Below, in pieces: positions 1 to 41,965 of a stretch of 41,965 nt of DNA; position 1 is the first letter of the stretch, and each line of letters begins with the position of its first letter. The DNA is taken from the NCBI GenBank assembly GCA_030917925.1, contig JAUPTV010000136.1, positions 1-41,965 on the forward strand, written 5' to 3'. Under the pieces are notes generated by a model that did not search any database, was not told where the DNA came from, and was given only the letters and a program-made list of their open reading frames with translations. The translations under genes were made by a program, and so were the position numbers. The stretch comes from Pseudomonadota bacterium. Lineage in GTDB: Bacteria; Pseudomonadota; Gammaproteobacteria; Competibacterales; Competibacteraceae.

Positions 1-241
1 GCTTGGCCTCCAGCACAAAATGCTGGCGGTAATACAGATCGATATAGCCCTTGGTGACGTTACCGTCGGGATGACGAATATCCACGCGCCGCTCGAACAC
101 ATAAGCATTGAGGCGCAGATCGTCAGAAGCGGGTTCGGGCGACGGCACCTCCAGCGCCGCGCACAACCCGGTCAGGAACAGTTGATAATTGGCCCGTTCC
201 GGCCCCGTCGCCTCGCTCCAGACCGTGATAAAAGCGTCCAT
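1..241 (-). CDS. DNA methyltransferase (class I SAM-dependent, type IIG-like), N-terminal fragment
   Basis: Only the first 80 codons lie in the window; the gene runs off the left edge. The reading frame begins MDAFITVWSEATGPERANYQ and continues through FLTGLCAALEVP, AYVFERRVDIRHPDGN and GYIDLYYRQHFVLEAK. I recognise this as the N-terminus of large class I SAM-dependent DNA methyltransferases, often parts of type IIG-like restriction-modification proteins; the IDLY...FVLEAK stretch resembles the D-(E/Q)XK-like nuclease core found at the front of such proteins. The catalytic methylase motifs would lie outside the window, so function is inferred from the N-terminus alone. It follows the histidine kinase gene by 34 bases in the same direction. 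No strong ribosome binding site is visible before the ATG, so the start is likely rather than certain. Confidence 0.6.
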   Translation of the reverse strand, partial: MDAFITVWSEATGPERANYQLFLTGLCAALEVPSPEPASDDLRLNAYVFERRVDIRHPDGNVTKGYIDLYYRQHFVLEAK

Positions 242-275
242 GAATGCGGAGTGACTTGTCAACAAATCAGCCCGG

Positions 276-1733
276 TTATTCAGCGGACCATTCAGGAGTG
301 TCCGCTATAGCCTCCTGCAGTAACTGCCTGGCCTGGTCAAAATCAAAGGCGTCCAAGGCGTCCTGAAAGACTTCGAATCGGTTTTGCAGCGCCGGCTTCA
401 GTACAGCGTGAGATTGTTCCCAAAGAGTTCTCGCCTGAAAATCGCCCTTGGCAAGCAGACGGTCCAGATAAGCGCCGACCGCTTTTATTCGAGGCCAATC
501 AAGGGTTGTGGCGACGGGCGCATGGACTGACCGCGACGGGCTAATGGCCAGACGGATGCTAAACCAGAAACGGCTACCCTGGCCGGGGGTGCTGATAACG
601 CCGATGTCTCCGGCCATCAGAGACACCAGTCGCCGGCTGAGCGCCAGCCCCAAACCGGCCCCGTTATACCGGCGGGTGTAAGAATTATCCCCTTGGCTGA
701 AGTGCTCAAACAACTGGGCCTGCTGTTCAGCAGACAGCCCAATCCCCTGATCTTCCACTTCAAAATGCACGGATACTGCATCTTTATACGCCTGGGTCTG
801 GCGCACTCGAATCGTGATGCACCCAGTCTCGGAGAACTTGACGGCGTTGTTCAGCAGGCTGCCGAGAATCTGATTGAGGCGAATCGGGTCGCCTTTCAGC
901 ATCGCGGGCAGTGCTGGATCCACGTCCCGGACGAGTTCGAGTCCCTTTCTCACGGCGCTGTCGCAAATCTCATACTCAGCATGATCAAGCAACGATTGTA
1001 CGTCAAAGTCGAGGGCTTCAATCTGGAGCCGGTCCGCTTCGATTATGGAAAGATCCAGCAGGTCGTTGATCAGTCCGAGCAGATGACGGGAAGATTGGCG
1101 GATGTTTTCCAGAGCGGCCCGGGATTCCGGAACCTGGGGATGACGGCCCAACAGATAGACAAAGCCGTTGATATGGTTCATCGGGGTCAGCAGTTCATGA
1201 CTCATGTTAGCCAGAAAGGCGCTTTTTGCCCGGTTCGCGCTCTCCGCCTCATCACGCGCCTCAGCCAATTCACGGGTTCGAGCGTAGACCAGTTCCTCCA
1301 GATGATCGCGATGCTGCGCCAGTTCGGTATTAGCGCGATGCAAGGCTTTGGCGCGCCGTTCCAGTTCAAGATGCAACCGGACCCGCGCCCGCACTACGGC
1401 CTGATGGATTGGTTTGTGGATAAAGTCCACGGCTCCGGCGGCCAGAGCCTCCGTTTCACTTTGGATATCCGTGCGTGCGGTGATAAAGATGATGGGAATG
1501 TCGCGGGTGACCACATTGCTTTTAAGCACGGCGCAGACCGCATAACCATCCATCTCCGGCATCATCACATCCAGCAGAATTAAATCCGGGGAGGGCATTT
1601 TAGCTAGCACCACCAGGGCTTGTCGTCCCGATGTGGCAAAGCTCAGATCGTAGTCATCTTCCAACATGCCCAGGAGGATTTCGATATTAGCCAGGGTGTC
1701 GTCGACGATTAGAATACGCAGTGGTGTGGTCAT
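276..1733 (-). CDS. Hybrid sensor histidine kinase with N-terminal receiver domain
   Basis: A 485-residue soluble signalling protein with no membrane segment. Residues 5-120 form a receiver domain: acidic pair D11/D12, phosphoacceptor D55 in LLDVMMPEMDG, conserved K107. A coiled-coil linker (about 121-170) leads to a HisKA dimerisation domain whose phosphorylated histidine is H179 in SHELLTP; the usual arginine after HEL is leucine. An HATPase_c domain follows, with N box (LNNAVKF), DQGIGL and GAGLGLALSRRL. About 75 further residues after the ATPase domain are helical and unassigned. With the receiver first and no sensor domain, the kinase is presumably driven by phosphorylation from another kinase or by a partner. 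The start ATG has an upstream GGGGGCAGG on the minus strand. The target is unknown; the gene downstream encodes a DNA methyltransferase. Confidence 0.88.
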   Translation of the reverse strand: MTTPLRILIVDDTLANIEILLGMLEDDYDLSFATSGRQALVVLAKMPSPDLILLDVMMPEMDGYAVCAVLKSNVVTRDIPIIFITARTDIQSETEALAAGAVDFIHKPIHQAVVRARVRLHLELERRAKALHRANTELAQHRDHLEELVYARTRELAEARDEAESANRAKSAFLANMSHELLTPMNHINGFVYLLGRHPQVPESRAALENIRQSSRHLLGLINDLLDLSIIEADRLQIEALDFDVQSLLDHAEYEICDSAVRKGLELVRDVDPALPAMLKGDPIRLNQILGSLLNNAVKFSETGCITIRVRQTQAYKDAVSVHFEVEDQGIGLSAEQQAQLFEHFSQGDNSYTRRYNGAGLGLALSRRLVSLMAGDIGVISTPGQGSRFWFSIRLAISPSRSVHAPVATTLDWPRIKAVGAYLDRLLAKGDFQARTLWEQSHAVLKPALQNRFEVFQDALDAFDFDQARQLLQEAIADTPEWSAE

Positions 1734-1830
1734 AACCTGCCCCCGTTGGGTTGTTCGTCAAATCCTGCAATTAAGCCGGCGTGGTTACGAAAGGAGATAA
1801 TAGAGATTGTATTACGTCTAACCAGAATAT

Positions 1831-2631
1831 TTAATCGGCAAGCAGACGCCTTAATGCTTCCGGCAAGCGCACTTCCATAGCGATGGGCAGATGATCCGAA
1901 TAAACCGGGTCGAGGACTTCAACCCGTTCAACGGTGATCGACGGAGAGACCAGAATATGGTCCAGTTGCCGGTCGGGTCGCCAACTGGGAAAGGTGAGCA
2001 GTCCCGGCGCGGGTTCACATAGGCGAACGCTCTCCAGCAGCACGGCCATTTCCCGACTGTCTGACCGGCAATTGAGATCGCCCATCACAATCACATGGCG
2101 GCAGTCGTGGGTCAGTTCCGCCAGAAATTCAATTTGCCGCAACCGTCCGCGCTGGCCCAAAGCCATGTGCAGGATCAGCACATGCAGGGCATCGGGGCCG
2201 GTTCCAAAACGGACCTCCAGGACGCCGCGTCCCGGAATGCGCCCCGGCAGTTTGTGTTCATGGATCGCGTCGGGGCGAATGCGGCTGAGGAGTGCGTTGC
2301 CGTGTTGGGAGATCATGCCGATTTTGCGATTGGATTGATCAAAGACATGCGCGAAACCGGCGTAATCGGCCAGGTATTTCACCTGATTAACGAAACCACT
2401 CCGCAGACTGCCCGCGTCCACTTCCTGCAAGCCGACCAAATCATAATTTGCCAAAACCCGGGCGATACCGTCGAGATTAACCATCCGCGACGGCACCGGC
2501 AGGACATGTCGCCAACTGCGTGTGAAATATTGGGAGTAGTTGTGGGTGCTCAAGCCACTTTGAATATTATAGCTGAGCAACCGCAATCGGTACGGCTCCG
2601 CGTCATCATCGGCCATGCCGGATCTCTGCAT
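1831..2631 (-). CDS. Endonuclease/exonuclease/phosphatase (EEP) family protein
   Basis: A 266-residue EEP-fold phosphohydrolase. Family motifs in order are LLSYNIQSG near the N-terminus (Asn of the metal site), LVGLQEVDAG (catalytic Glu), the middle GNALLSR, VIVMGDLNCR (Asp/Asn pair) and the C-terminal SDHLPIAMEV (Asp-His dyad). The fold cleaves phosphodiester or phosphomonoester bonds in a Mg-dependent way; substrate cannot be told from sequence. No signal peptide is evident. It begins at the base next to the dsbA stop codon, so the two are translationally coupled. An internal ATG five codons in (2616) is an alternative start. An EEP gene beside dsbA and cytochrome c4 is a recurrent arrangement in gammaproteobacteria such as Pseudomonas (recalled, not checked). 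Confidence 0.8.
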   Translation of the reverse strand: MQRSGMADDDAEPYRLRLLSYNIQSGLSTHNYSQYFTRSWRHVLPVPSRMVNLDGIARVLANYDLVGLQEVDAGSLRSGFVNQVKYLADYAGFAHVFDQSNRKIGMISQHGNALLSRIRPDAIHEHKLPGRIPGRGVLEVRFGTGPDALHVLILHMALGQRGRLRQIEFLAELTHDCRHVIVMGDLNCRSDSREMAVLLESVRLCEPAPGLLTFPSWRPDRQLDHILVSPSITVERVEVLDPVYSDHLPIAMEVRLPEALRRLLAD

Positions 2632-3252
2632 TCAGCCCTGCGGTTGCGCTTCTTTGGCAATCAGAAAGTCCACGACCTCGAACATACGCGGCGAACGCAC
2701 ATCGTATTTACCATTCACAATGATAGTGGGCACCCCTTTCACCCCGTAGCGTTGCGCCAACTGATTGCTGCGCCGCAACTGGGTTTCAGTCTGAAACGAC
2801 TTATAGGCTTTGCGGAATGCGTCCTGATCGACGCCATGTTCGGCAAAAAATGTCGCCAATTCATTCTCGGTATTGAGCTTGCGTCGCTTGTGGAAAGCCT
2901 CAAACAGGACCGGATGCAGTTTATCCAGCACTCCGAGCGTTTCCGCCGCGTAGTAGGCACGAGCGCCCGGTTCCCAGTTGGCCCCGAAGGCGACCGGCAT
3001 ACGCGTGAATACGACATTCTCCGGCTTGCGTTTCAGCCATTCCTGCGTCACCGGTTCCAGTTCATAACAATGCGGGCAGCCATACCAGAACATTTCGACG
3101 ACTTCGATCTTGCCGGGTGTTGCCGGCGGAATCGGCGTCTGCAAACGCACATAGTCCTTGCCTTCGGCAAACGGCGGCGGGTCGGCGGCATATCCGGCCA
3201 GCGGCAGCGCGCAAACCATGAGAAGCAGCAGATAACGAAGCGGGTTGGGCAT
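2632..3252 (-). CDS. dsbA: Periplasmic thiol:disulfide interchange protein DsbA
   Basis: Introduces disulfide bonds into exported proteins. From the chosen ATG the product is 206 residues, with a signal peptide (MPNPLRYLLLLMVCALPLAG, cleavage likely after the AYAA-like site near residue 23). The thioredoxin fold carries the active site C59-P-H-C62 and the cis-proline loop KGVPTIIV. The frame stays open 15 codons further upstream, but the start at 3252 has a GGAG about 11 bases before it and puts the signal peptide at the N-terminus, so I chose it. It lies directly downstream of ccsA/resB on the same strand, consistent with a joint role in handling cysteines of exported c-type apocytochromes. 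Confidence 0.93.
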   Translation of the reverse strand: MPNPLRYLLLLMVCALPLAGYAADPPPFAEGKDYVRLQTPIPPATPGKIEVVEMFWYGCPHCYELEPVTQEWLKRKPENVVFTRMPVAFGANWEPGARAYYAAETLGVLDKLHPVLFEAFHKRRKLNTENELATFFAEHGVDQDAFRKAYKSFQTETQLRRSNQLAQRYGVKGVPTIIVNGKYDVRSPRMFEVVDFLIAKEAQPQG

Positions 3253-3307
3253 CGGACGAACTCCATGGACGTGAGGTGGGAGAAAAAGGGTAGCCATGCT
3301 GGCGGCG

Positions 3308-4486
3308 CTACAATGACCCGTAGGAATGCAAACCGGACAGGAACATGTTGACGCCGAGGAACGCGAACAGGGTTACGAACAGGCCGATCACCGCCCACCA
3401 GGCCATGGGTGCGCCGCGCCAGCCTTTGGTCATACGCAGATGCAGCCAGGCGGCGTAATTCAGCCAGACAATTAGCGCCCAGGTTTCCTTGGGGTCCCAG
3501 GACCAGTAACCGCCCCAGGCTTCGGCGGCCCACAGTGCGCCGAGAATCGTCGCAATCGTGAACGCGGCGAAACCGAGCGCAATGGCCTTGTACATCACGT
3601 CATCCAGCAAATCCAGCGGCGGCAACACCCGCGCCAGCAGGCCATCGGGCCGCCGCGATTCAGCGCCAGCCCGCAACAGGTAAGCCGTCCCCATCATCGC
3701 CGCCAGGGCAAAAGCGCCATAGCCAATGAAATTGGCCGGGACGTGAATCTTCATCCAGTAGCTTTGCAGCGCCGGAATCAGCGGCTGAATGTGATGCGCT
3801 TCACGGTCGAAGGTGTACCACAGCAGGAATCCTACCGCGCCACTGATCGCCAGCAGCGCAAAGCCGCCCATGGAACGGGTGCGGTGGCGATCTTCGTAAA
3901 ACAGATACAGGAGGGCGGTGATTAGCGCGAACAGAATGAACACTTCATAGAGATTGCTAACCGGGATATGGCCGATGTCCGCGCCCAGCAGATAGGACTC
4001 GCGCCAGCGCACCAGCAGCCCGGTCAGGCCCATGACCGTCGCGCACCAGGTCAACGCGGTCGCGGTTTTGCCGACAAATTCGGAGCGGGTGAACATCGCA
4101 GCGAAATAGGTGGGCGTGGCCAGCACATACAACGCGCTCATCCACATAAACGCCGCCTGGCTTTCCAGAAAATACTTGAGCCAGAAACTGGTCTTGCGTA
4201 ATTCATAGTCCGCACCGTAGCGCCACAGCGCCAGCACAGCGAGAACGGCAGCCGCCAGGGTAAACAGCCGTGCCGGTTTCCAGTACTGCCCCCAGACGAT
4301 CAGCGCCAGCGTGCTGCCGATTTGAATGGCGACCTCATAGCCGTCCATGTAGGAGCGGTACAGCCACCAGGCATAGACCGAACCGACGACGACCAGCAGC
4401 GCCCACACGCCATCCCAGGCGTTTAATTGCTCAACCCACGAGGGTTGCTCCCACGATTCCAGCATGGCTTCACGCGTTACCGACAT
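3308..4486 (-). CDS. ccsA: System II cytochrome c biogenesis protein CcsA (ResC/CcsB type)
   Basis: A 392-residue polytopic membrane protein that, with ResB, moves haem across the inner membrane and attaches it to apocytochrome c. The hallmark tryptophan-rich WWD-type motif is present near the C-terminus (WGGYWSWDPKETWALIVWL), preceded by several hydrophobic segments and conserved histidines in flanking loops. The C-terminus ends in a last transmembrane helix and FLSGLHSYGSL, typical of the family. The start overlaps the resB stop by 10 bases, so they are coupled. System II in a gammaproteobacterium differs from the ccmABCDEFGH System I of Escherichia coli but is known in several gamma and beta lineages. 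Confidence 0.92.
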   Translation of the reverse strand: MSVTREAMLESWEQPSWVEQLNAWDGVWALLVVVGSVYAWWLYRSYMDGYEVAIQIGSTLALIVWGQYWKPARLFTLAAAVLAVLALWRYGADYELRKTSFWLKYFLESQAAFMWMSALYVLATPTYFAAMFTRSEFVGKTATALTWCATVMGLTGLLVRWRESYLLGADIGHIPVSNLYEVFILFALITALLYLFYEDRHRTRSMGGFALLAISGAVGFLLWYTFDREAHHIQPLIPALQSYWMKIHVPANFIGYGAFALAAMMGTAYLLRAGAESRRPDGLLARVLPPLDLLDDVMYKAIALGFAAFTIATILGALWAAEAWGGYWSWDPKETWALIVWLNYAAWLHLRMTKGWRGAPMAWWAVIGLFVTLFAFLGVNMFLSGLHSYGSL

Positions 4487-6528
4487 GATTCACTGACCTC
4501 CTGATTGATAGACTCGCTACTCGCCCTACCCGTTACTCGCCGCTCCAGCGCCGCCGCCAGTCCCGCAAATTCATCGGCAAACTCTATCTGGCGACGATTA
4601 GCCACCCCGGCCAGCGCCAGACGGGTGGCGCCGTCTTCATCCGCCAGCCAGATCCACAGCCGACGGTAGGAAGTATAAAACATGACGAAGACGCCGAGGG
4701 TCAGCAGCGCAAAGCCGATATAGACCACGACCGCGCCGCTACTGCGGGTGATTTGCAAACCGGAGGCTTCCACCTGCTGAAAACCGGCCAGTTGCAGATA
4801 GAACGGCGCTCCGTAAGTCGGCAGCACCGCCAGTGCCGATACCGCATCGTTGAAAAACGCTTCTTCCTGCTCGCCGATGCCCTGCTCAACCGCCAGGCCC
4901 TCCTCGCGCAGGATTTCCACAAACACCTCCGCCAGGGTGTCGCGCACGATATTGAGATACAGCGTGGTGGCTTCCTGCAACCGGTCAGCGGGCACTACGG
5001 CTTTGGCCCGTTCCGCGACGGCGTTGAAGCCGCCCTGGGTCACCAGTTCAAGCAAATTCAGCCGCACCCGGTTGAAATCACGCTGAAAGTCAGCATTTTC
5101 ACCCGGCACCGGGGCGTGTTCAAATCGCTGACGTAGCCAGTCAGTATCCCGCAACCGGGCATTAAAGCGCAGAAACCGCTCAGGACTGCTTTTGGCATCC
5201 GCCGGGATATGCAGATAAATGAACGGGTCGCCCGGTTGGGCGCGCATCCCGCTGATATGGAACCAGCGCCCTTCCATCTGCACCGGGGCCATATAGTTGA
5301 AATATTCCCGCGCTTCCCCCGTCGCATCGCGCAACTTGAAACCAAAGCTTGGCCCGAAGTTGCGAAAGCGCCGGTCGCCGGGTTGGGCGTCCGGTTCCGG
5401 CAACAGATTGAATAATCGAAAACTGTCCAGTTCCAAAGTCAATGCGCCGGACGAGCCGCCGACTTTGAGCGCTTCACCTACTTCACCCTTTGCAGCAACC
5501 GGCTCCGGACGGGGCGCGGCCAGTGGCCAAGCTTGCAAATCCAGTTTGGAACCGCCATCGCCGAAGTCCGATTGATAAATGGCATAACCGCTATAAACCA
5601 GCGGATGGTTGACGCGAATGGTCGCCGCCAACGGCTGGTCGCCCAAGTGCTCCTGATCATGAATCAGCACCTCGCTGACAAACGACTTGGGCTGACCGGT
5701 GTCGTAATAGGCGACCTGAAAATCCTTCAGTTCAATGGCAAAGGGCAGTTCCTGCAAGACAAAACCATCGCGCACCCGCAGGAAGATGAAATTGGCGCTG
5801 GAACCCTCCGGCAACATGACATTACCGCGAAAAGCCGGGATCGTGCCGGGTGCCAGCCGACTTTCCGGGGGCAGGTCACGGGCGGCCAGATCGCGGGTTT
5901 CAATGCGCAACTCACCGCGCCATTCCTTGATTTTCAGCCACAGGTTGCCGTCCAGCAGACCGCCGATCCCGATGACCACGATAGCGGTATGGGTCAACAA
6001 ATAGCCCAGGCGATTGAAACGACCCTTCACTGCCGCCACGACCTGATGATCGCCATGGTCCGCAACCTGCCAGCGGTAGCCGCGTTTCTGAAGCAGGTCA
6101 GTGACGGCCTGAAGCGCTGCGTCGGGACGCTGATTCAGCCATTGCCACTCCGCACGTTGATGAAAACCCCGTAGTGAATCCAGTCGCACCTGGGTACGGA
6201 AGCGGGTCATCTCCCGCCACAGGATCGGCGCTTGCCGGTAAATACAGACGCTAGTGGACAAAATCAGGAAGGCGAGAATGCTGATAAACCAGCCGGTCCC
6301 GTAAACATCATACAAACCTAACTGTAGAAAAGTGTCAAACCAGAACGGGCCGAACTTGAGGATGTAATCGGGATAGGGTTGATTCTGCTGCAAGACCGTG
6401 CCGATGACCGACGCGACCGCGACAATCACCAGCAGGGTAATGGCAAGATTCATGGAACCGAGAAATTCCAGCACTACCCAACTCAGGGTATGCCGACCGG
6501 AAGGCGGCGAGGCGGCGGTATCGTTCAC
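4477..6528 (-). CDS. resB: System II cytochrome c biogenesis protein ResB (Ccs1)
   Basis: Partner of CcsA in haem delivery to periplasmic apocytochrome c. The chosen GTG start gives 683 residues. Three hydrophobic segments lie in the first 160 residues (around ITLLVIVAVASVIGTVL, WFISILAFLILSTSVCIY and YLLTHTAIVVIGIGGLL). A long periplasmic domain follows, then a last membrane helix near the C-terminus (VVVYIGFALLTLGVFVMFYTS). The frame is open up to an ATG at 6654, but that extension would cover a strong rho-independent terminator at 6612-6642 belonging to the upstream cytochrome gene, and its residues are not ResB-like. The GTG at 6528, beginning VNDTAASPPSG, is therefore preferred although its ribosome site is weak. 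Confidence 0.88.
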   Translation of the reverse strand: MNDTAASPPSGRHTLSWVVLEFLGSMNLAITLLVIVAVASVIGTVLQQNQPYPDYILKFGPFWFDTFLQLGLYDVYGTGWFISILAFLILSTSVCIYRQAPILWREMTRFRTQVRLDSLRGFHQRAEWQWLNQRPDAALQAVTDLLQKRGYRWQVADHGDHQVVAAVKGRFNRLGYLLTHTAIVVIGIGGLLDGNLWLKIKEWRGELRIETRDLAARDLPPESRLAPGTIPAFRGNVMLPEGSSANFIFLRVRDGFVLQELPFAIELKDFQVAYYDTGQPKSFVSEVLIHDQEHLGDQPLAATIRVNHPLVYSGYAIYQSDFGDGGSKLDLQAWPLAAPRPEPVAAKGEVGEALKVGGSSGALTLELDSFRLFNLLPEPDAQPGDRRFRNFGPSFGFKLRDATGEAREYFNYMAPVQMEGRWFHISGMRAQPGDPFIYLHIPADAKSSPERFLRFNARLRDTDWLRQRFEHAPVPGENADFQRDFNRVRLNLLELVTQGGFNAVAERAKAVVPADRLQEATTLYLNIVRDTLAEVFVEILREEGLAVEQGIGEQEEAFFNDAVSALAVLPTYGAPFYLQLAGFQQVEASGLQITRSSGAVVVYIGFALLTLGVFVMFYTSYRRLWIWLADEDGATRLALAGVANRRQIEFADEFAGLAAALERRVTGRASSESINQEVSESCR

Positions 6529-6611
6529 GAAGGGGTTTTCAAGGTAGGGGCGAATGCCTGAGTGTGACCCGACTAGCGGATCATCGTTCCCGCGCCGAGG
6601 TTGGAAGGTGC

Positions 6612-6642
6612 AACGAAAAAGGGCGGCCCGAAAGCCGCCCTC
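6612..6642 (-). terminator. Rho-independent terminator of the cytochrome c4 gene
   Basis: On the minus strand a perfect 7-bp stem GGGCGGC/GCCGCCC with a six-base loop (6621-6640) is followed by five T residues (6616-6620). It sits 50 bases downstream of the cytochrome c4 stop and before resB. It should end or reduce transcription from the cytochrome gene, suggesting resB/ccsA/dsbA have their own promoter or depend on readthrough. Confidence 0.8.
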
Positions 6643-6691
6643 AGATTCAAGCAAGGTAACAGCCCGGTTAACCGGGTCTTCTTGCTATTGA

Positions 6692-7300
6692 CTATTGCAG
6701 ACCCTGGATATAGGACGAAACCGCCTTGATTTCCTGATCGGTGATCTTGGCGGCGACCTGTCGCATCATCTGACCGGCGTCATTAGCACGTTCCATGGCG
6801 CGGAACGCCTTGAGCTGGAGTTCAATGTAATCCGCGTGCTGGCCAGCCAGCGCCGGGAACTTGGCGGCGGGATTGCCCGCGCCTGTGGCCCCGTGACAGG
6901 CCATACAGGCCGACACGCCACTGTTCAGATTGCCGCCACGGAAGACCGCTTCGCCCGCTGGCGCCAGTGCGGGATCAGCAGCGCTGCGCGCAATCTGTTG
7001 GGAAGCATAGAACGCTGACAAATCTTCCATATCCTGGGGGCTGAGCGGCGCGACCATCCCGACCATGATGGCGTTGACACGAGCGCCACTCTTGAATTCC
7101 ATCAACTGCTTGGTCAGATAATCAGCGCTCTGCCCGGCCAGTTTCGGATATTGGGGATTGGTGCTGTTGCCATCCGGATTGTGGCAGGCCGTGCAGGTTG
7201 CAGACTTGGCTTTACCGGCGGCGGGGTCGCCAGCGGCCCATGCGGTGGTCGCAGAACCGAGCAGCGCGCATGTTGCGGCGATCACAACGAGTTTTTTCAT
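6692..7300 (-). CDS. Dihaem cytochrome c4
   Basis: A 202-residue periplasmic electron carrier. A signal peptide (MKKLVVIAATCALLGSATTA, cleavage after AWA) precedes two homologous haem domains with CTACH (C36-H40) and CMACH (C132-H136). Each has the downstream methionine-containing segment expected for the sixth haem ligand. Length and two-domain layout match cytochrome c4, which donates electrons to terminal oxidases in proteobacteria. The start is supported by AGGAG about ten bases upstream. Its product would be a client of the ResB/CcsA and DsbA proteins encoded next on the same strand. Confidence 0.92.
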   Translation of the reverse strand: MKKLVVIAATCALLGSATTAWAAGDPAAGKAKSATCTACHNPDGNSTNPQYPKLAGQSADYLTKQLMEFKSGARVNAIMVGMVAPLSPQDMEDLSAFYASQQIARSAADPALAPAGEAVFRGGNLNSGVSACMACHGATGAGNPAAKFPALAGQHADYIELQLKAFRAMERANDAGQMMRQVAAKITDQEIKAVSSYIQGLQ

Positions 7301-7482
7301 TTTTGAAAGGCTCCTGTACGATGACGATATTCGGCTCAGGCGACCTACCGCCGATGCAGATTAAAGAGTAGCGCAAGTCGGCGGATGAGCCTCGCTGGGT
7401 CGAGGCGGAATTCTAGCTGTGTGAGTTCGATCCGCCCGGCGCAAACGACGCTTTTATATACCAGTTTCGGCTTTCAAGTTCA

Positions 7483-8244
7483 ATGAAAAACCCTGATAAA
7501 TCTGTTCCCTTTCCGGCCATGACCAAAGCCGCCAGCCGCTATCAAGCGGTGCATTTCTTCAATAGTGTCAATGAGTTAGAGCAATTACCACCTGATACGG
7601 GTCAGGAAATTGCCTTTGCCGGACGCTCCAATGCGGGCAAATCCAGTGCGCTGAACCTGCTGACCGGCCAGCGCCAATTAGCGCGAGTGAGCAAAACGCC
7701 GGGCCGCACCCAGATGATTAACTTTTTCCAGGTGGATGCCGAGCGTTATCTGGTGGATTTACCCGGCTACGGTTATGCCAAGGTGCCCGAGGCCATTCGC
7801 CGCCACTGGGGCGCATTGCTGGAGCGCTACTTGCGTGAGCGACAGGCGCTGTGCGGTTTGATGATGATGATGGATATTCGTCACCCGCTGACTGACCTGG
7901 ATCGGCGGATGCTGGATTGCTGCGCCACCCGGCAACTCGCGGCGCATATCCTGCTGACCAAGGCTGACAAGCTCAGTCGAGGCGCGGCCAGCACCGCGTT
8001 GCAGCAATTGCAAAAAACGCTGCGCAGCGACTACCCGCAAGCGACCGCGCAGCTCTTTTCAGCACCAACCGGCCAGGGCGTCGGTGAAGCCCATCAACAG
8101 TTGGATGAATGGCTGGGGTTTGGTGCTGTTGAGCAGCACCAAACCCAGGTCGCAGAAGACCGGTTGCAGATCGCCGGTCGTGGCCCGCAGTTGCGCCAGG
8201 ACGGAGCACAGGGCGGCGTCGTTAATTTGAATAGCAATCGGTAA
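7483..8244 (+). CDS. engB: Ribosome biogenesis GTP-binding protein EngB (YsxC/YihA) with unusual C-terminal extension
   Basis: An essential GTPase acting in assembly of the large ribosomal subunit. G1 is GRSNAGKS (residues 47-54), the switch I threonine region is KTPGRTQ, G3 is DLPGYG and G4 is TKAD. The family normally ends near residue 210, which here is DEWLGFG (208-214). The reading frame then runs about 40 further residues, rich in Gln and Gly, that look unlike EngB. The extension starts in a 13-bp perfect inverted repeat and may come from invading DNA (see the separate entry). The start is uncertain: neither the ATG at 7483 nor the one at 7519 has a clear ribosome site. The gene is divergent from cytochrome c4, a conserved neighbourhood. 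Confidence 0.93.
   Translation: MKNPDKSVPFPAMTKAASRYQAVHFFNSVNELEQLPPDTGQEIAFAGRSNAGKSSALNLLTGQRQLARVSKTPGRTQMINFFQVDAERYLVDLPGYGYAKVPEAIRRHWGALLERYLRERQALCGLMMMMDIRHPLTDLDRRMLDCCATRQLAAHILLTKADKLSRGAASTALQQLQKTLRSDYPQATAQLFSAPTGQGVGEAHQQLDEWLGFGAVEQHQTQVAEDRLQIAGRGPQLRQDGAQGGVVNLNSNR
8116..8146. repeat. 13-bp perfect inverted repeat inside the engB 3' end
   Basis: The arms are GGGTTTGGTGCTG (8116-8128) and its exact reverse complement (8134-8146), separated by TTGAG. The hairpin lies where EngB homology ends and is not followed by a T-tract, so it is not an ordinary terminator. It may be a scar of a rearrangement or a transcript-stabilising hairpin. Confidence 0.75.
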
Positions 8245-8245
8245 T
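8119..8245 (-). pseudogene. Possible remnant of a phage virion-morphogenesis (gpG-like) gene, antisense to the engB tail
   Basis: On the minus strand an open frame over this stretch reads PIAIQINDAALCSVLAQLRA followed by TTGDLQPVFCDLGLVLLNSTK. This resembles, from memory, the N-terminus of Mu-type gpG / phage virion morphogenesis proteins, whose early region has a similar ALRxxLxxLxxxTGDLxPxxxDIGxxLxxST pattern. There is no proper start codon and the similarity stops at the engB domain boundary, so at most this is a decayed fragment. It would explain the non-EngB character of the sense-strand extension. Recognition is by eye only and could be chance. Confidence 0.3.
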
Positions 8246-8285
8246 AGATGCCAAGCTGGGCGTTAAAATTGTGAGGATATAGCTG

Positions 8286-8318
8286 AACTCTCGGGAAGAA
8301 TACCCGAGGTTTGCTATT
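8286..8318 (+). terminator. Probable terminator downstream of engB
   Basis: An inverted repeat CTCGGG (8290-8295) / CCCGAG (8303-8308) with a seven-base loop, extendable by AAC/GTT past one bulged base, is followed by a T-rich run (TTTGCTATTT). It lies between convergent engB and aapP and is oriented to end engB transcription. Confidence 0.5.
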
Positions 8319-9092
8319 TCAGTGATGCAAAATCTGACTTAAAAATAGCTTCGTCCGTTCCGACTGCGGATGGGTGAAGAACTCTTCCGGCGTGTTCTGT
8401 TCAATGATTTCCCCACTGTCCATAAAAATCACCCGATGGGCGACCGTTTTGGCGAAGCCCATTTCATGGGTCACGCAGATCATGGTCATGCCGTCTTCCG
8501 CCAATGTCACCATCGTGTCCAGCACTTCCTTGATCATCTCCGGGTCCAATGCCGATGTTGGCTCATCAAACAGCATGATCTTGGGATTCATACACAGGCT
8601 GCGGGCAATCGCCACCCGTTGCTGCTGACCGCCGGATAATTGTCCCGGATATTTCTTTGCCTGTTCGGGAATCTTGACCCGTTCCAGATAACCCATAGCG
8701 ATGTCCTCCGCTTCCTTGCGAGGCAGTTTGCGCACCCAGATCGGTGCCAGGACGCAGTTTTCCAGCACGGTCAGATGCGGAAACAGGTTGAAGTGCTGGA
8801 ACACCATGCCGACTTCCCGGCGAATGCGTTCAATCTGTTTGACATCATTACTCAATTCCTGACCATCCACGACAATCCGTCCGCGCTGGTATTCCTCCAG
8901 CCGGTTGATGCAGCGGATGGTCGTCGATTTCCCCGAGCCGGAGGGACCACAGATGACGATCCGCTCACTTTTCTGGATGGTCAGATTGATCTCTTTGAGG
9001 ACATGAAAAGCGCCATACCATTTGTGGATGCTGTCCATCTGAATCATGACCTGATCGGACAGGGGCGTAGAGGCGGCGAGTGCGTTCATCAA
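8319..9092 (-). CDS. aapP: General L-amino acid ABC transporter, ATP-binding protein AapP
   Basis: A 257-residue ATPase energising amino-acid uptake. Walker A is GPSGSGKST (from residue 49), the signature is [15 protein letters not shown], Walker B is [13 protein letters not shown] and the switch histidine is in CVTHEMGFA. This is the polar amino-acid (PAAT) type. It is last in an aapJ-aapQ-aapM-aapP series on the minus strand and starts nine bases after aapM ends. TAGGA lies upstream of two adjacent ATG codons (9092 and 9089), either of which could be used. Confidence 0.92.
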
Positions 9093-9101
9093 AGTGGATT
9101 C

Positions 9102-10211
9102 CTAACGTTTGTGCCCGGTGTGCAGGCGCTTTTCCAGGCTTTGGCTATAACGGGACATGCTGAAACAGAACAGCCAGTAAACCGCAGCGGCAAACACATA
9201 GCCCTCGGTGGAAAAGCCGAGCCATTCGGGATTAGTGGTGGCGTTATGGACGATGTTCATCAGATCGAACAGGCCGATGATCAACACCAGTGAGGTGTCC
9301 TTGAACAGGGCGATGAACGTGTTGACGATGCCGGGAATCACCAGTTTCAGCGCCTGCGGCAGCACGATTAGCGCCATAGCTTTCCAGTAGCCCAGCCCCA
9401 GCGCGGCGGCCGCTTCGATCTGGCCTTTGGGAATGGCCTGCAAACCACCACGGACCACCTCAGCCATATAGGCGGACTGGAACAGCGTGACGCCAATCAG
9501 CGCCCGCAACAACTTGTCGAAATTCATCCCTTCCGGCAGGAACAACGGCAGCATGACCGACGACATGAACAGCACCGTGATCAGCGGGATACCGCGCCAG
9601 AACTCGATGAAGGTGATGCACAGCGTCTGAATGGCTGGCATTTTCGAGCGTCGGCCCAGCGCCAGTAGCACCCCCAGTGGCAGGGCAGCGGTCATGCCAA
9701 CGCCCGCAATGACCAGAGTCAGAAACAAGCCGCCCCAGCGACTGGTTTCAATATCGGGCAGACCGAACAGGCCGCCTTTGAACAGGATAAAAGCGATGAT
9801 CGGGTAACCAACCAGCAGGCTTAAACCCAGTTTCACCTTGGCAGCATTGGTGATGATCTGGGTAAACAGGGGTGCTGCGCCCAGGATCAGCAACAGGACC
9901 GCCAGGTTGACCCGCCAGCGCTGCGCCTCCGGGTAGAAGCCGTACAGAAACTGGTCGAAGTGGACCCGGATAAACACCCAGCAGGCTCCGCTGTTCGCCT
10001 GACAGGCTTCCCGGGTATCGCCGCTCCAGGTCGCTTTGAACACGGTCCAGTTCAGTAGCGGCGGAAGGGCGATCCATAGCAAATAAGCCGCCAGCGCGGT
10101 CAACGCGATGTTAGACGGCGAAGAGAACAGATTGCGGCGCATCCAGCCGAGTGCGCCAATCGTACTGGCTGGCGGCGGCAGGTCGGGATGGGGAACACGG
10201 AATTCGGTCAT
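9102..10211 (-). CDS. aapM: General L-amino acid ABC transporter, permease AapM
   Basis: A 369-residue inner-membrane permease subunit. After a cytoplasmic start (MTEFRVPHPDLPP) come multiple hydrophobic helices. The PAAT permease coupling region reads AYMAEVVRGGLQAIPKGQIEAAAALGLG, which contains the EAA loop contacting AapP, followed by VLPQALKLVIPGIVNTFIALFKDTSL. Length fits AapM, longer than typical 220-residue PAAT permeases. Only three bases separate it from the end of aapQ, so the two are probably co-transcribed and co-translated. Confidence 0.91.
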   Translation of the reverse strand: MTEFRVPHPDLPPPASTIGALGWMRRNLFSSPSNIALTALAAYLLWIALPPLLNWTVFKATWSGDTREACQANSGACWVFIRVHFDQFLYGFYPEAQRWRVNLAVLLLILGAAPLFTQIITNAAKVKLGLSLLVGYPIIAFILFKGGLFGLPDIETSRWGGLFLTLVIAGVGMTAALPLGVLLALGRRSKMPAIQTLCITFIEFWRGIPLITVLFMSSVMLPLFLPEGMNFDKLLRALIGVTLFQSAYMAEVVRGGLQAIPKGQIEAAAALGLGYWKAMALIVLPQALKLVIPGIVNTFIALFKDTSLVLIIGLFDLMNIVHNATTNPEWLGFSTEGYVFAAAVYWLFCFSMSRYSQSLEKRLHTGHKR

Positions 10212-10214
10212 GCG

Positions 10215-11396
10215 TTAACGCTCCACCAGGGCGACCCTGCGGTTATACCAGTTCATCACCAGCGAGATTAGCAGGCTGATCGTGAGATAAACCGTCATGG
10301 TGATGACAATGCATTCAATGGCCTGACCGGTCTGATTCAGCGTGGTGCCGGCGAAGGTCGAGACCAGATCGGGATAGCCAATAGCGGCGGCCAGCGAGGA
10401 ATTCTTGGTCAGATTCAGGTACTGGTTGGTCATCGGCGGGATGATGACCCGCAACGCCTGCGGCAGGATGATCAACCGCAGCGTCAGGCTGGACTGGAGG
10501 CCTAGGGAGAACGACGCCTCGGTCTGACCGTGGCTGACCGCCTGGATACCGGCGCGGACGATTTCCGCGATGAAAGCGGCAGTGTAGATGGTGAGCGCCA
10601 GCAGCAGCGACGCCATTTCCGGGATGATCACCAAACCGCCCTGGAAGTTGAAACCGGTCAATTCGGGAACCTGCCAGTGCAACGGCGCTCCGGTGAGCCA
10701 GAACACCATCAGCGGCAGACCGATCAGCAGGGCCAGTGTACTGGATACCGTCGGGAAGGGTTGTCCGGTGGCCATTTGTCGGTGATGCGCCCAGCGCGTC
10801 AGGCCGATGGTCAGTACGATAGCGACGCCGAGCGCTGCAATAGTCCAGCCGAAACCCGGTTGAAACTGGGGCGCGGGCAAATACAGGCCACGGATATTCA
10901 GAAAGAACGCATCGCCCAGACTCAGGCTATCGCGTGGACTCGGCATCGCCCGCAGAACGGCGAAATACCAGAAGAAAATTTGCAATAGCAACGGGACATT
11001 GCGGAAAGTTTCGATATAAATCAGCGCCAGTCGGGCGACCAGCCAGTTTTTCGACAACCGGGCGACGCCAATCACGAAGCCGAGCAGGGTAGCGAACACA
11101 ATGCCCAGAACCGACACCAGCAAGGTGTTCAGCAGGGCGACCCAGAACACCTGACCGTAGCTGGAGGCGGCGGAATAAGGGATCAGCGTCTGGATAATGT
11201 CGAAGCCGGCCGGCGATGAGAGAAAATCAAAACCCGAGGCGATGCCCAGCCGCCGCAAATTATCCTGGGTATTTTCAAAAATGGATAAACCAAAAGCCAC
11301 GGTGACGATCAGCGCGACCACTTGAAAAAGGATCGCCCGGATCTGGGGATTGTTCCAGAACGGCGGCTTGACCGGAGCGGAGGACAGTGCGGTCAT
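10215..11396 (-). CDS. aapQ: General L-amino acid ABC transporter, permease AapQ
   Basis: Second permease of the transporter, 393 residues from the chosen ATG (MTALSSAPVKPPFWNNPQIR). The EAA-type loop is AFIAEIVRAGIQAVSHGQTEASFSLGLQ, followed by ILPQALRVIIPPMTNQYLNLTKNSSLA. The frame is open for 30 more codons upstream, but those residues run through the intergenic palindrome at 11415-11436. The ATG at 11396 has CAGGAA about eight bases upstream. Together with AapM it forms the membrane channel for a broad range of L-amino acids. Confidence 0.91.
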   Translation of the reverse strand: MTALSSAPVKPPFWNNPQIRAILFQVVALIVTVAFGLSIFENTQDNLRRLGIASGFDFLSSPAGFDIIQTLIPYSAASSYGQVFWVALLNTLLVSVLGIVFATLLGFVIGVARLSKNWLVARLALIYIETFRNVPLLLQIFFWYFAVLRAMPSPRDSLSLGDAFFLNIRGLYLPAPQFQPGFGWTIAALGVAIVLTIGLTRWAHHRQMATGQPFPTVSSTLALLIGLPLMVFWLTGAPLHWQVPELTGFNFQGGLVIIPEMASLLLALTIYTAAFIAEIVRAGIQAVSHGQTEASFSLGLQSSLTLRLIILPQALRVIIPPMTNQYLNLTKNSSLAAAIGYPDLVSTFAGTTLNQTGQAIECIVITMTVYLTISLLISLVMNWYNRRVALVER

Positions 11397-11414
11397 CGGG
11401 ATTCCTGAAAACGT

Positions 11415-11436
11415 CCCTCTCCCGCTGAGGGGAGAG
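11415..11436. repeat. GC-rich palindrome between aapJ and aapQ
   Basis: CTCTCCC (11417-11423) pairs with GGGAGAG (11430-11436) around a six-base loop. It belongs to a family of CCCTCTCCC-type hairpins scattered through the window. Between aapJ and aapQ it could stabilise the abundant binding-protein message or attenuate transcription into the permease genes, as seen for intergenic hairpins in other ABC operons. Confidence 0.6.
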
Positions 11437-11454
11437 AGACTGCGGGTAAAAGGA

Positions 11455-12474
11455 TTAGCGAACCGGCGGTGCGTACTGCAATCCACCCTGGGTCCACAGC
11501 GCGTTCAGGCCACGTTCGATTTTCAGCGGACTGCCCTTGCCGACATTGCGGTCAAAAATCTCACCGTAGTTGCCGACCTGCTTGATGACCATCGCCATCC
11601 AGTCGTTGGCCAGACCAAAATCCTTACCCCGGTCGCCTTCAACGCCCAGCATCCGCTTGATGTCGGGATTAGTGGATTTCTTCATCTCCTCGACATTTTT
11701 GGACGTGATGCCCAGTTCCTCGGCGTTCACCATGACGAAGAGCGTCCATTTGACAATATCGAACCAGTCATCATCGCCATGGCGGACGACCGGACCAAGT
11801 GGCTCTTTGGAAATGACTTCGGGCAATACGATGTAATCATCCGGCTTGGCGAGCTTGATGCGCTGGGCATAGAGCTGCGACTGGTCAGAGGTCAGCACGT
11901 CGCAACGACCGGCTTCCAGCGATTTGGCGCTTTCGTCGGATTTGTCATAGCTGATCGGCGTCAGCTTCATCTTGTTGGCGCGGAAATAGTCGCTCAAATT
12001 CAGTTCGGTGGTGGTGCCAGCTTGAACGCAGACCGTGGCGCCATCGAGAGCCTTGGCGCTTTTGACGCCGAGTTTCTTGTTGACCAGGAACCCCTGGCCG
12101 TCGTAATAGGTGACGCCGGTGAAGTTCATGCCCTGGGCAGAATCGCGGCTGGAGGTCCAGGTGGTATTGCGCGACAGCACGTCGATTTCGCCGGATTGCA
12201 GCGCGGTCAGACGTTCCTTGGCGGTGAGCGGCGTGTATTTGACCTTGGTCGCATCGCCAAAGACCGCAGCGGCCACCGCCCGACAGATGTCGACGTCGAT
12301 GCCCTGGTAGTTGCCTTTTTCATCGGCGCTGGAAAAGCCGGGCAGGCCATCACTGACGCCGCACTTGATGAAGCCGTTCTTCTTGATGCCGTCCAGCGTA
12401 GCGCCAGCGTGAACAACGTTAGTGGCAGCTAACAGCAGGGTTGCCGTGGTGGCAAGGGCTTTCAAACCATTCAT
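11455..12474 (-). CDS. aapJ: General L-amino acid ABC transporter, periplasmic binding protein AapJ
   Basis: A 339-residue solute-binding protein. A signal peptide (MNGLKALATTATLLLAATNV, cleavage after VHA) precedes a family 3 binding protein with KCGVSDGLPGFSSADEKGNY, GIDVDICRAVAAAVFGD and the linker region DVLTSDQSQLYAQR. Size and motifs fit the Aap/Bzt general amino-acid receptors rather than the shorter His/Gln receptors. It is the first gene of the aap operon; a GAGGAGAA-type ribosome site lies 5' of the ATG. The 352-base gap before it probably holds the operon promoter. Confidence 0.92.
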   Translation of the reverse strand: MNGLKALATTATLLLAATNVVHAGATLDGIKKNGFIKCGVSDGLPGFSSADEKGNYQGIDVDICRAVAAAVFGDATKVKYTPLTAKERLTALQSGEIDVLSRNTTWTSSRDSAQGMNFTGVTYYDGQGFLVNKKLGVKSAKALDGATVCVQAGTTTELNLSDYFRANKMKLTPISYDKSDESAKSLEAGRCDVLTSDQSQLYAQRIKLAKPDDYIVLPEVISKEPLGPVVRHGDDDWFDIVKWTLFVMVNAEELGITSKNVEEMKKSTNPDIKRMLGVEGDRGKDFGLANDWMAMVIKQVGNYGEIFDRNVGKGSPLKIERGLNALWTQGGLQYAPPVR

Positions 12475-12826
12475 GCAAGGGTTCTCCTCGTGGATCGTTG
12501 GAATACAGTTTTTTTCAAATTTTAGTCTGCGCTAAAAAGCGTAGCAGAGCATGGGCACAATCGGGGCGGCGATATGGAATTTTTTGATTAAGCAGGGTTT
12601 GTGCCAGCCGTCGGCATGATAAAAAAGTTAATTACTTATAGAAAGTTAGCAGATTTTGGCAGATTGGCAATCCCGACATTTTGTTGAGAAAAAGGTGATA
12701 ATTGGCGTTAGCTTGCACTATTTAAGTGCATGGTGGTTTTTGATGCAGCTTTTATGCTTGCCATCGTTCTGAAGTTCGACAGGGCCAGGCGATGGTTATA
12801 TAGATGACTGATAGGAGAAGACAACT
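12475..12826. promoter_or_regulatory. 352-base intergenic region between divergent aapJ and the Ter-type operon
   Basis: AT-richer than its surroundings, no convincing gene on either strand. It must contain promoters for both divergent operons. A small inverted repeat TGCACT-ATTTA-AGTGCA (12714-12730) lies about 100 bases before the ATP-grasp start and could be an operator. I cannot assign promoter boxes with confidence. Confidence 0.4.
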
Positions 12827-13876
12827 TTGCGTGTGCTACTGACTCGTGGCCTGTCCAATGTGCGCGATGCGATTGAACTGATTCATCAGGCGATGACGCC
12901 GGGTGAATTTCATCTGGGTGCAACCTATTTCACCGAACATACGCCCTTGCGCCAGGCCGCCGATGCCTTCTATCTCGAACCCGTGGATGAAGACGCGGAA
13001 GTTTATGTGGAATGGTTGTTGAATCTATGCCGGACGGAGGATTTTCCGTGGGTTTGGCCGCAAAGCCGCTGGTCGCTGTTCTTGCGGATGCAGGATCGGT
13101 TCGCGGCGGCGGGCATTCGCCTGATTCGGCCCTGCCCGGATGTGGAGACACTGGCAGTTCTGCACGATAAAGCCCGCGCCAATGCACGACTGGCGGCGAT
13201 TGGGATGTCGTTGCCCCAAACTGAGTCCATCACAACCGGCGAGGAATTCAGCGTGGCGTTGACAACGCTGGGCGGCGGTCTGCGACGAGTGTGCGTTAAA
13301 CCGGCGGAATCGATTTATGGATTAGGCTTTCGGCTGATCGACGATGCCAAGCGCCCGCTGGATCGGCTGTTGGGTAATGACTGTTTCACCATCGGCAGCA
13401 CTGAATTTGCGGCTTTGCTGGACACCGCCGAAGGACGCCCCTTTTTGGCGATGGAATATCTGGCCGGCGATGAGCGTTCCATGGATTGCCTGGCACAGGA
13501 GGGGCAGTTGATACGGGCGGTGATCCGCTGCAAACCGGCAGTGGCGCAGGGTCGCTGGCAGATGATTGAAACGGATTCGGAAGGTTGGGCGATGGCTGCG
13601 CAAGTTGTCACTGAATTCCGGTTAAATGGTCTGGTCAACATTCAGACGCGGGAGCGACTCCATGCGGACGGTCGTCGCGAACCCTGTTTTCTGGAGGTGA
13701 ATCCACGCATGTCAGGAGGGATTGATATGGCCTGTCAGGCCGGACTGAATTTGCCGTACTGGAATTTGCGGTTGGCGACGGGCACGGTCGAAGTGGCAGA
13801 TATTCCCTGGCCAGCGTCGGGAATGCGGGTCGCCAAGATCGAGCGGGCGGTAAGACTGGCTGGAGGGAACGTATGA
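12827..13876 (+). CDS. ATP-grasp protein of the Ter-associated biosynthetic cluster
   Basis: A 349-residue ATP-grasp ligase, first gene of a five-gene overlapping operon. The N-terminal domain starts MRVLLTRGLSNVRDAI. The ATP-grasp core includes VCVKPAESIYGLGFR (nucleotide-binding Lys) and FLAMEYLAGDERSMDCL, and ends with FLEVNPRMSGGI, whose Glu and Asn bind metal-ATP. Such enzymes ligate a carboxylate to an amine through an acyl-phosphate. Proteins of this type accompany PRTase-TRSP, HAD, StiP and HpcH-like proteins in Ter stress operons, proposed to make a nucleoside-like metabolite. The start codon is TTG, supported by a strong AGGAGA centred about nine bases upstream; no ATG fits better. 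The stop overlaps the next start (ATGA). Confidence 0.82.
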   Translation: MRVLLTRGLSNVRDAIELIHQAMTPGEFHLGATYFTEHTPLRQAADAFYLEPVDEDAEVYVEWLLNLCRTEDFPWVWPQSRWSLFLRMQDRFAAAGIRLIRPCPDVETLAVLHDKARANARLAAIGMSLPQTESITTGEEFSVALTTLGGGLRRVCVKPAESIYGLGFRLIDDAKRPLDRLLGNDCFTIGSTEFAALLDTAEGRPFLAMEYLAGDERSMDCLAQEGQLIRAVIRCKPAVAQGRWQMIETDSEGWAMAAQVVTEFRLNGLVNIQTRERLHADGRREPCFLEVNPRMSGGIDMACQAGLNLPYWNLRLATGTVEVADIPWPASGMRVAKIERAVRLAGGNV

Positions 13877-15012
13877 GAATTGTGGAAGCGCCCATTCAGG
13901 CCGGTCGTTTGACCTTGACGATTCGCCGCGAGGAGCTGCCACTGGAAGACGGTGTGACCTACGCGACCCGCCAGAATCCCCGACGGTTATACCTGTTCGT
14001 GAGCAAGGTGCTGGGTAAGCACTGGCCGGTGCGTCCAACCATTATGCGCAACGCACATCAGCGACTGGCGGCCAAAATTGCCCATTTACCCGGTCCACTG
14101 TTGGTGATGGGCATGGCGGAAACGGCGACGGCGCTGGGTCGGGGTGTTGCGGAAGAGGCGGCCTTGCTGGCCGGGCGCGATGATGTGCTGTATCTGCAAA
14201 CCACCCGTTGCCGGTTGTCGCGGCCTCTGGCGCTGGTCTTTGACGAATCGCACAGCCACGCCCCGGATCACGCGGTTTATTTGCCGGACCCGGAGTTGCA
14301 GCCCTTATTCCAGACCGCGCGTAGTCTGGTGCTGGTGGATGATGAAATCTCCACGGGCCGCACGTTGCTGGAACTGGCCAAGGCGTATTTGCGCCTGAAC
14401 CCACGGGTTGAGCAGGTCGCGCTGGCGAGTATTACCTGCTGGCTGAGTGAAGCATCGCAACGGGAGTTGTCCCGGCAGATGGAGCGCCCGTTGACCTTTC
14501 CGGCCTTGATCGAGGGGGAATTCCACTTTACCGCTGATCCAGGATTTCCGCCGCCAACGCTACCGCTGGCGGTCGAAGATTCCCGTGTCCAGCATGACGC
14601 GATCACTACCGATTCAGCCCGTATCGGTGTTATGGCGGGGCGCTGGTCAAATCCCCTCTCCCTCTGGGAGAGGGTTAGGGTGAGGGAATTGGATCGTCCG
14701 TTGACCGTCATCGGCACCGGCGAATATGCCTATACGCCGTTCCGCATCGCTTTAGCGCTGGAAGAAGCGGGCCACGATGTGCGTTATCAATCAACCACCC
14801 GTTCGCCGATTTTGGTCGGAGACGCGATTGCCCGGCGTCGGGAATTTCCCGATCATCAGGGCGATGGCATTCCCAACTATCTTTATAACCTTGACCCGCA
14901 ACGGTTGCCGCTGGTGATTTATGAACATCCCGCACTGGCTGCGGCGCATTCACTGGCGCAAGACCTGGGGGGGTTAGCATTCGCTGTGGAGGCACCATGC
15001 CGCGCATCGTAA
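13873..15012 (+). CDS. Phosphoribosyltransferase with C-terminal TRSP domain (Ter-associated)
   Basis: A 379-residue protein. The N-terminal two thirds is a phosphoribosyltransferase with the PRPP-binding motif LVLVDDEISTGRTLLELA. After a linker (about 255-275) comes a TRSP domain, named for the motif seen here as STTRSPILVGDA, preceded by LTVIGTGEYAYTPFRIALALEE. The family is predicted to build a phosphoribosyl-linked metabolite in Ter stress systems. The linker contains the peptide NPLSLWERVRVREL, the translation of a palindromic repeat (14654-14690) that appears to have been inserted in frame. It overlaps its upstream neighbour by four bases and the next gene by 16. Confidence 0.85.
   Translation: MRIVEAPIQAGRLTLTIRREELPLEDGVTYATRQNPRRLYLFVSKVLGKHWPVRPTIMRNAHQRLAAKIAHLPGPLLVMGMAETATALGRGVAEEAALLAGRDDVLYLQTTRCRLSRPLALVFDESHSHAPDHAVYLPDPELQPLFQTARSLVLVDDEISTGRTLLELAKAYLRLNPRVEQVALASITCWLSEASQRELSRQMERPLTFPALIEGEFHFTADPGFPPPTLPLAVEDSRVQHDAITTDSARIGVMAGRWSNPLSLWERVRVRELDRPLTVIGTGEYAYTPFRIALALEEAGHDVRYQSTTRSPILVGDAIARRREFPDHQGDGIPNYLYNLDPQRLPLVIYEHPALAAAHSLAQDLGGLAFAVEAPCRAS
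14654..14690. repeat. Palindromic repeat inserted in frame in the PRTase-TRSP gene
   Basis: A perfect 9-bp stem CCCTCTCCC (14654-14662) / GGGAGAGGG (14666-14674) with a TCT loop is followed by TTAGGGTGAGGG. This matches a dispersed element type that in many proteobacterial genomes shows up in translations as LSLWERVRVRE, as here. It is a multiple of codons in effect, leaving the frame open, and falls between two domains. Confidence 0.75.
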
Positions 15013-15773
15013 TTTTTCTGGACCTTGACGACACGATTTTGCAAACCGCGCCGAAATGCCCACCGGATGAACCGCTCACGCCTGCCGCCTTCAACCGTGC
15101 TGGCGAGGCGCTGTCATTCATGACCCGAGCGCAACAGCGATTAATGGCATTCTGGCTGGAGCAGGGTGTGGTGATTCCGGTAACGGGCCGCACGGACGAT
15201 GCTCTGGCGCGGGTGGCGATTGAGTTCACCTCCTGGCGGATTACCCACCATGGGGCGGTCATTCGCCAGGCGGATGGATCGTTGCCGACCTGGTGGTATA
15301 CCGAAGTGCGTCCGGCGCTGGTGGCGGCGCAGCCCTTACTCTGGGGTCTTTCCGCTCGACTGAGTGCTGAGGCAACGGCGGGTCGCTACCGGGTGGCCAA
15401 TCATTCGGTCGATGAGTGGCTGACCTATATTTCGGTCAAAGCCGATGATGACGGGGCAGCGTTGACCCGGTTGCGGACGCATCTGGAACGCACCGGATTG
15501 CCGCCGGAACTGGCACTGCATTGCAATGGCAACAATCTGGCATTGACCGTTCGGGGCGCACAGAAGCACGACGCGGTGCAACGAGTGATCGCTGAACTGG
15601 AGCGGGATGGGCCATTGGTCACGATTGGCGCCGGCGATAGTTTGACGGACCTGCCGTTCATGCGGAGCTGCGATTTTGCCCTGACACCCCGGAACAGTCA
15701 GATTCAGCTCGAAACCTGGGAAAAAACGCTCTCCCCGCCGGGTGGGATTGGGTTGGGGTGGGGCGTATGGTGA
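14997..15773 (+). CDS. HAD-superfamily hydrolase (Ter-associated)
   Basis: A 258-residue HAD phosphatase. Motif I is IVIFLDLDDTILQT near the N-terminus (nucleophile and acid/base Asp), the Ser/Thr motif is in IPVTGRTDDAL, ITHHGAVI marks the cap entry, and the last motif is VTIGAGDSLTDLPFM. It is most like the IIB-type cap class acting on small phosphorylated metabolites, and in this operon would dephosphorylate a product of the PRTase. The final residues (LSPPGGIGLGWGVW) are encoded by a GC-rich repeat (15729-15765) and are probably not part of the ancestral protein. The start lies inside the 3' end of the PRTase gene; a GGAGG precedes the ATG. Confidence 0.85.
   Translation: MPRIVIFLDLDDTILQTAPKCPPDEPLTPAAFNRAGEALSFMTRAQQRLMAFWLEQGVVIPVTGRTDDALARVAIEFTSWRITHHGAVIRQADGSLPTWWYTEVRPALVAAQPLLWGLSARLSAEATAGRYRVANHSVDEWLTYISVKADDDGAALTRLRTHLERTGLPPELALHCNGNNLALTVRGAQKHDAVQRVIAELERDGPLVTIGAGDSLTDLPFMRSCDFALTPRNSQIQLETWEKTLSPPGGIGLGWGVW
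15729..15765. repeat. GC-rich repeat forming the 3' end of the HAD gene
   Basis: The stretch CGCTCTCCCCGCCGGGTGGG and the following TTGGGGTGGGG read on the minus strand as PHPNPIPPGG, the peptide signature of a dispersed proteobacterial repeat that often appears in spurious translations. It supplies the last codons of the HAD gene and abuts the start of the next gene. Confidence 0.55.
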
Positions 15774-16852
15774 GCCGCTTTACCGGCAGTTATGCCCCGG
15801 AAGACGCGATCTTTCTGCTCAAGCCGATGACGTTGGCCATGGTGGATGTGGCGGCCAAGGAACGACTGATTCAATCCGGCCAGCGGCATTACAGCGAGAT
15901 GTTGACCCCGGAACGCACGCCGGAACCGCGTTATCTCGAACTGTTCGAGGCGCTAACCGAACGATATGCAGTGCGACTGGCCACGGAGATTATGGGGCTG
16001 GCGCGGTATTTGGCGATGACCCGGCCCCGGCAGGTCACGGTGGTGTCGCTGGCGCGGGCGGGAACGCCAATAGGGGCCTTGCTGGCGCGCGCCCTGCGGT
16101 GGATGGGACGCCTGGATGTCCGCCATTACTCGATTTCCATCATCCGCGACCGGGGCATTGACGAGAATGCGCTGGCGTTCATGCTGCGCCATGAGCAGCG
16201 CGATCCGTCCGGGTTGGCGTTCGTTGATGGCTGGACCGCCAAAGGGGTGATTACCGAAGAGTTGCAACGTGCGTTGCGGCGCTGGAATGCCCGTCAACTG
16301 GAGCAGTTGGATGAGGCGTTGCACGTCGTTTCGGACATTGGCGGCACGGCGGAGATTGCCGCGACCTATGACGATTACGCGATTCCCAGCGGCATTCTCA
16401 ACGCCACGGTGTCCGGGTTAACCAGCCGCTCGATTCTCAATGCCGCTATCGGTCCGGCGGATTTTCACGGCTGCGTGTTTTACCAGGAATTCGCGCCGCA
16501 TGACCGTTCTCACTGGTTTCTTGATCAGGTGAGTGCGCATTTCGCCACAGTCCAGGCGGGTTCAGTGCGTGGCGATAGCGGCGAACGGCAGGAACGGCGA
16601 CGGGCGATGCGGGATTTTTTGACCCGCCTCCATGAGCGCTACGCCATCAGTGACCGCAACTTTGTCAAACCAGGGGTTGCCGAAGCCACCCGCGTATTAT
16701 TGCGCCGCGTCCCTGGCCTGCTGTTGTTGAAAGATCCCACACACCCCGATGTCGCGCATTTGCAATGGCTGGTCAGGGAAAAGCAGGTGCCGGTGGTGAT
16801 CGATCCGGCGATGCCGATTCAGGCCACAGCCCTCATTAAGGATCTGTTATGA
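15767..16852 (+). CDS. StiP/PRTase-fold protein with C-terminal PELOTA RNA-binding domain (Ter-associated)
   Basis: A 361-residue protein of the family annotated as cysteine protease StiP or PRTase_1. The N-terminal domain starts MVSRFTGSYAPEDAIFLLKP and contains VVSLARAGTPIGALLARAL, HYSISIIRDRGIDENAL and FVDGWTAKGVITEELQRAL, resembling a phosphoribosyltransferase fold. The last 70 residues (VKPGVAEATRVLLRRVPGLL, then VREKQVPVVIDP) look like the PELOTA/L7Ae-type RNA-binding module of this family. The role in making a nucleoside-like metabolite is a published proposal based on genome context. An in-frame GTG at 15758 is possible but lies in the repeat; the ATG overlapping the HAD stop is preferred. 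The gene ends in an ATGA overlap with the next. Confidence 0.82.
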   Translation: MVSRFTGSYAPEDAIFLLKPMTLAMVDVAAKERLIQSGQRHYSEMLTPERTPEPRYLELFEALTERYAVRLATEIMGLARYLAMTRPRQVTVVSLARAGTPIGALLARALRWMGRLDVRHYSISIIRDRGIDENALAFMLRHEQRDPSGLAFVDGWTAKGVITEELQRALRRWNARQLEQLDEALHVVSDIGGTAEIAATYDDYAIPSGILNATVSGLTSRSILNAAIGPADFHGCVFYQEFAPHDRSHWFLDQVSAHFATVQAGSVRGDSGERQERRRAMRDFLTRLHERYAISDRNFVKPGVAEATRVLLRRVPGLLLLKDPTHPDVAHLQWLVREKQVPVVIDPAMPIQATALIKDLL

Positions 16853-17829
16853 GCGTTATTCCGGTTGATTTTCGCGCCCCACATCTGCATCACGGCGGGC
16901 TGAGTCCTGCGCATCACCCTGAATCCCCGTTAGCGCTTTCGGCAACGATGCTGGGGGCGGCGTTGTATATGCCGGCCCATCGGGCGGATTTGGCGACGTT
17001 AGCGCACGGGCCGAAACGCTCTACTGCCCGGTCGTTGATTTTCTGTACGGAAGACGCCGTGCATGAGCGCGATTTGGAGATGGCGCTACATCAGTTGGCG
17101 ACGTTGTTGCCGAAACTGGAGCCTGAACCGCCGTTCCGGTTCATTCGTCCCCGAACCCCGGCCGTGTTGCGGCGCTTGCTGCGGATGGAGGGAATTGAGC
17201 GGATTCAGGGCTTTGTGCTGCCGAAGTTTGGGCCACGGACACTGAGCGACTGGCTGCGGGTCTGGGATGATCGCTGTGGGCATTGGCTGATGCCGATTCT
17301 GGAAACTGCCGAGACGTTTGAGCGGCGTCAGATGGAAATCCTGCGCGACCTGCTGGACGATAGTGGGTTGCGGGAGCGGGTGTTGTGTCTGCGGATTGGC
17401 GGAAATGATTTGCTGAATCTGTTGGGTCTGCGCCGGGCGCGGGGGGCAACGATTTACGATACGCCACTGCGTGCGGTGATTACCGATTTGGTATGCGTCT
17501 TTCATCCTGCCGGGTATCGGTTGAGCGCCCCGGTGTTTGAGCGGCTGGATACGCCGGAGGTGCTGGTGCGGGAGGTGGAGGCGGATCTTCAGCACGGTCT
17601 GGTCGGCAAGACCGCGATTCACCCGGCGCAGATTCCGGTGATCGAATCGCTCTATCAGGTTTCCCGCGAGGATTACGAACTGGCGTCGGCGGTGCTGGCC
17701 CCGGAAGCGGCAGCGGTGTTCAAGCTGCATGAGACGTTTTGCGAACCGGCCACGCATCGCCGCTGGGCGGTGGGAATATTGGAACGGGCGCGGGTGTTTG
17801 GGGTGGCCTCTTTCGCCCATCAGGATTGA
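16849..17829 (+). CDS. HpcH/HpaI aldolase / citrate lyase-like protein (Ter-associated)
   Basis: A 326-residue TIM-barrel lyase-like protein, last of the five overlapping genes. Visible motifs are RSLIFCTEDAVHERD near the N-terminus, GFVLPKFGPRT in the middle, LCLRIGGNDLLNLLGLRR (expected metal/acyl site region) and GKTAIHPAQIPVIES near the C-terminus, as in CitE-like proteins. In this context it is thought to make or break a C-C bond in the metabolite assembled by the other four enzymes. It belongs to the same superfamily as malyl-CoA lyase, but its operon and divergent sequence argue against it being the missing lyase of the EMC pathway. Start by ATGA overlap. Confidence 0.82.
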   Translation: MSVIPVDFRAPHLHHGGLSPAHHPESPLALSATMLGAALYMPAHRADLATLAHGPKRSTARSLIFCTEDAVHERDLEMALHQLATLLPKLEPEPPFRFIRPRTPAVLRRLLRMEGIERIQGFVLPKFGPRTLSDWLRVWDDRCGHWLMPILETAETFERRQMEILRDLLDDSGLRERVLCLRIGGNDLLNLLGLRRARGATIYDTPLRAVITDLVCVFHPAGYRLSAPVFERLDTPEVLVREVEADLQHGLVGKTAIHPAQIPVIESLYQVSREDYELASAVLAPEAAAVFKLHETFCEPATHRRWAVGILERARVFGVASFAHQD

Positions 17830-17874
17830 TAGTCTTGCTCACTAAAGCATCCACGATTAACGGGAGGAGTCGCC

Positions 17875-17994
17875 ATGTCCCGACCGGCTGAACAATTCAT
17901 TACCGCCGCTGATTATCTGGCGTTGGAACGCCATAAATTTGCAGTATCAGCGGATGCCTTAGGCCATTTCCTGAAAAGAGGATACCCGCACTGA
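17875..17994 (+). pseudogene. Truncated Uma2-family endonuclease gene
   Basis: A 39-codon frame (MSRPAEQFITAADYLALERH, continuing KFAVSADALGHFLKRGYPH) begins after a strong GGGAGGAG. The opening matches the usual N-terminus of Uma2 (DUF820) nuclease-like proteins, where ITAADYLALE is followed by E..KHEYL; here the match stops and the frame closes. The catalytic PD-(D/E)XK region is absent, so this is a 5' remnant, probably left by deletion. Confidence 0.6.
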
Positions 17995-18023
17995 TCCTCA
18001 CTCCAGCCAAACGTGAGAATTTT

Positions 18024-18084
18024 AGCCACAGAATGACACAGAAAAAGAGAGAAATTTTCGTGTTTTTTTCGTGTTTTTCGTGGT
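18024..18084. repeat. Short direct repeats downstream of the Uma2 remnant
   Basis: TTTTCGTG occurs three times (18055-18062, 18066-18073, 18075-18082), and CACAGAA-type words occur twice just before (around 18027-18044). The T-rich phrase with CGTG is of a kind seen repeatedly in intergenic DNA of related genomes. There is no coding potential here. Confidence 0.5.
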
Positions 18085-18136
18085 TAATCTCTGGAATGAT
18101 GATCGATACTCGGTATCTTCATTATGAGAAATGACC

Positions 18137-19423
18137 TTAATGCACAGCCCGCGCCGCCCCCGGCACATCAGCAACCGTCGCTGACCGCAGGCTCCGCCCG
18201 GTTTCCGAATACAGCAGACGCCCCGGATGCAACACTTGCCGTTCTGTCCCCTGTTCCGCGCAGCGCTGCATCAATCGGTCAATGATGACGTTGATCCCCT
18301 GGGGCCGCAGCGGATAGTGATGTTCCAGTCGCAGCAACTGATCGCCCGCATCCAGGCTCCTCACCGTATAGGCCAGCGTCCCCAGTTCCGGATCGGCGTG
18401 ATGCGTGATCGTCATCTGCTGTTCCGGCGCTTCCCGGTCGTTCTGGAAAATCGCCTCAACCAGATAATCCCCGGACAAACAGGGAATCTCCCGCATGGCG
18501 ACTTTCGCCGCATCGCCGGCCGCTGTCGCCAGTTTTTCTTCCAGTTGCGGATTGGCCAGCACCCAGCGGACCTCCAGGCCATAGGCGTCCAGCGCTATTG
18601 CGTATTGTCGTTGCAGCCGCGCCCAGCGTTGATAACCTTCACCTAATTTGGCCACGGACAGTGTGCGGCCCGGCCCGAACTGCGCCCAGTCGTCAAACGT
18701 GTAGAACAGGGTATGAGCATGATCGCCTTCGACCAGAAAGCGGTTGCCGCCTTCCAGAGTTGCAGAGCGGACGCCGGGCCGGGCAAACCAGGCTTGTTCC
18801 AGCAAGTCCCACAGCGGTAACAAATCATGGCTTTCCAGTTGCACCCGCAGCAGGGCGCACAGATCGCCAATCGTCGCGAAGGACAGATTCAGCGCGGTCA
18901 GACCGAACGCCTGTTGCACCGCTTCACGGGTCGCTGGGGAGACCTCGCCATTTTGCAGCAGGCGGTCCTCCATGATCCGGGCCACCCGGCCCAATGCCTC
19001 GCGGGGACCGACAAAGCAGAAGGGCAAGAGCAACAGCGGGCCAGAACCGGGACGCCGCTGCGGATCAATCGCGGCAACCGGCAAATAGCCGCTGTCCGAA
19101 CCGAGCGCCATCACTGACGGGGTAAAGCCGCCCTGTAAACTGCGGCGATACAGGTCAGCGAGCGCTTCAATCAACGGGAAGCCCGGCTGCAGAATCTCGG
19201 TCTGGTCGTATAAAGCGCCGGGCAGAATCAGCCCCAGTTGCTCAATGCCATCGAGAATATGATTCAAATCCTTGGCCAGGTGGCCAGCCAGCGCGTCGGT
19301 CGCCGTCACACTGAGCGGGGCCGGGGGAATGCCGGACGGGTCGGCTTCCTGAGTATCCAGTTCGATAACCAGCAGGCCAGCGTAATGACCGAGGGCGGAA
19401 ATGGCGAGGTCGTTGATAGCCAC
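18137..19423 (-). CDS. Hypothetical protein, 428 residues
   Basis: I do not recognise this protein. It is acidic, soluble, without signal peptide or membrane segments. It contains a Pro/Leu-rich N-terminal half with GPLLLLPFCFVGPREALGRVARIMEDRLL, and a C-terminal half with several Trp/Tyr-rich stretches (LFYTFDDWAQFGPG, YQRWARLQRQYAIALDAYGLEVRWVL). The codon usage and GC match the neighbouring chromosomal genes and the frame is intact over 1.3 kb, so it is very probably a real gene. It stands alone between the Uma2 remnant and vapBC on the same strand as the latter, with 67 bases to vapC. An effector or structural role cannot be inferred. Confidence 0.7.
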   Translation of the reverse strand: MAINDLAISALGHYAGLLVIELDTQEADPSGIPPAPLSVTATDALAGHLAKDLNHILDGIEQLGLILPGALYDQTEILQPGFPLIEALADLYRRSLQGGFTPSVMALGSDSGYLPVAAIDPQRRPGSGPLLLLPFCFVGPREALGRVARIMEDRLLQNGEVSPATREAVQQAFGLTALNLSFATIGDLCALLRVQLESHDLLPLWDLLEQAWFARPGVRSATLEGGNRFLVEGDHAHTLFYTFDDWAQFGPGRTLSVAKLGEGYQRWARLQRQYAIALDAYGLEVRWVLANPQLEEKLATAAGDAAKVAMREIPCLSGDYLVEAIFQNDREAPEQQMTITHHADPELGTLAYTVRSLDAGDQLLRLEHHYPLRPQGINVIIDRLMQRCAEQGTERQVLHPGRLLYSETGRSLRSATVADVPGAARAVH

Positions 19424-19490
19424 AGTAAATCTCTTGAGCGCGGCGTCCAGGAAGGCAGCCGGTGAATGGGAAGGAGGCGTAAAGTGGGCA

Positions 19491-19895
19491 TTATAGGGGG
19501 CATGGATGGACGGGACGCAAACCCAAATGTTTCACGAAGGGGTCAAAATCCCGGTCGCTGTAAAGCAGGGCAAGGTCGCTTTCAATACAGCGTGTCGCAA
19601 TCAGCGTGTCGATGGTTTTCCTGACGGTTACGCCGAGTGTCCGCAGCGTGCGGAAATTTCGCGCGGCCTGGATCGCGACCTCCAGTCCCCCAATCTCGAT
19701 AACTTCCAGAGAAGTCAATAACTTTCGAGCTTGGTTAAAATCCTGATTACCGGCAAATCCTTGTAGCACTTCAACCAGGATGAGGTCGCCAACGGCCAGT
19801 GGCTCCGTACCCAGCAAAGCATCCAGGCAGTCGGTTTGTGGGGTTGTAGTTCCCCGGAAATAGTCGATCCAGACGCTGGAATCGACCAGAATCAT
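19491..19895 (-). CDS. vapC: VapC-type PIN-domain toxin
   Basis: A 134-residue PIN-domain ribonuclease, the toxin of a type II toxin-antitoxin pair. The acidic metal-binding residues are present: D5 in ILVDSSVWIDYF, E42 in LVEVLQGF, D96 in KTIDTLIATRC and D114 in LYSDRDFDPF. VapC enzymes cleave specific RNAs such as initiator tRNA or the sarcin-ricin loop; this one's target is unknown. The gene overlaps the antitoxin by four bases (ATGA), so its translation depends on vapB. Confidence 0.9.
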   Translation of the reverse strand: MILVDSSVWIDYFRGTTTPQTDCLDALLGTEPLAVGDLILVEVLQGFAGNQDFNQARKLLTSLEVIEIGGLEVAIQAARNFRTLRTLGVTVRKTIDTLIATRCIESDLALLYSDRDFDPFVKHLGLRPVHPCPL

Positions 19896-20086
19896 GAGTC
19901 GGTTCTCATGGCGTCGAGATCGCCTTGCCAGTTCAACTGGCCCCGGAAGCGTCGAATCTCCTCCTGTTGGCGCAACCGCAACAAGGTGCGCAGGCCCAAA
20001 TCAACCACTTCGCGCTTGGTTTTGAGCCGGGTCAGGCGCAAAGCGTCTTTCATCAACTGGTCATCAATCACAATATTCGTGCGCAT
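19892..20086 (-). CDS. vapB: VapB-type antitoxin
   Basis: A 64-residue antitoxin. The N-terminus MRTNIVIDDQLMKDALRLT is the ribbon-helix-helix DNA-binding type (VapB family 2, MRTNIVID-like), followed by KTKREVVDLGLRTLLRL. The C-terminal tail (RRFRGQLNWQGDLDAMRTD) is the segment that usually wraps the toxin. The frame extends 21 codons upstream to 20149, but the family start is the ATG at 20086. VapB normally represses its own promoter, which should lie just upstream. Confidence 0.87.
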   Translation of the reverse strand: MRTNIVIDDQLMKDALRLTRLKTKREVVDLGLRTLLRLRQQEEIRRFRGQLNWQGDLDAMRTDS

Positions 20087-20317
20087 GATGTGTATTTCTC
20101 GTAAATATTTTGTGTATGTTAAAGCTCGGCGGAACATGGCGCAACTCAAGAAAAATCGGAGGCTTGAACATGAGCAATTTAGCTTGGAAATTTTTGCTGC
20201 TCGCCCCGTTCAAAACCTTGTGCTTAAAAAACGGTTTCAGCCTAAACTTCGCACTTAGAGCCTTACTCATTTCAGGGTTTTTGTGAAAATTCGCTACCAC
20301 CATCATGAGGTCATCCG

Positions 20318-22039
20318 ATGTCTGCATCGATCCAGAATCCCGCAGAACAGTTGCAGCAGGCCGCTTTGGCTCTGGACGCCGTCCAAAAGGCGCTGGACTA
20401 TTCGCTGGCGGACGTGAAAGAACGCTCCCAGAAAGCCGATGGCAAAATCTCCGCCGCGCTGCTCGACCAGCATCAACTGGTCAGTTACGACCTGTCGCTA
20501 TCCTGTGCAGAAGTGACCGGTGCCCGCTTTAGCCTGGATTACGCAAAACGGGCGCGGACTGCTGGCGGCGGTTCGGCCAGTGAACTGACACTGGAGGAAC
20601 GCTTCGCGCTGCTGTTCACCGCTGAAGCGCTACAGGGCATTCGTAACCGGTTGAGCGCCCGCCCCGCCGACTTCGGGCTGAACGATCAGTGGCTGGGCGC
20701 AACGGTCGATCATATTGCGGTGCGGCAGTTTTGCCTGACGCAACTGGCTGCGGTTAAAGTCGCTGAACTGGGCCAGTTAATGCGCGCTCAGGGCGGCGTC
20801 ACTGGCGCTTATTTGCTGGACGATCATCACGAGATGATGCGTGAAACCTTCCGGCGCGTCGCGGAAGAAGTGGTGATGCCCCTGGCCGAAGAAATTCACC
20901 GCCACGATCTCGACATTCCCGCGACGATTATCGATCAACTCAAGGATCTGGGCTGCTTCGGTATTTCCATCCCGGAACGCTTCGGCGGCATCCAGAGCGA
21001 TGAGCAGGAAGACAATCTGGGCATGATCGTGGTCACGGAAGAACTCACGCGGGGTTCGCTGGGCGCGGCAGGCAGTCTGATTACACGTCCGGAAATTCTG
21101 GCCAAGGCGCTGTTGAAGGGCGGTACCGAGGAACAGAAATTGAAATGGCTGCCGCAACTGGCCACTGGCGATCTGCTCTGCGCCGTCGCGGTCACGGAAC
21201 CCAATTACGGTTCAGACGTGGCCAACATGCGCTTGAAAGCCACTAAAACTGAAGGCGGCTGGTTGCTGAATGGTGCCAAGACGTGGTGTACCTTCGGCGG
21301 TCGCGCTGGAGTGTTACTGGTGCTGGCCCGCACCAACCCGGACCTGTCGCTGGGCCATCGCGGGTTGTCGATGTTCCTGCTGGAAAAGCCGGATTATTCC
21401 GGGCACAAGTTCGAGTTTGTCCAGCCGGAAGGCGGCAAGCTGGCCGGCAAGGCGATTGCCACCATCGGCTATCGCGGGATGCACTCGTTTGATCTGTTCT
21501 TCGATAACGTGTTTATTCCTGACGAGAACCTGTTGGGCGGACCGGACGGTGAGGGCAAGGGCTTTTACTTCACCATGGCCGGTTTCGCGGGTGGACGTAT
21601 CCAGACCGCTGCCCGTGCGGTCGGTGTGATGCAGGCGGCTTATGAGAAAGCGCTGAGCTACGCGCAGGAACGCATGGTGTTCGGCTATCCGATTGGCGAC
21701 TACCAGTTGACTCAGGTCAAGCTGGCGCGGATGGCAACCTATCTGGCGGTCGGTCGGCAGTTCACCTATTCCGTGGGCCGCTTGATGGACAAAGGTGAAG
21801 GCGATATGGAAGCCAGCATGGTCAAGTTCTTTACCTGCAAAACCGCCGAATGGGTGACCCGCGAGGCGTTGCAGATTCACGGCGGAATGGGCTATGCCGA
21901 AGAAACGCCGGTTAGCCGCTATTTCATTGACGCCCGGGTGTTGTCAATTTTCGAGGGCGCCGAAGAGACGCTGGCGCTGAAGGTGATTACCCGCTCGCTG
22001 GTGGATAATGCAAAGGCCAAGGCCGAGGTGGAGAAATAA
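20318..22039 (+). CDS. mcd: (2S)-methylsuccinyl-CoA dehydrogenase
   Basis: Oxidises methylsuccinyl-CoA to mesaconyl-CoA in the ethylmalonyl-CoA pathway. The 573-residue protein has an acyl-CoA dehydrogenase core preceded by an extra helical domain of about 150 residues (from MSASIQNPAEQLQQAALALD), which separates Mcd from ordinary 380-residue acyl-CoA dehydrogenases. Core features are LCAVAVTEPNYGSDVANMRL, WLLNGAKTWCTFGGRA, the FAD region near QIHGGMGYAEETPVSRYF and FEGAEETLALKVI at the C-terminus. The neighbouring mch, ecm and ccr genes strongly support this substrate. It would pass electrons to electron-transfer flavoprotein, not encoded here. The gene ends three bases before mch. Confidence 0.9.
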   Translation: MSASIQNPAEQLQQAALALDAVQKALDYSLADVKERSQKADGKISAALLDQHQLVSYDLSLSCAEVTGARFSLDYAKRARTAGGGSASELTLEERFALLFTAEALQGIRNRLSARPADFGLNDQWLGATVDHIAVRQFCLTQLAAVKVAELGQLMRAQGGVTGAYLLDDHHEMMRETFRRVAEEVVMPLAEEIHRHDLDIPATIIDQLKDLGCFGISIPERFGGIQSDEQEDNLGMIVVTEELTRGSLGAAGSLITRPEILAKALLKGGTEEQKLKWLPQLATGDLLCAVAVTEPNYGSDVANMRLKATKTEGGWLLNGAKTWCTFGGRAGVLLVLARTNPDLSLGHRGLSMFLLEKPDYSGHKFEFVQPEGGKLAGKAIATIGYRGMHSFDLFFDNVFIPDENLLGGPDGEGKGFYFTMAGFAGGRIQTAARAVGVMQAAYEKALSYAQERMVFGYPIGDYQLTQVKLARMATYLAVGRQFTYSVGRLMDKGEGDMEASMVKFFTCKTAEWVTREALQIHGGMGYAEETPVSRYFIDARVLSIFEGAEETLALKVITRSLVDNAKAKAEVEK

Positions 22040-22042
22040 ATC

Positions 22043-23218
22043 ATGAGCTTCTCGATGCGATTAGCCACTGAACAACCCGAAGTCGCCGGTTCCGTAGCGG
22101 TGAATCTGGAATGGGCGCGGCGTCCGCAGTATGGGCGCTATCTCGATGAGTTTGTGCCGGGACAGGTCTTTGTCCATCCGCGTGGCTACACCTTTGAACG
22201 CGGCCCGATGCTGGACTTCGCCCGGGTGTTCATGCAGTGCAACCCGCTGTATCTGAATCTGGAATACGCCAAGGCGCACGGCTTCCCGGATCTGCCCGCC
22301 AGCCCGCAGATGGTGTTCAACGTGGTGCTGTCGCTGGGTGTGCATAATGATTCGGAGAAGGCGATTGCCAATCTGGGTTATTACAACGTCCAGTTCCTGC
22401 GGCCGGTCTATCCGGGCGACACCCTGCGCGGCTATACCAAAGTCATGGACCGTAAGGCGCGTGGCGAGGACAAGCCGGGGATCGTGCTGATTCGCACTCT
22501 GGGGGTGAATCAGCATAACCAGGTGGTGTTGCAGTATGAGCGCAAGATTATGGTCGGCTATCGCGGCGACCGTCTGCCGACGACCCCCGCGCCGACAACG
22601 CCGGTGGACTTCCCGTGGGTGGAGCATCCGGTGGCGGAATTGCCGATTAATGGTGGCGGTTATCGGAGCCAGTTGACCGGCCCAAATACTTATTTCGAGG
22701 ATTTCTCCCTCGGTGATCTGATCGTTCATACCAATGGCCGCACGATTACTGATGAGCACATGGCCTGGACATATCTGGTGGGGAATACTCACCCGTTGCA
22801 TTTTGACCGGGTGTACAGCACCGGCCTGTCCGGCAAGATGAGCGGCGAACCGATTGTCTATGGCGGGCTAGTGTTTGCCTGGCTGGAAGGACTGGCCAGT
22901 CGCGATGTGAGCGAAAATGCGCTGTGGGAACTGGGCTTCACCGAGGGTTATCACACGCAACCGGCGGTGTCTGGCGATACGGTGGCCGCACTGTCGCGGG
23001 TGGTGGCGACCGAGGCGTTACCGAATAACGATGCAACGGGCATCGTGACTTTCCAGTTTATCGGCGTGAAGAATATCAGTGCTTCGGCGGCGCTGGAGAC
23101 TTACGGCGCTGATCTGTTTATCAAGGAGAATGATAAACAGAAATTGAGCAAGGAAAAGCTAAGCAACAAGATCTTTGAGATTGAACGGCGGTTGCTGATT
23201 AAACGGCGTCCGGCGTGA
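22043..23218 (+). CDS. mch: Mesaconyl-CoA hydratase (double MaoC domain)
   Basis: Hydrates mesaconyl-CoA to beta-methylmalyl-CoA, the step after Mcd. The 391-residue protein contains two hotdog/MaoC-like halves. The first includes GQVFVHPRGYTFERGPMLDF, ARVFMQCNPLYLNLEYAKAH and FLRPVYPGDTL. The second includes DLIVHTNGRTITDEHMAWTY, VGNTHPLHFDRVY and GEPIVYGGLVFAWLEGL. In the second half, NTHPLHFD is a plausible catalytic Asp/His-type hydratase region. The C-terminal tail is lysine-rich and looks non-catalytic. It is probably co-transcribed with mcd. The AT-rich islet begins just after its stop codon. Confidence 0.88.
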   Translation: MSFSMRLATEQPEVAGSVAVNLEWARRPQYGRYLDEFVPGQVFVHPRGYTFERGPMLDFARVFMQCNPLYLNLEYAKAHGFPDLPASPQMVFNVVLSLGVHNDSEKAIANLGYYNVQFLRPVYPGDTLRGYTKVMDRKARGEDKPGIVLIRTLGVNQHNQVVLQYERKIMVGYRGDRLPTTPAPTTPVDFPWVEHPVAELPINGGGYRSQLTGPNTYFEDFSLGDLIVHTNGRTITDEHMAWTYLVGNTHPLHFDRVYSTGLSGKMSGEPIVYGGLVFAWLEGLASRDVSENALWELGFTEGYHTQPAVSGDTVAALSRVVATEALPNNDATGIVTFQFIGVKNISASAALETYGADLFIKENDKQKLSKEKLSNKIFEIERRLLIKRRPA

Positions 23219-23229
23219 AGTGAGAATAG

Positions 23230-23252
23230 CCCCTCCCTCGGAAGGGGGAGGG
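23230..23252. repeat. GC-rich hairpin after mch
   Basis: CCCTCCC (23231-23237) pairs with GGGAGGG (23246-23252), with inner T-G and C-G pairs closing a four-base loop. There is no T-tract. It belongs to the same loose family as the elements near 11420, 14660 and 29890, and marks the edge between the GC-rich chromosome and the AT-rich islet. Confidence 0.55.
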
Positions 23253-23287
23253 TACAAGCTTGTTACTACAACACAGGTAATAAAAAA

Positions 23288-23623
23288 ATGAGCCAACGTA
23301 CATCCGGTAAAAAAAAGCGCCCAGTTAATGAAGGATTAATAGTTAATAGTGAGATTAGTGTTAACGTAAAAATTCTTAAAGAAGGCGATCATGTTTTAAA
23401 TATTTGGTTTGAAAACAGCGTTATACAAATTGCGGTGAGACATAAAAACGAAGAAGTTGAAATATTTAGTCTTGAACCAGATGAGCAGGGACTACCATGT
23501 ATTAACTATAAACGAACTTGGTATATTTCTTTTGGTGATAGAGAAATTGAGATACTTGGTAATAGACAACCATCAGAAAATATTGATGGTTTAGAAGATG
23601 TTGTGAAAGTAACAACTTTTTAA
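23288..23623 (+). CDS. Hypothetical protein of the AT-rich islet
   Basis: A 111-residue protein of unknown family. It has a basic N-terminal tail (SQRTSGKKKRPVN) and then alternating hydrophobic/charged segments suggesting beta strands (ISVNVKILKEGDHVLNIWF, VIQIAVRHKNEEVEIFSLEP, TWYISFGDREIEILG). No catalytic motif is visible. An AGG lies 14 bases before the ATG. Only 19 bases separate it from the zinc-knuckle gene, so the two probably form an operon. It could be a nucleic-acid-binding accessory of its neighbours, but that is guesswork. Confidence 0.65.
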   Translation: MSQRTSGKKKRPVNEGLIVNSEISVNVKILKEGDHVLNIWFENSVIQIAVRHKNEEVEIFSLEPDEQGLPCINYKRTWYISFGDREIEILGNRQPSENIDGLEDVVKVTTF

Positions 23624-23642
23624 ATTAACAATTGGAGATGTT

Positions 23643-23969
23643 ATGAAAAGTAGAAAATGTAGTAATTGTCGTAAAAAAGGTCATGATAAGAGAAATTGTC
23701 CTGATAGAAAATCTGATTCTATCACTATTAATCCTTTTTCAGCAGATAAAGCTGATAAAAAGATAATATTTATAGGTGACGAGATAACCGAAGATCAAAG
23801 TAATAGTATTGCCAATGCCCTGAGAAAAATGAAGGAAATTGCCCCTAATGGCCGTTTTACTATAGTTCAGGGCAATAGGAAACAATTAACTAGACAACCA
23901 GAAAAACTATTGACTGAAGAAGTTAAAACAAAGCCTAGTAGAAAAAAACAAAGAAAAAAGAGGTGTTAA
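23643..23969 (+). CDS. CCHC zinc-knuckle protein
   Basis: A 108-residue basic protein. Its N-terminus contains a textbook zinc knuckle C-X2-C-X4-H-X4-C at C6, C9, H14 and C19 (KCSNCRKKGHDKRNCP), the form used by retroviral nucleocapsids and eukaryotic RNA-binding proteins and uncommon in bacteria. The middle has a strand-like KKIIFIGDEITEDQ and a helix (SIANALRKMKEIAPNG). The C-terminus is strongly basic (PSRKKQRKKRC). Single-stranded nucleic-acid binding is a reasonable inference. The ATG follows TTGGAG by seven bases. It stands directly before an HNH nuclease gene. Confidence 0.75.
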   Translation: MKSRKCSNCRKKGHDKRNCPDRKSDSITINPFSADKADKKIIFIGDEITEDQSNSIANALRKMKEIAPNGRFTIVQGNRKQLTRQPEKLLTEEVKTKPSRKKQRKKRC

Positions 23970-23973
23970 TGTG

Positions 23974-24204
23974 ATGTCAAATATAAGGCCATCTTCTCAT
24001 GTGAAAATTCAAAAATATGTAAAACAGGTAGAGTCTTATCAGTGTCTTGTTTGTGGTGTTATTAGCCGTAAATCTTGTGGACATCATCTAATTCCCTACT
24101 CTCAGGGAGGTCCAGCTAATTTACAAAATATGACTACTTTATGTGAGTCATGCCATCGAAAATATCATCGAGGTGAATTAAAAATAGATATTCATAGATT
24201 TTAG
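23974..24204 (+). CDS. HNH endonuclease, small
   Basis: A 76-residue protein made up almost entirely of an HNH (McrA-like) nuclease domain. Zinc-binding pairs are C24/C27 (CLVCG) and C57/C60 (CESCH); the catalytic segment GHHLIPYSQGGPANLQNM supplies His37/His38 and an Asn, and HRKYH the last histidine. Such domains nick or cut DNA in homing, phage packaging and restriction contexts. The ATG at 23974 is preferred to a GTG three bases earlier because AGAGGTG sits about eight bases before it. It starts four bases after the zinc-knuckle stop, implying coupled expression. Confidence 0.82.
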   Translation: MSNIRPSSHVKIQKYVKQVESYQCLVCGVISRKSCGHHLIPYSQGGPANLQNMTTLCESCHRKYHRGELKIDIHRF

Positions 24205-24334
24205 AAAAATAAAGTGGATGAGCGTAGCTAAATGCCGATAAAAATGTTATGTAATCGCTTGATCTACATATGACAGTACCTTTTCAAACTATTAGTAATT
24301 CACGGCCATTGAAACTTTTGCAGTTGGAAAATAA

Positions 24335-24508
24335 ATCCGCGAACTGGATCGTCTGAACAGAGTGTATGGCAAGGGACGCTGACGAAAACGAAAAGGTATT
24401 GCAACAATAAAGCTATCCGACGATTTGACTAGGCTGGCTGAAATACATTGGTATGAAGCTACGGGTATTGGACGGAAAGAACTCAAGATTAAGGGCTATT
24501 TGGATTGA
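24335..24508 (+). pseudogene. Broken small gene upstream of the 77-residue protein
   Basis: One frame reads IRELDRLNRVYGKGR, then a TGA stop (24380-24382), then RKRKGIATIKLSDDLTRLAE and IHWYEATGIGRKELKIKGYLD. The part after the stop has the look of a conserved C-terminus found in small proteins paired with the next gene in other bacteria (from memory). A further in-frame TAA lies just upstream (24332-24334), and no start is available, so the gene is a decayed 3' remnant. The stop is six bases before the ATG of the next gene, consistent with a former operon. Confidence 0.5.
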
Positions 24509-24513
24509 AATTT

Positions 24514-24747
24514 ATGAACGATAAGCAAGATACAAGCTGCTTTGTCATTTGCATCTATAATAACGGCTACGAGGTTTCGTTAGAGAAACGAAAACTCTAT
24601 GAAGTACTCCCTGATTTTGATGCTGCCAAGCACCACCAAATTAGAATCATTGACGAATCGGGAGAAGATTATCTTTATCCTCAAGATTACTTCATAGAGA
24701 TCGTGTTACCTCAAGCAGTAGAGAGTGCATTAGCTGAAGCTGCCTAG
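24514..24747 (+). CDS. Small conserved hypothetical protein, 77 residues
   Basis: The reading frame contains CFVICIYNNGYEVSLEKRKL, YEVLPDFDAAKHHQIRIIDE and SGEDYLYPQDYFIEIVLPQA. This pattern (GYE.SLE.RK.Y...PD..A...G/H..R.IDESGEDYLYP..YF) is familiar as a small conserved protein of unknown function, common in cyanobacteria and sporadic elsewhere, often next to another small gene. The fold may be a compact beta barrel. A TTG at 24505 is an alternative start, but the ATG at 24514 fits family lengths. Its usual partner upstream appears broken here. Confidence 0.65.
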   Translation: MNDKQDTSCFVICIYNNGYEVSLEKRKLYEVLPDFDAAKHHQIRIIDESGEDYLYPQDYFIEIVLPQAVESALAEAA

Positions 24748-24812
24748 AGGAATCGGTCTCTGAAAAAGTTTAACTGAAGTGGATTTTATCAAGTTAGGTA
24801 ATGTGATAAAAA

Positions 24813-24911
24813 TGGTTCACCAAAAACAGAACCGGCTTCACGATTGATGATCTGGCCGAGTTATTCGGTGCCCTGGATTTCGTTTTCTATCACGCTATTG
24901 GCAAGGAATAG
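24813..24911 (+). pseudogene. Short gene fragment of unknown origin
   Basis: A stop-bounded frame reads WFTKNRTGFTIDDLAELFGA then LDFVFYHAIGKE before TAG. TIDDLAELFGA resembles the beginning of a helix-turn-helix and suggests a leftover of a transposase or regulator gene, but it has no start codon or ribosome site. It lies in the 237 bases between the small conserved gene and ecm, which otherwise appear empty apart from the ecm leader. Confidence 0.25.
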
Positions 24912-24984
24912 CGCATTGACTTGCTGTTAAAAATCAACAATCAACAATTAAACCCCAAACCACAGTCCACCCAAAGAGGCTTCC

Positions 24985-26988
24985 ATGACCACCCCTGTAA
25001 AGCGCGACAAACCCTGGCTGATGCGGACCTACTCTGGCCATTCCTCCGCCAAGGCTTCCAATGAACTCTATCGCACCAATTTAAGTAAAGGGCAAACCGG
25101 CCTGTCAGTGGCCTTTGACCTGCCAACCCAGACCGGCTACGACGCTGATCATCCGCTGGCGCGGGGCGAAGTTGGCAAGGTCGGTGTCCCGATCTGCAAT
25201 ATCGGCGACATGGAAGCACTGTTCGATCAGATTCCGCTCGGGCAGATGAACACCTCGATGACCATCAACGCGCCGGCTGCCTGGTTACTGGCTCTGTACG
25301 TTGCGGTCGCGGAACGGCAGGGCGCTGCGCCAGCCCAGTTGCAGGGCACTACGCAAAACGACATCCTCAAAGAATATCTGTCGCGGGGCACCTATATTTT
25401 CCCGCCGCAACCCTCTGTGCGGCTGATTACCGACATCATCGCTTACACGGTCAAGAACATTCCCAAGTGGAATCCGACCAACATTTGCAGCTATCACTTG
25501 CAGGAAGCGGGCGCGACCCCGACTCAGGAATTGGCCTATGCGCTGTCTACCGCCATCGCCATTCTTGATGCAGTGCGCGATTCCGGGCAGATCGGCGCGG
25601 ACGGCTTTGAGCAAGTGGTGGGACGCATCTCCTTCTTCGTCAATGCCGGTATCCGCTTTATCGAGGAAACCTGCAAAATGCGGGCGTTCGGCGAGATGTG
25701 GGACCAACTGGCCCAGCAACGCTATGGCGCACAGAGCGAGGAAATGCGCCGCTTCCGCTATGGCGTACAAGTCAACTCGCTCGGGCTGACCGAAGCGCAA
25801 CCGGAAAATAATGTCCAGCGCATCGTGCTGGAAATGCTCGGCGTGGCCCTGTCCAAGAACGCCCGCGCCCGCGCCTTGCAACTCCCGGCCTGGAACGAGG
25901 CGCTCGGTCTGCCGCGTCCGTGGGATCAGCAATGGGCGTTGCGGATGCAGCAGGTGCTGGCCTTTGAAACCGATTTGCTGGAATACGGCGACATTTTCGA
26001 CGGTTCCACGGTCATCGCCGCCAAGGTTAAATCGCTGGTGGATAGCGCCACTGCGGAAATGGCCCGGGTGCAGGAACAAGGCGGCATGGTCCAGGCGATT
26101 GAGTCCGGCTATGTCAAGCGGCAACTGGTGTCCAGCCATACCGACCGGATGCGCGCCATTGAAAGCGGCGATCTGAAGATCGTCGGCCTGAATTGCTACA
26201 AGGAAACCGAAGTCTCCCCGCTGACTGGCGGCAAGGACAGCGGCATTATGAAGGTCGATCCGCGTGCGGAACGCGAGCAGATCGAACGGCTCAACGCCTT
26301 CCGCGCCCAGCGGAATAATGCTGAAGTCAACGCGGCGTTGGCCAATTTGGCCGAAACCGCCCGCAGCGGCGCGAATATTATGCCTGCGTCGATTCTGTGC
26401 GCTCACGCGGGCGTGACCACCGGCGAATGGTCGCAAACTTTGCGTGACATTTTCGGTGAATACCGCGCCCCGACCGGCATCGACATTCCGGCCAATGAGG
26501 ACAGCCGCAGCGCCAAGGTCACAGCCATTCGCGCCGAAGTGGCCAAAACGGGCGAAGAATTAGGTCGGCCTCTGCGCCTGCTGATCGGCAAGCCGGGTCT
26601 GGACGGGCATAGCAACGGCGCGGAACAGATTGCGGTCAAGGGTCGCGATGTCGGCTTCGAGATCGTCTACGAAGGCATCCGCCTGACCCCGGAACAAATC
26701 GCTAAAGCGGCGCTGGAGGAAGGCGTTCACCTGATCGGCTTGTCGGTGTTGTCCGGCAGCCATGTCGAAATGGTCGAGGATGTCTTCAACTATCTCAATC
26801 AGGCGGGCTTGAAGAATCTGCCGGTGGTCATTGGCGGCATCATCCCGGAAAGCGACGCCGAGTTATTGAAAGGGCGCGGAATTTCAGCGGTTTACACCCC
26901 CAAGGACATCGACATGAACGGGATCATGGTGGATATCCTGAATCTGATCCGTAAAAACCACGATCTACCCGTGGTCACGGTGGCATGA
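24985..26988 (+). CDS. ecm: Ethylmalonyl-CoA mutase, adenosylcobalamin-dependent
   Basis: Rearranges (2R)-ethylmalonyl-CoA to (2S)-methylsuccinyl-CoA. The 667-residue single-chain enzyme has a TIM barrel (RTYSGHSSAKASNELYRTNL, GLSVAFDLPTQTGYD, MNTSMTINAPAAWLLALY) and a C-terminal B12 domain with the cobalt-ligating DXHXXG at D540-G-H542 and GGIIPESD downstream. GHSSAKASNELYR and FDLPTQTGYD are of the Ecm type rather than methylmalonyl-CoA mutase, which has other residues at these points; this distinction rests on remembered alignments. AGAGG precedes the ATG by about nine bases. It overlaps meaB by ATGA, coupling mutase and chaperone. Confidence 0.92.
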   Translation: MTTPVKRDKPWLMRTYSGHSSAKASNELYRTNLSKGQTGLSVAFDLPTQTGYDADHPLARGEVGKVGVPICNIGDMEALFDQIPLGQMNTSMTINAPAAWLLALYVAVAERQGAAPAQLQGTTQNDILKEYLSRGTYIFPPQPSVRLITDIIAYTVKNIPKWNPTNICSYHLQEAGATPTQELAYALSTAIAILDAVRDSGQIGADGFEQVVGRISFFVNAGIRFIEETCKMRAFGEMWDQLAQQRYGAQSEEMRRFRYGVQVNSLGLTEAQPENNVQRIVLEMLGVALSKNARARALQLPAWNEALGLPRPWDQQWALRMQQVLAFETDLLEYGDIFDGSTVIAAKVKSLVDSATAEMARVQEQGGMVQAIESGYVKRQLVSSHTDRMRAIESGDLKIVGLNCYKETEVSPLTGGKDSGIMKVDPRAEREQIERLNAFRAQRNNAEVNAALANLAETARSGANIMPASILCAHAGVTTGEWSQTLRDIFGEYRAPTGIDIPANEDSRSAKVTAIRAEVAKTGEELGRPLRLLIGKPGLDGHSNGAEQIAVKGRDVGFEIVYEGIRLTPEQIAKAALEEGVHLIGLSVLSGSHVEMVEDVFNYLNQAGLKNLPVVIGGIIPESDAELLKGRGISAVYTPKDIDMNGIMVDILNLIRKNHDLPVVTVA

Positions 26989-27992
26989 TCCCGGCGCTGC
27001 CTGAACCTGCGGCGCTGGCCCAAGCGGTAAGCTGCCGCGACCGGCTGGCGCTGGCCAAGGCGCTGAATTTGCTGGATGACCGGCGGCCCGCAGCTCGGCA
27101 GTGCGCTGCCGCATTTTTGGATGCTCTACCGGCGGAGAAGCAGGCGGCCGGGGGGCATCTGATCGGCATTACCGGCCCACCCGGTGCCGGGAAATCTTCA
27201 TTGACCGCCGCGCTGATTCAGGTGTGGCGGCGGCGCGGCTTGAAAGTGGCCATTCTGGCAGTCGATCCTTCCAGTCCCATCAGTGGCGGCGCGTTGCTGG
27301 GCGACCGGTTGCGAATGCACGCCAGTGGTGCGGATAAAGAAGTGTTCATCCGCTCACTGGCCTGTCGCGGCGAATTTGGTGGCCTGAGCGCCGAAGTCTG
27401 GCCGATGAGTCTGGCGATGCTGGCGGCGTTTGACATCGTGCTGGTGGAGACAGTGGGCGTCGGGCAGAAGGAAATCGACGTTTCCAAGATGACCGACACT
27501 ACTTGTTTCGTCGCGCAACCGGCGTCCGGCGACAGCATCCAGTTTCTGAAAGCCGGTATCATGGAAATCCCGCACGTCATTGTCGTCAATAAGGAAGACA
27601 TCGGTATGGCGGCGCGGAAAACGCTATCGGAACTGAAAACCACCCTGGGGCGACGCACTGATGCGGACGGTTGGCAAGCGCCCGCCTTGTCCGCGAGCGC
27701 CGCGCTGGGCAGTGGGATTGAAGCGCTGGCGGATGCATTGAACAATCACCGGACCTGGCTGCTGGAACGTGGGCAATTTACCGCTCGTCGTCAGCGCTGT
27801 CAGGCCGAATGGCTGGTTAAACACCTGCGTGAAGAGTTCGGGCGCTACGGGCTGAATCTGCTCGGTGGCGATGCCGCGCTCTTTGCGGAACTGGCCGGAG
27901 CGCCGCGCTGTTCGCCCATCGGCGCTTACGAAAACCTGCGCACCCGCGTCATGGAACGGTTCCAGTCATCCCGCGCACCGTCAACGACCTGA
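26985..27992 (+). CDS. meaB: MeaB-type GTPase chaperone of the B12-dependent mutase
   Basis: A 335-residue G3E-family GTPase that protects and reactivates acyl-CoA mutases by gating cofactor loading. Motifs are Walker [14 protein letters not shown] (about residue 58 onward), [21 protein letters not shown], the switch region CRGEFGGLS, Walker B/G3 [15 protein letters not shown] and NKED. Overlap with ecm by four bases makes Ecm its likely client here, although an off-window methylmalonyl-CoA mutase could share it. The start codon is the ATG in the ecm stop. Confidence 0.93.
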
Positions 27993-28041
27993 TATTCAAA
28001 CCCTCACAACAAACAACCCCAACAGAGAGGAATGCAACAAC

Positions 28042-29796
28042 ATGATGAAAGAACTCTACAACCTCGGTGAAATGCCCCCCCTGGGCGTCATTCCCAAGAA
28101 AATGCACGCCTGGCTGATTCGTGCGGAACGGTTCGGGAAACCGACCGAGGCGTTCAAGCAGGAAGTGGTCGATGTGCCGTCCATCGCTGACGATGAAGTG
28201 CTGGTTTATGTGATGGCGGCGGGCATCAACTACAACAACGTGTGGGCGGGACTGGGTATTCCGGTCAACGTCATCGGGGCGCGCAACAAGGCCGGGGAAC
28301 CGGAAGATTTCCATATCGGCGGCAGCGATGCGTCCGGCATCGTCTACAAAGTCGGTAAGGACGTGACCAACGTCAAGGTCGGCGATGAAGTGGTGATGCA
28401 TTGCGGGCAGTGGAATCGCAATTGCGAATGGGTCAAGAACGGCGGCGATCCGATGTATTCGCCAAGCTTCCGGATTTGGGGTTACGAGACCAATTACGGC
28501 AGCTTCGCCCAGTTCACCAAGGTGCAGGGTCATCAATGTATGCCCAAGCCCAGGCACATGAACTGGGAAGAATCCGCTGCTTATGTGCTGGTCGGCGCGA
28601 CCGCTTGGCGGATGCTGCATGGCTGGGGCGCGAATGAGGTGAAGAAAGGCGATGTGGCGCTGATCTGGGGTGGTGCGGGCGGCCTCGGCTCCATGGCCAT
28701 CCAGATCGCCAAGGCAGCGGGTGCCACCCCGGTAGCGATGGTGTCCGGCGAGGACAAGTTCGACTACTGCATCAAACTGGGCGCGAAGGGCTGCATCAAC
28801 CGCAATGAGTTTGACCACTGGGGCATGTTGCCGCACTGGAAAGACAACGTGGGTTACGCCAAGTGGTTGAAGGGCGTCCGGTCGTTCGGCGCGAAGATTT
28901 GGGAAGTGCTGGGCGAAAAGCGTGCACCGAACATTGTGTTCGAACATCCTGGCGAAACCACCATTCCGACCTCCATCTTTGTTTGCGACACCGGCGGCAT
29001 GGTGGTCGTGTGTGCGGGGACGACGGGCTATAACGCCACGGTCGATCTGCGCTATCTGTGGATGCGCCAGAAGCGCCTGCAAGGTTCGCATTTTGCCAAC
29101 GCTGATCAGTCCAACCAGATGAATGAACTGGCGGTGCGCGGGTTGCTGGATCCCTGCATGTCGCGGGCGTTCACCTATGAAGAACTGCCGGTTGCTCATC
29201 AGTTGATGCACGATAACAAGCATCCGCACGGCAACATGTCGGTGTTGGTGGGCGCGACGGCGTTTGGCCAGGGTGCCCATGGCAAGCCACCGATGATCAT
29301 TGAACATCCGAGCCTGCCCAAGGGCGATGTGCATAACACGCCTCATCCCTATCCGATGTCCACGCCGTTGCCAGGCATTGGCGAAGCCGAAGCGCTCACC
29401 ATCACCGATGATGGTTCGAAGGTGAAGGATTTAATGCATCGCGGCATCATTTCCTGCACACCGGAGGATACCGTCGGCACCGTCGCCAAGATTATGGTGA
29501 ACAAGGAAATTCATGCGGTAGTGGTGATGGATCAAACCGGTAAAGCCATTGGCGTCGTATCGCAAACCGACATGGTGCTGGCGCGGCAGGGTCGGACGTC
29601 GGATCAGGCGCGGGCGCTGCGCGCTAAAGAAGTGATGACTCCCGGTTGCGCAACTTGCGATGCGGAGATGCTATTGAGCGATGCGGTCAGCCTGATGACC
29701 GGGCGGCGGATGCATCGCCTGGTCGTGACTGAGAAGGATCAACCGGTCGGCGTGATCTCCATGACCGACGTGGTGCGCAAGATCATCGGCGAGTAA
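28042..29796 (+). CDS. ccr: Crotonyl-CoA carboxylase/reductase fused to a CBS-domain pair, copy 1
   Basis: Reductively carboxylates crotonyl-CoA with CO2 and NADPH to ethylmalonyl-CoA, the key EMC reaction. Residues 1 to about 405 are the medium-chain reductase: [33 protein letters not shown], the Rossmann region [20 protein letters not shown], and [17 protein letters not shown]. The Asn of NYNN, the Glu of GYETN and the His of QGSHFAN probably correspond to the CO2-pocket residues known in characterised homologues. A Pro/Gly-rich linker (about 406-460) leads to two CBS domains (461-584) with [20 protein letters not shown] and [12 protein letters not shown]. Known Ccr proteins end near residue 430. 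The frame is open for 59 codons upstream inside meaB; AGAGAGG before ATG 28042 and alignment with copy 2 fix the start. Confidence 0.93.
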
Positions 29797-29841
29797 GCGG
29801 GTTGGCCGTAAGGGTCAAACCACCCCGGCGCTGACGCGCCA

Positions 29842-29868
29842 CCCCTCCTTATCCAAGGAGGGGACTGT
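29842..29868 (+). terminator. Hairpin after ccr copy 1, probable terminator
   Basis: A perfect 9-bp stem CCCCTCCTT (29842-29850) / AAGGAGGGG (29855-29863) with an ATCC loop, followed by ACTGTTTG. It lies between convergent ccr and marR. The T-run is weak, so termination efficiency is uncertain; it also resembles the dispersed GC-rich hairpins of the window. Confidence 0.5.
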
Positions 29869-29880
29869 TTGAAATTCCCG

Positions 29881-29900
29881 CTCTCCCTCGCGGGGGAGGG
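29881..29900. repeat. GC-rich hairpin upstream of the marR stop
   Basis: CTCTCCC (29881-29887) pairs with GGGAGGG (29894-29900), allowing one G-T pair, around a six-base loop. It is a further member of the CTCTCCC..GGGAG family and sits 18 bases from the 3' end of marR, in convergent intergenic space. Confidence 0.5.
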
Positions 29901-29918
29901 CGTTGTGAATACCGCTAT

Positions 29919-30407
29919 TCAATCGGTCGTGTCCTCGAACTTGTGCAGGTGCAGTTGCGCCTGATCGAGTTCAAGAGCAGCCGACAGATTCAATTTCACA
30001 ATTTGCAATATCCCGGACAGATCTTGCTGCTGTTCGGCCGACAGGCCGCGCAGCATTTCCGTGCGGGTGTTCAAAATGATCTTTTCAACCTCGGCAGTCA
30101 GTTCCCGCGCCTGGTTAGTCAGATGGACGCCCCATAAGCGCCGGTCGCCAGGGATCGGACGCCGTTCAATCCAGCCGCTCTTTTCAACCTGATCGATCAG
30201 TCGGCCGACCGTGGATTTCTCGATTTCGAGTTCGTCGGAGATTTGCGACTGAGAGAGACCATCGTGATTGGACAGGATGGTCAGAATAGACCATTGCGCA
30301 CGGGACAGACCCAGCGGCTGTAATCGGCGGTCGAGGAGCTTGCGAAGCAAGCGAGCGGAGTCGGTGAGGAGGAAGCCGGGGCCTCGGTAGGAATCATGGA
30401 TGATCAT
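29919..30407 (-). CDS. MarR-family transcriptional regulator
   Basis: A 162-residue winged-helix regulator. Helical dimerisation segments flank a DNA-binding core: LSRAQWSILTILSNHDGLSQ, SQISDELEIEKSTVGRLIDQ (recognition helix) and the wing region SGWIERRPIPGDRRLWGVHL. The frame remains open far upstream (to 30806) into the divergent gene, but the residues there are not MarR-like; the ATG beginning MIIHDSYRGPG at 30407 gives a normal family length. It is divergent from pckG, with a palindrome between them, so it likely controls pckG and itself. MarR proteins in such places often sense CoA thioesters or organic acids, though the ligand is unknown. Confidence 0.85.
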   Translation of the reverse strand: MIIHDSYRGPGFLLTDSARLLRKLLDRRLQPLGLSRAQWSILTILSNHDGLSQSQISDELEIEKSTVGRLIDQVEKSGWIERRPIPGDRRLWGVHLTNQARELTAEVEKIILNTRTEMLRGLSAEQQQDLSGILQIVKLNLSAALELDQAQLHLHKFEDTTD

Positions 30408-30516
30408 GTCGTTGGCCTTGATGGCGATGTTCCAATGGAAATAGTCGTTAGCATAAGCCCAATACCCGCAAACAAAGTTCCGAAATCCCGGTTTTTTGGG
30501 TTGAATAATAAGCTTG

Positions 30517-30542
30517 CTTACTATAAGCTTTATTTTAGTAAG
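30517..30542. promoter_or_regulatory. Candidate MarR operator between marR and pckG
   Basis: A 7-bp inverted repeat CTTACTA (30517-30523) / TAGTAAG (30536-30542), separated by 12 bases, lies in an AT-rich patch of otherwise GC-rich intergenic DNA. AAGCTT occurs twice nearby (30510-30515 and 30525-30530). Position between divergent regulator and target, symmetry and base composition all suit a MarR dimer site, but I have no binding data. Confidence 0.5.
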
Positions 30543-30609
30543 GTAGCATACCGTATGTCGCCTAACTACAAAGTTCCCTAACATGCCGAACCGGAGAGTA
30601 GGAATAACG

Positions 30610-32466
30610 ATGAGCAACACACCGAACCTCGCCAGCGTACCCACCAACAACCAGAAACTACTCGCCTGGGTGGGCGAGATCGCCACACTGTGCAAGCCCG
30701 AGCAGGTCGTTTGGTGCGATGGCTCGCCCGCTGAATACGACCGTTTATGCAATCTGATGGTCGAGGGCGGCACCTTTATCCGTCTCAATCCGGAAAAGCG
30801 GCCCAACTCCTATCTTGCACGCTCGCATCCTTCCGACGTCGGTCGGGTTGAAGACCGCACCTTTATCTGCTCCATCAACAAGGAAGACGCCGGCCCGACC
30901 AACAACTGGGCAGCGCCGGCGGAAATGCGCGCCACCTTGAATGGCCTGTTCGACGGCTGTATGCGCGGCCGCCCCATGTACGTGATTCCATTCAGCATGG
31001 GTCCGCTTGGCTCACCCATTGCCAAGATCGGTATTGAAATTACCGACAGCCCTTATGTTGTTGTCAACATGGGGATCATGACCCGCATGGGCCGCGCCGT
31101 GCTGGACGTGCTGGGCGAAGACGGCTTCTTCATCCCCTGCGTTCACTCGGTGGGCGCGCCGCTGGCTCCGGGTCAAAAGGATGTCCCATGGCCGTGCGAA
31201 GGCGACATCAAGCGCAAGTACATCGTCCATTACCCGGAAACCTACGAAATCTGGTCCTACGGCTCAGGCTATGGCGGCAACGCCCTGCTCGGTAAGAAGT
31301 GCCTGGCGCTGCGCATCGCCTCGGTGATGGCCCGCGACGAGGGCTGGCTGGCTGAACACATGCTGATCATGGGGATCGAATCGCCGCAGGGTGAGAAAAC
31401 CTACCTCGGCGGCGCCATGCCCAGCGCCTGCGGCAAGACCAATCTGGCCATGCTGGTGCCACCCAAAGGCTTTGAAGGCTGGAAAGTCACCACCGTGGGC
31501 GACGATATCGCCTGGATCAAGAAAGGCCCGGATGGCAGTTTGCGCGCCATCAATCCCGAAGCGGGCATTTTCGGCGTGGCGCCCGGCACCAATATGGCGT
31601 CCAACCCCAATGCGATGCTCAGCATTACTAAAAATTGCATCGTCACCAATGCGGCGTTGACCGATGACGGCGATGTGTGGTGGGAAGGCATGGACGGTCC
31701 GCCGCCGGCGCATGCCATTGACTGGAGGGGCGAGGACTGGACGCCCGACTGTGGTCGGGTCGCCGCGCATCCCAACGCCCGCTTCACCGCCCCGGCCAGC
31801 CAGGTGCCGAGCATTGATCCAGAGTGGGAGAACCCCGCTGGCGTACCCATCAGCGCTTTCGTCTTCGGTGGGCGGATGAGCAAGGACATGCCACTGGTGT
31901 TCCAGGCCTTTAACTGGAGCCACGGTGTGTATCTGGCCGCCACCATGGGATCGGAAGCCACGGCGGCAGCCATTGGCCAGGCGGCGATGCGCCGCGACCC
32001 GATGGCGATGCTGCCCTTTTGCGGCTACAACATGGCCGATTATTTCAGTCACTGGCTGAATGTCGGTCGTCGGGTACCCAATCCACCGCGCATCTTCCGC
32101 GTCAACTGGTTCCGCAAGGACGACAACGGCAAATTCCTGTGGCCGGGCTTCGGTGAAAACATGCGCGTCCTGAAATGGATCGTGGACCGGGTTCACGGTC
32201 GCGGCTATGGCGTCGAAAGCCCGATTGGCTGGATGCCGCGTCATGAGGACCTCTCATGGGCAGGTCTCGACTATCCGAGCGACACCTTCTACGACCTGAT
32301 GGCGGTGGGCCGCAAGGCCGGCACCTCTGAGGCGCATGCCCACGAAGAGCAGTTCGATCTGTTCTTCGACCGCTTGCCCAAAGAGTTCATCTTCGAACGC
32401 GAATTGCTGCGCTCCCGGCTGTGGCGTTCGCCCGATCAATGGGAACTGGCCCACGAGGCGGCCTGA
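30610..32466 (+). CDS. pckG: Phosphoenolpyruvate carboxykinase (GTP)
   Basis: Interconverts oxaloacetate + GTP and PEP + CO2 + GDP, linking the EMC pathway's C4 products to gluconeogenesis. The 618-residue length is normal. Visible motifs are the substrate-binding [18 protein letters not shown] region, the P-loop-like kinase-1a motif [16 protein letters not shown] (about 268-283), the metal-binding DDIAWI, and the GTP-class signature [20 protein letters not shown]. The ATP-dependent PckA has a different sequence. The frame opens nine codons earlier, but AGTAGGAATAACG precedes the ATG at 30610. A MarR gene is divergent. Confidence 0.94.
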
Positions 32467-32566
32467 TCGATTTCCGTTTGAGGGTCGGGTCACACCCGCA
32501 AGAAACCTCCCTCCCCCAAGGGTGCGGCTCGATCCACTTAATCCAGCTTGATTGTAGGTTCATTAA

Positions 32567-33529
<963 letters not shown>

Positions 33530-33596
33530 CCGTCAGTACTATCGACTGATCCCTCCCAGACTTCATAGTGACTTCAACTCAATAAGGAGCAATTTT

Positions 33597-33965
33597 GTGA
33601 AAATTAATATCCAGGCCCGGGGTTTTGAGCTGACCGACCGCTTGCGCGAACATACCGAACGGCATCTGCGGCACACGCTCGGTTGGGCCGACGACCACCT
33701 GCGCCAGGTCTCAGTGCGTCTTTACGGCCAGAGCGGTCCTCGCAGAGGCAAGGACACCCGCTGCCGAATCCAGATCGACTTGCCCGGTGTACAGGACTTG
33801 GTGATTGAGGATATCCAAACTGATCTGTACGTCGCCATCGACCGGGCTGCCAACCGGGTCTGCCACTTGTTGGCCCGGTTATTACTGGAACGGCAGCGCG
33901 ATCTTCGCTATAGCCTGTTATCGCAGGCCAAGTCGGATGATAAAGTCGCACTGTCTCCACACTGA
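33597..33965 (+). CDS. Ribosome hibernation-promoting factor family protein
   Basis: A 122-residue protein of the HPF/YfiA (S30EA N-terminal) family. It starts VKINIQARGFELTDRLREHT and continues RHTLGWADDHLRQVSVRLYG and AIDRAANRVCHLLARLLLER, the usual beta-alpha-beta-beta-beta-alpha pattern. Such proteins bind the decoding centre in stationary phase and block translation. It is of the short form with no dimerisation domain and has a somewhat divergent charged middle (GPRRGKDTRCRIQIDLPG). The start is a GTG supported by AAGGAGC eight bases upstream; the longer open frame begins inside mdh and is not credible. Its place between mdh and ccr is unusual. Confidence 0.78.
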   Translation: MKINIQARGFELTDRLREHTERHLRHTLGWADDHLRQVSVRLYGQSGPRRGKDTRCRIQIDLPGVQDLVIEDIQTDLYVAIDRAANRVCHLLARLLLERQRDLRYSLLSQAKSDDKVALSPH

Positions 33966-34035
33966 ACGTAAATCCTCCCCATAAAGATCGGGGGGAGTCC
34001 GGCAAGCAGTTGTTTCGTATGAAGAGGACATAAGG

Positions 34036-35790
34036 ATGACGAAAGAATTGTATAACCTCGGTGAAATGCCCCCGTTGGGCGTGATTCCCCCGAAAATGCA
34101 CGCCTGGCTGATTCGCCCGGAACGGTTTGGCAAGCCGATGGAGGCATTTCAGAAAGAAGTGGTTGATACGCCGCCCATTGCTGATGACGAAGTGCTGGTC
34201 TACGTCATGGCGGCGGGTATCAACTACAACAATGTCTGGGCGGGACTGGGCATTCCGATTGACGTGATTGGCGCACGCAACAAGGCGGGCGAACCGGAAA
34301 AGTTTCATATCGGTGGCAGCGACGCCTCGGGCATCGTCTACAAAATCGGCAAGGATGTGACCCACGTCAAGGTCGGCGATGAAGTGGTGATGCATTGTGG
34401 CCAATACAGCCGCAACTGCGAATGGGTGAAGAACGGCGGTGACCCGATGTACTCGCCCACCTACCGCATCTGGGGCTATGAGACCAACTGGGGCAGCTTC
34501 GCCCAATTCACTAAAGTGCAAGCGCAGCAGTGTATGCCCAAGCCCAGGCACCTGACTTGGGAAGACGCGGCAGCTTACACGCTGGTTGCAGCGACTGCTT
34601 GGCGGATGTTGCATGGCTGGGGCGCGAATGCGGTTAAGAAAGGCGATGTCGTGCTGATCTGGGGCGGCGCCGGGGGTCTCGGTTCGATGGCCATCCAGAT
34701 TGCCAAAGCCGCCGGTGCGACCCCGATTGCCATGGTGTCGGGCGAGGACAAGTTCGACTATTGCATGAAGCTGGGTGCGAAAGGCTGCATCAACCGTAAT
34801 GAGTTTGACCACTGGGGCATGTTGCCGCATTGGAAGGATAATGTCGGTTACGCCAAATGGTTGAAGGGCGTGCGGGCGTTTGGGGCGAAGATTTGGGAGG
34901 TGCTGGGCGAGAAGCGTGCACCGAACATTGTGTTCGAGCATCCCGGCGAAACCACCATTCCGACCTCCATCTTTGTTTGCGACACCGGCGGCATGGTCGT
35001 CGTTTGCGCGGGGACGACCGGCTATAACGCCACCGTCGATCTGCGCTATCTGTGGATGCGCCAAAAGCGCCTGCAAGGTTCGCATTTCGCCAATACCGAG
35101 CAATCCAACCAGATGAACGAACTGGCATTGCGCGGTCTGCTGGACCCCTGCATGTCGCGGGCGTTCACCTATGACGACATTCCGATGGCCCATCAACTGA
35201 TGTACGAAAACCAGCACCCGCACGGCAACATGTCCGTGCTGGTTGGTGCGACCGAGTTTGGCCAAGGGGCCAGCGGCAAGCCGCCGGTGGCGGCTGAACA
35301 CCCGAGCTTGCCCAAGGGCGATGTGCATACCACGCCGCATCCCTATCCAATGTCGGCACCGCTGCCGGGTATTGGCGAAACCGAAGCGATCACCATCGCT
35401 GACGACGGCACCAATGTTCGGGATTTGATGCATCGTGGTATTATTTCCTGCACCCCCACCGATACCGTCGGCACAGTCGCCAAAATCATGGTGAACAAGG
35501 AAATTCATGCCGTGGTGGTGATGGACCCAACCGGCAAGGCGATTGGTGTCGTCTCGCAAACCGATATGGTGCTGGCGCGGCAGGGGCGGACGCCGGATCA
35601 GGCGCGGGCGCTGCAAGCTAGCGACGTGATGACGCAGGGTTGCGCGACCTGCGATGCCGAGATGCTGTTGAGCGATGCGGTCAGCCTGATGACCGGGCGG
35701 CGGATGCATCGTCTGGTCGTGACTGAGAAGGATCAGCCGGTCGGCGTGATTTCCATGACTGACGTGGTGCGCAAGATCATCGGCGAGTAA
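34036..35790 (+). CDS. ccr: Crotonyl-CoA carboxylase/reductase fused to a CBS-domain pair, copy 2
   Basis: Second copy of the key EMC enzyme, again 584 residues with the same layout: carboxylase/reductase (1 to about 405), linker, two CBS domains (461-584). By eye it differs from copy 1 at about 61 positions, some 90 percent identity with no gaps. Between residues 245 and 353 only one position differs, and the last 40 or so residues are identical, while the N-terminal third and the linker vary more. All motifs described for copy 1 are kept ([35 protein letters not shown]). AAGAGGACATAAGG precedes the ATG. It follows the hibernation factor and precedes carbonic anhydrase, and may form a transcription unit with the latter. 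Confidence 0.93.
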
Positions 35791-35898
35791 GCGGCCAGGA
35801 TAACAATGCTTGACGATGCTTGCGGAAAGACATCGTTCAGGCTGGGGGTATCGGGATACGGTACCCTTTTTGAATTTCGTATTGACTGGAGAAGATTG

Positions 35899-36561
35899 AT
35901 GAAATACCTGCCTGAGTTGTTTGCCGCCAACGCCCGCTGGGCTGAAGAGATGCGAGCGGTCGATCCTGGCTTCTTCGCCGGACTGGCGGCGCTGCAAAAT
36001 CCGGGTTACCTGTGGATCGGCTGTTCAGACAGTCGGGTGCCGGCGAATCAGATCACGGGCCTGAAGCCGGGTGAAATATTTGTTCATCGTAACGTCGCCA
36101 ATGTGGTGGTGCATACCGATCTTAACTGCTTGTCGGTGATGCAATACGCCATCGAAGTTCTCAAGGTTCAGCACATCATTGTTTGCGGTCACTACGGTTG
36201 CGGCGGAGTCCGGGCCGCTTTGGAAGGGCCATCACTGGGGCTGATCGACAACTGGTTGCGCCATATCCAGGATGCGCGGGACCGGCATCTGGATTTCATC
36301 ACCGCGCTACCGGACGACGCCACGCGCTGGCAGGCCCTGTGCGAACTGAATGTCATTGAGCAGGTGCGCAATGTCGCCCGCACGACGCTGGTGGGCGATG
36401 CCTGGCAGCGGGGACAATCGCTGATACTGCACGGCTGGATTTACGGTCTGAAGGACGGACGCTTGCAGGACCTGCAAACCTCGCTGAAGTCCAGCGCCGA
36501 ACTGGATACAGTGATCGCCGAGGCGGTGGCGACAGTCCGGTCGCGCTATGTGACCCGTTGA
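35899..36561 (+). CDS. Beta-class carbonic anhydrase
   Basis: Interconverts CO2 and bicarbonate. The 220-residue protein has the zinc site C42-X-D44-X-R46 (IGCSDSRVPANQ) and H98-X2-C101 (VCGHYGCGGV), with FVHRNVANVV between them, all typical of plant/bacterial beta-CAs. The chosen ATG follows a TGGAGAAG; an earlier in-frame ATG at 35806 would add 31 residues unlike the family. It lies 108 bases after ccr copy 2, whose product uses CO2, and the cell also needs bicarbonate for propionyl-CoA carboxylation; either could explain its placement. Confidence 0.92.
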   Translation: MKYLPELFAANARWAEEMRAVDPGFFAGLAALQNPGYLWIGCSDSRVPANQITGLKPGEIFVHRNVANVVVHTDLNCLSVMQYAIEVLKVQHIIVCGHYGCGGVRAALEGPSLGLIDNWLRHIQDARDRHLDFITALPDDATRWQALCELNVIEQVRNVARTTLVGDAWQRGQSLILHGWIYGLKDGRLQDLQTSLKSSAELDTVIAEAVATVRSRYVTR

Positions 36562-36614
36562 ATCCAGTACCGCTCCCTGTTAAAAGGACGCAACTATCCA
36601 CGGAGTTGTCAGCC

Positions 36615-37598
36615 ATGAAAGCGATTGTTTGCCACGAACTCACCGGCCCGGCGGCGCTGCGGTTTGAAGAGGTTCCAGAACCACGCCCTGGTCCGGGCCA
36701 GGTGCGTATCCGGGTGCGGGCTTGCGGGGTTAATTTCGCCGATAGCCTGATGACCCGTGGCCAGTATCAGCAGCAACCGCAACCGCCCTTCAGCCCCGGC
36801 TTCGAAGTGTCCGGCGAGGTGCTGGAACGAGGCGCGGGTGTGGAGAGAATCGCAGTCGGGGATCGGGTAATCGCCATGACGCTGCACGGGGGTTATGCCG
36901 AACAGGTCGTGGCGGAGGTCAAGCGCTGTGTGCCGATGCCGGCGGCGATGTCCTGGGAACACGGTGCCGCCTTTCCCGTGGTGTTTGGCACGTCGCACGT
37001 TGCGCTATGGCATCGAGCGCGGTTGCAAGCGGGTGAGACGCTGGTGGTGCATGGCGCTTCCGGCGGAGTCGGCTTGACGGCGGTCGCCATTGGCAAGCAG
37101 TTGGGCGCAACGGTCATTGCTACCGCGAGCGGTCCGGAAAAGCTGGCCGTGGCTCGTGAACATGGTGCGGATCATCTGATTGATGTGGGCCACGAGGATG
37201 TCCGAACGCGGATTAAGGAACTGACTGATGGGCGCGGCGCGGATGTGGTTTACGATCCGGTCGGCGGTGACCTGTTCACGGCGTCCCTGCGCAGCATTGC
37301 TTTTGAAGGGCGGATTCTGGTGATTGGTTTTGCTGGTGGCACCGTGCCGCAGATTCCCGCAAATCATTTGCTGGTGAAGAATGTGGACGTGATCGGCCTG
37401 AACTGGCCGGCTTATGCGGAACTGAATCCCCGGGTGATGACCGAGAGTTTCGCGACCCTGATGGACTGGTATTTAACCGGCGCGATCAGGCCGCATGTGT
37501 CGGCGACCTGGCCGCTGGAGCAGGCGGTCGAGGCGCTTAATCAGATAGTGACACGTCAATCTACCGGCAAGGTCGTGATTACGGTGGGCGAGTCGTGA
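36615..37598 (+). CDS. NADPH:quinone oxidoreductase-type MDR family protein
   Basis: A 327-residue zinc-free medium-chain dehydrogenase/reductase. It starts MKAIVCHELTGPAALRFEEV and contains RACGVNFADSLMTRGQYQ, the nucleotide-binding VHGASGGVGLTAVAIGKQLG, and GRGADVVYDPVGGDLF. No structural or catalytic zinc cysteines are present. Family members reduce quinones or alpha,beta-unsaturated acyl compounds with NADPH; the CoA-thioester context leaves the substrate open. The ATG at 36615 has GGAG nine bases upstream; the frame also opens 19 codons earlier, overlapping the carbonic anhydrase gene, with less likely residues. Confidence 0.85.
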   Translation: MKAIVCHELTGPAALRFEEVPEPRPGPGQVRIRVRACGVNFADSLMTRGQYQQQPQPPFSPGFEVSGEVLERGAGVERIAVGDRVIAMTLHGGYAEQVVAEVKRCVPMPAAMSWEHGAAFPVVFGTSHVALWHRARLQAGETLVVHGASGGVGLTAVAIGKQLGATVIATASGPEKLAVAREHGADHLIDVGHEDVRTRIKELTDGRGADVVYDPVGGDLFTASLRSIAFEGRILVIGFAGGTVPQIPANHLLVKNVDVIGLNWPAYAELNPRVMTESFATLMDWYLTGAIRPHVSATWPLEQAVEALNQIVTRQSTGKVVITVGES

Positions 37599-37620
37599 AC
37601 GAACCGGATGGGGGATAGTT

Positions 37621-38094
37621 GTGGCTGAATTGACGATAGAGCATTTGGGGCGGATAACGCGGGCGACGGGGCGATGCAGCGATGCGCAGCTTAGAAAATT
37701 TCGCAACGCCTTGCTGCTCAAGGAATTTCGTATTGTTTCTGAACAGGAGAATGCCTGGGAGCTGCGGCGACGTGCTTATCTGTTGCAGGACGATTGGCCG
37801 GTGCAGATCAAGATTCGCCGCAATGGCGCGCAGTTTGAAATTGATTATTACCTGTCGATTCCCTGGGGCTGGATTGCGGGACTGGGGTTTCTCACCGGGA
37901 TCGCGCTGCCCTTTGCCGGTTTCCAGAACGCGGGATTGGCGTTCGTTTTAGCGCTGCTGGTGATGGGGCTGGCGGTCTACAAACAGAAATTCGATGTTCG
38001 GACGGATGCCCGGTTCTGGCAGCAGCGCTCCCGGCAACGTTGGGGAGAACTCATGGAGCGGTTGATACAAGAGGCTTTTGTAGGCGAGCGCTGA
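37621..38094 (+). CDS. Small hypothetical membrane protein
   Basis: A 157-residue protein I cannot assign to a family. The N-terminal half is charged and soluble (RKFRNALLLKEFRIVSEQEN). Two adjacent hydrophobic segments follow (GWIAGLGFLTGIALPFAG and NAGLAFVLALLVMGLAVY), forming a probable helical hairpin, and then a basic amphipathic tail (FWQQRSRQRWGELMERLIQE). The start is a GTG with GGGGGATAG just upstream. It follows the MDR gene by 22 bases and is convergent with rng. Confidence 0.65.
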   Translation: MAELTIEHLGRITRATGRCSDAQLRKFRNALLLKEFRIVSEQENAWELRRRAYLLQDDWPVQIKIRRNGAQFEIDYYLSIPWGWIAGLGFLTGIALPFAGFQNAGLAFVLALLVMGLAVYKQKFDVRTDARFWQQRSRQRWGELMERLIQEAFVGER

Positions 38095-38103
38095 ACCTTT
38101 CTT

Positions 38104-38129
38104 GACCTTGGCGACCTTGGCGACTTGGC
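38104..38129. repeat. Short tandem repeat between the membrane-protein gene and rng
   Basis: GACCTTGGC occurs twice in tandem (38104-38112, 38113-38121) and a third shortened unit GACTTGGC follows. It lies in 58 bases of convergent intergenic DNA and has no obvious hairpin or T-tract. Confidence 0.5.
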
Positions 38130-38152
38130 GTTTTTCGGGCGATGGTGACTCG

Positions 38153-39670
38153 CTACATCAACACCACATCATACTGTTCACGGGTATACAGCGTTTCCGC
38201 CTGGAACTTGATGGGAATGCCAATGAACGCCTCCAGTTGCGCCACGCTGTTGGATTCCTGATCGAGCATCACATCGACCACATCCGGCGCGGCCAGCACG
38301 ACGAACTGACGCGGTGAATATTGGCGAGTCTCGCGCAACAGCTCCCGGAAAATTTCGTAACACATCGTTTCAGCGGTCTTGATCGTCCCGCGCCCGTCGC
38401 ACAGTGGGCAGGGTTCACACAGCAGTTGCCCAAGACTTTCCCGGGTGCGCTTGCGGGTCATTTCCACCAGACCCAGCGGCGACACCTGGGAAATATGGCT
38501 CTTGGCTCGATCCTTTTCCAGATGTTTCTCCAGCGCCCGCAACACCGCCTGACGGTGTTCCTCGCTGGCCATGTCGATGAAATCCAGAATGATAATCCCG
38601 CCCAGATTCCGCAACCGCAGTTGCCGGGCAATCGCTGCCGCCGCTTCCAGATTGGTCTTGAAGATGGTTTCTTCCAGATTGCGATGCCCGACATAAGCCC
38701 CGGTATTGACATCAACGGTCGCCATCGCTTCGGTTTGATCGACGATCAGATAACCGCCAGACTTGAGCGGCACCTTCTTACCCAGTGCTTTATGAATTTC
38801 ATCCTCGATGCCGTACAGCTCGAAGATCGGCCGCTCGCCGGGATAGTGTTCCAGGCGCTTCACCATCTCCGGCACGAACTTGTCGGCGAATTTCAACATG
38901 CGCTGGCAGGTCTCGCGGGAGTCGATGCGCACCTTTTCCACATTCGCCCCGACGAAATCGCGCAGCACCCGCAGCACCAGCGGTAAATCTTCATACAGGG
39001 CAAGGATGCCGCTGGTTTCCCGGATACGATCCTGGATGGAATTCCACAACCGTTGCAGAAACTGCATATCGGCCCGCAACGCCTCGGGTTCTGCGCCTTC
39101 CGCTGCCGTGCGGACGATGTAACCGCCGCCAAACTCGGTGCGGAAGGCGTTGACCATCTCTTTCAACCGCTGCCGTTCGCGTTCACTGTCGATTTTAACC
39201 GATACTCCGGCCACATCGGAATCGGCCAGAAACACCAAAAAGCGCGACGGCAAGGTCACGTGGGTAGTCAGCCGCGCCCCCTTGGTGCCAATCGGGTCCT
39301 TGATCACCTGCACCACCAGTTCCTGACCTTCGCGCACCAGATCGGTAATCGCCAGCACCCGTTCGCTACTGACCGCAACGATTTCCGTTTCGGGCGGAGG
39401 CCCCTTGTCGAGGAGATATTCGTGGCGGATATCGGACACATGCAGAAACGCCGCCCGGTCCAGGCCGATGTCCACAAACGCGGCTTCCATGCCGGGCAGC
39501 ACTCGACAGACCTGGCCCTTATAAATATTACCGACCAGGCCGCGTTTACCTGCCCGTTCAATGAGAATTTCCTGCAGGACGCCATTCTCTACCACCGCCA
39601 CCCGGGTTTCCCGAGGGGTGATATTGATGAGAATTTCGTCGCCGGTGCCGCCTTCGACGCGTGTGGACAT
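38153..39670 (-). CDS. rng: Ribonuclease G
   Basis: A 505-residue endoribonuclease of the RNase E/G family, processing 16S rRNA 5' ends and degrading mRNA. It starts with EILINITPRETRVAVVENGV, followed by the S1 domain (GLVGNIYKGQVCRVLPGMEA, AFVDIGLDRAAFLHVSDI). The catalytic DNase I-like region contains MATVDVNTGAYVGHRNLEET and IILDFIDMASEEHRQ, whose Asp residues bind magnesium. The zinc-link cysteines are in CEPCPLCDGRGTI. No long C-terminal scaffold is present, so this is RNase G rather than E. It is last in the proA-nadD-rsfS-rlmH-maf-rng series. Confidence 0.94.
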   Translation of the reverse strand: MSTRVEGGTGDEILINITPRETRVAVVENGVLQEILIERAGKRGLVGNIYKGQVCRVLPGMEAAFVDIGLDRAAFLHVSDIRHEYLLDKGPPPETEIVAVSSERVLAITDLVREGQELVVQVIKDPIGTKGARLTTHVTLPSRFLVFLADSDVAGVSVKIDSERERQRLKEMVNAFRTEFGGGYIVRTAAEGAEPEALRADMQFLQRLWNSIQDRIRETSGILALYEDLPLVLRVLRDFVGANVEKVRIDSRETCQRMLKFADKFVPEMVKRLEHYPGERPIFELYGIEDEIHKALGKKVPLKSGGYLIVDQTEAMATVDVNTGAYVGHRNLEETIFKTNLEAAAAIARQLRLRNLGGIIILDFIDMASEEHRQAVLRALEKHLEKDRAKSHISQVSPLGLVEMTRKRTRESLGQLLCEPCPLCDGRGTIKTAETMCYEIFRELLRETRQYSPRQFVVLAAPDVVDVMLDQESNSVAQLEAFIGIPIKFQAETLYTREQYDVVLM

Positions 39671-39706
39671 ACGATACTGTTCCGGTTAAAAACGAATGGA
39701 AAAGGT

Positions 39707-40285
39707 TCAGAAAGGCCAGCCAAACTCCCGCAGCAGTTCAGCGGTTTCAAACAGCGGCAAGCCCATCACTCCGGAATAACTGCCGTGCAGATGTGTGATG
39801 AACGTCGCCGCCCGGCCCTGAATGCCATAACCCCCGGCCTTGTCGCGGGGTTCGCCGCTGTCCCAGTACGCCGCACATTCTACTGGACTCAGGTTGCGGA
39901 ACCAGACCCGGCTTTCCTGAACTTTGACCGCATTTCGAGTGGATGTTGCTACAGCCACCGCACTCAAGACCTGATGTTCGCGGCCCGAGAGTCGCGCCAG
40001 CATCGCCAGTCCGTCCTCGCGGTCACGAGGTTTGCCCAGAATGACGTCATCCACCACGACAGCGGTATCCGCGCCCAATACCGGGGCCGGTTGACGGCGA
40101 CCCAGCGCCGCGCAACCGAACTGCGCTTTGGCCAGCGCCAGCCGGGCAACGTAGTCATCAGGACTTTCGCCAGCGCCGGGCGTTTCATCGACCTCAATCC
40201 GCAGCAAGCGGTAGGAGACGCCGATTTGGCGCAACAGTTCACGGCGACGCGGCGAGGCGGAGGCCAGGTAAATGAAATTGGGCAT
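39707..40285 (-). CDS. maf: Maf-family nucleotide pyrophosphatase
   Basis: A 192-residue house-cleaning nucleotide pyrophosphatase that probably removes dTTP/UTP or modified nucleotides. Family motifs are [12 protein letters not shown] at the N-terminus, [26 protein letters not shown], and [13 protein letters not shown] near the C-terminus. The order maf then rng is the same as in many gammaproteobacteria. The gene starts one base after the stop region of rlmH, and all three are probably co-transcribed. Confidence 0.92.
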
Positions 40286-40286
40286 A

Positions 40287-40757
40287 TCAGGCGCGGTGAT
40301 AGGGGTGGTGATGCAACAGACTCCAGGCCCGGTACAGTTGTTCGGCGACCACGATGCGCACCAGTGGATGCGGCAATGTCAAGCGTGACAGTGACCAGAG
40401 ATGTTCAGCGCGATCCCGGCATGGGGCGTCCAGTCCATCCGGGCCGCCCACCAGCAAACTCAAATCCCGGCCTTCCTGCAACCAGTCGGCCAATCGCTGC
40501 GCCAGTTCTGCCGTACTCCATTCCCGCCCACGTTCATCCAGGGCGATGACGCAGGAACTGGAGGGAACGGCCGCCAGCAACCGCTCGCCTTCCGTGCGGA
40601 TGATCCGGGGCAAGTCGGCGTTCGGACCGCGCTTCCCGGCAGGAATTTCGATCAGATGCAAGGCGCATTCGCGGGGCAATCGGACGGCGTATTCCAGATA
40701 GCCGGCTTTGACCCAATCCGGCATTCGGACGCCGACCGCGAGCAGGTGAATTTTCAA
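40287..40757 (-). CDS. rlmH: 23S rRNA (pseudouridine-1915-N3)-methyltransferase RlmH
   Basis: A 156-residue SPOUT-fold methyltransferase that modifies pseudouridine 1915 in helix 69 of 23S rRNA. It has the usual length and motifs: [20 protein letters not shown] at the start, [20 protein letters not shown], the SAM-binding LLVGGPDGL, and [19 protein letters not shown] at the end, the knot region. It lies downstream of rsfS, the standard pairing in bacteria. Confidence 0.95.
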
Positions 40758-40789
40758 AGGGCGAGGGGTGAGTAGCGAGTCGTCAGCCT

Positions 40790-41137
40790 TTAGCCGGTCG
40801 CCTTGAGCCGTCCGGTGTCAACCGACCACAATTTTTCCAGGTTATAGAAATCGCGGGTCTGGGGCAGCATGACATGGATGATGATGTCGTTCATATCCAC
40901 CAACACCCATTCCGCTTCCTGATCGCCTTCGACGCCCAGGGGACGAATGCCGACGGCAACGCATTTTTCGACGACTTTATCGGCGATGGATTTGACATGG
41001 CGGGTGGAGGTGCCGCTGGCGACGATCATCAGGTCGGTAAAACTGGCGATGTTGCGCACATCCAGAATACGGATGTCCTGGGCTTTTACGTCTTCCATAG
41101 CGTCAACCACGATTTTTTGTAAAACTTCAAGTTGCAT
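40790..41137 (-). CDS. rsfS: Ribosomal silencing factor RsfS
   Basis: A 115-residue DUF143 protein that binds L14 and prevents subunit joining under starvation. Motifs are KAQDIRILDVRNIASFTDLM, VASGTSTRHVKSIADKVVEK and EWVLVDMNDIIIHVMLPQTR, at the positions expected. It follows nadD by 16 bases and is co-oriented with rlmH. The short gap and conserved order support one operon. Confidence 0.94.
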   Translation of the reverse strand: MQLEVLQKIVVDAMEDVKAQDIRILDVRNIASFTDLMIVASGTSTRHVKSIADKVVEKCVAVGIRPLGVEGDQEAEWVLVDMNDIIIHVMLPQTRDFYNLEKLWSVDTGRLKATG

Positions 41138-41153
41138 GAATTCGGTTAATCCT

Positions 41154-41828
41154 TCAGCGGGTTGCAGAGTCGGGTATCGGCGCGGGCCGGTACAGGCGTT
41201 GATCGTGGATAGAAGTCAGCACCACTTCCGGCAGCAGATAGCGGGGCGATTGGCCCTGCGCTAACAGGGCGCGAATGTGGGTGGCGGAAATATTGAGTTG
41301 AGTGACCGGTTGAAAGAGTACGCCGCCTGCGGGTTTGCGGCGCAGCGCCAGGACATCGAAAATGACCTGGGGCGTGATGAACTTTTCCAGCACCGGCGGC
41401 AAGGGTTGCAGTACGCCAGGCCGTTGCATGACCACAATATGCGTCCAATGGGTGAGTTCCTGCCAGCGATGCCAGGTGTGCAGTTCCCGGAAGGCGTCGG
41501 TGCCGACAATCAGACAGAGCGGCGTTTCCGGACCCACTTCGGCGCGCAACGACGCCAGCGTATCGACCATATAGGACGTGCCATCCCGACACAGTTCCCG
41601 GTCATCCGCGACGAAACCGGGCTGACCGTCGGTGGCCAGTCGCACCAACGCCAGTCGTTGTTCCGCAGTGACCATCGGCAAACCGCGATGTGCGGGAATC
41701 CGGCAGGGAATAAACCGCACTTCCGCCAGTTCCAGCGCTTCCAGCAATTCCAGCGCCGTGCGCAGGTGGCCGTAATGAATCGGGTCGAACGTGCCGCCGA
41801 GAATGCCAATGGGATGGTGGCCAGACAT
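41154..41828 (-). CDS. nadD: Nicotinate-nucleotide adenylyltransferase
   Basis: Adenylates nicotinate mononucleotide in NAD synthesis. The 224-residue protein has the nucleotidyltransferase motif GILGGTFDPIHYGHLR near the start, LIVGTDAFRELHTWHRW in the middle and the C-terminal ISATHIRALLAQG (ISXTXXR). The frame is open 12 codons further upstream to 41864, but that would overlap the proA stop codon at 41845; the ATG at 41828, just after proA, gives the normal family N-terminus. Confidence 0.94.
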   Translation of the reverse strand: MSGHHPIGILGGTFDPIHYGHLRTALELLEALELAEVRFIPCRIPAHRGLPMVTAEQRLALVRLATDGQPGFVADDRELCRDGTSYMVDTLASLRAEVGPETPLCLIVGTDAFRELHTWHRWQELTHWTHIVVMQRPGVLQPLPPVLEKFITPQVIFDVLALRRKPAGGVLFQPVTQLNISATHIRALLAQGQSPRYLLPEVVLTSIHDQRLYRPAPIPDSATR

Positions 41829-41844
41829 TCGCTTAGTCTCTGCG

Positions 41845-41964
41845 CTACTGCCGAATATGCCCATCGCCCAGCACCACGAATTTTAACGTCGTCAGGCCAT
41901 CAACGCCGACCGGACCACGGGCGTGCAGTTTGTCAGTACTAATACCGATTTCCGCGCCCAGTCC
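41845..41964 (-). CDS. proA: Gamma-glutamyl phosphate reductase, C-terminal fragment
   Basis: The last 39 codons of proA before the window's right edge. The residues [20 protein letters not shown] and [17 protein letters not shown] are the highly conserved C-terminus of this proline-biosynthesis enzyme. The gene enters from outside, ends 16 bases before nadD and shares its strand; proA-nadD-rsfS-rlmH is a widespread order. Confidence 0.9.
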
Positions 41965-41965
41965 A

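Follow-up and report, generated by a model that had tools for sequence, protein, structure and literature searches.

Two crotonyl-CoA carboxylase/reductases with a C-terminal CBS pair in an ethylmalonyl-CoA gene cluster of a Competibacteraceae genome

We analyzed a window of 41,965 nt (the whole stretch of DNA considered here) from a Competibacteraceae genome (Pseudomonadota; GCA_030917925.1, contig JAUPTV010000136.1). Two genes of this window, here called ccr-CBS, encode a crotonyl-CoA carboxylase/reductase (Ccr) that continues into a pair of CBS domains, and both sit within an ethylmalonyl-CoA (EMC) gene cluster. The genes and features of this region are as follows:

20318..22039, + strand: acyl-CoA dehydrogenase, probably methylsuccinyl-CoA dehydrogenase (mcd), named by context
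22043..23218, + strand: mesaconyl-CoA hydratase (mch); Pfam MC_hydratase 78.3 bits, cut-off 26.5
24985..26988, + strand: B12 mutase, probably ethylmalonyl-CoA mutase (ecm), named by context; under the methylmalonyl-CoA mutase equivalog cut-off
26985..27992, + strand: MeaB-type mutase chaperone GTPase
28042..29796, + strand: ccr-CBS copy 1, 584 aa; Ccr at residues 1-412, linker 413-456, CBS pair 461-584
29278..29409, + strand: Pro-rich linker of copy 1, residues 413-456, predicted disordered
29422..29583, + strand: CBS repeat 1 of copy 1, residues 461-514; motif G504-V-V-S-Q-T-D510
29623..29787, + strand: CBS repeat 2 of copy 1, residues 528-582; motif G570-V-I-S-M-T-D576
29919..30806, - strand: MarR-family regulator, ORF as listed; true start probably internal
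30613..32466, + strand: GTP-dependent PEP carboxykinase (pckA)
32579..33529, + strand: malate dehydrogenase (mdh)
33450..33965, + strand: HPF/YfiA-like S30EA protein, domain at ORF residues 52-141; above the Pfam, below the NCBIfam cut-off
34036..35790, + strand: ccr-CBS copy 2, 584 aa
35416..35577, + strand: CBS repeat 1 of copy 2
35617..35781, + strand: CBS repeat 2 of copy 2
35806..36561, + strand: beta-carbonic anhydrase
36558..37598, + strand: PIG3/quinone-oxidoreductase (qor)-like MDR protein, under the subfamily cut-off

Upstream of copy 1, the EMC neighborhood thus comprises a probable mcd, mch, a probable ecm and the MeaB gene (20318-27992). Both ccr-CBS reading frames are uninterrupted along their full 584 aa, and the two proteins are 90% identical. 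The Ccr part matches the NCBIfam equivalog TIGR01751 with 553.5 bits in copy 1 (residues 16-412) and 554.3 bits in copy 2 (residues 18-412), against a cut-off of 378.55. The Pfam CBS profile matches two stretches in each protein (87.4 bits, E 8.1e-25, and 84.4 bits, E 6.7e-24; cut-off 24), and in a profile search of the genome all four repeats exceed the Pfam cut-off singly. A Ccr fused to a CBS pair and intact in both copies, as originally predicted, is therefore what these proteins are, with residues 461-584 resolving into two repeats. Unfused Ccr relatives end at 408-415 aa (33 rows, leaving aside one truncated by the locus end). The extension past the normal Ccr end, for which 155 residues had been claimed, is real and slightly longer, at about 170 residues with the 44-residue linker included; the linker is probably flexible, given a pLDDT below 50 at residues 411-454 of the predicted structure. 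Chance or assembly error is excluded because full-length matches recur in assemblies made independently of this one, among them the complete chromosome of Defluviicoccus SSA4.

By profile and CO2-site residues, ccr-CBS is a carboxylating Ccr. The residues N65, Y148, E149 and H350, kept in 63/63 aligned fused proteins, map by alignment to N81, F170, E171 and H365, the CO2-site residues given for the K. setae enzyme (PMC10966969). The Tyr at position 148, where K. setae has Phe170, is shared by all 33 unfused rows. In the CBS pair, the motif G-h-h-S/T-x-x-D is near-invariant in both repeat 1 (G504 63/63, S507 62/63, D510 63/63) and repeat 2 (G570 63/63, S573 61/63, D576 63/63); with N allowed at its last position, we take this to be the consensus of adenine-nucleotide-binding CBS repeats. 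Among 10 pairs of nine genes, dN/dS was 0.044-0.147 for the CBS pair and 0.033-0.092 for Ccr, although in several of these comparisons dS approached or exceeded 1. Mean identity was 67-69% for the CBS pair versus 82% for Ccr, and the constraint on the CBS pair is looser. Its intactness in both paralogues, which had been read as speaking for function, is accompanied by strong purifying selection on the pair and by nucleotide motifs in both repeats. Three Cys residues of the pair are also conserved (C472 60/63, C536 58/63, C539 51/63). A thiol switch acting as a redox gate was considered and dropped, as Cys occurs at the sites equivalent to 472 and 539 in 8 and 14 of 29 generic CBS stretches (drawn from genomes of the Defluviicoccus order and from that of the window); C536 is the unusual one, as the 8 commonest entries at its site in those stretches do not include Cys.

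The fusion is not confined to the window genome. The suggested search of Ccr homologues for a downstream CBS pair in the same chain yielded full-length fusions in 43/58 loci (with a broken frame in two of these, L073 and L076), and of the 28 sequences in alignment A1, the 22 fused ones carry Pfam CBS and the other 6 are unfused. The carriers include Competibacteraceae, Accumulibacter, Propionivibrio and Defluviicoccus, which are phosphate- or glycogen-accumulating, as well as other proteobacterial genomes, and span three traditional proteobacterial classes. Restriction to the EBPR guild was rejected, as the fusion is also carried by Loclat MAGs (presumably named after a lake) and by genomes from the order and the class to which Defluviicoccus belongs. 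The beta/gamma copies are 87-90% identical in their Ccr part, compared with 66-69% for rpoB of the same species (one genome excepted, and with eight rpoB rows of G392 left out); the gene has therefore moved horizontally. Among 160 genomes of the Defluviicoccus order, 12 have Ccr-CBS, with CBS modules of 47-61% identity; the other matches are all generic CBS proteins of 28-39%, and no donor of the pair could be named. No split version, with such a CBS frame beside an unfused Ccr, was found in the loci tested, whose flanks were about 1.5 kb for some and up to 8 kb for others. Two unfused rows whose matches had extended through stop codons toward residues 480 or 449 (G351 and G551) are ordinary Ccr without CBS.

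A single gain of the CBS pair fits the trees. The tree requires one change of fusion state when G1482, a close relative without the pair, is omitted, and two when it is included. The unfused Ccr of G827 falls just outside the fused clade and G1482 inside it, both being long rows of unsure placement, and support for the fused node drops from 93/93 to 83/63 in the tree with G1482. Forcing the 64 fused rows into one group lowers the log-likelihood by 5.8 units, an arrangement that the AU test does not reject (p 0.339), and our earlier reading of at least one loss was accordingly withdrawn; G1482 possibly lacks the pair by loss. The nested tree favors transfer from alpha- to beta/gammaproteobacteria, against which stands that G827 (unfused) and G011 (fused, early-branching) belong to the class of the window. 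The two window copies belong to different gene modules, and a recent tandem duplication was rejected on account of their different subclades and many third-codon-position differences; copy 1 groups with RA.bin98 (support 98/93). The last 45 codons of the two copies are near-identical (129/135 bases), perhaps as a trace of local gene conversion.

In a search with the full-length model, results were filled by the dehydrogenase part, and the CBS pair was therefore folded and searched alone. Its model (mean pLDDT 89.8) matched MJ0922 (Z 19.0), AcuB with AMP and ADP (18.8), MJ0100 with MTA/SAM (18.3) and CBSX2 with AMP (18.1). The structure prediction that had been proposed as a check thus returned a CBS-pair fold resembling AMP/ADP/ATP-binding pairs such as AcuB. 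Fold and motif are what point to adenine nucleotides as candidate ligands; since structural neighbors within 3 Z units include binders of AMP/ATP, SAM, c-di-AMP and Ap4A, they cannot tell AMP/ATP from other adenosyl ligands.

From these data we infer a ligand, an effect on Ccr with its direction, and a physiological role for the CBS pair. We consider it fairly likely that ccr-CBS is a carboxylating Ccr whose CBS pair acts as an allosteric adenylate sensor at the branch between polyhydroxyalkanoate (PHA) storage and the EMC pathway. The Ccr part would convert crotonyl-CoA, CO2 and NADPH to ethylmalonyl-CoA, while the CBS pair, on its flexible linker, would most likely bind adenine nucleotides at two pseudo-symmetric sites. 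KsCcr is described as a tetramer with half-site reactivity (PMC10966969); CBS pairs associating across the subunits of such a tetramer would change the proportion of subunits that are open rather than closed, and carboxylation would then track the adenylate state of the cell. In these storage-polymer bacteria, crotonyl-CoA lies at the branch between PHA storage and the EMC route to propionyl-CoA and succinyl-CoA/malate, followed by Mdh/PckA and glycogen, and a sensor at this point would work as a fast post-translational valve. As to direction, we tentatively suggest that ATP permits and AMP/ADP restrains Ccr, AMP being a product of acetyl-CoA synthetase during acetate uptake. Transcription of EMC genes is reported to rise under phosphate limitation (PMC12604563), which would fit low-energy activation as well as it fits this direction. 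Two close relatives manage without the pair (G827 and G1482), and we count this, along with the looser constraint on the pair, against a sensor.

The original prediction had placed the sensor on the committed step of the EMC pathway, for energy-charge control of acetate assimilation. Ccr does lie in an EMC cluster, but among 16 genomes examined for isocitrate lyase, that of the window and 10 more have it above cut-off, and in these two acetyl-CoA routes therefore coexist; Ccr of the window genome is thus a branch-point step rather than the sole route. In the same 16 genomes, no isocitrate lyase exceeded the cut-off in Defluviicoccus (G077, G080), G254, G754 and G827; choosing between the two routes can therefore not be the sole purpose of a sensor.

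Other readings of the CBS pair were weighed against an adenylate sensor. It is unlikely, though the least so of these, that the pair senses another ligand, such as SAM/MTA, Ap4A, c-di-AMP, NAD(P)H or, as product feedback, the adenosine of a CoA ester. Structural neighbors in complex with such ligands (MJ0100 with MTA/SAM, DarB and OpuCA with c-di-AMP, AcuB with Ap4A) are in keeping with this, as is a signature of the fused module (H491, T509, H558-R559) where the 29 generic stretches mostly have G, R and R-H; however, we found nothing in the pair that would be diagnostic of any one of these ligands, and both repeats retain the canonical adenine-nucleotide motif. Less probable still is a mainly structural role free of ligand control, in higher-order assembly or in docking a partner such as carbonic anhydrase or the mutase. 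CBS pairs commonly self-associate, the linker would permit docking, and ccr-CBS and the syntenic qor-like gene stay together in most Competibacteraceae and Accumulibacter loci, yet the motif residues, needless for a ligand-free scaffold, rank with the best-conserved positions in the module. A neutral history, in which the fusion became fixed a single time by chance and was then carried along, would agree with its single gain, the faster divergence of the CBS pair and the existence of relatives without it (G827 and G1482, the latter possibly by loss), but is already largely refuted, and very improbable, given the low dN/dS, the near-invariant motifs and the retention of the pair in the two copies of the window as well as in three classes.

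How acetyl-CoA is divided between storage and anaplerosis, and how redox is balanced, is an open question in phosphate- and glycogen-accumulating bacteria and bears on phosphorus removal from wastewater; a sensor within a key EMC enzyme would offer a concrete molecular handle on this split. It is conceivable, though somewhat less likely than not, that a single fusion gave rise to a Ccr directly controlled by adenylates that was passed among the unrelated storage-polymer bacteria Defluviicoccus, Competibacter, Accumulibacter and Propionivibrio and sets the PHA/EMC split of acetyl-CoA in feast/famine cycles. Ccr is used in synthetic CO2-fixation cycles, for which such a protein would be a natural switchable version, and its apparent single origin, CBS-less relatives (G827, G1482) and cross-class transfer provide ready comparisons.

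Ccr is a known kind of enzyme, and its variant with a C-terminal CBS pair is apparently undescribed in the open literature: word searches across 5.39 million open papers found no published description of a Ccr-CBS fusion, in agreement with the original prediction, which named no such architecture for characterized Ccr enzymes. With Ccr proteins of TIGR01751, ccr-CBS shares the EMC gene neighborhood and the CO2-site residues (N, Y-for-F, E, H), and with solved structures (K. setae 6OWE; 4GI2, presumably from M. extorquens; AntE 4Y0K; 9KVA) the whole catalytic domain (model Z 31-41). In contrast, the pair is absent from the canonical Ccr proteins examined; 10 solved Ccr-type sequences, of 410-467 residues, align only up to ccr-CBS residue 413 and have no C-terminal CBS pair. 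Among 56 plasmid records, none covers 80% of the ccr-CBS query and none has such a pair. AcuB (9S4V/9S51), CBSX2 (4GQY), MJ0922 and MJ0100 share the CBS-pair fold (Z 18-19) and the motif in both repeats, at 18-27% identity, but are free proteins, whereas in ccr-CBS the pair is an appendage of Ccr. The logic predicted for ccr-CBS, a catalytic domain with an allosteric CBS pair, is that of IMP dehydrogenase, an enzyme regulated by its attached pair, and of CBS-pyrophosphatase and T. brucei GMP reductase. These differ in catalytic fold and pathway and have the pair inserted or N-terminal, whereas that of ccr-CBS is C-terminal on an MDR-family carboxylase. For CBS-pyrophosphatase, inhibition by AMP/ADP and activation by ATP are described (PMC11172384), and for T. 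brucei GMP reductase, regulation by its attached CBS pair (PMC7160140).

Two genes of the window encode crotonyl-CoA carboxylase/reductase (Ccr) with a C-terminal CBS pair:

28042-29796, forward strand: ccr-CBS copy 1, 584 residues, matching TIGR01751 and Pfam CBS
34036-35790, forward strand: ccr-CBS copy 2, 584 residues, matching TIGR01751 and Pfam CBS

The Ccr model TIGR01751 covers both proteins to about residue 412 (553.5 and 554.3 bits; cut-off 378.55). The domain search named in the original prediction as a possible refutation bears out its CBS pair at residues 461-584, where two repeats are found (Pfam CBS, 87.4 and 84.4 bits; cut-off 24), each also detected separately in a whole-genome scan. 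As unfused relatives end at 408-415 residues, about 170 residues have been added, including a Pro-rich linker (residues 413-456; disorder predicted for 411-454); the predicted extension is thus present in both copies, but is longer than the roughly 155 residues claimed. The fusion is, as had been stated, intact in both paralogues, with the Ccr and CBS matches of each above cut-off. The CO2-holding residues of K. setae Ccr, given in PMC10966969 as N81, F170, E171 and H365, align (chain index minus 2) with N65, Y148, E149 and H350, which are invariant in 63/63 aligned fused proteins. All 33 unfused rows likewise keep N, Y and H, and 12 of them have Q instead of E. The motif G-h-h-S/T-x-x-D, the consensus for adenine-nucleotide sites of CBS domains, is nearly invariant in both repeats of the 63 fused proteins. 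Among ten pairs of nine genes, with dS near or above 1 in several, dN/dS was 0.044-0.147 for the CBS part and 0.033-0.092 for Ccr, and looser for the linker (0.043-0.320, one pair undefined). C536, in the CBS part of both copies, is Cys in 58 of the 63 fused proteins and absent among the residues listed for 29 generic CBS stretches.

The host genome (G000; window as contig C102) is 4.2 Mb and 98.7% complete. Match positions show Ca. Competibacter phosphatis and Ca. Contendobacter odensis to lie in its family, and its rpoB is 87-88% identical to theirs, which places it in Competibacteraceae, known for glycogen-accumulating organisms. The two copies are surrounded by genes for an acyl-CoA dehydrogenase (probably methylsuccinyl-CoA dehydrogenase, mcd), mesaconyl-CoA hydratase (mch), a B12 mutase (probably ethylmalonyl-CoA mutase, ecm) and meaB, and further by a MarR regulator, GTP-dependent pckA, mdh, an HPF-like gene, a beta-carbonic anhydrase and a PIG3-like oxidoreductase; the neighbourhood combines an ethylmalonyl-CoA (EMC) cluster with gluconeogenic genes. 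Three further open reading frames gave no Pfam match at E 0.001, the longest also no NCBIfam match at 1e-10:

18137-19423, reverse strand: 428 aa, adjoining the EMC cluster
23288-23623, forward strand: 111 aa, between mch and ecm
23643-23969, forward strand: 108 aa, between mch and ecm

Copies 1 and 2 share 90% identity, yet fall into different subclades of the Ccr tree. All three other relatives with two complete genes (G016, G025, G029) have one of them downstream of ecm-meaB and ahead of the oxidoreductase gene (qor), and the other beside pckA, marR, carbonic anhydrase and hpf. The closest locus of our species-genome scan, RA.bin98 (L037), has a single copy, with carbonic anhydrase and qor downstream of it; in the window, the second module, pckA-mdh-hpf-ccr2, stands between marR and carbonic anhydrase. 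From this comparison, copies 1 and 2 belong to two gene settings that are adjacent in the window.

The proposed search of Ccr homologues for a downstream CBS pair was run on 84,980 species genomes, using peptide patterns of the window protein and therefore biased to close relatives. It gave 58 loci: 43 fused from end to end (match starting at residue 1 or 2 and ending at 582-584; frame broken in two, L073 and L076), one cut by a contig end with its CBS pair (L093), and 14 with Ccr only. Fused loci are labelled Ca. Competibacteraceae, Ca. Accumulibacter, Propionivibrio, Defluviicoccus, Rhodospirillales or plain proteobacterial MAGs, besides one "Synechococcaceae" cyanobacterium MAG (L073) and one "Rhizobiales" MAG (L069), whose fused genes are close to Competibacteraceae-type ones. 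The former label is probably wrong, as G035, which belongs to the window's family, has an identical match place; the latter MAG (G075), a possible case of binning contamination, has an additional separate Ccr (52% identical), while the other 27 of 28 genomes taken from fused loci had no additional unfused Ccr. Surveys of groups around Pseudomonadota, with partly overlapping draws (full protein as query, E <= 1e-60), gave the counts below; other phyla were touched by the species-genome scan and by a plasmid search, in which none of 56 Ccr-bearing records (of 72,556) covered 80% of the query.

Genomes with a match in each surveyed group
Window's relatives: 21/59; 18 full-length fusions, two pieces including CBS (G035, G004), G033 undetermined
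Accumulibacter family: 3/150; all fused
Defluviicoccus order: 112/199; 16 fused (G345 contig-cut)
Defluviicoccus class: 121/385; 4 fused
Window's class: 4/369; 3 fused, 1 unfused
Accumulibacter order: 3/399; 1 fused, 1 unfused, 1 distant with no match past residue 372

One genome of the Defluviicoccus class (G754, L152) carries two fused genes in direct tandem (contig C50, 37929-41643).

Among tested loci, a Ccr domain at least 70% identical to copy 1 always comes with the CBS pair, barring contig or locus ends and broken frames, and none below this value (53-68%) has it. A maximum-likelihood tree restricted to the Ccr part (94 rows) requires one change of state, with the unfused G827 protein on a long branch just outside the fused clade. 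Adding the unfused Ccr of G1482 (L207, Accumulibacter order; frame 1426-2817 of the reverse complement; 67% identity, 27-residue tail) placed this long branch within the fused clade, grouped with the G754 pair (98/89), giving two changes. A constraint holding the 64 fused rows together was not rejected (AU p 0.339), so that a single gain fits these sequences; G1482 (or G827) may or may not have lost the pair. The frame adjoining G1482 Ccr has, by eye, a GHSLG thioesterase-like sequence, and this Ccr may therefore have become part of a biosynthetic cluster. A further clade of unfused, Ccr-like proteins (L137-L140, L153-L160; Defluviicoccus order and class) is 57-60% identical; Gln replaces the Glu equivalent to K. 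setae E171 in 12 of its 16 rows, and the clade may represent a separate reductase that perhaps carboxylates weakly or not at all. A second Ccr (53-55%) is present in some of the genomes that carry it.

The beta- and gammaproteobacterial fused proteins, except deep-branching G011 and with the "Rhizobiales" MAG, form a 45-row clade (100/99) nested among Defluviicoccus order and class sequences. Between Competibacteraceae (G000, G005, G063, G065) and the Accumulibacter family (G062, G068, G106), rpoB is 66-69% identical, whereas Ccr reaches 87-90% and CBS 77-89%. The copy-1 CBS pair is nearest to that of its congener G005 (91%), and is 87-89% identical to Accumulibacter versus 79-81% to Competibacter/Contendobacter. 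G011 has no excess likeness to those genomes (rpoB 70%, Ccr 76-78%, CBS 59-62%). Gene order is conserved in the Accumulibacter operon, but mcd (65-69%), ecm (mostly 70-72%) and meaB (mostly 47-50%) are less alike than ccr-CBS (83-88%). Ccr does not inherently evolve more slowly than ecm, as identities in Pelagibacteraceae are 53-54% for Ccr and 59-62% for ecm. These comparisons therefore give good support to horizontal movement of ccr-CBS between the classes, in one direction or the other. In most Competibacteraceae and Accumulibacter loci, ccr-CBS is followed by qor:

36558-37598, forward strand: PIG3/quinone-oxidoreductase-like gene (qor)

Its cross-class similarity (73-86% in Accumulibacter) nearly equals that of ccr-CBS, and it looks to have been co-transferred.

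Nucleotide control of Ccr would be physiologically reasonable, because activation of acetate by acetyl-CoA synthetase yields AMP, crotonyl-CoA stands between storage polymer and EMC pathway, and pckA, mdh and carbonic anhydrase adjoin. Ccr is a tetramer that has both open and closed subunits and shows half-site reactivity (PMC10966969). On the model of other CBS-regulated enzymes, such as a CBS-pyrophosphatase that AMP and ADP inhibit and ATP activates (PMC11172384), the flexibly tethered CBS pair might join that of the adjacent subunit, and nucleotide binding to the paired domains would then shift the open/closed balance. The direction of control is a guess. Among the beta/gamma genomes tested, all nine besides G827 had an isocitrate lyase above cut-off (window, G005, Contendobacter, Competibacter, four of the Accumulibacter family, Propionivibrio), as did G577 and G392; neither of the two Defluviicoccus genomes nor G254, G754 or G827 did. 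The EMC pathway has been tied to propionyl-CoA and redox balance for Contendobacter (PMC8956781), Accumulibacter (PMC12604563) and Defluviicoccus (PMC9041414).

The original prediction knew of no such architecture, and we found no description in the open-licence PMC literature: no paper mentioned a CBS domain together with crotonyl-CoA carboxylase, crotonyl-CoA reductase or Accumulibacter, the two that mention it with crotonyl-CoA are unrelated by their titles and opening abstract lines, and "CBS" is absent from the main text of PMC8956781, PMC12604563, PMC9041414 and PMC2289847. A known enzyme and a known sensor stand in an apparently undescribed combination of putative function, though the proteins are publicly deposited and a domain database may list it. 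The structure prediction that had been suggested gave, for the CBS part, a model (mean pLDDT 89.8) whose Z scores against solved CBS pairs are 18-19; these pairs include AcuB bound to AMP and ADP, MJ0922, MJ0100 with MTA/SAM and CBSX2 with AMP; Foldseek lists CBS pairs too.
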